Source: Sphingomonadales bacterium
Lineage (GTDB): Bacteria > Pseudomonadota > Alphaproteobacteria > Sphingomonadales > Sphingomonadaceae
NCBI GenBank assembly: GCA_020200315.1
Contig: JAIVIZ010000085.1
Location: 1-33,985, forward strand
DNA: 33,985 nt
Direction: 5' to 3'
Below are positions 1-33,985 of this stretch, one piece after another. Within the stretch, counting starts at the first letter, position 1. Each line of letters opens with the position of its first letter. Made by a program: the position numbers and the translations under genes. The notes beneath the pieces were generated by a model. The model did no database searches. It worked only from the letters and a program-made list of their open reading frames with translations, and was not told the origin of the DNA.

Positions 1-1600
1 TGCCAAGGCCGAGCACATCGACCTTCATGAACTTCAATTCTTCGATGTCATCCTTTTCCCATTCGATGACATGGCGGTCCGGCATCGCAGCAGGCTCGAT
101 CGGCACAAGATCGTCGAGCCGGTCGCGGGTGAGCACGAAGCCGCCCGGATGTTGGCTGAGGTGACGCGGCGTGCCGATGAGCTGGCGAGCAAGGTCCAGC
201 GTCAAAGCGAGGCGCGGATCGGTGCTGTCGAGGTTCAACTCATCGACGTGGCGCTGCTCAACACCTTCGTTCGACCAGCCCCACACCTGACTGGCGAGCG
301 CGCCGGTCATGTCTTCCGGCAGCCCTAGAGCCTTGCCCACTTCGCGCACCGCACCTCTGGAGCGATAGCGACTGACTACAGCAGTAAGCGCGGCGTGCTG
401 GCGGCCATAGGTCTCATAAATCCACTGGATCACTTCCTCGCGGCGCTCATGCTCAAAATCGACATCGATGTCGGGCGGCTCGTCGCGTGCTTCGGAGATG
501 AAGCGCTCGAACAGCAGCTCATGCGCGACAGGATCGATGGAGGTGATCCCAAGGATGTAGCAAATCACCGAATTGGCGGCTGATCCGCGCCCCTGACACA
601 GAATGCCCTGGCTTCTGGCGAACGCGACGATGGAGTTCACCGTCAGGAAATAAGGCGCGTAGCCCAGCCGCTCGACCAGTTTCAGCTCATGGGCGAGGAG
701 ATGGAAGTAGGCGTCCGGCACGCCATTCGGGAACTTGGCAGTCAGCCCTTCACGGGTCATTTGTTCCAACGCCTGCTGAGGCGTCCGGCCGGACATCACG
801 ATCTCGCCGGGATATTGATAGCTCAGCTCGCGAAGCGAGAAGGTGCAGCGACCGGCAATATCGGCGCTCGCCTGAATTGCATCGGGATAAGCGGCAAACC
901 GCCGTTCCATCTCGACAACGCTCTTCAAGTGCCGGTCGGCATAGCGCTCGCGCCGGAACCCAAGATCGTCGATGGTGCACTTGTGGCGGATGGCTGTGAC
1001 CACGTCCTGAAGCATCCGGCTGTCGGGTGAGTCATAGAGAACGTCGCCTGTTGCCAGACTGCGAATGCCGAACCGGCGTGCCATTGCATCGAGCTGATGG
1101 AGGCGGATCGAGTCGCCCGGACGGCGGCGGAAGCTCAGCACCAGATGGGCGTCGCTGCCAAAAATGTCCTTCATTCGAGCGAGCGCAACGCCGGTGGTCT
1201 CATCGGGGCGATCCGGGACGAGCGCTGCAATCAGTCCCTCAGCATAGTTGGCGACATCCTCCCAATGAAGGAAGCATTGGCCCTTCTCGCCCTTCTTCGG
1301 CTCGGCTCGGTTCTTGCCAACGGTAAGCAGGCGGGTGAGCTGGGACCATGCGGCACGGTTCTTCGGCCATAGGAGCAGCGAGCTTCCATCCACCAAATCC
1401 AGACGGCAGCCAGCTATGAGGCGGACATTGGTCGCATCGGCGGCGATGGTGGCCCGGACCAGTCCGGCAACGCTGTTGCGATCCGTGATTCCGAGCGCCG
1501 GATAGCCGAGCAGCGCAGCAGCCGAGAACAGCGCCTCACATGATGAAACACCCCGAAGGAAGCTGAAGTGGCTGGTCGCGTTCAGCTCGACATAGGTCAT
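1..1600 (-). CDS. dnaE2: Error-prone DNA polymerase DnaE2 (ImuC), N-terminal part, cut by window edge
   Basis: C-family DNA polymerase of the SOS mutasome; with ImuA and ImuB it carries out damage-induced translesion synthesis. The frame is open from the ATG at 1600 down to base 1, giving 533 codons, about half of a usual ~1,050-1,100-aa DnaE2. The N-terminus carries a PHP-type start (THFSFLRG near residues 9-17, then LGITDRNS). The palm motif PDIDVDF lies at residues 376-382; its Asp residues 377 and 379 match the metal-binding pair of DnaE-type polymerases. DQHPGG-like family motifs are represented by SQHPGGFVLT near the visible end. The ATG overlaps the imuB stop in an ATGA arrangement, so the two are translationally coupled. 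The C-terminal half lies outside the window, so integrity of the whole gene cannot be judged. Confidence 0.95.
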   Translation of the reverse strand, partial: MTYVELNATSHFSFLRGVSSCEALFSAAALLGYPALGITDRNSVAGLVRATIAADATNVRLIAGCRLDLVDGSSLLLWPKNRAAWSQLTRLLTVGKNRAEPKKGEKGQCFLHWEDVANYAEGLIAALVPDRPDETTGVALARMKDIFGSDAHLVLSFRRRPGDSIRLHQLDAMARRFGIRSLATGDVLYDSPDSRMLQDVVTAIRHKCTIDDLGFRRERYADRHLKSVVEMERRFAAYPDAIQASADIAGRCTFSLRELSYQYPGEIVMSGRTPQQALEQMTREGLTAKFPNGVPDAYFHLLAHELKLVERLGYAPYFLTVNSIVAFARSQGILCQGRGSAANSVICYILGITSIDPVAHELLFERFISEARDEPPDIDVDFEHERREEVIQWIYETYGRQHAALTAVVSRYRSRGAVREVGKALGLPEDMTGALASQVWGWSNEGVEQRHVDELNLDSTDPRLALTLDLARQLIGTPRHLSQHPGGFVLTRDRLDDLVPIEPAAMPDRHVIEWEKDDIEELKFMKVDVLGLG

Positions 1601-3117
1601 GCGAACACGCCGTGGACATACCAGCTAAGATCGCCGGTGCGCCCGTCCACGCCGTCCCCCTTGCGGAACAGCCAGAAGCGAGCGCCGCTATCATCCTCGA
1701 CCTGAAAATAGTCGCGCACGGCTTCGGTCTCGCCGATGCGCTTCCACCATTCGCCAAAGATGCGTTCCGGCCCATCGGCCTTGCGGATTCGATGCGTCTT
1801 GCCGCGCCATGAGAAGCGAACAGGCGGCTGGTCGGGAAGTCCGGCAATGACTTTGTCGACAGGCTCAGGGCGATGAAGGAGGCGCACTGGACGCGGCCAT
1901 TCACGAGGCCATGCTTCGGTTCGGTTCAACGCCGGGACACGCCGGACGCTGCGCTCGGGAACGTCGCTCTCGACAGCGCTGCAACGAAAGACGTGCGAGG
2001 ATCCAATGCGGCTCGCAATCCGATCGATCAGTGGCGGTAGATCGGCGTCGTGTTCAGCGCCGCCAATCTGCTGTGCCTTCAGGGGTTCGCAGCGGCTGGC
2101 GACAAGGTGCATCGCTTCGATTCCGAATCCCGGTTCGATTGCTTCCACCTTCATGCCGAGCAGGTGCCGCAGATGCCTGCCGTCGCGGGTTGCACCGACC
2201 GTGCCGATCACGAGCTTCTGCTCGTCGCCGTCAATCCGGTCGCAGATCAGGGCCACCTGCCGAACTCCAAGCCCTAACCTTTCCAGCCGCTCCACCAGCA
2301 GGGCGGCAAGATCAGCCAGCACCTGCTCGATAGCCTCGGCTGAACTGATCGGTTCGAGGAAGCGCAGCGTGGCTTGCGGCTGCTCTTGGAGGACGATCGG
2401 CTCGAACGGCTCCTCGCTTCGCCCGAGCGCCTGATCGAGCCGCGTGAGCAGACTTGCTCCGAAGCGACGTGCCAGCGGTCCTCGCGGCATTCCGATCAGC
2501 TCGCCGATGGTCTCGATCCCGAACCGGCGCGCGGAAGCGAGGGCATGGTCGTCTAATCTCAGTGCGGCTGGAGGCAGAGGAGCAATCGCTTCGGCTTCAT
2601 GCCCGTTGGAGCAAAGGCTGATGCTGTCTCGGCCAAAGCGGGCGAGCGCGTGTGCTGCGCCGGTCGTGCCCGCCACTGCGATCCGCGCATCGAAGCCGAG
2701 GTGGGAGCAGAAGCGCAGGATGCGCTGGCACATCCGCCGTTCGCCGCCGAACAGGTGCGATACGCCGCTGAGGTCCAGCCATAGCCCGTCCTCGCCAGAG
2801 AGGGCTGCGCGTGGCGTCCAGCGGCTTGCTGCGAACAATCCAAGACGTTTCAGGAACGCCGCATCAGCCTCCGGCTCAGCGGGGCGGATGTCTAACCCTG
2901 GAACGAGCGCACGCGCTTGGGTGAGCGCCATACCCGGATACAGGCCGAGGGAGCGTGATTGCGAGCAAGCGGCCGCAATCACCACCTGTTGCCCCGATCG
3001 CAAGCTGGTCACCAGTGGAGACGGTTCAGGCTGCGTGGCGGGCCGGAGCTTCCGATCGATCCGCCGCAGCCGATCGATGGAAAGGCTCGGCAGGGTAAGC
3101 GAGGCGACCCGCTTCAT
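1597..3117 (-). CDS. imuB: ImuB, Y-family polymerase-like mutasome hub
   Basis: Catalytically inactive relative of Y-family polymerases that links DnaE2 and ImuA to the beta clamp. The 506-aa protein begins MKRVASLTLPSLSIDRL, the usual ImuB opening, and lacks the acidic metal ligands of active Y-family enzymes near the start. WLDLSGVSHLFGGE sits near residue 125, and the C-terminus has the family pattern of aromatic residues ending in WYVHGVFA. The ATG at 3117 was chosen because GGAGG lies six bases upstream and homologs begin here; the reading frame extends further upstream without a good site. Its 5' end overlaps imuA by 92 nt in another frame, and its stop overlaps the dnaE2 start by 4 nt, so the three genes form one compact operon. 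Confidence 0.93.
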   Translation of the reverse strand: MKRVASLTLPSLSIDRLRRIDRKLRPATQPEPSPLVTSLRSGQQVVIAAACSQSRSLGLYPGMALTQARALVPGLDIRPAEPEADAAFLKRLGLFAASRWTPRAALSGEDGLWLDLSGVSHLFGGERRMCQRILRFCSHLGFDARIAVAGTTGAAHALARFGRDSISLCSNGHEAEAIAPLPPAALRLDDHALASARRFGIETIGELIGMPRGPLARRFGASLLTRLDQALGRSEEPFEPIVLQEQPQATLRFLEPISSAEAIEQVLADLAALLVERLERLGLGVRQVALICDRIDGDEQKLVIGTVGATRDGRHLRHLLGMKVEAIEPGFGIEAMHLVASRCEPLKAQQIGGAEHDADLPPLIDRIASRIGSSHVFRCSAVESDVPERSVRRVPALNRTEAWPREWPRPVRLLHRPEPVDKVIAGLPDQPPVRFSWRGKTHRIRKADGPERIFGEWWKRIGETEAVRDYFQVEDDSGARFWLFRKGDGVDGRTGDLSWYVHGVFA

Positions 3118-3805
3118 CCGTTCCCTCCAGTATCCATTGATGAGGCGGTCCGCCGCGCTGACGCACCAGCTCAATCCTCCAGCGTGATTGCGCAATGCCG
3201 CTTACTGGCAGCGGCTTGGATGGCACGCAGCCGATCCGCCAGCGCGTCACGGCCGATGAAGGTTGAGCGAGCGGGTCTTCACCGCTCCGCCTCCAGCGTT
3301 TCAGCACCAACGCCGTCATGCCGCTGTTTTCGGCGGCTAGCTCAAGGCGCCGCGTCGCCGTCATCGTCATTCGGCCGATCTCACCAATCACGGCGGCAAG
3401 GCTGCCATGCCGCAGCCCTTCTTCCATCACCGCCAGTGCCTCTTCGTCCCTGCGGCACTCGGCGTAGATCAAGCGGTCAGGTCTCAACCCGACCTGCGCG
3501 AGAGCCGGGGCGAACAGATCGCGTCGGGTCAGTGCCCAAAGCACGGTTCCGCTCTCGGCTGCACAACGACTGGCGATCCCGGCCGTGAACAGGGTAGCGG
3601 CGGCATCATCGTTGAGGTTGCCGCTAGTTCCCGTAATCTCATGCAGTGCGCCGCAAGCGAGTCCCGCGCCGCAGAGCCGCTCGTCTATGGCCTCGATGCC
3701 GAATGGCAGGACTTGTGTGCCGGTGATTCGCCCGGCAGCCTGGATAGCTTGCACCTCCGCCAGCAAGGCGTCGAGGCTTAGGGGACTGGACAAAAGGGCT
3801 ATCAC
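3026..3805 (-). CDS. imuA: ImuA, RecA-like mutasome accessory protein
   Basis: RecA/SulA-related protein needed for ImuB-DnaE2 mutagenesis. About 259 aa; recognisable segments are LPFGIEAIDERL followed by GALHEITG near the N-terminus, and RWRIELVRQRGG near the C-terminus, as in alphaproteobacterial ImuA. The frame stays open upstream to a TTG at 3865, but that stretch contains the LexA operator at 3828-3842, so the true start must be downstream of it. GTG 3805 is my choice; TTG 3793 is the alternative, and neither has a strong ribosome site. First gene of the leftward imuA-imuB-dnaE2 operon. Confidence 0.88.
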   Translation of the reverse strand: MIALLSSPLSLDALLAEVQAIQAAGRITGTQVLPFGIEAIDERLCGAGLACGALHEITGTSGNLNDDAAATLFTAGIASRCAAESGTVLWALTRRDLFAPALAQVGLRPDRLIYAECRRDEEALAVMEEGLRHGSLAAVIGEIGRMTMTATRRLELAAENSGMTALVLKRWRRSGEDPLAQPSSAVTRWRIGCVPSKPLPVSGIAQSRWRIELVRQRGGPPHQWILEGTDEAGRLAYPAEPFHRSAAADRSEAPARHAA

Positions 3806-3827
3806 GGCGACTCTGCACGACTCACTT

Positions 3828-3842
3828 GTTCCCTTTATGTTC
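3828..3842. promoter_or_regulatory. LexA (SOS) box, GTTC-N7-GTTC
   Basis: Exact direct repeat GTTC at 3828-3831 and 3839-3842, spaced by seven bases, the consensus LexA site of alphaproteobacteria. It lies between the divergent imuA and the 80-aa gene at 3899, 57 bp from the latter's start and 23 bp from the chosen imuA start. One site could therefore repress both directions. LexA itself is not in the window. Confidence 0.88.
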
Positions 3843-3898
3843 CTGCTCTCAGGAACCAGAGTCAACCGCCCGCATTAAAACACCCAAAGGAGTTCCTC

Positions 3899-4141
3899 GT
3901 GCCGAAAGACGCCACTGAAGACATGCTGGGCGTGATGATCGCCCTTTCCGACCAAGTGCCGGACGCGCCGCTTCAAGGTGTGTGCTGGGTGCTTGCTCAG
4001 CTTGTCGCCGAACACCGGGGTAAGCTCGGCGAAGACCTGGCTAAGAAGCTCCTTGTGACCGGCGCGACCATTTGGAATCACAGCAAAGCATTAGGAGAGG
4101 ACTTCCTAGACATTCAGCACATTACGTCCGGTGAACAGTAG
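3899..4141 (+). CDS. Small protein of unknown function, SOS-linked
   Basis: An 80-aa soluble, probably helical protein with no signal peptide or membrane segment; I do not recognise its family. The GTG start at 3899 is supported by AAAGGAG ending seven bases upstream. It ends four bases before the SRAP gene at 4146, so the two are almost certainly co-transcribed, and the only regulatory site seen upstream is the LexA box shared with imuA. A role in the damage response is inferred from position alone. Confidence 0.7.
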   Translation: MPKDATEDMLGVMIALSDQVPDAPLQGVCWVLAQLVAEHRGKLGEDLAKKLLVTGATIWNHSKALGEDFLDIQHITSGEQ

Positions 4142-4145
4142 CTCC

Positions 4146-4748
4146 ATGTGCAACCTCTACACCATGACGGCGAGCGTGGATGAGCTGCGGCGCGTGTTTG
4201 GCGCGTTTCAGGGCGACACTGCCAACCTGCCGCCGTTCGACGAGATTTATCCGGGCAAGCCAGCGCCAGTGTTGCGTCGCGGCGATAATGGGCAAGGCCT
4301 CAAGCTGGAGATGATGGAGTGGGGCTTTCCTGGACTGGCCGCCGCAAAGAGCCGCCCTGTCACCAACGTCCGCAATCTGGACAGTCCATTTTGGCGAGGC
4401 GCGCTGAACCGCGCCGATCGCCGCTGTCTCGTCCCCGTAACCCGCTTCTGCGAGTGGACCGCCGAAGCTGATCCGCTCACCCGACGAAAGAGCAAGGTCT
4501 GGTTCGGCCTGCATGACGACGCCGATCCGCTGTTCGCCTTTGCAGGTGTGTGGCGACCTGGTCCTGAGCGTCCCTACATGGCGCTTCTGACGTGCGAGCC
4601 GAACTCGATCGTCGGCGCAGTGCATCCTAAGGCGATGCCGGTGATGCTGCGCCGCGAAGACATGGATCGCTGGCTCGATCACGAGCGGGTGAGCGCCTGC
4701 GAATTGGCCCGTGCTTATGACGATGGCGCGATGCGACGGCTGGCCTAG
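4146..4748 (+). CDS. SOS response-associated (SRAP/YedK-type) abasic-site protein
   Basis: SRAP proteins form a thiazolidine crosslink between Cys2 and abasic sites in single-stranded DNA, shielding them from cleavage and mutagenic bypass. The start at 4146 is fixed by the family rule that the mature protein begins with Cys: it reads MCNLYTMT. An upstream in-frame GTG at 4131 would bury this Cys and is rejected. Other active-site residues are present: Asn74 in TNVRN, Glu103 in RFCEW, and His150 in AVHPKAMPVML. At 200 aa it is of family length. It lies four bases after the 80-aa gene, opposite imuA-imuB-dnaE2 across the LexA box. A second, divergent SRAP is at 14606-15187. Confidence 0.93.
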   Translation: MCNLYTMTASVDELRRVFGAFQGDTANLPPFDEIYPGKPAPVLRRGDNGQGLKLEMMEWGFPGLAAAKSRPVTNVRNLDSPFWRGALNRADRRCLVPVTRFCEWTAEADPLTRRKSKVWFGLHDDADPLFAFAGVWRPGPERPYMALLTCEPNSIVGAVHPKAMPVMLRREDMDRWLDHERVSACELARAYDDGAMRRLA

Positions 4749-4810
4749 CCGAAGCCTTTACGGCGGCGGTCACTAAGCGCAGAACCGATCCTCTCAACTA
4801 GGGAGAATGT

Positions 4811-4975
4811 ATGCACAAGATTCTGTCTGCTGCGGTCGCCTTGGCGGTTCTTTCCACCCCGGCGCTCGGCTCGCCCTGCCGGGACGGTAAAGGCAAGTTC
4901 GTGAAGTGCACCAAGGTCGTGAAGAAGGTGGTACGCTGCCGTGACGCCAAGGGACTTTTCATCAAGTGCAAATAG
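4811..4975 (+). CDS. Small secreted Cys-rich protein with internal repeat
   Basis: A 54-aa protein with a signal peptide (MHKILSAAVALAVLSTPALG, cleavage likely near residue 20) and a mature part of two near-identical units, CRDGKGKFVKC and CRDAKGLFIKC, joined by a lysine/valine-rich linker. Four Cys could form two disulfides in the periplasm. GGGAG lies five bases before ATG 4811. I recognise this as a type common in sphingomonads but know no function. The next gene, 23 bp downstream, is also a secreted repeat protein, so they probably form a transcription unit. Confidence 0.8.
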   Translation: MHKILSAAVALAVLSTPALGSPCRDGKGKFVKCTKVVKKVVRCRDAKGLFIKCK

Positions 4976-4998
4976 GGCAACCGATCGGGAGAGTATCG

Positions 4999-5577
4999 AT
5001 GAAGAAGCTGCTCATTGTCGCTGGTCTTGTCCTTGGACTGGCATCGCTGTCGGGACAGGCAAACGCACGCAACTACGATTGCTCGAAAGCGGGAAATGCC
5101 AATAAGGCTGCCTGCAAGGCACCCGGCGTGACGCACGTCGCTGCTACAAAAGCCACCAAGGTGACCAAGGCGACGACGACCGTAGCCAAGACACGGAATT
5201 ACGATTGCACCAAGGCCGGAAACGCCAACAAGGCAGCTTGCAAAACCACCGCCGCACAGACGGCACCTGCTGAGGCGGGTCGGAAGGGTACGCAAACGAC
5301 CAAGGCCGCTAACTACGACTGCACCAAGTTCTACAATCGCCTGCGAGCAGTGTGCCGCACGCAGGGTGCGACGACGAACGCCAGCACCTCGACAGTGGCA
5401 CCGGGATCGGCCCCAATGACTAGGCCGGCCACATCTCATCAAACGACGACTACGACACGGTCGGCCAACAACGATGCGGCGGGCGCCACAGCTCAATGCA
5501 AGGATGGCACCTATAGCCACGCCCAACACCGCACTGGCGCTTGCTCGCGCCACCGTGGCGTCGCGAAGTGGCTTTAG
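4999..5577 (+). CDS. Secreted repeat protein with C-terminal DUF3761-like domain
   Basis: 192 aa. A signal peptide covers residues 1-23. Three Cys-containing units follow: residues 24-40 and 66-82 are almost identical (NYDCxKAGNANKAACK), and 104-120 is a diverged copy (NYDCTKFYNRLRAVCR). They are separated by Thr/Ala/Lys-rich linkers of low complexity. The last ~29 residues (CKDGTYSHAQHRTGACS, then GVAKWL) match the DUF3761 pattern. The start ATG 4999 follows CGGGAGAG. Function is unknown; the features suggest a periplasmic or extracellular disulfide-containing protein. Co-transcribed with the 54-aa gene upstream. Confidence 0.82.
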   Translation: MKKLLIVAGLVLGLASLSGQANARNYDCSKAGNANKAACKAPGVTHVAATKATKVTKATTTVAKTRNYDCTKAGNANKAACKTTAAQTAPAEAGRKGTQTTKAANYDCTKFYNRLRAVCRTQGATTNASTSTVAPGSAPMTRPATSHQTTTTTRSANNDAAGATAQCKDGTYSHAQHRTGACSRHRGVAKWL

Positions 5578-5588
5578 AGATTTGACTT

Positions 5589-5611
5589 GCGGGCGTGGTC
5601 ATAAAGCCCGC
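5589..5611 (+). terminator. Hairpin after the secreted-protein pair
   Basis: GCGGGC at 5589-5594 pairs with GCCCGC at 5606-5611 across an 11-base loop, 12 bp after the stop of the DUF3761 gene. There is no T-run after it, so it is only a possible terminator. Confidence 0.4.
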
Positions 5612-5708
5612 GCCTGCTTGTCAATACGCCGGCGCTAAGGCCGCTTGATCTGCCGCTTTCCTACAGCCAGTTGCTTTTCGTAAGGAAGGCTCGCCTCGGT
5701 AGAACGAA

Positions 5709-5744
5709 GGGGGTCGTGTGCGGTTGTGCCAACCCGCGACCCCC
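5709..5744. terminator. Long hairpin downstream of the RadC-like gene
   Basis: GGGGGTCG (5709-5716) pairs with CGACCCCC (5737-5744), with an inner stem CGGTTG/CAACC(C)G around a TGC loop. It sits eight bases beyond the stop of the leftward RadC-like gene, the expected place for its terminator, and also after the rightward secreted-protein genes. No clear T-run on either side. Confidence 0.5.
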
Positions 5745-5751
5745 GGATCGT

Positions 5752-6498
5752 TCACTCTCTCTCGGCCCTGGGCGCACCTTCGGGTCGGCAATCGGTCCAG
5801 GGCTCATCATTGAGTACGCCGCCTCGGCGCGAACTCCACGTCCGGCCTTGCGCAATGATGAAGTGATCGATCAGGGGCATGTCCAGATCGTCCGACACAC
5901 GAAAAAGCCGATCCGTTAACCGGCGATCATCGGCGCTCGGCTCAGGATTCCCGGAAGGATGATTGTGTACCAGAATGTAGCCGGCCGCACCGATCGCCAT
6001 CCCGTTGCGAACCACGTTTGAAATGTTGACGGCTACGTGGCCTGGTGACCCTTCTCCCAGCTCGACAATCTTCAACAGCCGAGTTTCATGATCGACATAG
6101 ATTGCGATAAGTCGCTCGAACTCGAAGAACCCGATCTCCATGCGAAGGTATCTAAGCAGCCCCTCGACGCCGCCCAGCAGCGGACGCTCCGCCACGCGCT
6201 CCGCCAAGGCAACGCGCATGATGTCACGCGACGATAAGATTGCCCTCGCCAGCTCCCAAGGGACCGTTCGGCAAATCCGCCAGGTCGAACCACCAAGCAC
6301 GGCCGATATTGAACCGAATTCCTCGAGTAGCGCTCTCGACCAGCCTTCTGGATCGCCAGCGCCAAGCGTGTGAAGAAAGTTTGTGAGGATTTGAACGTCG
6401 GTGATTTGGGTCTGCGGAAGGGTCCAATGAGGCTCCTCCACGCTCGCACGGCTGACCGCGTCCTGACATTCGTCTTCGATTACGAAGGACCTCGCCAC
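5752..6498 (-). CDS. RadC-like JAB/JAMM-domain protein
   Basis: 248 aa with the RadC-type JAMM metalloprotease motif HNHPSGNPEPSADD: His178, His180, Ser188 and Asp191 fit HxH-x7-SxxD. Glu147 or Glu149 in VELGEG may be the upstream acidic residue. The N-terminal ~100 residues show LTNFLHTLGAGDPEGWSRAL, resembling the helical UPF0758/RadC lead-in. Despite the name, RadC-family proteins have no established repair role; copies are frequent on ICEs, plasmids and prophages, which fits this island. The GTG start at 6498 has GAGGG seven bases upstream. Transcribed divergently from the phage-type module. Confidence 0.88.
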   Translation of the reverse strand: MARSFVIEDECQDAVSRASVEEPHWTLPQTQITDVQILTNFLHTLGAGDPEGWSRALLEEFGSISAVLGGSTWRICRTVPWELARAILSSRDIMRVALAERVAERPLLGGVEGLLRYLRMEIGFFEFERLIAIYVDHETRLLKIVELGEGSPGHVAVNISNVVRNGMAIGAAGYILVHNHPSGNPEPSADDRRLTDRLFRVSDDLDMPLIDHFIIAQGRTWSSRRGGVLNDEPWTDCRPEGAPRAERE

Positions 6499-6638
6499 GG
6501 GCAGCCCTCACGGGTGCTCGGCGATTCGGCGTTGTCAGATTGCAGCCATTTTGGATGAGGTCAACGAGCTGCGGTTAACCCATAGACAAGTTAGAGGGGC
6601 GGCAACAGGTTCGAGTTCACAGGGTGTCGGCCCATGGA

Positions 6639-6667
6639 TTGACTTTTTGCGAACTTTGTGCTACACG
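6639..6667 (+). promoter_or_regulatory. Promoter-like sequence before the phage-type module
   Basis: TTGACT (6639-6644), a 17-base spacer, then TACACG (6662-6667). The -35 box is near consensus and the -10 weaker, as usual in GC-rich alphaproteobacteria. Transcription would start near 6674, just ahead of two hairpins and the gene at 6746. Confidence 0.55.
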
Positions 6668-6676
6668 AAAAGCATT

Positions 6677-6727
6677 GGCGGAGGTCCGCCTGATTGAGCT
6701 GGATGCGTCGCCGCGTCCGGCTTTTTT
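6677..6727 (+). terminator. Two-hairpin leader ending in an intrinsic terminator
   Basis: First hairpin: GGCGG (6677-6681), loop AGGT, CCGCC (6686-6690). Second hairpin: GGATGCG (6701-6707), loop TCGC, CGCGTCC (6712-6718, one G-U pair), followed two bases later by TTTTTT at 6722-6727. With the promoter at 6639 this would give an RNA of about 55 nt ending 19 bp before the first gene of the module. It may be an attenuator, an antitermination site or a small RNA. Confidence 0.6.
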
Positions 6728-6745
6728 ATTGTCCGGGGGCGGTCG

Positions 6746-7225
6746 ATGATTCCTGATGACGAGCTTGCCTTGATGCCGCTTGCCGCTGCCGGCAATCACG
6801 AGGCCAGCGTCATGCTCCGCGACGGACTGCTGCTCGGTGCCCAGGCTGCCGATCTGCCAATGGTGCGGTTCGATGCACTGTCCAAGGCGGAGGTCTTCGC
6901 CCGCCTCGCGGCCGAGCAAGGCGATGCCGGCGACAAAGTGACGCTTGCCGCACTGCTCCTGCTGCAATCGTCAATCTACCGGGAGGAAGGTTTGGACGAA
7001 GTGGCCCTTGCCTATGCCAGGCACGCTGACGAGCTGTTCGTTGCGATCATGCAGGCTGACGACTGTGAAGGCCGGGCCATGCTTTTGGGAGCCGTGTCCG
7101 GGCTGGCCGATAGTGGTGACGATCTCGCCGCACTGATGCTCGACAACCTTGTTGCCGCGATGCCGGCTGAGTTCGTTGCCGCGACAACTGCTGCGATTCG
7201 CAAAGCCGAGGTGGCGCATGGCTAA
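6746..7225 (+). CDS. Unknown helical protein, paralog A of a tandem pair
   Basis: 159 aa, predicted helical and soluble, with no known motif. A central block (SKAEVFARLAAEQGDAGD) and the C-terminal end (AATTAAIRKAEVAHG) align with the next gene's EVFARLAAEHGEPND block and its ATAIRNHVKSG end, so the two are diverged duplicates. It is first in the rightward phage-type module and overlaps the next gene by 8 nt. The repeated short helices resemble TPR/Sel1-type solenoids, but no clear repeat consensus is visible. In this position a small virion or ejectosome component, or a regulator of the module, is possible; that is inference only. Confidence 0.72.
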   Translation: MIPDDELALMPLAAAGNHEASVMLRDGLLLGAQAADLPMVRFDALSKAEVFARLAAEQGDAGDKVTLAALLLLQSSIYREEGLDEVALAYARHADELFVAIMQADDCEGRAMLLGAVSGLADSGDDLAALMLDNLVAAMPAEFVAATTAAIRKAEVAHG

Positions 7226-7751
7226 GTCCTTCCTGCCGCCCGCCATGCGCCCCGAACCTTCCTATGCCGAGATGGTCCGCTCGATCGAGCGGGACGGGGG
7301 GCTTGATGATTATTCGGCAACACTGGTGCGGGACGCCGCCAAGGGTGTCCGCGCCGCTCAGTCGGAAGCGACCTGTTACGCCCTGCTGCTGGCCGAACGT
7401 CCCGACCATGAGCTGGAAGCGCTCACCGGCGCTGAAGTCTTCGCTAGGCTCGCCGCGGAACATGGCGAGCCCAACGATCTGCTTCGCCTCGCTGCCGTGC
7501 TGATGAAGCGCGCCGGCGGGCTGCGGGACACGGAGATAGACCGGGCACGCGGGTTTGCCGTGGAAGCCTTCTGCCTCCTTGAGCGGCTGTGGGAAGCCGA
7601 GCAGACCGATGTGGTGCTCGATGCTGCAGCGTGTTTGTGCGCCAGTGACGAGGACAGTGACGCCATCCTGTTCGATGCGGCGATTGCCGGGCTCAAGCCC
7701 GCGACCGCGACCGCAATCCGCAATCATGTGAAGTCTGGAGGAAAGAAGTGA
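7218..7751 (+). CDS. Unknown helical protein, paralog B of a tandem pair
   Basis: 177 aa from ATG 7218, which overlaps the previous stop by 8 nt; its own TGA overlaps the next GTG by 4 nt, so translation is probably coupled along the module. The N-terminus has a ~35-residue extension (MAKSFLPPAMRPEPSYAEMV) absent from paralog A, followed by the shared EVFARLAAEHGEPNDLLRLA block and a shared C-terminal helix. No membrane segment, signal or catalytic motif is seen, and I do not recognise the family. It lies directly before the two large phage-type proteins. Confidence 0.74.
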   Translation: MAKSFLPPAMRPEPSYAEMVRSIERDGGLDDYSATLVRDAAKGVRAAQSEATCYALLLAERPDHELEALTGAEVFARLAAEHGEPNDLLRLAAVLMKRAGGLRDTEIDRARGFAVEAFCLLERLWEAEQTDVVLDAAACLCASDEDSDAILFDAAIAGLKPATATAIRNHVKSGGKK

Positions 7752-8929
7752 GCTTGTTCTTGAACGGGAGCGATATGCCCTACAACGGCAATCCAGCCAT
7801 GCAACAGATGCTGCTGATGTCGGCGCTGCGGGGCCAGAACAGCGGGATGATCCCGGGCCAAAACGGCGGCCAGAACAGCGGCATGATGCCGCTTGGGCGT
7901 CCGCAGACGGTTACAAGCGAGCCGGTGCCAGTCGCGCCGACGAACGGGCCGATCAAGGGTGCCGATCCGGCTGACTTTGGGAAGCCGGGCAACCTGCCTC
8001 CCGTGAGTGCGCAGCAGCTGTCGGCTGCCACGGCGACAATCGGCAATGGCCCTCGCTCTACCCCTCCCGGTCAGCAACCGGTCATGGCGGATGGATCGCA
8101 GCCGCTGATGGACTTCAACACTGCGGCCAGCCATCAACTCTATGATAATCCGCAGGGCCTGACGGCGAACATGCCGGGCATCGCCGCGCATCGCAATGGG
8201 ATCGACTGGAAGCGACTTGCGGGGATCATCGGTCCCGCGTTGATGGCAGCCGGTGGCCACCCTGAACTTGGGATGCAGTTCATCGAGAACCAGCAGAAGA
8301 TGCGCAACGAAGAGGCTCAGCGCCAGTTCGATCTATCGAAGCTCTCCCTGCAGCAGAGCCTTCCTCGCGAAGTCGGGCATGCACTGATCCAGAAGGGCAG
8401 TGACGGGCAGTATCACGAACTCTACTCGGACCCTGAGCCGTTCGAGTCCTACGCGCAGGCGCAGGGGTTGAAGCCTGGAACCCCTGAATATGCCGCCGCA
8501 GTGAAGAGCTATCGTCTCGGGGGATGGTCCGATGATGCGGTCGCCAACCGCGAAGGCTACGCCGGCGTGCGCTTCGGTTATCAAGGGCAACTGCAGGACG
8601 CTCGCCTTCGCTCTGGTGAGCGCAACACGGACGTTCGCGCTAACGCATCGATCAACAACAACATCCGCACGACCGGCGTTTCTGCAGCGAACAATGCGCG
8701 CACGGTGGGCGCGACGACGCGCGGGCAGGACTTGCGCAATGCAACCGTTCAGCGCGGGCAGACGATGCTCGACAATCGGGTGCGGGGTAGCGCCGCCTAT
8801 CAGGGGCATGGCGGTCACGCTGGCTTCGGTGGCGGTGCGTCTGCGGTGGCGGTCGGGCCCAATGGTCACAGAATCGTCGTTCAGAACGGTCGCTGGGTCG
8901 ATGCACAGACTGGTCAACCGGTCCAGTAA
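7748..8929 (+). CDS. Phage virion-type protein, 393 aa
   Basis: GTG start at 7748 overlapping the preceding TGA. The N-terminal ~130 residues are low-complexity and rich in Gly, Gln, Asn, Pro and Met, with a duplicated GQNSGM(I/M)P element. A hydrophobic patch follows (LAGIIGPALMAAGGHPELGM), then a charged helical stretch (NQQKMRNEEAQRQFDLSKL). The C-terminal third is Arg/Asn/Gly-rich and ends in GPNGHRIVVQNGRWVDAQTG, a small beta motif seen in phage structural proteins. No enzyme motif is present. Its place just before a giant peptidoglycan-hydrolase protein recalls internal virion (ejectosome) proteins of podophages, but sequence alone does not prove this. Confidence 0.75.
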   Translation: MSLFLNGSDMPYNGNPAMQQMLLMSALRGQNSGMIPGQNGGQNSGMMPLGRPQTVTSEPVPVAPTNGPIKGADPADFGKPGNLPPVSAQQLSAATATIGNGPRSTPPGQQPVMADGSQPLMDFNTAASHQLYDNPQGLTANMPGIAAHRNGIDWKRLAGIIGPALMAAGGHPELGMQFIENQQKMRNEEAQRQFDLSKLSLQQSLPREVGHALIQKGSDGQYHELYSDPEPFESYAQAQGLKPGTPEYAAAVKSYRLGGWSDDAVANREGYAGVRFGYQGQLQDARLRSGERNTDVRANASINNNIRTTGVSAANNARTVGATTRGQDLRNATVQRGQTMLDNRVRGSAAYQGHGGHAGFGGGASAVAVGPNGHRIVVQNGRWVDAQTGQPVQ

Positions 8930-8973
8930 ACCGCTCAACTCACGTCGTGATGACGTCTGAAATTGGATACTGA

Positions 8974-11900
8974 ATGCCTGACCCTTCGTTGCCACCGCTG
9001 CCGCCCGGCTATTCGCTGGCGGGACCGCCTCCTGCGCCCACGCCTGATCCGAACCTGCTCAAGCCGCTGTTCGATGCTGGCGTGGTGCCGACCAACGGCT
9101 ATCGCACGCCTGCCGACATTCAGCGGCTGCGCGAACAAGGCTACCATCCCGCCCCGAACTCACTGCACCTCAACGGTGACGCGGTTGACCTCACCCCTGG
9201 CAACTCCGGGATGCGGCTGAGCGATGTTCAAGCTCGGGCACAGGCAATCGCCTCTGGCTGGCACGGGGGCAAGGTGCTCAATGAAGGCGATCATATCCAC
9301 CTCCAGCTGCCCGGCTGGGGCATGGCACCCGGCACGCCGGGCACGCCAAACTCTGGTTTGCCGCCAATGCCTCAAGGCTATCAGCTCACGCAGCGCGGCT
9401 CGCTCGCGGGCGGCAACTTCGTTCCTTCGTCGGCCACCCCGACCGGCAAGGCCCATGACGGCGACACGTTCCAACTCTCGAACGGTCAGAATGCCCGCTT
9501 GTTCGGCGTCGACGCGTGGGAGCTGAACCAGCAAGGTCGCAGGCCTGACGGGTCGCTCGTTCCGCTCGGCGTCAACGCTCGCAACGATCTGCAGTCCAAT
9601 GTCTCGTCATCTACTCCAGTGTTCCTCAATGGCCAGTCCACCTATGGCCGCCCGGTCGCCGCGCTGGGCGATGGAGGTCCTGACGATCCCGCGTGGAAGC
9701 TGGTGCGCAAGGGCGATGCGCTGGCGGAGCCGCAGTATCTGCAAGGCGATCCGCGTTTCGGTCCCTACATGGAAGCCGAGCGTCTGGCGCGGTTGAACCG
9801 GCTCGGCGGCCAAGGCACCAATGCCGAGACGCCCGCGCAATTCCGCCATGGCGACGGCCCGTGGCAGGGTGCGACGCCGGGCACCTACGGCAACGGCACG
9901 GCGATCTTCGGTGACGAGGCCACCCCAAATTACGGCCTGCGCGATGACGTCGCCAAAGCTTATGCTGAGTTCGCTCACGATCCCAAGCATGGCGCTGCTG
10001 ACCTGATCGCGTTCGGGCAGTCGAACGGCTTCACGGTGCCAAAGGATGCGGCGAACAAGTTCGTTGCCGCTCGGGCAAAGGCGGGAGGCAGCTCTGACGC
10101 GCCGGAATATATCCAGCCACCGCGCCCCTCGATCGATCCCGGCGATGGGAAGTTCGGCACTACCGCGCGCGGGTTCGGCGATCCGTTCAACATGCTCGAC
10201 GAAGTCGGCGGAGTTGTGGACACGCTGGGCGGCACTGGCGGGCGTGAGAACCTGTTCAACAGCGACCGGCGCTTCGGCGACATCCTCTGGAACAATATCG
10301 ACCAGAACCGGGCGATCATCGCTCACGACGAAGATACGCACCCTTACTACCGCATTGGCGGACAGCTTACCGGTGGTCTGTTCGTGCCCGTGGCCGGCGA
10401 GGCGAGGACGGTCGGACAGCTCGCGCGGATCGGCGCGGTTGAGGGTGGCCTTGCCGGCTTCGGCGCTGGTGAAGGTGGCGTGGTCGATCGCCTGCCTGGT
10501 GCGCTCGGTGGAACCGTCCTGGGTGCTGCTGGCGGCTATGCGCTAGGCCGTATCGGTCAAGGTGTCGCTAGCGGCTGGCGTGCTCTGCGCGGCCTTCCTG
10601 CTGCTGGCGAGGATGCGACCCGCGAGGCGAGCGCCGTTGTGAGTGAAGGCATGCCGAATGCCGAGTCGCGCTTTCAGGCCGATGGCACCGGCTCGACCGA
10701 CGTTCCCGCCCCGCCGCCCGGCTATCAACTCGATGGTGCCTCGTCGGCCGCGATGGCCAGCGATCACGCGCCTGCCGTCCTGCACGGTCCTGTTCTGCGC
10801 CGCCCGGACATCATCGACGTGTCGCAGTTGCCGCCGGTGCCTGAGGGCTACAAACTCGATGCTCCGTTCGGATCAACCCGCCCGATGGGTGAGCGGCTGA
10901 GTGCGGAAGAGATTGCGAAACTGGGTGAAGGAGTCGATCCGGCCTCCGTGCTTCCGCGTCCGGCCAATCAGGTGGATACGCTAGACGAAGCGATGAAGGC
11001 CAATCCCGGCCCGTTCCGCGACGTGCAAGCGCCGGACGAGTTCGCGGCTTTGGACGTTCGCCGGCCGAATGGCGGGGCCTATGTTCGTGGCCCGCTCGAC
11101 ACGACGCAAGCGCTTCGCACCATGGGTGGGGTTCGCGACGAAGGTGGCGACCTCGCCCACCTCGGCATTGATAACAGCCCGCGCCGGATGGACTTCGGCT
11201 CCAACGAACAGTTCCTCGGTCGCTTGGTCAACAATGATGGCGGCATGGGCATGGACGAGGCGGCTCACGCGCTGTGGGAGCGAGGTTACTTCCCGCAGTT
11301 TCAGGAGCGCCCCACGCCTGCCGATCTGATCGACCGGCTGCATACCGAAAGCACCGGAGCGCACCGCTACTTCCACCCGGACGATTATGGGGAAGTCGCT
11401 CGGTTCCACGACGCACAAGCGCAGCGTGGTGCTGTCGAACGAGCACAGCACGAAGGATCGTCGCTGACGGAGGACATTGGGCAGCACATCACGCTCGATG
11501 ATCTGGAAGCGAACCGGGCTCCGGCCTCGGCTTATGACGATACGCCGCGCATCCTTGGCGGCAAGCTCGGCAACATCAACCTCGACAAGCTGGAGAGTCC
11601 GCAGGACGTGGCCCAGCTGATCGACCATGTGCAAAAGCGGGTCGGCGGGTTCGACGCTGCGAGCCGCGGGCGCGTCACCAACGACGAAACCCGCAAGCTG
11701 GCGGATGAGCTCGGACTTGCTCCTGAGGCGCTGCTGAAGCGCAATCAGGGACAGGCGCTCAATGCCGAGCAGCTCTACGCCACACGCTCCCTGGTTCAGA
11801 AGTCGCGCGAGTTGGTCGGCAAGCTGGCGAAGAACGCTGTCGGCGGCTCGGACGAGGACGTGCTCGCCTTCCGCAAGGCGTGGGTCCGTCATGTCGCTCT

Positions 11901-13836
11901 GGAGGAGCATGTCACCGGAGCGACGGCTGAGGCTGGTCGGGCGCTTCAGCAGTTCCGAATGATCGCCAAGGGGAGCGATGCTCGCGGCGCTGCGGTCAAG
12001 GCGTACCTCAAGGGCGCTGGTGGGCGGGAGACCATCGAACAGGCTGCGCAGAAGATCGTCGACCTCATGGAGGATCCTGCTCAGGCGAATCACTTCATGT
12101 CCCAAGCGCTCAAACCCAAGTGGCGCGACAAGCTCAACGAGCTGTGGATCAACTCACTACTGAGCGGTCCCAAGACGCACGTGGTCAACTTCGTCGGCAA
12201 CGCCATGACCTCGATCTACTCGCTGCCGGAACAGGCGCTGACGGCCGGCATTGGCAAGCTCACCGGCTCGGCTGACCGCTCCTATCTCGGAGAGGTCGGC
12301 GCGCGGGTGTCCGGCCTCGCCAACGCTTCGGTCGAAGGGCTTGCCCGCGCCAAGAAGGCGTTCGTCACCGGCGAGGCAGCCGACGATGTGACGAAGGTCG
12401 AGAGTCGGGTTCACGACGCGATCGGTGGGACGCTCGGCAAGGTGGTTCGTCTGCCCACTCGTGCCCTGACTGCGGCGGATGAGTTCTGGAAGTCGATCAA
12501 TGCCAGTGCGGAGCTGCACGCCTTGGCCTATAGAAAAGCGGTCAGGGAGGGCGTCGATGCGGCGGATCGCAAGGCCCAGTACGAAAGTCTGGTCAAGGCA
12601 CCCACCGGCGACATGGCGCAGCAGGCCGAAGACGCCGCTCGATATTACACGTTCCAGCAGGAGCTTGGACCCGCTGGCAAGGCGATCCAGAACCTGTCGA
12701 GCCGAGTGCCCGGCCTCAAGGTCATTATCCCGTTCGTCCGCACGCCTGCCAATATCGTCAAGTTCGCAGGCGAGCGGTCGGTGTTCGGTATCGCGATGCC
12801 TGAGGTTCGCGCTGCGCTGGCTGCTGGCGGTCGTTCTCGGGATGAAGCGCTAGCCAGGATCACGCTCGGCTCGGGCCTGTCCACGGCGGCGGTCCTGGCC
12901 GCCATGCACGGGCGCCTGAGTGGCAGCGGGCCGTCGGACCCTCGGGAACGTGCTTCGCTCCAGCAAGGCGGCTGGCAGCCCTACAGCGTCCGTGTCGGCG
13001 ATCGGTGGGTGTCCTACCAGCGCTTCGATCCGCTGTCGCTGTTGGCGGGTGTGGCTGCCGACTTCGTGGAAGCCGGACACAATGCCAAGCCGCAGGAAGC
13101 CGACAAGCTGGCGATCCACCTGACGCTGGGCGTCGCGAAGAACCTGACGAGCAAGACGTGGCTCTCGGGCGCTGCCGACTTCTTCCAGATGCTCGACGAT
13201 CCCGACCGCTATGGCGATCGCTACTTCCGCAACCTCGCTGCAACGGCGGCGGTGCCGTCGATCTTGAATCAGACAGCTCAGGCGATCGATCCCAACTTGC
13301 GCGACGCCCGGACGCTCATGGATGCGATCAAGGCTCGCACGCCGTACCTGTCGCGGGACGTTGCCCCTCGCCGGGATATGTGGGGCCAGCCCAAGACGCG
13401 GGGCGACTCGTTTGGTCCTGACCTGATCTCGCCGGTTGCCGGCTCCTATATCAGCAATGATCCGGTGCGGGCGGAGGTGGGCCGGCTGCGGGCTCCGGTC
13501 TCGATGCCGCAACGTGACGTAACGGTGGGCGGGGAACGCGTGCCGCTCAATCCCAGGCAGTTCGACGAATATCAGAGCCTCGCCGGCGTTGCCGCGTCAC
13601 AGGCGCTGCATCAGGCCATGCGCTCGCCGCAGTGGCAGAGCATGACAGACACTGAACGCAATGAAACGATCAAAGCGACCTTCAGCGATGCTCGCAGGCA
13701 AGCGCGTGGGCAGCTGCTGCAGGACTTCCCCGACATTGCGCAGGGTGCGTTCGCGATGCGGCAGGGGCAAGTGCCTGCGGCTCCGACAGGGTTGCCACCG
13801 CTTCCGCCGGGATACGTGGTACAACCACGCCATTAG
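8974..13836 (+). CDS. Giant phage-type polyvalent protein: M15-type peptidase motifs, SNase-like nuclease, ejection-protein-like body
   Basis: 1620 aa. Residues ~25-115 carry the complete M15 peptidase signature SxHxxGxAxD (Ser63, His65, Gly68, Ala70, Asp72) and ExxHxH (Glu104, His107, His109), pointing to a Zn-dependent cell-wall peptidase. Residues ~155-275 resemble staphylococcal nuclease: DGDT (162-165), Arg175, Asp180, Glu183 and YGR (224-226) match catalytic positions. A Gly/Ala-rich hydrophobic stretch (~462-535) could interact with membrane. Residues ~640-1600 are largely helical, with INSLLSGPKTHVVNFVGNAM near 1060, typical of large phage internal or polyvalent proteins. A PPxPxGY element occurs at 6-15, 129-138, 579-588, 619-629 and 1607-1616. 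Probable role: delivered with phage DNA to cut peptidoglycan and process DNA. No head genes adjoin it, so it may be a remnant or a repurposed module. Confidence 0.85.
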   Translation: MPDPSLPPLPPGYSLAGPPPAPTPDPNLLKPLFDAGVVPTNGYRTPADIQRLREQGYHPAPNSLHLNGDAVDLTPGNSGMRLSDVQARAQAIASGWHGGKVLNEGDHIHLQLPGWGMAPGTPGTPNSGLPPMPQGYQLTQRGSLAGGNFVPSSATPTGKAHDGDTFQLSNGQNARLFGVDAWELNQQGRRPDGSLVPLGVNARNDLQSNVSSSTPVFLNGQSTYGRPVAALGDGGPDDPAWKLVRKGDALAEPQYLQGDPRFGPYMEAERLARLNRLGGQGTNAETPAQFRHGDGPWQGATPGTYGNGTAIFGDEATPNYGLRDDVAKAYAEFAHDPKHGAADLIAFGQSNGFTVPKDAANKFVAARAKAGGSSDAPEYIQPPRPSIDPGDGKFGTTARGFGDPFNMLDEVGGVVDTLGGTGGRENLFNSDRRFGDILWNNIDQNRAIIAHDEDTHPYYRIGGQLTGGLFVPVAGEARTVGQLARIGAVEGGLAGFGAGEGGVVDRLPGALGGTVLGAAGGYALGRIGQGVASGWRALRGLPAAGEDATREASAVVSEGMPNAESRFQADGTGSTDVPAPPPGYQLDGASSAAMASDHAPAVLHGPVLRRPDIIDVSQLPPVPEGYKLDAPFGSTRPMGERLSAEEIAKLGEGVDPASVLPRPANQVDTLDEAMKANPGPFRDVQAPDEFAALDVRRPNGGAYVRGPLDTTQALRTMGGVRDEGGDLAHLGIDNSPRRMDFGSNEQFLGRLVNNDGGMGMDEAAHALWERGYFPQFQERPTPADLIDRLHTESTGAHRYFHPDDYGEVARFHDAQAQRGAVERAQHEGSSLTEDIGQHITLDDLEANRAPASAYDDTPRILGGKLGNINLDKLESPQDVAQLIDHVQKRVGGFDAASRGRVTNDETRKLADELGLAPEALLKRNQGQALNAEQLYATRSLVQKSRELVGKLAKNAVGGSDEDVLAFRKAWVRHVALEEHVTGATAEAGRALQQFRMIAKGSDARGAAVKAYLKGAGGRETIEQAAQKIVDLMEDPAQANHFMSQALKPKWRDKLNELWINSLLSGPKTHVVNFVGNAMTSIYSLPEQALTAGIGKLTGSADRSYLGEVGARVSGLANASVEGLARAKKAFVTGEAADDVTKVESRVHDAIGGTLGKVVRLPTRALTAADEFWKSINASAELHALAYRKAVREGVDAADRKAQYESLVKAPTGDMAQQAEDAARYYTFQQELGPAGKAIQNLSSRVPGLKVIIPFVRTPANIVKFAGERSVFGIAMPEVRAALAAGGRSRDEALARITLGSGLSTAAVLAAMHGRLSGSGPSDPRERASLQQGGWQPYSVRVGDRWVSYQRFDPLSLLAGVAADFVEAGHNAKPQEADKLAIHLTLGVAKNLTSKTWLSGAADFFQMLDDPDRYGDRYFRNLAATAAVPSILNQTAQAIDPNLRDARTLMDAIKARTPYLSRDVAPRRDMWGQPKTRGDSFGPDLISPVAGSYISNDPVRAEVGRLRAPVSMPQRDVTVGGERVPLNPRQFDEYQSLAGVAASQALHQAMRSPQWQSMTDTERNETIKATFSDARRQARGQLLQDFPDIAQGAFAMRQGQVPAAPTGLPPLPPGYVVQPRH

Positions 13837-13894
13837 CTCCAAGCTCAAGAGCCGCGAATTGTCTGTTTTGGGTGGAAAGCGGACACCCTAAGCC

Positions 13895-14311
13895 TCATAG
13901 ACCGCGAGCGTTTCCGCGCACAACGGTCGCGGTCAGTTCCACGACACCGTCCTTCCGGCGATAGCTTATCTGATCGCCCTGTCGCAGGAGTTGAACGCAC
14001 CCGCTTGAAGCCGGGTCACCCGAGTCTAGGCAAAACAGGTTGTCGTATCTGCGGAAGTGCCACTTCAGGGTATATCGTTTTCCCTTATCGTCGCCGCCGC
14101 GCAGCATTCCGTCACGACCTACAAATTGAAACCTCGTCGCTCCCGGCGCTCCCCAGGAGAGTGTGTTGCCGACGACAACCCGCTGGATTTGCGCAACGGT
14201 CAACTGGGTACCAAGCTTCGCATCGACGATCAGCGGTTCGCGCGACTGCGCTTGTGAAGGCGCGACGGCGGCAAGCAGCAAAGCGACAGAAAGGCGTAGG
14301 TTGCCGGACAT
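13895..14311 (-). CDS. Secreted protein of unknown function
   Basis: 138 aa with a signal peptide (SVALLLAAVAPSQAQS, cleavage near residue 22). The mature part begins LGTQLTVAQIQRVVVGNTL, and LTxxQIxxxVxGNTL openings are found in small exported lipocalin-like or DUF995-like proteins; I cannot place it firmly. Two Cys (in FCLDSG and SGCVQLL) may form a disulfide. A strong AGGAGG lies seven bases before ATG 14311. It faces the giant phage-type gene tail to tail, 58 bp away, and is probably not part of that module. Confidence 0.75.
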   Translation of the reverse strand: MSGNLRLSVALLLAAVAPSQAQSREPLIVDAKLGTQLTVAQIQRVVVGNTLSWGAPGATRFQFVGRDGMLRGGDDKGKRYTLKWHFRRYDNLFCLDSGDPASSGCVQLLRQGDQISYRRKDGVVELTATVVRGNARGL

Positions 14312-14445
14312 GTATGTTCCTCCTGCGATGTCGTTCGTCCTGCAGTGGCGTTCGGTTACATTGCCTGTACGATTGGATTAACTCAGACCGACCCGTCTTT
14401 CGAAAGCGGGGCGAAGGCTTCATTGTCCCTAACGTCCCCGACGTC

Positions 14446-14530
14446 GGCACGGCCTGCTCGTGATCGGACGTAACTGACCTAACGGCGCTAATGGCGAGCC
14501 CAGCTTTCGCAGCTTTCGCAACTTTCGCAA
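14446..14530. repeat. Direct repeat copy A (54 bp near-identical core plus 9-bp array)
   Basis: Positions 14446-14499 match 15909-15962 at 53 of 54 bases (only 14470 differs). One base later each copy continues into three 9-bp units, here CAGCTTTCG, CAGCTTTCG, CAACTTTCG. Copies A and B lie in the same orientation 1463 bp apart and bracket the second SRAP gene and two small genes. The rest of 14312-14605 holds no gene I can support; 14428-14445 carries two CCTAACGTC-type 9-bp units. Confidence 0.85.
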
Positions 14531-14551
14531 CGGGGCGAGTGCGAGCGAAGG

Positions 14552-14595
14552 GCTATTGTCCCTGAAGAGCTATTGTCCCTAACGTCCCTATCGTC
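14552..14595. repeat. Array of CCTAACGTC-type 9-bp units
   Basis: Imperfect tandem units such as CTATTGTC, CCTAACGTC and CCTATCGTC, with one irregular unit (CCTGAAGAG). Related pairs occur at 14428-14445 and 15232-15249. All lie in the non-coding gaps around the second SRAP gene, here immediately after its stop. Confidence 0.65.
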
Positions 14596-14605
14596 CCGGC
14601 GTTCT

Positions 14606-15187
14606 CTAGCGAACCTGCTCCACGTGAAGGGTGCCGCACGGCAGAGCGGTAAGGAGTTCGGCTTCAGGCTTCGACAGGTCAAGCCAGCTTCGCCAATCCT
14701 CCGGCCGCAATACCGCCATTTGTCGATTGTGAATTGGCGCGACGTCCGGTCCCGGCGCAGTCGTCAACAAGGTGAATGCCTCGCCTTTCTCGGGGCTGCC
14801 CGGACTCCATAGCCCCGCAAAGCAAAACCACGGCTCGCCCACGAGCGTGAACTTGAACTTCGCTTTGGGAGCTTTCTCGCCCTTAAACTCAAAGAAGTGT
14901 GAGGCCGGCACGAGGCACCGCCGGCTGTTGGCGAAGGAGCGCCCCTCCGACTTGAAGTTGATGACGGCGCGGCCCTTCGGATTGGAAGGCTCAAACCCCC
15001 ATCGAAGCTGAGCCAGCTCTACGCCTTCATCGTAGCGGCGGAAGACGGGGGCGATCTCCGACGGCCAGATGTCGTCGCGGGGCTCCAGGTTAGGCGGCGC
15101 GACTGGCGCGAGGATCGGCATTCGCAACTGCCGCAGCGCCTCGGCATAGTCAGCATAGGCGACGTGATTGCCGAAGTCGTTGCACAT
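14606..15187 (-). CDS. Second SRAP/YedK-type abasic-site protein
   Basis: 193 aa beginning MCNDFGNH, so Cys2 is available after Met removal. The other active-site residues are present: Asn77 in VINFKSEG, Glu100 in HFFEF, and His153 in PIHNRQMAVL. It has only family-level similarity to the SRAP at 4146, so the two are distinct paralogs rather than a recent copy. Expected role: covalent protection of abasic sites in single-stranded DNA. No GTTC-N7-GTTC box is seen before its start, so SOS control is not evident. It is flanked by 9-bp repeat arrays and lies between the two copies of the 54-bp direct repeat. Confidence 0.92.
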   Translation of the reverse strand: MCNDFGNHVAYADYAEALRQLRMPILAPVAPPNLEPRDDIWPSEIAPVFRRYDEGVELAQLRWGFEPSNPKGRAVINFKSEGRSFANSRRCLVPASHFFEFKGEKAPKAKFKFTLVGEPWFCFAGLWSPGSPEKGEAFTLLTTAPGPDVAPIHNRQMAVLRPEDWRSWLDLSKPEAELLTALPCGTLHVEQVR

Positions 15188-15347
15188 GCCCGACGAACCA
15201 ACGACGGGTCGCGGGGTTCAACGAAGCCCTACCTATGGTCCCTAACGTCCTCGGGCGCACGGTGCTGGCCTCGTTCGACCCTTTGCACCTTTTCCGGGTG
15301 TAGGCTGGGCAGGTGTAAGGGGTGGCCTCATCCATTATATCGAGGGG

Positions 15348-15509
15348 ATGCTAAGCCTTCCGTGTCTGTTCGGCGTTCATCGTCCGCTGGTTGCCTCGAT
15401 CATTCAGCGCAAACATGGCTTCACGGCTCTTTGTGACCGGTGCGAGTTGCCGATTGAACGGGACCAAGGGGGCCGCTGGACGACTTCCGAGCCACTGGCG
15501 CGAACCTAA
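15348..15509 (+). CDS. Small protein with one CxxC pair
   Basis: A 53-aa frame starting at ATG 15348. The segment HRPLVASIIQRKHGFTALCD followed by RCELPIERDQGG is protein-like, with CDRC giving a possible zinc or redox pair, and resembles small sphingomonad proteins I recall without a name. GAGGGG lies directly against the ATG, too close for an ideal ribosome site. The antisense reading over the same bases is low-complexity and Arg-rich. Whether it is expressed is uncertain. Confidence 0.45.
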   Translation: MLSLPCLFGVHRPLVASIIQRKHGFTALCDRCELPIERDQGGRWTTSEPLART

Positions 15510-15551
15510 CCCGCGCCACGGTCTCGGTCTCAATGCTGCCGGCGCGGGCGC

Positions 15552-15587
15552 TGACTTTCGCAACTTTCGCAACGTGCGCAACGCGCC
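15552..15587. repeat. 9-bp tandem array, CAACTTTCG type
   Basis: Units TGACTTTCG, CAACTTTCG, CAACGTGCG and CAACGCGCC, the same family as the array at 14501-14527. It ends 10 bp before the stop of the leftward gene at 15598. Confidence 0.65.
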
Positions 15588-15597
15588 GAACAATCGA

Positions 15598-15867
15598 CTA
15601 AGCGGCTAACGCATCCCCAATCAGCGCAGCACGCGCGACGTTCATCGCCCGATCTCTGTGCACCTCTGTTCCTCGGAAGGCTTCTCGCCAGACCTTGTTC
15701 TTCATCCCTTCCAGCTCGTGCCAGTGGGGCGGCCTGTCTTGGGCAATGCACGCCACCAGCGCCTTCGGGAACATTCCCTCCACGTCCTCACTCCATGTTT
15801 GTATTCTGAAGCGCTGACGAAGGACCATGCCGTCCAGACCGCTCGTGCCTGCCAGCGCTCTAGTCAT
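15598..15867 (-). CDS. Small hypothetical protein
   Basis: 89 aa from ATG 15867. The middle reads naturally (FRIQTWSEDVEGMFPKALVA, then PPHWHELEGMKNKVWREAF), with several Trp and His, no signal peptide and no membrane segment. I do not recognise a family. There is no clear ribosome site, and a later Met (residue 14) is an alternative start. It lies between a 9-bp array and direct repeat copy B, in a gene-poor part of the island, and could be a decayed remnant. Confidence 0.45.
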   Translation of the reverse strand: MTRALAGTSGLDGMVLRQRFRIQTWSEDVEGMFPKALVACIAQDRPPHWHELEGMKNKVWREAFRGTEVHRDRAMNVARAALIGDALAA

Positions 15868-15908
15868 TGGGCCGTTAATGGTTCCTTAGCGGCGGCGGCG
15901 GCGAGCGG

Positions 15909-15993
15909 GGCACGGCCTGCTCGTGATCGGACCTAACTGACCTAACGGCGCTAATGGCGAGCTGCGCTTTAGCAGGTTTCGCAACCTTAGCAG
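15909..15993. repeat. Direct repeat copy B
   Basis: 15909-15962 matches copy A with one mismatch (15933). It is followed one base later by diverged 9-bp units GCGCTTTAG, CAGGTTTCG and CAACCTTAG, in the same phase as copy A. The rest of 15868-16147, up to the tRNA-Asp 3' end, shows no gene. Confidence 0.85.
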
Positions 15994-16147
15994 GGCGGAG
16001 GAGCAACGGAGTCGAACGGAACGCGGTTTGATTCACGCCTTCGGAGTGCCGTCGGCGAGTTTCGATTTGGTGCTTAACTCGTGCTTATCTCAGCCGACAA
16101 CCAACCGAGCGCGAAAGCGGTGATCTGGCCTAAACCACTGAAAAGAA

Positions 16148-16224
<77 letters not shown>

Positions 16225-16319
16225 AGGTTGGTGGGGCGGCAACTAGGGGTGGCCCCCTGCCCTGTCAATGTCGATTGGCAGGGGCTGCACCGGCGCCGCT
16301 CTTCGCAAACGAAAACCCC

Positions 16320-17537
16320 CTATTCTTCCTTTTCTTCCTCGTCGCCGACATGGGTCAGAACTCCGTCCTCGAACAGGAAACCGGCGATGTCGGGCGTCCC
16401 CGCCGCCGAGAAAATCGTCTTCAGGATGATCAGCAGCGGCACGGCGAGCAGTGCGCCGGTCGTTCCCCACACCCACGCCCAAAAGCTCAGCGACACGAGG
16501 ATCAGCAGCGGGTTGATCTCCAGCCGGCGGCCGACCACCGAGGGCGTGAACACGTTGGCCTCGACCAGATGCAGGCACAGGAAGAAGGCGGGCGGCAACA
16601 TGGCGGCCCACGCGTCGGGAAAGGTCATCAGCCCGCCGAACGCGAGCAGCAAAATGCTGGCGATCGGCCCCAGATAGGGGATGTAATTGAGCACCGCGAC
16701 GATGCCGCCCCACATGATCGGCGAATCCATGCCGAGAAACCACAGGATTGCGGCCGTGATCGCGCCCATCGCCATGTTGATGAGGGTGATCGTGCCGAGA
16801 TAGGTCGACGTCGCCTCGACCACCTGCTGGATGACGCGGGCGGTGGTCAGCGCGCCTTCGAAGCTGCCGCGGCTGACGATCGTCCGCTTCCTCATGCCGG
16901 TCCAGCCGGCGAGGAAGAAGAAGATCACCAGCAGCGCGAAGAACATCTGGATCAGGATGTGCGGCGCGGAGGCGCTCACCGTCTGGATCACCGAGGTGGT
17001 CGATTCAATCCTCACCGTGCGCGGACCGTTTCTGGGCGGCGCGGAAGCGATCTTCGACGCGGTGCTGTCGATCCAGTGCTGCAGCGACTTGTAGAGGTTG
17101 AGCAGTGGATCGAGCGTGTGGCGGACCTGCTCGATGCGTTGCGGGATGCGCGCGACCCAGTCGATCGCCGGCAGCACGATCGAGGCCAGCGCGAACAACG
17201 CCACGCCGAGGAACAGCACGACGCACAACACCGCCGCCAGCTTCGACGGCACGCGCCGTCGTTCGAACCATTCGAGCAGCGGCACGAGCGCGATGGCGAC
17301 GACCAGGGCCGCCGTCACCGGCATGAAGAATTCCGCCCCGCCGCGCAGCGCGAAGGGAATGGCGAGGATCAGGCCGATGCCGCCGATCAGCGTCAGCGAA
17401 GCGAGCAGCCGGACCCGCTTGCGCGCGATCAGCTGGCTGTCCTGGACATCCGGTTCGTCGTGGACCGGCGCAGAGTGCGCGGCCGGAGCGGCCGATTCGA
17501 CCGACTCAGCATCGTGAGAAGTAGTGCGCGCATCCAT
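16320..17537 (-). CDS. AI-2E/PerM-family membrane transporter
   Basis: About 405 aa with the AI-2E family layout: two N-terminal membrane helices (LLASLTLIGGIGLILAIPFA and FMPVTAALVVAIALVPLLEW), a third near residue 100, a soluble middle region, then a hydrophobic C-terminal half including GMDSPIMWGGIVAVLNYIPY and LGPIASILLLAFGG. The YIPYLGP segment is typical of the family, whose members include TqsA and sodium/proton antiporter-like proteins; the substrate cannot be read from sequence. The acidic tail ends DEEEKEE. ATG 17537 is preferred over the adjacent GTG 17540. It stands alone between two tRNA genes. Confidence 0.92.
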   Translation of the reverse strand: MDARTTSHDAESVESAAPAAHSAPVHDEPDVQDSQLIARKRVRLLASLTLIGGIGLILAIPFALRGGAEFFMPVTAALVVAIALVPLLEWFERRRVPSKLAAVLCVVLFLGVALFALASIVLPAIDWVARIPQRIEQVRHTLDPLLNLYKSLQHWIDSTASKIASAPPRNGPRTVRIESTTSVIQTVSASAPHILIQMFFALLVIFFFLAGWTGMRKRTIVSRGSFEGALTTARVIQQVVEATSTYLGTITLINMAMGAITAAILWFLGMDSPIMWGGIVAVLNYIPYLGPIASILLLAFGGLMTFPDAWAAMLPPAFFLCLHLVEANVFTPSVVGRRLEINPLLILVSLSFWAWVWGTTGALLAVPLLIILKTIFSAAGTPDIAGFLFEDGVLTHVGDEEEKEE

Positions 17538-17635
17538 CACGCCTCAGCATAGGAGCGCAACTTCGCCGCTGCCAGTGGCTGTGCAGCCGCATGCTCGCCA
17601 GTGCGAGACTTTTGCTGCGGGGCAAGCCCATGCTC

Positions 17636-17655
17636 GCCAATCCCCCCAGATTGGC
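17636..17655 (-). terminator. Hairpin after tRNA-Leu
   Basis: GCCAATC (17636-17642) pairs with GATTGGC (17649-17655) across a 6-base loop, 12 bases past the tRNA-Leu 3' end. No T-run follows, so it may act in 3' processing or termination. Confidence 0.45.
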
Positions 17656-17667
17656 TGCGCGCCATGC

Positions 17668-17751
17668 TGGTGCCCCCGGTCCGACTCGAACGGACACGTC
17701 TTGCGACACTCGATTTTGAGTCGAGCGCGTCTACCATTCCGCCACGGGGGC
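17668..17751 (-). tRNA. tRNA-Leu (CAA)
   Basis: 84 nt including CCA. The acceptor GCCCCCG pairs with CGGGGGC, the discriminator is A, the anticodon loop CTCAAAA gives CAA (reads UUG), and there is a long class II variable arm, as expected for Leu. Confidence 0.95.
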
Positions 17752-17802
17752 AGCGGGGTCGTCGCCGTCGCTACTCACGCGGCGACCCCGACGCAAGCGC
17801 CG

Positions 17803-18267
17803 TCAGACGGTGCGAAGCTGCTCGCCGCCCTCGTACGGATTGGGTCCAAAACGATTGGCACCGGCCGTTCCGGGGAGGACGAAGAATACCAGCACCGCGA
17901 TGCCGGCGGCAACTGCCAAAAGCCCGAATATACCTGCCGTGCCCGCTGCAGCAAGCGATCCGCTGAGGATCGCGGGACCGGCGAGGATTCCAGCGATGAC
18001 TGCGGGGATCAGCGGAAGGAGGACCCACCAGCCGCTGCGGCCGGTGTCGTGCAGCCGCCGCACGCCGACGCCGAGGTAAGGCAGGAACATCGCCACGACG
18101 TAGAGCAGCGTCGGAATACGGGTCCCGATTAGCGAGTCGATGATGCCGATGATGATGTAGCCGATCAGGTAGAACAGATAGAACCACCAGAACTCCGCCC
18201 GCGGCGCGCGCCCCGAGAAATCGGCATATTTTCGCAGCGGGCGCATCGCCCAGTCGATCGGTGTCAT
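17803..18267 (-). CDS. DUF805 family membrane protein (copy 1)
   Basis: 154 aa with the DUF805 pattern: an amphipathic start RPLRKYADFSGRAPRAEFWW, then about four membrane helices, with RRLHDTGRSGWW after the second and GPNPYEGG at the C-terminus. Function of the family is unknown. A related copy lies 116 bp upstream on the same strand (18384-18842) and shares the LRKYADFxGRAxRxEFW opening and the VRRLHDxxRSG motif, so this is an old tandem duplication. ATG 18267 was chosen because it places the conserved opening at the N-terminus. Confidence 0.9.
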   Translation of the reverse strand: MTPIDWAMRPLRKYADFSGRAPRAEFWWFYLFYLIGYIIIGIIDSLIGTRIPTLLYVVAMFLPYLGVGVRRLHDTGRSGWWVLLPLIPAVIAGILAGPAILSGSLAAAGTAGIFGLLAVAAGIAVLVFFVLPGTAGANRFGPNPYEGGEQLRTV

Positions 18268-18383
18268 CGTCTTCCCCCAGTTGAAGTCCCGGCAGCTTAT
18301 CCCGCTTTGCGGGGATTGGAAGGCCGGATGTCACATGGCGCCAGCGCAAGGCCCTGGCGCTATGCGTCGCCTGCCGATCAGCC

Positions 18384-18842
18384 TCAGCCCGCGAACGTGA
18401 ATGCCGTTGGCGCCGGGCCGTAGCGATTGGGGATGGAACTGCCCTTTCGATTAAGCATCAGCAGGAGCTGCGCGAACAGGAGGAGCATCACACCATAGTA
18501 GCCGAGCGCAACGATCCTGCCGAGCAGGCCGCCAAAGATTAGCATCAGCGGCAGGCAGAGGAGCATCACGCACGGAACCAGCAATTCGCGGCCACTGCGG
18601 TTGATGTCATGAAGCCTGCGGACGGCGACCGCTGCCTGGGGGACGAACAGGAGCAGGGCGGCGAGCGATGCGACTGGTCCGGGAAGATAGCCGCCACGCC
18701 CCATCACCGCGTCGACGAGCCGCGCCAGCGTCTGCAGCAGCAGCACGACGAAGAAGAAGGTCCAGAACTCGCCGCGCGAGGCGCGCCCCGCGAAATCAGC
18801 ATATTTCCTCAGCGGTTGCACCGCCTGCTCGAACACCGTCAT
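18384..18842 (-). CDS. DUF805 family membrane protein (copy 2)
   Basis: 152 aa. It shows LRKYADFAGRASRGEFWTFF at the N-terminus, VRRLHDINRSG in the middle, several hydrophobic helices, and NRYGPAPTAF at the end in place of the GPNPY of copy 1. The motif after the Arg-Arg-Leu-His-Asp core differs (INRSGRELL versus TGRSGWWVL), so the paralogs have diverged considerably. No function is known for the family. Probably co-transcribed with copy 1. Confidence 0.9.
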   Translation of the reverse strand: MTVFEQAVQPLRKYADFAGRASRGEFWTFFFVVLLLQTLARLVDAVMGRGGYLPGPVASLAALLLFVPQAAVAVRRLHDINRSGRELLVPCVMLLCLPLMLIFGGLLGRIVALGYYGVMLLLFAQLLLMLNRKGSSIPNRYGPAPTAFTFAG

Positions 18843-18911
18843 TCTAACCCCCTAACACTCTGAACTCGTCGCTTCTAAGTGCAACGCTCCTAACAGTCGG
18901 CTAATGACCGC

Positions 18912-20420
18912 TCAGTTTCGCGGCGCCTGCCGCCGATAGCTCAGCGCCTCCGCGACATGGATACGGCCGACGGTCTCGGCCCCGGCCAGATCGGCGATGG
19001 TGCGCGAGACCTTGAGCATGCGGTGATAGCTGCGCGCCGACAGCCGCATCGCCGCGGCTGCCGCCGCCAGCAGCGCGCGCCCGGGTTCGTCCGGAGTCGC
19101 CGCGCGCTCGAGCAGTTCCCCGTCGGCCTCGGCATTGGTCCGCACCCCGTCGCCGGCATAGCGCTCCGCCTGCACCGCTCGGGCAGCGGCGACGCGCATT
19201 GCCACGGCGGCGCTTCCCTCCGCCGGCGGCGGCAGGGTCAGGTCGGCGGCGCTCACCCCCTGAACGTCGACGTGGAGGTCGATGCGGTCGAGCATCGGGC
19301 CCGACACCCGCGCCTGGTAATCGGCGGCGCAGCGCGGCGCGCGGCTGCACGCCAGCGACGGGTCGCCGAGATGGCCACAGCGGCACGGGTTCATCGCCGC
19401 GACAAGCTGGACGCGCGCGGGAAAGGTGACGTGCGTATTGGCCCGGGCGACGCTCACGGTGCCGGTCTCGAGCGGCTGCCGCAGCGAATCGAGCACCGGG
19501 CGCTGAAACTCGGGCAATTCGTCGAGGAACAGCACGCCCAGATGCGCGAGGCTGATCTCGCCCGGCTTGACCTTGAGACCGCCGCCGACCAGCGCCGCCA
19601 TCGACGCACTATGGTGCGGAGCGCGGAACGGCCGCGTCCTGATCAATCGACCGCCCGGCAGTTCCCCGGCCACACTCGCGATCATCGATACATCGAGCGC
19701 TTCCGAAGGCTCCAGCGACGGCAGGATACCAGGCAGGCAGGCGGCGAGCAGCGATTTACCCGCGCCGGGCGGTCCGATCATCAGCAGATTGTGCGCGCCG
19801 GCGGCGGCGATCTCCAGCGCGCGCTTGGCGGTTTCCTGCCCTTTGACCTGCGCCAAATCCGGTCCGCGCCCCGGCTCTTCCGTCTCGCCCGGAACCGGGG
19901 CGGGGAGCAGCGTCGACCCCCGCAAATGGGCGAGCAGCGACAGCAGATCGGGCGCGGCGATCACGTCCACATCGCCCGCCCAAGCCGCTTCGGATCCCTG
20001 CGCCGCCGGGCAGATCAGCCCCTTCCCCTCGGCCGAGGCGTGCAGCGCGGCCAGCAGCACGCCCGCCGACGGTGCGATCCGCCCGTCGAGCCCGAGTTCG
20101 CCGACGGTGACGTAATGGCTCAGCATCTCCGCATCGATCACGCCCATCGCTGCAAGCAGCGCCAGCGCCATCGGCAGGTCGAAGTGCGAGCCCTCCTTGG
20201 GCAGGTCGGCCGGCGACAGATTGGCGACGATATGCTTGGGCGGGATGGCGAGGCCGATCGCGGCGATCGCTCCGCGCACCCGCTCGCGGCTTTCGGCCAC
20301 GGCCTTGTCGGCCAGGCCGACGACGGTGAACCGAGCGAGGCCGGGCATCAGCTGCACCTGCACCTCGACGGCGCGCGCTTCGAGCCCGAGGTAGGCGACG
20401 GTGGAGACGATCGCGACCAT
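18912..20420 (-). CDS. comM: ComM/YifB-type AAA+ ATPase (Mg-chelatase-like)
   Basis: 502 aa, normal family length. The N-terminal ~170 residues form the ComM-specific (ChlI-like) domain, with VGLADKAVAESRERVRGAI and NLSPADLPKEGSHFDLPMAL. The AAA+ core follows, with Walker A GPPGAGKS at residues 216-223 and Walker B-type LFLDELPEF. A Cys cluster (CRCGH, then AC and RC about 16 residues on) is typical of the family. A C-terminal Mg-chelatase helical domain (LSARSYHRMLKVSRTIADLA) closes the protein. In Vibrio and Haemophilus, ComM is a hexameric helicase that extends branch migration during natural transformation; competence here is not shown. ATG 20420. Confidence 0.93.
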   Translation of the reverse strand: MVAIVSTVAYLGLEARAVEVQVQLMPGLARFTVVGLADKAVAESRERVRGAIAAIGLAIPPKHIVANLSPADLPKEGSHFDLPMALALLAAMGVIDAEMLSHYVTVGELGLDGRIAPSAGVLLAALHASAEGKGLICPAAQGSEAAWAGDVDVIAAPDLLSLLAHLRGSTLLPAPVPGETEEPGRGPDLAQVKGQETAKRALEIAAAGAHNLLMIGPPGAGKSLLAACLPGILPSLEPSEALDVSMIASVAGELPGGRLIRTRPFRAPHHSASMAALVGGGLKVKPGEISLAHLGVLFLDELPEFQRPVLDSLRQPLETGTVSVARANTHVTFPARVQLVAAMNPCRCGHLGDPSLACSRAPRCAADYQARVSGPMLDRIDLHVDVQGVSAADLTLPPPAEGSAAVAMRVAAARAVQAERYAGDGVRTNAEADGELLERAATPDEPGRALLAAAAAAMRLSARSYHRMLKVSRTIADLAGAETVGRIHVAEALSYRRQAPRN

Positions 20421-20555
20421 GCTAGCGGCTCCTAGCCGCGAGCACGTCCATCCGAATAAGCAACAGTCCCCCTAGCTCGGCGCGGCGAGGCTAGGCGGCG
20501 CGCCGTTCGGGCGCAAGGCTTGCGCGCCGTGACCGTCCGCACCACATCGCGCGCC

Positions 20556-20876
20556 ATGTCACGGCGCGACCAATGGCGAGCCTTTCTCGATCATCCTGCG
20601 GTCGAGATGTTCCTGTTCGTCCTCGGCGTGCTGCTGATCATCGCCTCGCCGATTGCCGGCGTCATCCCCGGCCCGGGCGGCATCTTCGTTTTTGCGGCCG
20701 GTCTTGCGCTGGTGCTCAGGACCAGCATGTGGGCCAAGCGCCGCTACGTTCATTTCAAGCGCTGGCAGCCGAAGGCAGGACGCTGGGCCGACTGGGGCCT
20801 TCGGCGCCGCAGCGCCCGCCGTCGCGAAGAGCGAATGAAGGCGCAAACGGCGGCGCCGCCGTCGCTCGGCGATTGA
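20556..20876 (+). CDS. PGPGW-type small transmembrane protein
   Basis: 106 aa with two adjacent hydrophobic segments (MFLFVLGVLLIIASPIAGVI and GIFVFAAGLALVLRT) joined by PGPGG, the signature of the PGPGW transmembrane family. The C-terminal half is strongly basic (Lys/Arg-rich) and probably cytoplasmic. ATG 20556 is preferred to the upstream in-frame TTG 20520 because homologs begin close to the first helix. Its stop overlaps a promoter-like sequence for rpmH. Function unknown. Confidence 0.85.
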   Translation: MSRRDQWRAFLDHPAVEMFLFVLGVLLIIASPIAGVIPGPGGIFVFAAGLALVLRTSMWAKRRYVHFKRWQPKAGRWADWGLRRRSARRREERMKAQTAAPPSLGD

Positions 20877-20901
20877 CTTTGATGGGGCTCGCCCGTATCG
20901 G
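20873..20901 (+). promoter_or_regulatory. Promoter-like sequence upstream of rpmH
   Basis: TTGACT (20873-20878), exactly 17 bases, then TATCGG (20896-20901). The -35 box overlaps the stop codon of the PGPGW gene. Transcripts from here would pass through the terminator at 20915-20954 before rpmH. Confidence 0.5.
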
Positions 20902-20914
20902 CCCGGCAACCCAC

Positions 20915-20954
20915 GGTCGCCCTCCGCTGAAGGCCAAGCGGGCGACCCTTTTTT
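20915..20954 (+). terminator. Intrinsic terminator 23 bp before rpmH
   Basis: GGTCGCCC (20915-20922) pairs with GGGCGACC (20940-20947), followed by a C and TTTTTT (20949-20954). It may end the PGPGW transcript, or act as an attenuator in an rpmH leader starting near 20908. Confidence 0.8.
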
Positions 20955-20970
20955 GTTGATCTTCGAAGGC

Positions 20971-21438
20971 ATGAGCGATGAAGCGCACTTTTCAGCCCAG
21001 CAACCTCGTCCGCGCGCGTCGCCACGGGTTCCGTCACCGCATGGCGACGGTCGGCGGCCGAAAGGTGCTGAACGCGCGCCGCGCCCGCGGCCGCAAGAAG
21101 CTCAGCGCCTAGTCTCCACACTCACGAAACGCGCCGACTTCCTTGCCGCCAATCGCGGCAGGCGCTTTCCCATGCCCGGCTTCGTCCTGCTCGTGCGTGC
21201 GCGCGAAGATGCGGATGCGGGGATGCGCGTCGGCTTCACCGTTACCAAAAAGATCGGCAACGCGGTGGTCCGCAACCGCATGAAACGGCGGTTTCGTGCG
21301 CTCGCGCGGGAGCATCTACCGACGCTCGGCATTGGTGGCGCCGACCATGTCCTGATCGGCCGCGCCGGCGGGATCGAGCGCGATTATGCGCTGCTCTCGA
21401 GCGAGCTGGTGCGTGCGCTGCACAAGGCGGCGGCGTGA
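20971..21438 (+). CDS. rnpA: RNase P protein component, with N-terminal extension overlapping rpmH
   Basis: Protein subunit of RNase P, which trims tRNA 5' leaders. The conserved core starts near [13 protein letters not shown] (residue 51 of the ATG 20971 reading) and includes the basic helix motif [20 protein letters not shown] (residues 93-112). Between the core and ATG 20971 the frame has no ATG, GTG or TTG; the only later Met lies inside the core. Starting at 20971 gives 155 aa, with the whole of rpmH nested in another frame and a Pro/Arg-rich 46-residue extension. The only good ribosome site, GAAGG at 20965-20969, is one base from this ATG and eight from rpmH. A non-standard start after rpmH is the alternative. 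It overlaps yidD by 4 nt. Confidence 0.85.
20978..21112 (+). CDS. rpmH: 50S ribosomal protein L34
   Basis: 44 aa, the exact usual length of bacterial L34, beginning [20 protein letters not shown] and ending in RGRKKLSA. It is basic and binds 23S rRNA in the large subunit. The ATG at 20978 has GAAGG eight bases upstream. It heads the conserved rpmH-rnpA-yidD-yidC-engB cluster. The whole gene lies inside the longer rnpA reading in another frame, and its stop (21110-21112) falls where the conserved RnpA core begins. Confidence 0.97.
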
Positions 21439-21647
21439 TCGCCAGGGGGCTGATCCTCGTGGCGCGGGCCTGGCAGCTCGGCCCCTCGCGCCTGCTGCCG
21501 CCGTCGTGCCGATTTCAGCCGAGCTGTTCGGCCTATGCGATCACCGCTCTTCGCCGCTATGGCGCGGCGCGGGGGGGCTGGCTGGCGCTCAAACGCATTT
21601 TCCGCTGCCATCCGTGGGGGGGGATGGGACCGGACCCGGTTCCGTAA
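21435..21647 (+). CDS. yidD: Membrane protein insertion efficiency factor YidD
   Basis: 70 aa with the YidD signature: [19 protein letters not shown], then a Gly-rich stretch and [18 protein letters not shown] at the C-terminus. An amphipathic N-terminal helix ([18 protein letters not shown]) places it at the inner membrane face, where it assists YidC/Sec insertion. The GTG start at 21435 overlaps the rnpA stop in GTGA, so it is translationally coupled; yidC starts 16 bp after its stop. Confidence 0.94.
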
Positions 21648-21663
21648 GCAAGGATCAGAAGAG

Positions 21664-23436
21664 TTGACCGACAACCGTAACTTGATCCTGGCGATCGTCC
21701 TCAGCGCGCTCGTGCTGCTGGGGTGGAGCCTGCTTGGGCCCAAGGTGTTGCCGACCGCCACTCCGCAGACGGTGCAGGTCCGGAACGGGCAGCCGCAGGC
21801 CACACCGCAGCCGCAGGCGAGCCCAGCCGGCGCACCGTCGCCCACCGCGCCCGCTGCGCCTCTAGGCGTCCGCGCCGACGTGCTGCGCTCGACCCCACGC
21901 GTCAAGATTGACACGCCGAGCCTGTTCGGCTCGATCAATCTCAAGGGTACTCGGATCGACGATCTCCGCCTGCTTCGGCAGCGGGAAACGATCGCGGCCA
22001 ACTCGGCGCCGATCCGCCTGTTCTCGCCGCCGGGCGCGCCGGGCGCCTATTTCGCCGGGGTCGGCTGGACCGCGGAGGGCATCCAGGTTCCAGGCCCCGA
22101 TACCGTGTGGCAGGCATCGTCCCGTCTGCTGCAGCCGGGCAAGCCGGTGACGCTCAGCTGGACCAACCCCACCGGCCAGCGCTTCGAGCAGCTGATCGGT
22201 GTCGACGATCTCTACCTGTTCACGATTCAGCAGCGCATGGTGAACGGCGGGAACGCGCCCGTAACCGTGCGGCCCTATGGCTTCGCCAGTCGAGCGAATA
22301 AATCAGTCGATCCATCGACCGCCAACAATCACGTCGGGCCCGTCGGCGTTTATGATCGTGCGGCAAACTACGACCTCGATTTTGCCAATCTTGACGGACA
22401 AGAGCCCAGCTTTTTCGCCCACTTGTTTGGAACGAGTGCGAAACCCGGGGTAAATAACTATCAGGCCTCAACCGGCTGGCTTGGGTTCACGGATAAATAT
22501 TGGCTTGCCGCTCTCAGTCCGGGTTCCGCGTTCGACGCCAGTTTCCGTCACACCCCTACCGGCGGTTACCAAGCCGACTACGCCGCCTCGCCGCAGCAGG
22601 TCGCCGCCGGCCAGACCGCCACCACCGAGGTCCGCCTGTTTGCCGGCGCCAAGGAAAAGGCCGCGCTTGACCGTTACGAGAATGAGGGGATCGCCAAGCT
22701 CTCCAAGTCGATCGACTGGGGCTGGTTCGAATGGTTCATGCGGCCGATCTTCGCCCTCCTGCTCGTGCTGTTCAGGCTGACGGGCAATTTCGGAGTCGCG
22801 ATCATCTGCCTGACCGTCATCGTCCGCGCGTTGATGTTCCCGATCGCCAACCGCCAGTTCAAATCGACCCTGGCGATGCGGCGCGTGCAGCCCAAGCTGA
22901 AGGCGCTGCAGGCGCGCTACAAGGACGACAAGCCGCGTCAGCAACAGGAGATGATGAAGCTCTACAAGGAGGAGCGCATCAATCCGGCCGGCGGCTGCCT
23001 GCCGATCTTCCTCCAGATTCCGGTCTTCTACGCGCTCTACAAGGTGTTGCTGGTGTCGGTCGAAATGCGCCACCAGCCATTCATCCTGTGGGTCAAGGAT
23101 CTGTCCGCGCCCGACCCGATGACGCCGGTCAATCTGTTCGGCTTCCTCCACTTCACGCCGCCGCATTTGCTCGCGATCGGCGTGCTGCCGATCCTCGTCG
23201 GCTTTACCCAGTGGCTGACGATCAAGATGAACCCGATGACCGGCGTCGACCCGGCGCAGCAGCAGATCATGTCGCTGATGCCGTGGTTCATGATCTTCAT
23301 CTTCGCGCCGTTCGCCGCGGGCTTGCAGCTCTATTATGTGATGAACAACCTGCTGACCCTGCTGCAACAATGGTGGTTCAACCGGACCCACCCGGTCGAG
23401 GCCGCGCCGGCGGCGGTTGCCGTCGCGAAACGCTAA
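21664..23436 (+). CDS. yidC: Membrane protein insertase YidC
   Basis: About 590 aa, the normal size for the Gram-negative form. The TTG start at 21664 yields LTDNRNLILAIVLSALVLLG, the usual short lead plus first membrane helix, with AGAAGAG upstream; the frame is open further but overlaps yidD. A Pro/Ala-rich linker and the large periplasmic domain (to about residue 345) follow. The conserved insertase core then begins (WFEWFMRPIFALLLVLFRL), with RALMFPIANRQFKS carrying the groove Arg, and NPAGGCLPIFLQIPVFYALY. It inserts and folds inner-membrane proteins with or without SecYEG. Followed two bases later by engB. Confidence 0.95.
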   Translation: MTDNRNLILAIVLSALVLLGWSLLGPKVLPTATPQTVQVRNGQPQATPQPQASPAGAPSPTAPAAPLGVRADVLRSTPRVKIDTPSLFGSINLKGTRIDDLRLLRQRETIAANSAPIRLFSPPGAPGAYFAGVGWTAEGIQVPGPDTVWQASSRLLQPGKPVTLSWTNPTGQRFEQLIGVDDLYLFTIQQRMVNGGNAPVTVRPYGFASRANKSVDPSTANNHVGPVGVYDRAANYDLDFANLDGQEPSFFAHLFGTSAKPGVNNYQASTGWLGFTDKYWLAALSPGSAFDASFRHTPTGGYQADYAASPQQVAAGQTATTEVRLFAGAKEKAALDRYENEGIAKLSKSIDWGWFEWFMRPIFALLLVLFRLTGNFGVAIICLTVIVRALMFPIANRQFKSTLAMRRVQPKLKALQARYKDDKPRQQQEMMKLYKEERINPAGGCLPIFLQIPVFYALYKVLLVSVEMRHQPFILWVKDLSAPDPMTPVNLFGFLHFTPPHLLAIGVLPILVGFTQWLTIKMNPMTGVDPAQQQIMSLMPWFMIFIFAPFAAGLQLYYVMNNLLTLLQQWWFNRTHPVEAAPAAVAVAKR

Positions 23437-23438
23437 GG

Positions 23439-24071
23439 ATGTCTGCCGACCTTACCGAAGCTGCGCGCAAGCTGTTCTCGGGGCCGATCGAGTTCCTGAA
23501 GTCGGCGCCGGGCCTGCAGCATCTGCCCGACGCAACCTTTCCCGAGATCGCCTTCGCGGGCCGCTCGAACGTTGGAAAGTCCTCGCTGCTTAATGCGCTG
23601 ACCAACCGCAACAAGCTGGCGCGGACGTCGAACACGCCGGGGCGGACGCAGGAGCTCAATTTCTTCGACGTCGGTAAACCGATCATGCTGCGCCTGGTCG
23701 ACATGCCGGGCTATGGTTTTGCCGAGGCGCCGAAGGACATGGTCCGGCGCTGGCGCTTCCTGATCAACGATTATCTGCGCGGGCGGCAGGTGCTCAAACG
23801 CGCACTCGTGTTGATCGACGCTAGGCATGGGTTGAAGGACGTCGACCGCGAGGTGATGGCGATGCTCGACGCCGCCGCGGTCAGCTACCACCTCGTCCTC
23901 ACCAAGGCCGACAAGGTCAAGCCGATCGACCTCGCGTCCACCGTCGAAGCCGTCGCTGCGGAAGCGGTCAGGCGCCCCGCCGCGCACCCGAAGATTTTCA
24001 CGACGTCGAGCGAAACCGGCGCCGGCATCGCCGAGCTGCGCACCACCATCCTCGAAGCGTCTCGCACTTAG
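23439..24071 (+). CDS. engB: Ribosome biogenesis GTPase EngB (YihA/YsxC)
   Basis: 210 aa. G1 motif GRSNVGKSS near residue 47, a switch I-like segment NTPGRTQELNFF, G3 DMPGYGFAEAP, and G4 TKADKVKP, all characteristic of the TrmE-Era-EngA-EngB GTPases. It acts in late large-subunit assembly. ATG 23439 begins two bases after the yidC stop, with AAGGATG at the junction, so it is read on the same transcript. Family length and motifs are complete, with no anomaly. Confidence 0.95.
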   Translation: MSADLTEAARKLFSGPIEFLKSAPGLQHLPDATFPEIAFAGRSNVGKSSLLNALTNRNKLARTSNTPGRTQELNFFDVGKPIMLRLVDMPGYGFAEAPKDMVRRWRFLINDYLRGRQVLKRALVLIDARHGLKDVDREVMAMLDAAAVSYHLVLTKADKVKPIDLASTVEAVAAEAVRRPAAHPKIFTTSSETGAGIAELRTTILEASRT

Positions 24072-24097
24072 CCCATCGCTCCACTAGAGGGCAGTCC

Positions 24098-24766
24098 ATG
24101 CTCAAGCTTGTCATCGGCAATCGCGCCTATTCCAGCTGGTCGATGCGCGGCTGGCTCGCCGTCCGCCAGTCTGGCCTGGAATATGAGGAACTGGTCGTCC
24201 CGCTCTACAATGAGGAGTGGGAGAAGCGCCGCGAGGGCGACGAATTCGGCCCGTCGCGCGGCAAGGTCCCGATCCTGTGGGACGGCGACACGGTGGTGTG
24301 GGACAGTCTGGCGATCATCGAATATTGCGCCGACCGCACCGACCGCGGGCTGTTCTGGCCCGAGGACACGGCGGCGCGCGGCATGGCGCGATCGATGGCC
24401 GCGGAGATGCACTCGGGCTTTTCGAATTTGCGCCGCGAGATGCCGATGAATATCCGCAGGGTCTTCGACGGCCACGTCATCACCGATCCGGTGCGCGCGG
24501 AGATCGAGCGGATGTTGACCCTGTGGGCGCAGGCCCGCGCCCGCTTCGCCGGCACCGGCGATTTTCTGTTCGGCGACTGGGGCGCGGCGGACATGATGTT
24601 CGCACCGGTCGTCACACGCTTCCTCACCTACAAGACACCGATGCCCAATTTCGCCGCCGCCTACATGGACGCGGTGCTGACCCACCCGCACGTCGCCGAC
24701 TGGATCGAGAAAGCGCAGGACGAGCCGTGGGTGATCGACGAATATGAGACGCCGGCGGCTGCCTAA
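24098..24766 (+). CDS. Glutathione S-transferase family protein
   Basis: 222 aa. A thioredoxin-like N-terminal domain opens LVIGNRAYSSWSMRGWLAVR, where the Ser cluster near residues 12-15 supplies the likely catalytic Ser; KVPILW carries the cis-Pro and DSLAIIEY the glutathione gamma-glutamyl contact. An all-helical C-terminal domain contains FLFGDWGAADMMFAPV, matching the N-capping/hydrophobic staple region. The likely role is conjugation or reduction with glutathione; the substrate is unknown. Its 3' end overlaps the convergent cupin gene by 4 nt. Confidence 0.92.
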   Translation: MLKLVIGNRAYSSWSMRGWLAVRQSGLEYEELVVPLYNEEWEKRREGDEFGPSRGKVPILWDGDTVVWDSLAIIEYCADRTDRGLFWPEDTAARGMARSMAAEMHSGFSNLRREMPMNIRRVFDGHVITDPVRAEIERMLTLWAQARARFAGTGDFLFGDWGAADMMFAPVVTRFLTYKTPMPNFAAAYMDAVLTHPHVADWIEKAQDEPWVIDEYETPAAA

Positions 24767-25212
24767 AAAGGCGTGCCGTCCTTATTGACGTATCGCTCGC
24801 CGGCTCCCTCATAGTGTAGGTCGGCATCCGGATAGTGACAGTCGCTGCCGAAGTCGGTTCCGACACAGATGAAGCGACAGAGCCGATCGCTCTCGTTGAC
24901 GACGTGATGGCCGTTGGCGACTCCTTTGGGAAACGCGGCGATGTCGCCGGGGCGCAGCACGGTGCGCGCATCGTCCTCGATCAGCACCGCTTCTCCTTCG
25001 AGCATGACCACCAGCTCGTCCTCCTGTTCGTGCCAGTGCCGCTGGCTCGACCAGGCGCCCGGCTCCAGCGTGACGTCGCTCGCTCCGAAATCGGTTAACC
25101 CGAGCGCCGGCGCGAGACGGCGATTCCACCGGCCGGCCACCGGTTCGGCGAGCTTGCCGGGGTAGCCCGTGCTGTTGGACTGCTCGATGCGGTCGAGATC
25201 GGCTTTCGGCAT
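24763..25212 (-). CDS. Cupin-domain protein
   Basis: 149 aa from ATG 25212, which has AAGGAGT upstream; the frame extends 11 codons further but without a ribosome site. One cupin barrel: motif 1 is SSQRHWHEQEDELVVMLEGE (His, His, Glu, Glu metal-ligand pattern), then VLRPGDIAAFPKGVANGHHV as motif 2 with the second His. Such proteins bind Fe, Mn or Zn and serve as isomerases, dioxygenases or sugar-binding proteins; the reaction is not evident. Convergent with the GST gene, and divergent from dapE with only 26 bp between starts. Confidence 0.9.
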   Translation of the reverse strand: MPKADLDRIEQSNSTGYPGKLAEPVAGRWNRRLAPALGLTDFGASDVTLEPGAWSSQRHWHEQEDELVVMLEGEAVLIEDDARTVLRPGDIAAFPKGVANGHHVVNESDRLCRFICVGTDFGSDCHYPDADLHYEGAGERYVNKDGTPF

Positions 25213-25238
25213 GGCGCACTCCTTGCTACGCGCTGCTG

Positions 25239-26384
25239 ATGCCAAATCTCATCGATCCGGTCGAGCTTGCCGAGGCGCTGATCGCCGTTCCCAGCGTCAC
25301 CCCTGCCACCGGCGCGGTGTTCGACGTGTTGGAACAGGCGCTGAAGCCGCTCGGATTCACCGTCCACCGATTCCTGCGCGGCGATGCGCCCGACGGACCG
25401 GTGGAGAATCTCGTCGCCATGCGCGGCGAGGGGGCACCGCATTTCGGCTTCGCCGGCCACCTCGACGTCGTGCCATCGGGCGAAGGCTGGAGCGGCGATC
25501 CGTTCGTGCCCCGGATCGAGGACGGCCGCATGATCGGCCGCGGCGCCAATGACATGAAAAGCGCGATCGCCGCCTTCGTCGCCGCAATCCCGCAGGAGCA
25601 GGCGCAAGGCACGCTGTCCCTGCTGATCACTGGCGACGAGGAAGGGCCCGGCGCGCACGGCACGGTGGCGATCATCGATTGGCTTCAAGAGCGCGGCATC
25701 GCGCCCGACTGCATCCTGATCGGCGAGCCGACCTCCGAGACCGTGCTCGGCGACACCGTCAAGATCGGCCGCCGTGGATCGGTCAACATGTGGATCGAGG
25801 TGCCGGGCGTGCAGGGCCATGTCGCCTATCCGCACAAGGCCAGCAATCCCATCCCGGCGCTGGCGCGAATCGTGTCGACGCTGGAAGACTGGCATCTCGA
25901 CGACGGCAACGATGCGTTCCCGCCGTCCAATCTCGAGTTTACTGAAATCGCGGTGCCGGCGGGCGCCGCCAACGTCATTCCCGGGGCAGCGCACGCGCGG
26001 CTCAATATTCGGTTCAACAATCTGCAGCGCGGGGCCGATCTGGTCGCCCACGTTACCGAGGTCGCTGAGCGCGAGGGGGGCACCGTTCGCGCGTTGATCT
26101 CCGGCGAGGCGTTTCTGACGCCACCCGGCCTTCTCTTCGACCTGGTCGTATTTGCGATCCGCGAGGAGGTCGGGGTCGAACCGGTCCTATCGACCGGCGG
26201 CGGCACATCGGATGGCCGCTTCCTCATCAAGCTCTGCCCGGTGGTCGATTTCGGCCTGCCCAATGCGACCATGCACAAACTCGACGAAAGCGCCCCGCTC
26301 GAGGATATTCGTGCTTTGTCGCGCATCTACAGTCGCGTGATCGCGAAAGCATTCGGGTCCAAGAACCCGTCATCCCGGACTTGA
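25239..26384 (+). CDS. dapE: Succinyl-diaminopimelate desuccinylase
   Basis: Zn-dependent M20-family enzyme of the succinylase branch of lysine/DAP synthesis, making L,L-DAP for lysine and peptidoglycan. 381 aa. Metal-site motifs: GFAGHLDVVPSG (His and Asp ligands), GRGANDMKSAIAAF with the bridging Asp, and ITGDEEGPGAHG with the catalytic Glu pair. The dimerisation domain starts around KIGRRGSVNMWIEV, and STGGGTSDGRF and NATMHKLDE give late active-site residues. The stop codon and last residues (PSSRT) lie within a REP-like palindrome, so the C-terminal tail was probably supplied by the repeat. The ATG has no strong ribosome site. Confidence 0.95.
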   Translation: MPNLIDPVELAEALIAVPSVTPATGAVFDVLEQALKPLGFTVHRFLRGDAPDGPVENLVAMRGEGAPHFGFAGHLDVVPSGEGWSGDPFVPRIEDGRMIGRGANDMKSAIAAFVAAIPQEQAQGTLSLLITGDEEGPGAHGTVAIIDWLQERGIAPDCILIGEPTSETVLGDTVKIGRRGSVNMWIEVPGVQGHVAYPHKASNPIPALARIVSTLEDWHLDDGNDAFPPSNLEFTEIAVPAGAANVIPGAAHARLNIRFNNLQRGADLVAHVTEVAEREGGTVRALISGEAFLTPPGLLFDLVVFAIREEVGVEPVLSTGGGTSDGRFLIKLCPVVDFGLPNATMHKLDESAPLEDIRALSRIYSRVIAKAFGSKNPSSRT

Positions 26385-26460
26385 TCCGGGATCCGCCTGT
26401 TCTCTCATGGCGCGTGAATTGAAGAAAGGCAGGCAGATCCCGGGTCGAGCCCGGGAAGAC
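26369..26460. repeat. Inverted pair of REP-like palindromes
   Basis: ATCCCGGA (26372-26379), loop CTTGA, TCCGGGAT (26385-26392); then TCCCGGG (26438-26444), loop TCGAG, CCCGGGA (26450-26456). The two units face each other, with similar flanks (CGTC..., GGCAG...). This is the intergenic palindrome type common in sphingomonads and other alphaproteobacteria. It lies between convergent genes and may terminate both; the dapE stop is inside the first unit. Confidence 0.8.
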
Positions 26461-26479
26461 GAAGAAGCGGCCGATCAGG

Positions 26480-28177
26480 TTACGCCCGTTGTTTCGACCC
26501 GCCGCGCTCGGCGTTAAGCACCCACGCGCGATATTCTTCCTCGAACATCGGGTGGGCGAAGACGAAGCCCTGTACCGTCTGGCAGCCCATCGCACGCAAG
26601 ATGTCGGCCTGTGCGACATTCTCGACCGCTTCGGCGACGATCTCGCACCCGACGCCGTGGATCAGCTGGACCACCGCCTGGACCACGACCCGCGCTTTTT
26701 CGCACGTTTCGATGTCGGCGATCAGCGACGGATCGAGCTTGACCCGGTCGAGCGGCATCGCGCGCAGCCGGGCGAGGTTCGAATAGCCCGTGCCGAAATC
26801 GTCGATCGCGATCATCGCCCCGTCGGCGCGCAGGGCGGCGATCTCCTGAAGCACGGTCTCGCTGACCTCCATCGCCGCGGATTCGGTGAACTCCAGCTCG
26901 ATCAGCGACAGCGGCACATGTTGGTCGACGAATGCCTGGCGCATGCGGGTGAAGAAATCGGCGCGGTCGAGCTGGCGCGGGCTGACGTTGAAGGCGATCC
27001 GCTGGGCATTGCCCTCGCGGTGCCACGCACCGAGCATCGAGGCGACCTCGGCGATCACCCAGTCGCCGATTTCGGCGATGATGCCGGTCTGTTCGGCCAC
27101 CGGGATGAAACTGTTGGGCTGCCGCATGCCGTCGCGCGGATGATTCCAGCGCAGCAACGCCTCGGCGCCGGTAATCTCGCCCGTGCGCAGGCTCAGCTGC
27201 GGCTGCAGCGCGAGCAGGAACTCGCCGCGCTGCACGGCTTCGGTCAACGCATTCTCGGTGTCGACCTTGAGCTGATGCTCGCGCGCGAGCTCCTCCGAGA
27301 ACAGGCAGTGCTGACCACCGCCGCGCGACTTGGCGCGATACATGGCAATATCGGCGGCGCGCATCAGCGATTCGATGCTCGTGCCGTGGTCGGGGCTGAT
27401 CGCCACGCCGATCGAGGCGCCGATGTCGACGCTGTGGCCGTGAAGCTCGAACGGCTCGCTGATCGCGAGTGCGATTCGCCGTGCGACGCGCTCGATCTCA
27501 GCGGCCGATCCGATGGTCGGGAAGAACAGGGTGAATTCATCGCCCGCCAGCCGCGCGACGAGCGGACGGCGAACTTCATTGTCGCTGACCTCGGCCGCGA
27601 CGACCACGCGCAGCCGGTTCGCGACCATCACGAGCAGCTGATCGCCCCGAGCGTGCCCGAGGCTGTCGTTGACCGCCTTGAAGCGATCGAGATCGACGAA
27701 CAGCATCGCGGCCGGCGGCTGGTTCGCCCCGCCGCGCTCGCGTTCGCCCAGCAGCTTGTCGGCCTCGGCCCGGAAATGGAGGCGATTGGGAAGCGAGGTG
27801 ACCGGATCGTACATGCCGAGCGCGTGCGCGTTCTCGATGGACGAGCGAACTTCGGCGAACAGGCTGTCGACCGCGGCGGCGAGCGCCGGCATGGTCCGCA
27901 CCACGATCTCGGGCGCCGGGCTGACCAGATCGCCATCCTCGACCGCCAGCAACCGATCGCCGAGCGCGGTCAGCGCGCGCGCGCTCTCGCTGTTGGGGCG
28001 CTCGGAGGCGATGTAACTGATGAGGAGGCAGAAAGCGCCCGCGACGACTGAAGCGACGACCTGCTGATTGAATTCGGAGATGGTCAGGAAGGCCGTCAGC
28101 GAGAACAGAAACGACGCGATTCCAGCCGCGCTCGACAGGAGCGCGTTGCTGAATTTTTGCGCTTTCCCTTGCTGCAT
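26480..28177 (-). CDS. Diguanylate cyclase/phosphodiesterase (GGDEF-EAL) membrane protein
   Basis: About 565 aa. Two membrane helices at residues ~12-32 and 39-57 are followed by a short linker, a GGDEF domain with AGDEF (211-215) in place of GGDEF, and an EAL domain. In the EAL domain, EALLRW (339-344), NVSP, ELEFTE, IDDFGTGYSN (Asp458-Asp459) and VKLD are conserved, so c-di-GMP hydrolysis looks intact. AGDEF is often tolerated, so cyclase activity is uncertain. No PAS, HAMP or other sensory domain is seen. The start is uncertain: GGAGG lies 11 bases before ATG 28177 and 8 before TTG 28180; GTG 28204 is the longest option. Confidence 0.9.
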   Translation of the reverse strand: MQQGKAQKFSNALLSSAAGIASFLFSLTAFLTISEFNQQVVASVVAGAFCLLISYIASERPNSESARALTALGDRLLAVEDGDLVSPAPEIVVRTMPALAAAVDSLFAEVRSSIENAHALGMYDPVTSLPNRLHFRAEADKLLGERERGGANQPPAAMLFVDLDRFKAVNDSLGHARGDQLLVMVANRLRVVVAAEVSDNEVRRPLVARLAGDEFTLFFPTIGSAAEIERVARRIALAISEPFELHGHSVDIGASIGVAISPDHGTSIESLMRAADIAMYRAKSRGGGQHCLFSEELAREHQLKVDTENALTEAVQRGEFLLALQPQLSLRTGEITGAEALLRWNHPRDGMRQPNSFIPVAEQTGIIAEIGDWVIAEVASMLGAWHREGNAQRIAFNVSPRQLDRADFFTRMRQAFVDQHVPLSLIELEFTESAAMEVSETVLQEIAALRADGAMIAIDDFGTGYSNLARLRAMPLDRVKLDPSLIADIETCEKARVVVQAVVQLIHGVGCEIVAEAVENVAQADILRAMGCQTVQGFVFAHPMFEEEYRAWVLNAERGGSKQRA

Positions 28178-28261
28178 CAACTCGCATGCCTCCGAACGCC
28201 GCACCGGCGCTCGCCTTCCTGAGCCCTCGATTAAACAGTGCGGGTTAAGAAAGAATGGAGT

Positions 28262-28801
28262 TCAGCGAGGCCGGCGCAGCACCAAATAGAGGCTCCCGCC
28301 ACCACCGTGTCGCGGGTGCGCACCCCGAACGGCGGCGATGTGGCGGGCGTGACGCGAGTGGGCCAGCCAGTCGTGAACGGCCGCTCGGATTCGCCCGCGA
28401 AGGATGGGCGGCTCGCCCGGTCGATAATGGCCGGTAATCAGCAGCACCACGCGGTCACCGGCAGCGATCGCACGGTCGAGTCCGTCGTCGATCGCCGACC
28501 AGGCTCCCTCGAGATCATGACCGTGGAGGTCGAGCACCCGATCGGGCTGAACCGAGCCCTTCGTCAGCCGCTTGTCCCAGCTTCCGTCGAGCGTCGTTAC
28601 GGGGCGCGGCGGCGGCGGTACGGCGGACGTCTGGCGCCGTGGAGGCGGACCCTTGGCTCTGGCTGGCAGGGGCGCGGGCGGAGGCGGAATTGCTGGAGTC
28701 ACTTGGGCCGACAACTCGGCCACGGGCTCGCGCGACAGGGGGCGAATGGTTGCGGTGACCTTCGCCCATAGCGCGGCTTCCTCAGGGTCGAGCCTGCGCA
28801 C
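28262..28801 (-). CDS. Smr-domain protein
   Basis: 179 aa. A charged N-terminal segment and a Pro-rich linker (VTPAIPPPPAPLPARAKGPP) precede the Smr domain: LDLHGHDLEGAW (the LDxHG motif) near residue 98, VVLLITGHY, then an RGRIRAAVHDWL helix and HPRHGGGGSLYLVLRR. Smr domains have nicking or RNA-endonuclease activity in several bacteria; the bacterial stand-alone role is poorly defined. The GTG start 28801 lies inside the 3' end of mltA (20-nt overlap), so it is co-transcribed with mltA and the Tim44 gene. Confidence 0.9.
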   Translation of the reverse strand: MRRLDPEEAALWAKVTATIRPLSREPVAELSAQVTPAIPPPPAPLPARAKGPPPRRQTSAVPPPPRPVTTLDGSWDKRLTKGSVQPDRVLDLHGHDLEGAWSAIDDGLDRAIAAGDRVVLLITGHYRPGEPPILRGRIRAAVHDWLAHSRHARHIAAVRGAHPRHGGGGSLYLVLRRPR

Positions 28802-29945
28802 CTGCCACCGTCCCCTTCGGCAACAACAGCCAAGCCGACCCGTTTGCCGCCATGCCGCCCGCGATCGTTGCGGCTTCCGGATCCGCGCCCCAGAAGGTGT
28901 CGACGCGATTGGCGCCCTTGATCGCGCCCCCGGTATCCTGAGCCACCCACAGACCGCTCGCTTCCGCCCGGTCCAGCGACAGGAACACCGGCGCGCCGAG
29001 CGGGACGAACAGCGGATCGGCGGCGACGCTCGTGTTTGGAGTCACCGGGACGCCCAATGCGCCGAGCGGTCCCGGTCCGGTCAGCTCCTTGAAGAACACA
29101 TAGCTCGCATTCTCGCGCATCAGCGCCTTGCCCTCGTCCGAATGCATCCGAATCCAGTCGACGATCGCCACCATGTTCGCGCCGCCCGGAGGAAGCGCGC
29201 CGCGGTCACGGAGCAGCTTGCCGATCGCGACGTAAGGCAGGCCGTTCTGACCGGCATAGCCGATCCGCATCACGGAGCCGTCCGGGAGTCGCAACCGGCC
29301 CGAGCCCTGAATCTCGACGAAGAACAGCGCCACCGGATCCGCCGCCCACGCCATCTCCAGTCCGCGATTTGCAAGGGCGCCATCGTCGATCTCCGTCCGG
29401 CTGAAGTAGGGCAGGCAGGCGCCGGCGTCATCGAGCCGCCCGCGCGCCAGAGTGCCATCGGCGCGCGTGCAGCGCACGAGGTCGGCCGGAAGCCCGTAGA
29501 TCGGGGTGTCATACCCCGGCGCCCGCACTCGCGAGGCCGCAATCTCCGGCTCGTAATAGCCGGTCGCGAACGCCTTGCCGTCGCCGACCCGCGCCCATTC
29601 GAACCGGTCACGGAAAAATGTCGCCGCGCCGCCCTCGGACACGGTCACGGCTTCGGCGCACAACGCGTCCCATGCACCCGCTTGCGTCAGGCCTGAAACA
29701 TCCGTGCGCTTGACCAATACCGGACAGCTCGACCGAAAGGCCGCGAGGGCGCGCGCGGCATTCGACTCGCCCAGGGGTTGCGGCTGATCCGCGACGACTC
29801 CGACGAGCCGCGCCGTGTTGACGACGGGCTTAGCGGGCGGGGGCGGTGGAGCAATCGGCGCCGGAGTCCTGTGGGCGCAGCCGGCAATGAACAGCAGTGC
29901 GGCGACGAGCGCGGCGCGCCCAAAGCTCAGCCTTGCGAGCCTCAC
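28782..29945 (-). CDS. mltA: Membrane-bound lytic murein transglycosylase A
   Basis: 387 aa lipoprotein: a signal sequence with lipobox LFIAGC (Cys23 lipidated), then a Pro-rich spacer. The MltA catalytic barrel includes GYYEPEIAASR, LYGLP-like PIYGLPADLV, YFSRTEIDDGAL, and VFFVEIQGSGRL-type FFVEIQGSGRLRL. The 3D-like C-terminal region has WVAQDTGGAIKGANRVDTFW, with the conserved catalytic Asp in QDTGGAIKG. It cleaves peptidoglycan to 1,6-anhydromuropeptides at the outer membrane. The GTG start overlaps the Tim44 gene stop (GTGA). All main motifs are present. Confidence 0.94.
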   Translation of the reverse strand: MRLARLSFGRAALVAALLFIAGCAHRTPAPIAPPPPPAKPVVNTARLVGVVADQPQPLGESNAARALAAFRSSCPVLVKRTDVSGLTQAGAWDALCAEAVTVSEGGAATFFRDRFEWARVGDGKAFATGYYEPEIAASRVRAPGYDTPIYGLPADLVRCTRADGTLARGRLDDAGACLPYFSRTEIDDGALANRGLEMAWAADPVALFFVEIQGSGRLRLPDGSVMRIGYAGQNGLPYVAIGKLLRDRGALPPGGANMVAIVDWIRMHSDEGKALMRENASYVFFKELTGPGPLGALGVPVTPNTSVAADPLFVPLGAPVFLSLDRAEASGLWVAQDTGGAIKGANRVDTFWGADPEAATIAGGMAANGSAWLLLPKGTVAGAQARP

Positions 29946-30592
29946 TCCTCTTCGTCGGTTTCGATCAGCAGCCAGTTCGGGTCTTTCGACCCCAAGTCGC
30001 GGCGGAAGGTCCAGCGGTCCCGCGTCTGGACAGCGTCCGAAAGCGAGCCGGCGACCACCGCGCCCTCGGCGTTGCGGGTGACGGCGGCGATGTCCGCCTC
30101 GAACCGCACCGATACTTCGGCGACGGTGCGCTTGAGCTCCGCTTCGGCGATCACCGCCTGCTCGATCGCTACCAGCCGATTGTCGAGCGTCAGACCCTGC
30201 GCCGTACGTTCCTCGACCGCATGAGCGAAGGTTTCGAGCACATGCGCATCGGCGTGCTGGCGGATGGGTTCGAGATCGCCCTTCCAGAAGCTTTCGAGCA
30301 CCAACCGGTACGCTGCCTTCGCACCATCGAGGAAGCGGGCGACGTCGAAACTCGAATCCGCCGCAAGAATCGCGCGGACCCCTGGTCCCGCGGTCGGGAC
30401 GAAGGCCATCCCGGCCGGGTCGAGCGCCGCAGCGGGCTGAGCCGGGGTCGCCACCGCGCGCGGCTCGACCCGCGTATCGGGATCGGCGGGCTTGAGGATC
30501 GGCTGCTCATGGCCGGTGCGCTCACCAAGCACGCTGTAGAGGCGCAGGCCGATGAACAGGGCGACGAGGGCGAGAATGACGATGGCGGTCAA
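29942..30592 (-). CDS. Tim44/TimA-domain protein
   Basis: 216 aa: a single N-terminal membrane helix (TAIVILALVALFIGLRLYSV), a Pro/Ala-rich linker, then the Tim44-like domain (FDVARFLDGAKAAYRLVLES to DRWTFRRDLGSKDPNWLL), ending in an acidic ETDEEE tail. The alphaproteobacterial TimA/Tim44 family is membrane-anchored and related to the mitochondrial import motor protein; its bacterial partners are unclear. The TTG start at 30592 is accepted because the helix follows directly. It heads a leftward operon with mltA and smr and is divergent from secB (192 bp apart). Confidence 0.9.
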   Translation of the reverse strand: MTAIVILALVALFIGLRLYSVLGERTGHEQPILKPADPDTRVEPRAVATPAQPAAALDPAGMAFVPTAGPGVRAILAADSSFDVARFLDGAKAAYRLVLESFWKGDLEPIRQHADAHVLETFAHAVEERTAQGLTLDNRLVAIEQAVIAEAELKRTVAEVSVRFEADIAAVTRNAEGAVVAGSLSDAVQTRDRWTFRRDLGSKDPNWLLIETDEEE

Positions 30593-30784
30593 ATGCGTGT
30601 CCAGACTGGCTGCGGCGCCGGTCGCCGTGGTTGCAACATAAGCGCGTTAACGCTTGGTTTCAAAGCCCGCTCCCGACGAACCGCATCATTGCACCCCATC
30701 GGAGCGGCTGCTAGTCGCGCCGCGACCCTCGGGTGGGCGGCGCAATGGCGCCCCTGCCCCACCGCACAAGGACCACGACCGATC

Positions 30785-31324
30785 ATGGCCGACGAACCGA
30801 TTTCGCCCTTTCAGCCTGACCCCGAAACCGCCGGCGAACAGCCCCAGGCGGCGACTATCGCGCAGTACGTCAAGGATCTGTCCGTCGAGAACCCGAACGC
30901 TCCGGCCGTCTATCAGTGGGGCGTCCAGCCGCAGCTCGACGTTCAGTTCAACATCGGCGTCGACAAGGTCGCCGACGATGTCCACGAGGTGACGCTGAAG
31001 GTCGACGTGGTGGCCAAGTCCGACAAGGGCACCCATTTCCAGGTCGACCTCGCCTATGGCGGCGTATTCGCTTTCCGCAACCTGCCCGAAGAAGCGCTGC
31101 CGCCGTTCCTGCTGGTCGAGGCGCCCCGCCTGCTCTTCCCCTTCGCGCGGCAGATCGTCGCGGAAGCGGTACAGAACACCGGCTTCCCGCCGCTGCTGCT
31201 CGATCCGATCGACTTCGCCGCCGCCTATATGGCGCAGGTCGAAGCCGCCAATTCGGGCAGCGAGCCCAACGGCCACGCCGCACCCGAACCGATCTCTGGC
31301 TCGCCCGACCCGTCGCAGGCCTGA
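30785..31324 (+). CDS. secB: Protein-export chaperone SecB
   Basis: 179 aa. Tetrameric cytosolic chaperone that keeps precursors unfolded for SecA. Family features: QYVKDLSVENPNAP near residue 25, the beta-rich core, YGGVFAFRNLPEEALPPFLL, and PRLLFPFARQIVAEAVQNTG with FPPLLLDPIDFAAAY. The last ~30 residues are a Gly/Pro/Asn-rich tail as in other alphaproteobacteria. ATG 30785 was chosen for homolog length; the frame is open far upstream without homology. It is followed four bases later by murJ. Confidence 0.96.
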   Translation: MADEPISPFQPDPETAGEQPQAATIAQYVKDLSVENPNAPAVYQWGVQPQLDVQFNIGVDKVADDVHEVTLKVDVVAKSDKGTHFQVDLAYGGVFAFRNLPEEALPPFLLVEAPRLLFPFARQIVAEAVQNTGFPPLLLDPIDFAAAYMAQVEAANSGSEPNGHAAPEPISGSPDPSQA

Positions 31325-31328
31325 CCTC

Positions 31329-32800
31329 TTGACGAAACAGGGCAAGGTCAACCTCGTCAAGGCGACGGGGACCATCGGTGGCCTCACGCTGATCAGCCGG
31401 GTCGCGGGTTTCGCCCGCGAAATGCTGATGTCGCGCATCATGGGCGCGAGCGTCGCGGCCGATGCCTTCTTCGTCGCCTTCCGCCTGCCCAACACCTTCC
31501 GCCGGCTGTTCGGCGAGGGGGCGTTCTCCGCCGGCTTCGTCCCACTATTCAGCCAGCGGCTGCACGCCCGGGGCGGCGAGGCGGAGGCCAAGGAGTTTTC
31601 GGAGCAGGTCCTCGGCGTTTTCCTGCCGACCCTCGTCCTGTTCACTTTGGTGTTCGAGATCATCATGCCGGCGTTCGTCGCCGCCATCTCCGGCTATGCC
31701 GGCGAGAAGCTCGCGCTCGCGACCTATCTGACCCGAATTACCTTTCCCTACCTCGTGCTCATCAGCCTGGTGTCGCTCTTCTCGGGCATCCTCAACTCCC
31801 TCGCCCGCTTCACCGCCGCCGCCTTCGCCCCTGCCCTGCTCAACCTCGCCATGCTGTGCGCGCTGATCTTCGTTCGGGTCGGCGGTGAGGTCACCGCGAC
31901 GGCGCTCGCGATCGCCGTGACGATCGGCGGCTTTATTCAAATCGCCCTGCTCTGGGCCTCGGCCAAGCGCGCGGGCATTTCGCTCCGCCTGCGCCGTCCG
32001 CGGATGACGCCCGGCGTCCGCCAGTTCGTCCGGGTGGTTATTCCCGCCACGCTCGGGGCGGGCGTCTACCAGATCTCGGCACCGCCATCCTGCCGCAGGT
32101 CAGCCGCCACGTCGGTGCGGGCGAGCCGGAGCAGGCGGCGAAAGTGCAGGGACAGGCGGCGGAACTGGCGATGTTCCTCTGCTTGCCCGCAGCCCTCGCC
32201 CTGTCGGTCAGCGCCTATCCGCTGGTCCTCGCCTTGTTCCAGGGTGGCAAGTTCAGTGCCGCCGACGCTGCGACCACCGCGACGACGCTCGGCATCATCG
32301 TGCTTGGCCTTCCTGCCTATGTGCTGGTCAAGGTGCTCACCCCTGGCTTCTACTCGCGCCAGGACACGGCGACCCCGGTCAAGACGGCCGGGGTTGTGCT
32401 GGCCGCCAATGTCGGGCTCAACTTCCTGCTGATCCCGCCGTTTCACATCGCCGGCCTCGCCGCCGCGATCGCGATCTGCTCATGGCTCAACTGCATCATG
32501 CTCTACGTCATCCTGCACCGCCGCGGCCATTTCCGCATCGAGGGCTGGCTCGCCTCGCGCATTCTTCGCCAGCTCGCCGCCGGCGCCGCGATGGTCGCCG
32601 CGCTGTGGGCGATCAAGACCGGGCTCCAGCCGTGGTTCGCCGGGTCGGTCGCGCATCGCATGGCGGCGGTCGTCGCCATCGTCGGGGGCGGCATGGCGGT
32701 CTATTTCCCGCTGGTGTGGGTGCTCGGCGGAATCGACAAGGAAGAACTGATGCTGCTCCGCCGCAGAAAGAAGCCGGTGGTTGCCGATGACCCTGCCTGA
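31329..32800 (+). pseudogene. murJ: Lipid II flippase MurJ, disrupted by an out-of-frame internal deletion
   Basis: MurJ flips lipid II across the inner membrane. From TTG 31329 the N-terminal part is normal (ISRVAGFAREMLMSRIMGAS, ADAFFVAFRLPNTFRRLFGE, on to PATLGAGVYQIS at 32078). After that the frame becomes Arg/Ser-rich junk, while the family sequence resumes one frame over at about 32075 with LGTAILPQVSRHVGAGEPEQ and continues to TGA 32800. Family alignment from memory puts about 35-37 residues between YQIS and LGTAILP, including the segment with the conserved ADR motif; these are missing. The frame change requires a loss of 3n+1 bases. As MurJ is usually essential, either a sequence or assembly error or a second flippase is implied. 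There are intact families on both sides. Confidence 0.85.
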
Positions 32801-33806
32801 GCGGCCGGCGATGCGCGTGGTCTCCGGCATTCAGCCGACGGGCGGGCTGCACCTGGGCAATCTGCTCGGCGCGATCCTGCGCTGGGTGCGGATGCAGGAC
32901 GAGGCGCAGTGCCTATTCTTCCTCGCCGACCTTCATTCGCTGTCCGAATATATCGACCCCGAGGTCCGCCGCTCCAATCTCCGCGACATGGCCGCCGCGC
33001 TGATCGCCAGCGGAATCGATCCGGAGCGCTCGATCCTGTTTAATCAGGCGCGGATTCCGGCGCATGCCGAGCTGTGCTGGCTGCTCAACGGCACCGCGCG
33101 CATCGGCTGGCTCAATCGCATGACCCAGTTCAAGGATAAGTCGGGCAAGAACCGCGAGGGCGCCTCGGTCGCGCTGTTCGACTATCCGGTGCTCCAGGCC
33201 GCCGACGTGCTGCTCTATCGCGCCACCCACGTCCCCATCGGCGAAGACCAGAAGCAGCATCTCGAGCTGGCCCGCGACATCGCGCTCAAGTTCAACACCG
33301 ATTATGACACCGACCTGTTCGTCGCGCCCGAGCCGTTCATCGGCGGCGGCACGGCGGCGCGGGTGATGTCGCTGCGCGATGGCCGCTCGAAAATGTCCAA
33401 GTCGGACCCCTCCGACCAGAGCCGCATCGCGCTGACCGATAGCGACGACGCCATCGCCCAGAAGATCCGCAAGGCGCGCACCGATCCCGAGCCGCTTCCC
33501 ACCGATCCGGCCGAGCTCGCCGGCCGGGCCGAGGCGACCAACCTCGTCGGCATCTTCGCGGCGCTGACCGGTGAGACCGTCGAACAGGTGCTCGCCCGTT
33601 TCGCAGGTCAGGGCTTCGGCGCGTTCAAACCCGCGCTGGCCGACGCGATCATCGCCACGGTGGCGCCGATCCGCGGCCGGCTGGAGCAATTGCGCGGGGA
33701 TGAGAGCGCGCTCGATGCCTATCTGGAATCCGGAGCCGAGCGCGCCCGGGCGCTAGGCGCGCCGACGCTCGATAAGGCCTATCGCATCGTCGGCCTCAGC
33801 CGTTGA
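32787..33806 (+). CDS. trpS: Tryptophanyl-tRNA synthetase
   Basis: 339 aa class I synthetase that charges tRNA-Trp. The HIGH-equivalent is HLGN at residues 22-25 within SGIQPTGGLHLGNLLGAI, and the KMSKS loop is exact at 202-206 (SKMSKSDPSDQSRI). Also visible are DYPVLQAADVLLYRATHVPI and GEDQKQHLELARDIA, both standard for TrpRS. ATG 32787 overlaps the murJ 3' end by 14 nt; ATG 32811 (MRVVSGIQPTG) is a close alternative. Length and motifs are complete. Co-transcribed with murJ. Confidence 0.95.
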   Translation: MTLPERPAMRVVSGIQPTGGLHLGNLLGAILRWVRMQDEAQCLFFLADLHSLSEYIDPEVRRSNLRDMAAALIASGIDPERSILFNQARIPAHAELCWLLNGTARIGWLNRMTQFKDKSGKNREGASVALFDYPVLQAADVLLYRATHVPIGEDQKQHLELARDIALKFNTDYDTDLFVAPEPFIGGGTAARVMSLRDGRSKMSKSDPSDQSRIALTDSDDAIAQKIRKARTDPEPLPTDPAELAGRAEATNLVGIFAALTGETVEQVLARFAGQGFGAFKPALADAIIATVAPIRGRLEQLRGDESALDAYLESGAERARALGAPTLDKAYRIVGLSR

Positions 33807-33922
33807 ACGCCTAAGCCGCTGTAAATTCAGCGCATCATCTGCCCGCTTCATCGACTATTCAGCCAACTAAGCGTTATAGAGACTCATCGAAACAGATTCT
33901 CTCAAATGAGGGGTGACCACTC

Positions 33923-33985
33923 ATGCGTAAATTGAACCTTGCCGCCGCCGCGATGTTGGGCGCCGCGGTGATCACCCTGTCCGGT
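33923..33985 (+). CDS. Signal-peptide protein, cut by window edge
   Basis: Only 21 codons are visible: MRKLNLAAAAMLGAAVITLS, then Gly, a typical Sec signal peptide. GAGGGG lies 8-10 bases before ATG 33923. The mature part is outside the window, so the product is unknown. The 116 bp between trpS and this gene hold no other feature I can support. Confidence 0.7.
   Translation, partial: MRKLNLAAAAMLGAAVITLSG

Follow-up and report, generated by a model that had tools for sequence, protein, structure and literature searches.

A phage ejection protein with peptidase-like and nuclease-like modules in sphingomonad integrative elements without recognisable capsid genes

The window and its ejection cassette

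The window analysed here is a stretch of 33,985 nucleotides of sphingomonad DNA, which is the entire contig C181 of a 2.18-Mb assembly in 202 contigs (87% complete, 4% contamination). On its forward strand an open reading frame with an ATG start (8974–13836) encodes a protein of 1620 amino acids, P0001, which is called F0 when the gene and its relatives are meant. An earlier note, made from the letters of this DNA, had described the frame as a fusion of M15-type peptidase motifs, a nuclease domain and a phage internal-protein body, lying next to unrecognised partners. The frame is open and all of the motifs quoted there are present at the residues given. One of the partners, however, occupies the second ejection protein slot. 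This is F1 (7748–8929, +; 393 aa), which belongs to a cluster found at 16 loci and was placed in this slot, the gp15 position, by position only; it has no PHROG match. Two further cassette genes have no assigned function, one of 177 aa (7218–7751, +) with no Pfam or PHROG match and one of 159 aa (6746–7225, +) with no Pfam match. By eye, the 159-aa gene is like the gene ahead of F1 in genome G221.

A tRNA-Asp gene is present at 16148–16224 (−). The tRNA-Asp comes after the same gene, presumably a permease, in 9/9 relatives fetched, one of these being a 605-bp stretch. Long stretches were available for eight relatives; within about 20 kb these have no match to any window protein left of the tRNA, and a different gene near the tRNA-Asp is common to seven of the eight. 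Because the tRNA-Asp of the relatives is without those window proteins, positions 1–16147 look like an island inserted at this tRNA, the left end of which is beyond the contig. No second tRNA-Asp 3' end was found in the assembly itself.

Other genes in the island are a SRAP-family gene (4146–4748, +; Pfam 2e-25), a RadC/JAB-family gene (5752–6498, −; Pfam 1.6e-26) and a second SRAP-family gene (14606–15187, −; Pfam 1.2e-26). The two SRAP genes flank the ejection cassette on both sides. A SRAP gene is also located within the G351 element described below, and a clustered SRAP relative is near the G317 copy of F0. Positions 2–3865 of the island contain an SOS-mutagenesis-like set of genes, which we take to be dnaE2, imuB and imuA; in the relatives fetched, the set was not found next to this tRNA.

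The large protein and its modules

The sequence places P0001 among the ejection proteins of the internal-virion-protein-D (T7 gp16) type and shows an M15-like and an SNase-like module at its N-terminal end. Towards the C-terminus there is a match to PHROG 6651, 'internal virion protein' (3.3e-50), with the best stretch at residues 1156–1456. A tblastn search with P0001 identified 85 phage records, of which 0/85 span 80% of the protein. The best 30 of the 85 cover parts of residues 821–1600 at 22.6–31.3% identity, and their annotation is mostly internal virion protein (D) or hypothetical. The PHROG match and the phage records bear out the internal-protein body proposed in the earlier note, and a gp16-like body is placed here at residues 861–1600 (11554–13773, +). 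In Desulfovibrio phage ProddE the matching gene comes after those annotated as internal virion proteins B and C. The C-terminal body is homologous to that of T7 gp16 (internal virion protein D), and F0 is likewise the last ejection gene, after B and C. T7 gp16 carries a lytic transglycosylase, whereas F0 has the M15 and SNase modules and sits in elements without recognisable capsid genes. Prophages G230 and G247 also encode large proteins with the Gly/Ala-rich module of about residues 340–548 (9991–10617, +) that the earlier note described. A Pfam scan of P0001 gave no match to any polyvalent-protein family, and PADLOC returned no match for the protein.

The M15-like peptidase domain is at residues 25–118 (9046–9327, +) and contains NSLHLNGDAVD from residue 62 (S63, H65, G68, A70 and D72) and EGDHIH at 104–109. 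The SNase-like nuclease domain, at residues 157–294 (9442–9855, +), contains DGDT at 162–165, R175, D180, E183 and YGR at 224–226. We take the H-D-HxH residues to be the M15 zinc-site pattern, with the roles of ligands, and the D, R, D, E, R set to be the catalytic residues by staphylococcal-nuclease numbering. Conservation was scored in an alignment of 19 relatives. H65, D72, H107 and H109 are kept in 9/9 aligned rows with the N-terminal M15 region, and H-D-HxH is at the C-terminus in two further rows (G377 and G407), giving 11/11 M15 copies. D162, D164, R175, D180, E183 and R226 are kept in 15/15 aligned rows with the SNase region. E104 is not universal (7/9 N-terminal M15 rows; N in L006 and L007). 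Since the relatives have the motifs at equivalent places, their presence in P0001 is more than chance.

The profile searches that the earlier note proposed gave a divided result. The domains of P0001 itself are below the curated Pfam cut-offs, with 20.6 bits for M15_3 (cut-off 23.2) and 14.6 bits for SNase (PF00565; cut-off 21), but the M15 part of the relative in G388 (31.1 bits, 2.8e-7) and the SNase part of that in G351 (21.6 versus 21 bits) are above them. Residues 158–255 match PHROG 18798 (1.8e-5), which has no assigned function. Within residues 144–294, P0001 is matched by two stand-alone SNases, L012 at 55.3 bits (1e-14) and L032 at 31.6 bits (2.4e-7). Searched as a profile against the PDB, the N-terminal alignment had no match at E 10, and AlphaFold2 models from six-sequence input were poor (mean pLDDT 42.6 for residues 1–322 and 39.4 for the SNase region alone). 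Stand-alone SNase-type genes of other sphingomonads (L012 1465–2181, L013 1339–2133, L014 1453–2142 and L032 1411–1929) match the SNase region of P0001 and start, by eye, with a signal-like sequence. Such genes are a possible source of the SNase module in P0001.

The relatives of P0001 differ in the modules they have. Of the two domains, those in G175 and G388 have M15 alone, six copies (G369, G317, G132, G336, L004 and G351) have SNase without a detected M15, and those in G059 and G139 have neither. The M15 module is found at either end, and SNase or M15 is missing in some copies; therefore the modules are exchangeable. The fusion is not confined to the window, since the complete-phage contigs L006 and L007 have an M15-SNase fusion too. 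With the catalytic residues conserved in a protein of the ejection type, it is plausible that P0001 acts on the cell wall and on nucleic acid after delivery.

The motif PPxPxG[YF]xL, here called the joint motif, is present five times in P0001, all on the forward strand: ahead of the M15 domain (residue 7; 8992–9018), at the M15/SNase junction (residue 130; 9361–9387), twice ahead of the gp16-like body (residue 578; 10705–10731, and residue 620; 10831–10857) and at the C-terminal end (residue 1608; 13795–13821). The mean was 0.10 copies in 200 shuffles, a control that is post hoc because the pattern was written after the repeats were seen. Five copies are also present in the relatives from C57 and G407. 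In some other F0 relatives the repeats are DPWAEF-like or WWDQD-like; G175, G351 and G388 are among several that lack both these and the joint motif. Our guess is that the joint motif is a docking or loading signal.

Integrative elements that carry the cassette

The assembly contains a second copy of F0, on contig C57, with 84% identity to P0001. It is within a 21-kb island with 19-bp direct repeats at 12288 and 33638, and a tyrosine-integrase gene, part of which reads as unknown residues, is just inside the repeat. Measured as the distance between the flanking genes, presumably rplT and aceA, the interval is 21.7 kb in C57 versus 1.8–4.4 kb in 9/9 relatives with both genes on one contig (26 searched). 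F0 is under selection: between the window and C57 copies the Nei-Gojobori dN/dS is 0.149 over 1611 codons, with per-domain values of 0.118 for M15, 0.245 for SNase and 0.127 for the body, and against G221 it is 0.25. In the C57 element there seems to be metabolic cargo in the form of a TonB-receptor-like gene (L009 6124–8184) and an amidohydrolase-like gene (L008 13419–14789), which we take to be a TonB receptor and an amidohydrolase.

P0001 matches somewhere in 39 of 396 genomes of the order. In 14 of those genomes there is a long match to the gp16-like body with no internal stop. Nine elements of 17.5–30 kb (C57, G018, G221, G369, which is the same contig as L005 from Sphingomonadales bacterium EhC05, G377, G407, G351, G336 and G175) are bounded by exact repeats of 18–49 bp and carry an integrase and the ejection cassette. 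A repeat copy is in or abutting a tRNA gene in seven of the nine. An integrase-cluster gene is present in 9/9 (Pfam was run on G377, G221, G018 and G336), HTH_17 was found in 3/3 small regulators tested, and seven elements have recognised primase or helicase genes; these regulators and the primase or helicase genes are read here as serving excision and replication. The att search defined no repeats for 5/14 capsid-less loci, namely the window, L003, L004 (Sphingobium chungbukense DJ77), G317 and G132.

Most of the sphingomonad F0 copies seen are in integrated elements without a recognisable capsid, portal or terminase. PHROG scans covered 108/114 called element proteins of at least 100 aa outside clusters F0, F1 and F3; the other six were read as an amidohydrolase, a TonB receptor, a serine recombinase, a primase-polymerase homologue and two integrases. 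Among the PHROG matches listed for these 108/114 larger element proteins there is no portal, major capsid or terminase. For the 81 element proteins of at most 275 aa the matches listed represent 25 of 51 families, so a structural match among the smaller proteins could be hidden. Those listed include one to 'head maturation protease', and its most probable source is the Clp-protease gene of G351 (172 aa). The same library detects portal, major head, terminase and head closure in prophage G388, and portal and major head in phage L006. The gene set of a complete podophage (portal, major capsid and terminase) was found in G388 and, among the matches listed, in none of the nine bounded elements. 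No capsid-sizing or packaging gene was recognised in the elements, the genes of which come from a simple in-house caller that misses some small genes.

The smallest element, G377, is 17.5 kb. Its called proteins of at least 200 aa are an integrase, a primase-polymerase, the product of a 240-aa gene common to phages, F7, F1 and F0. F7 matches PHROG 598, 'DNA ejection' (4e-21 in G377 and 8e-39 in G018), and among the element loci it was clustered in three only (L004, G018 and G377). The order F7-F1-F0 is present in these three and in phages L006, L007 and G388; that of the window is F1-F0, with no recognised F7. PADLOC, run on ten proteins, identified the candidate defence models PDC-M02B in G336 (1.6e-143) and HEC-09 in G351 (3.2e-43).

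Beside the cassette, proteins of 743 aa (L063 685–2916, G351) and 448 aa (L047 61–1407, G221) resemble, on inspection, tail fibres or repetitive surface proteins; neither has a Pfam match. The elements may bring adsorption parts too. The loci of G059 and G139 (L018 8995–16826 and L066/L067) have a resolvase, a protein of 416–446 aa and an F0 relative of 1081–1136 aa, with a Bro-N gene in G059, and may represent a second, smaller kind of element. Some candidates were set aside. In G518, G604 and G694, found at the level of the class, F0 is amid genes that by eye are the tail and terminase genes of full prophages, and the match in G587 is to the SNase end only.

On a tree of the gp16-like body, the window, C57, L003 and G221 group with support of 100/100, and G351, G377 and G407 form another group. 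When six outside phages are added, G175 joins the outside phages and MW202801 is placed among the elements, both weakly. Without the outside phages, one split (90/87) parts the 14 element copies from L006/G388. A tree in which the elements are held as one clade fits slightly worse and is not rejected (p-AU 0.07). This fits one or few origins of the capsid-less state, followed by divergence under selection.

Satellites, remnants and other readings of the elements

The simplest account of these elements is that they are phage satellites, because a selected ejection cassette sits in integrative elements without capsid genes. We consider it somewhat probable that a helper podophage provides their capsid, tail and packaging, and that the delivery proteins are their own. 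Such an element integrates by means of its tyrosine integrase, often at tRNA genes, as the repeats indicate. When a podophage infects the cell, the element would be excised and replicated, and helper procapsids would package it. Its F0 and F1, and in some elements F7, would enter the virion core, either replacing the ejection proteins of the helper or beside them. After adsorption the ejection proteins would exit before the DNA, the M15 domain opening the wall and a conduit being formed, while the nuclease would act in the periplasm or the cytoplasm.

The cassette also occurs in complete relatives, namely L006 and L007 from IMG/VR, the second of which ends inside F0, and prophage G388. An initial comparison with T7 only was widened, since portal, major head and head-closure proteins of the related complete phages belong to phrog_156, phrog_334 and phrog_578, respectively. 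Five IMG/VR queries returned only L006 and L007, both with phage structural genes. IMG/VR thus gives no evidence of element packaging, which counts against the satellite reading. So does the absence of the G388 capsid and portal from the other 11 genomes searched. The small number of element loci with a recognised F7, an F1 that matches no family, the families beyond those listed for the small proteins, the weak placements of G175 and MW202801, the five loci for which no repeats were defined and the state of the assembly weigh against it as well. The L006-type capsid was found in 7/396 genomes, and only G388 among these has the long body match. G303 and G281 contain prophages in which the F7 slot is filled and the large protein is another one. 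These capsid and portal searches thus reveal no helper in the genomes, and there may be a lytic helper or none at all.

Are the elements instead conserved remnants of podoprophages that have lost their head, packaging and tail genes? This is the main alternative, and we regard it as rather unlikely. The ejection genes would have been kept by chance, through recombination with phages or for use by the host. They are the final block of late genes in the related phages, which agrees with such a loss, as does the lack of a visible helper. In G368 there is only a fragment of the body, in a 92-aa frame, which looks like a decayed copy and speaks for remnants and against satellites. However, nine elements retain repeats, integrase and intact F0/F1, the dN/dS of F0 is 0.15, and the same capsid-less cassette is present in several genera and groups on trees. 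Another reading is a role in defence or interference, where the ejection proteins of the element would poison podophage assembly or, through the nuclease, kill the infected cell. Candidate defence genes in two elements and the intact nuclease motif set are in its favour. It is nonetheless improbable, as P0001 has no PADLOC match, selection on the entire gp16-like body exceeds what interference needs and the same protein is present in complete phages.

Or, are the elements small complete phages with head and packaging genes that go unrecognised? In favour of this are the many called proteins for which PHROG gives no function, and the matches listed for the small proteins, which represent part of the families. 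Yet the unassigned proteins of G377 are at most 171 aa, save for that of the 240-aa gene common to phages, and the scan of the larger proteins gave neither a terminase nor a portal, which makes this quite improbable. That only the delivery part has been retained might also suggest that no virion is involved, and that the ejection proteins form an envelope conduit for uptake or transfer of the element's own DNA. We know of no precedent for capsid-independent delivery by ejection proteins, and nothing was recognised in the elements for secretion or for assembly outside a virion; of the alternatives, this is the least probable.

Known satellites seize control of capsid size or of packaging, or come with a head of their own and use a tail that they do not encode. 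Capsid-forming PICIs likewise supply part of the virion themselves, but in their case it is the head and packaging genes, and in the elements described here it is the delivery part. The polyvalent proteins that phages and conjugative elements encode are very large, have shuffled enzyme domains and are delivered to the recipient; P0001 differs from them in its gp16-type body. Like the P4-like satellites, PICIs and PICMIs, as presented in the available text of PMC10803314, the elements have an integrase with att sites, a small HTH regulator near the integrase, a primase or helicase and defence cargo, and no full virion gene set. Unlike these, they carry a conserved cassette for large ejection proteins, and no capsid-size or packaging gene was recognised in them. 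Capsid-forming PICIs are named in that text. The AH14b satellite of Pseudomonas ANT_H14 is 16.8 kb with an integrase, an AlpA-like regulator and a primase, and a tail-assembly-type gene is common to this satellite and its helper (PMC4936722, main text). The terms 'ejection' and 'internal virion' are absent from that main text. A satellite with ejection proteins was not recognised in the literature searched, which included the available text of PMC4936722, PMC11773190, PMC10386132, PMC12324425 and PMC10803314 and was mostly outside the subscription journals. Among the papers listed by the same searches, none has 'internal virion protein' and 'staphylococcal nuclease' together.

Taken further, the elements would be a mobile-element lineage whose way of life is to substitute just the genome-delivery machine of the helper virion, 'ejectosome pirates'. 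Their ejection proteins would consist of exchangeable modules (M15 at one end or the other, SNase, the Gly/Ala-rich module and the gp16 body) between copies of the joint motif, or of DPWAEF/WWDQD in others. This we put forward tentatively, as possible but less probable than not. The element, not the helper, would then set how the wall is breached, and the nuclease would be directed against the nucleic acid of the host or of competitors. From the earlier note, an ejection-type protein with M15-like and SNase-like modules has been upheld, while the oddity lies outside the protein, in the capsid-less elements that carry it.

If the satellite reading is true, elements that bring only entry proteins represent a further way to parasitise the virion. 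The share of the ejection proteins in host range, apart from that of the tail fibres, would become testable. Additionally, a nuclease inside an ejected protein raises two questions. How is the packaged genome spared? And, what is the target that is cut on entry?
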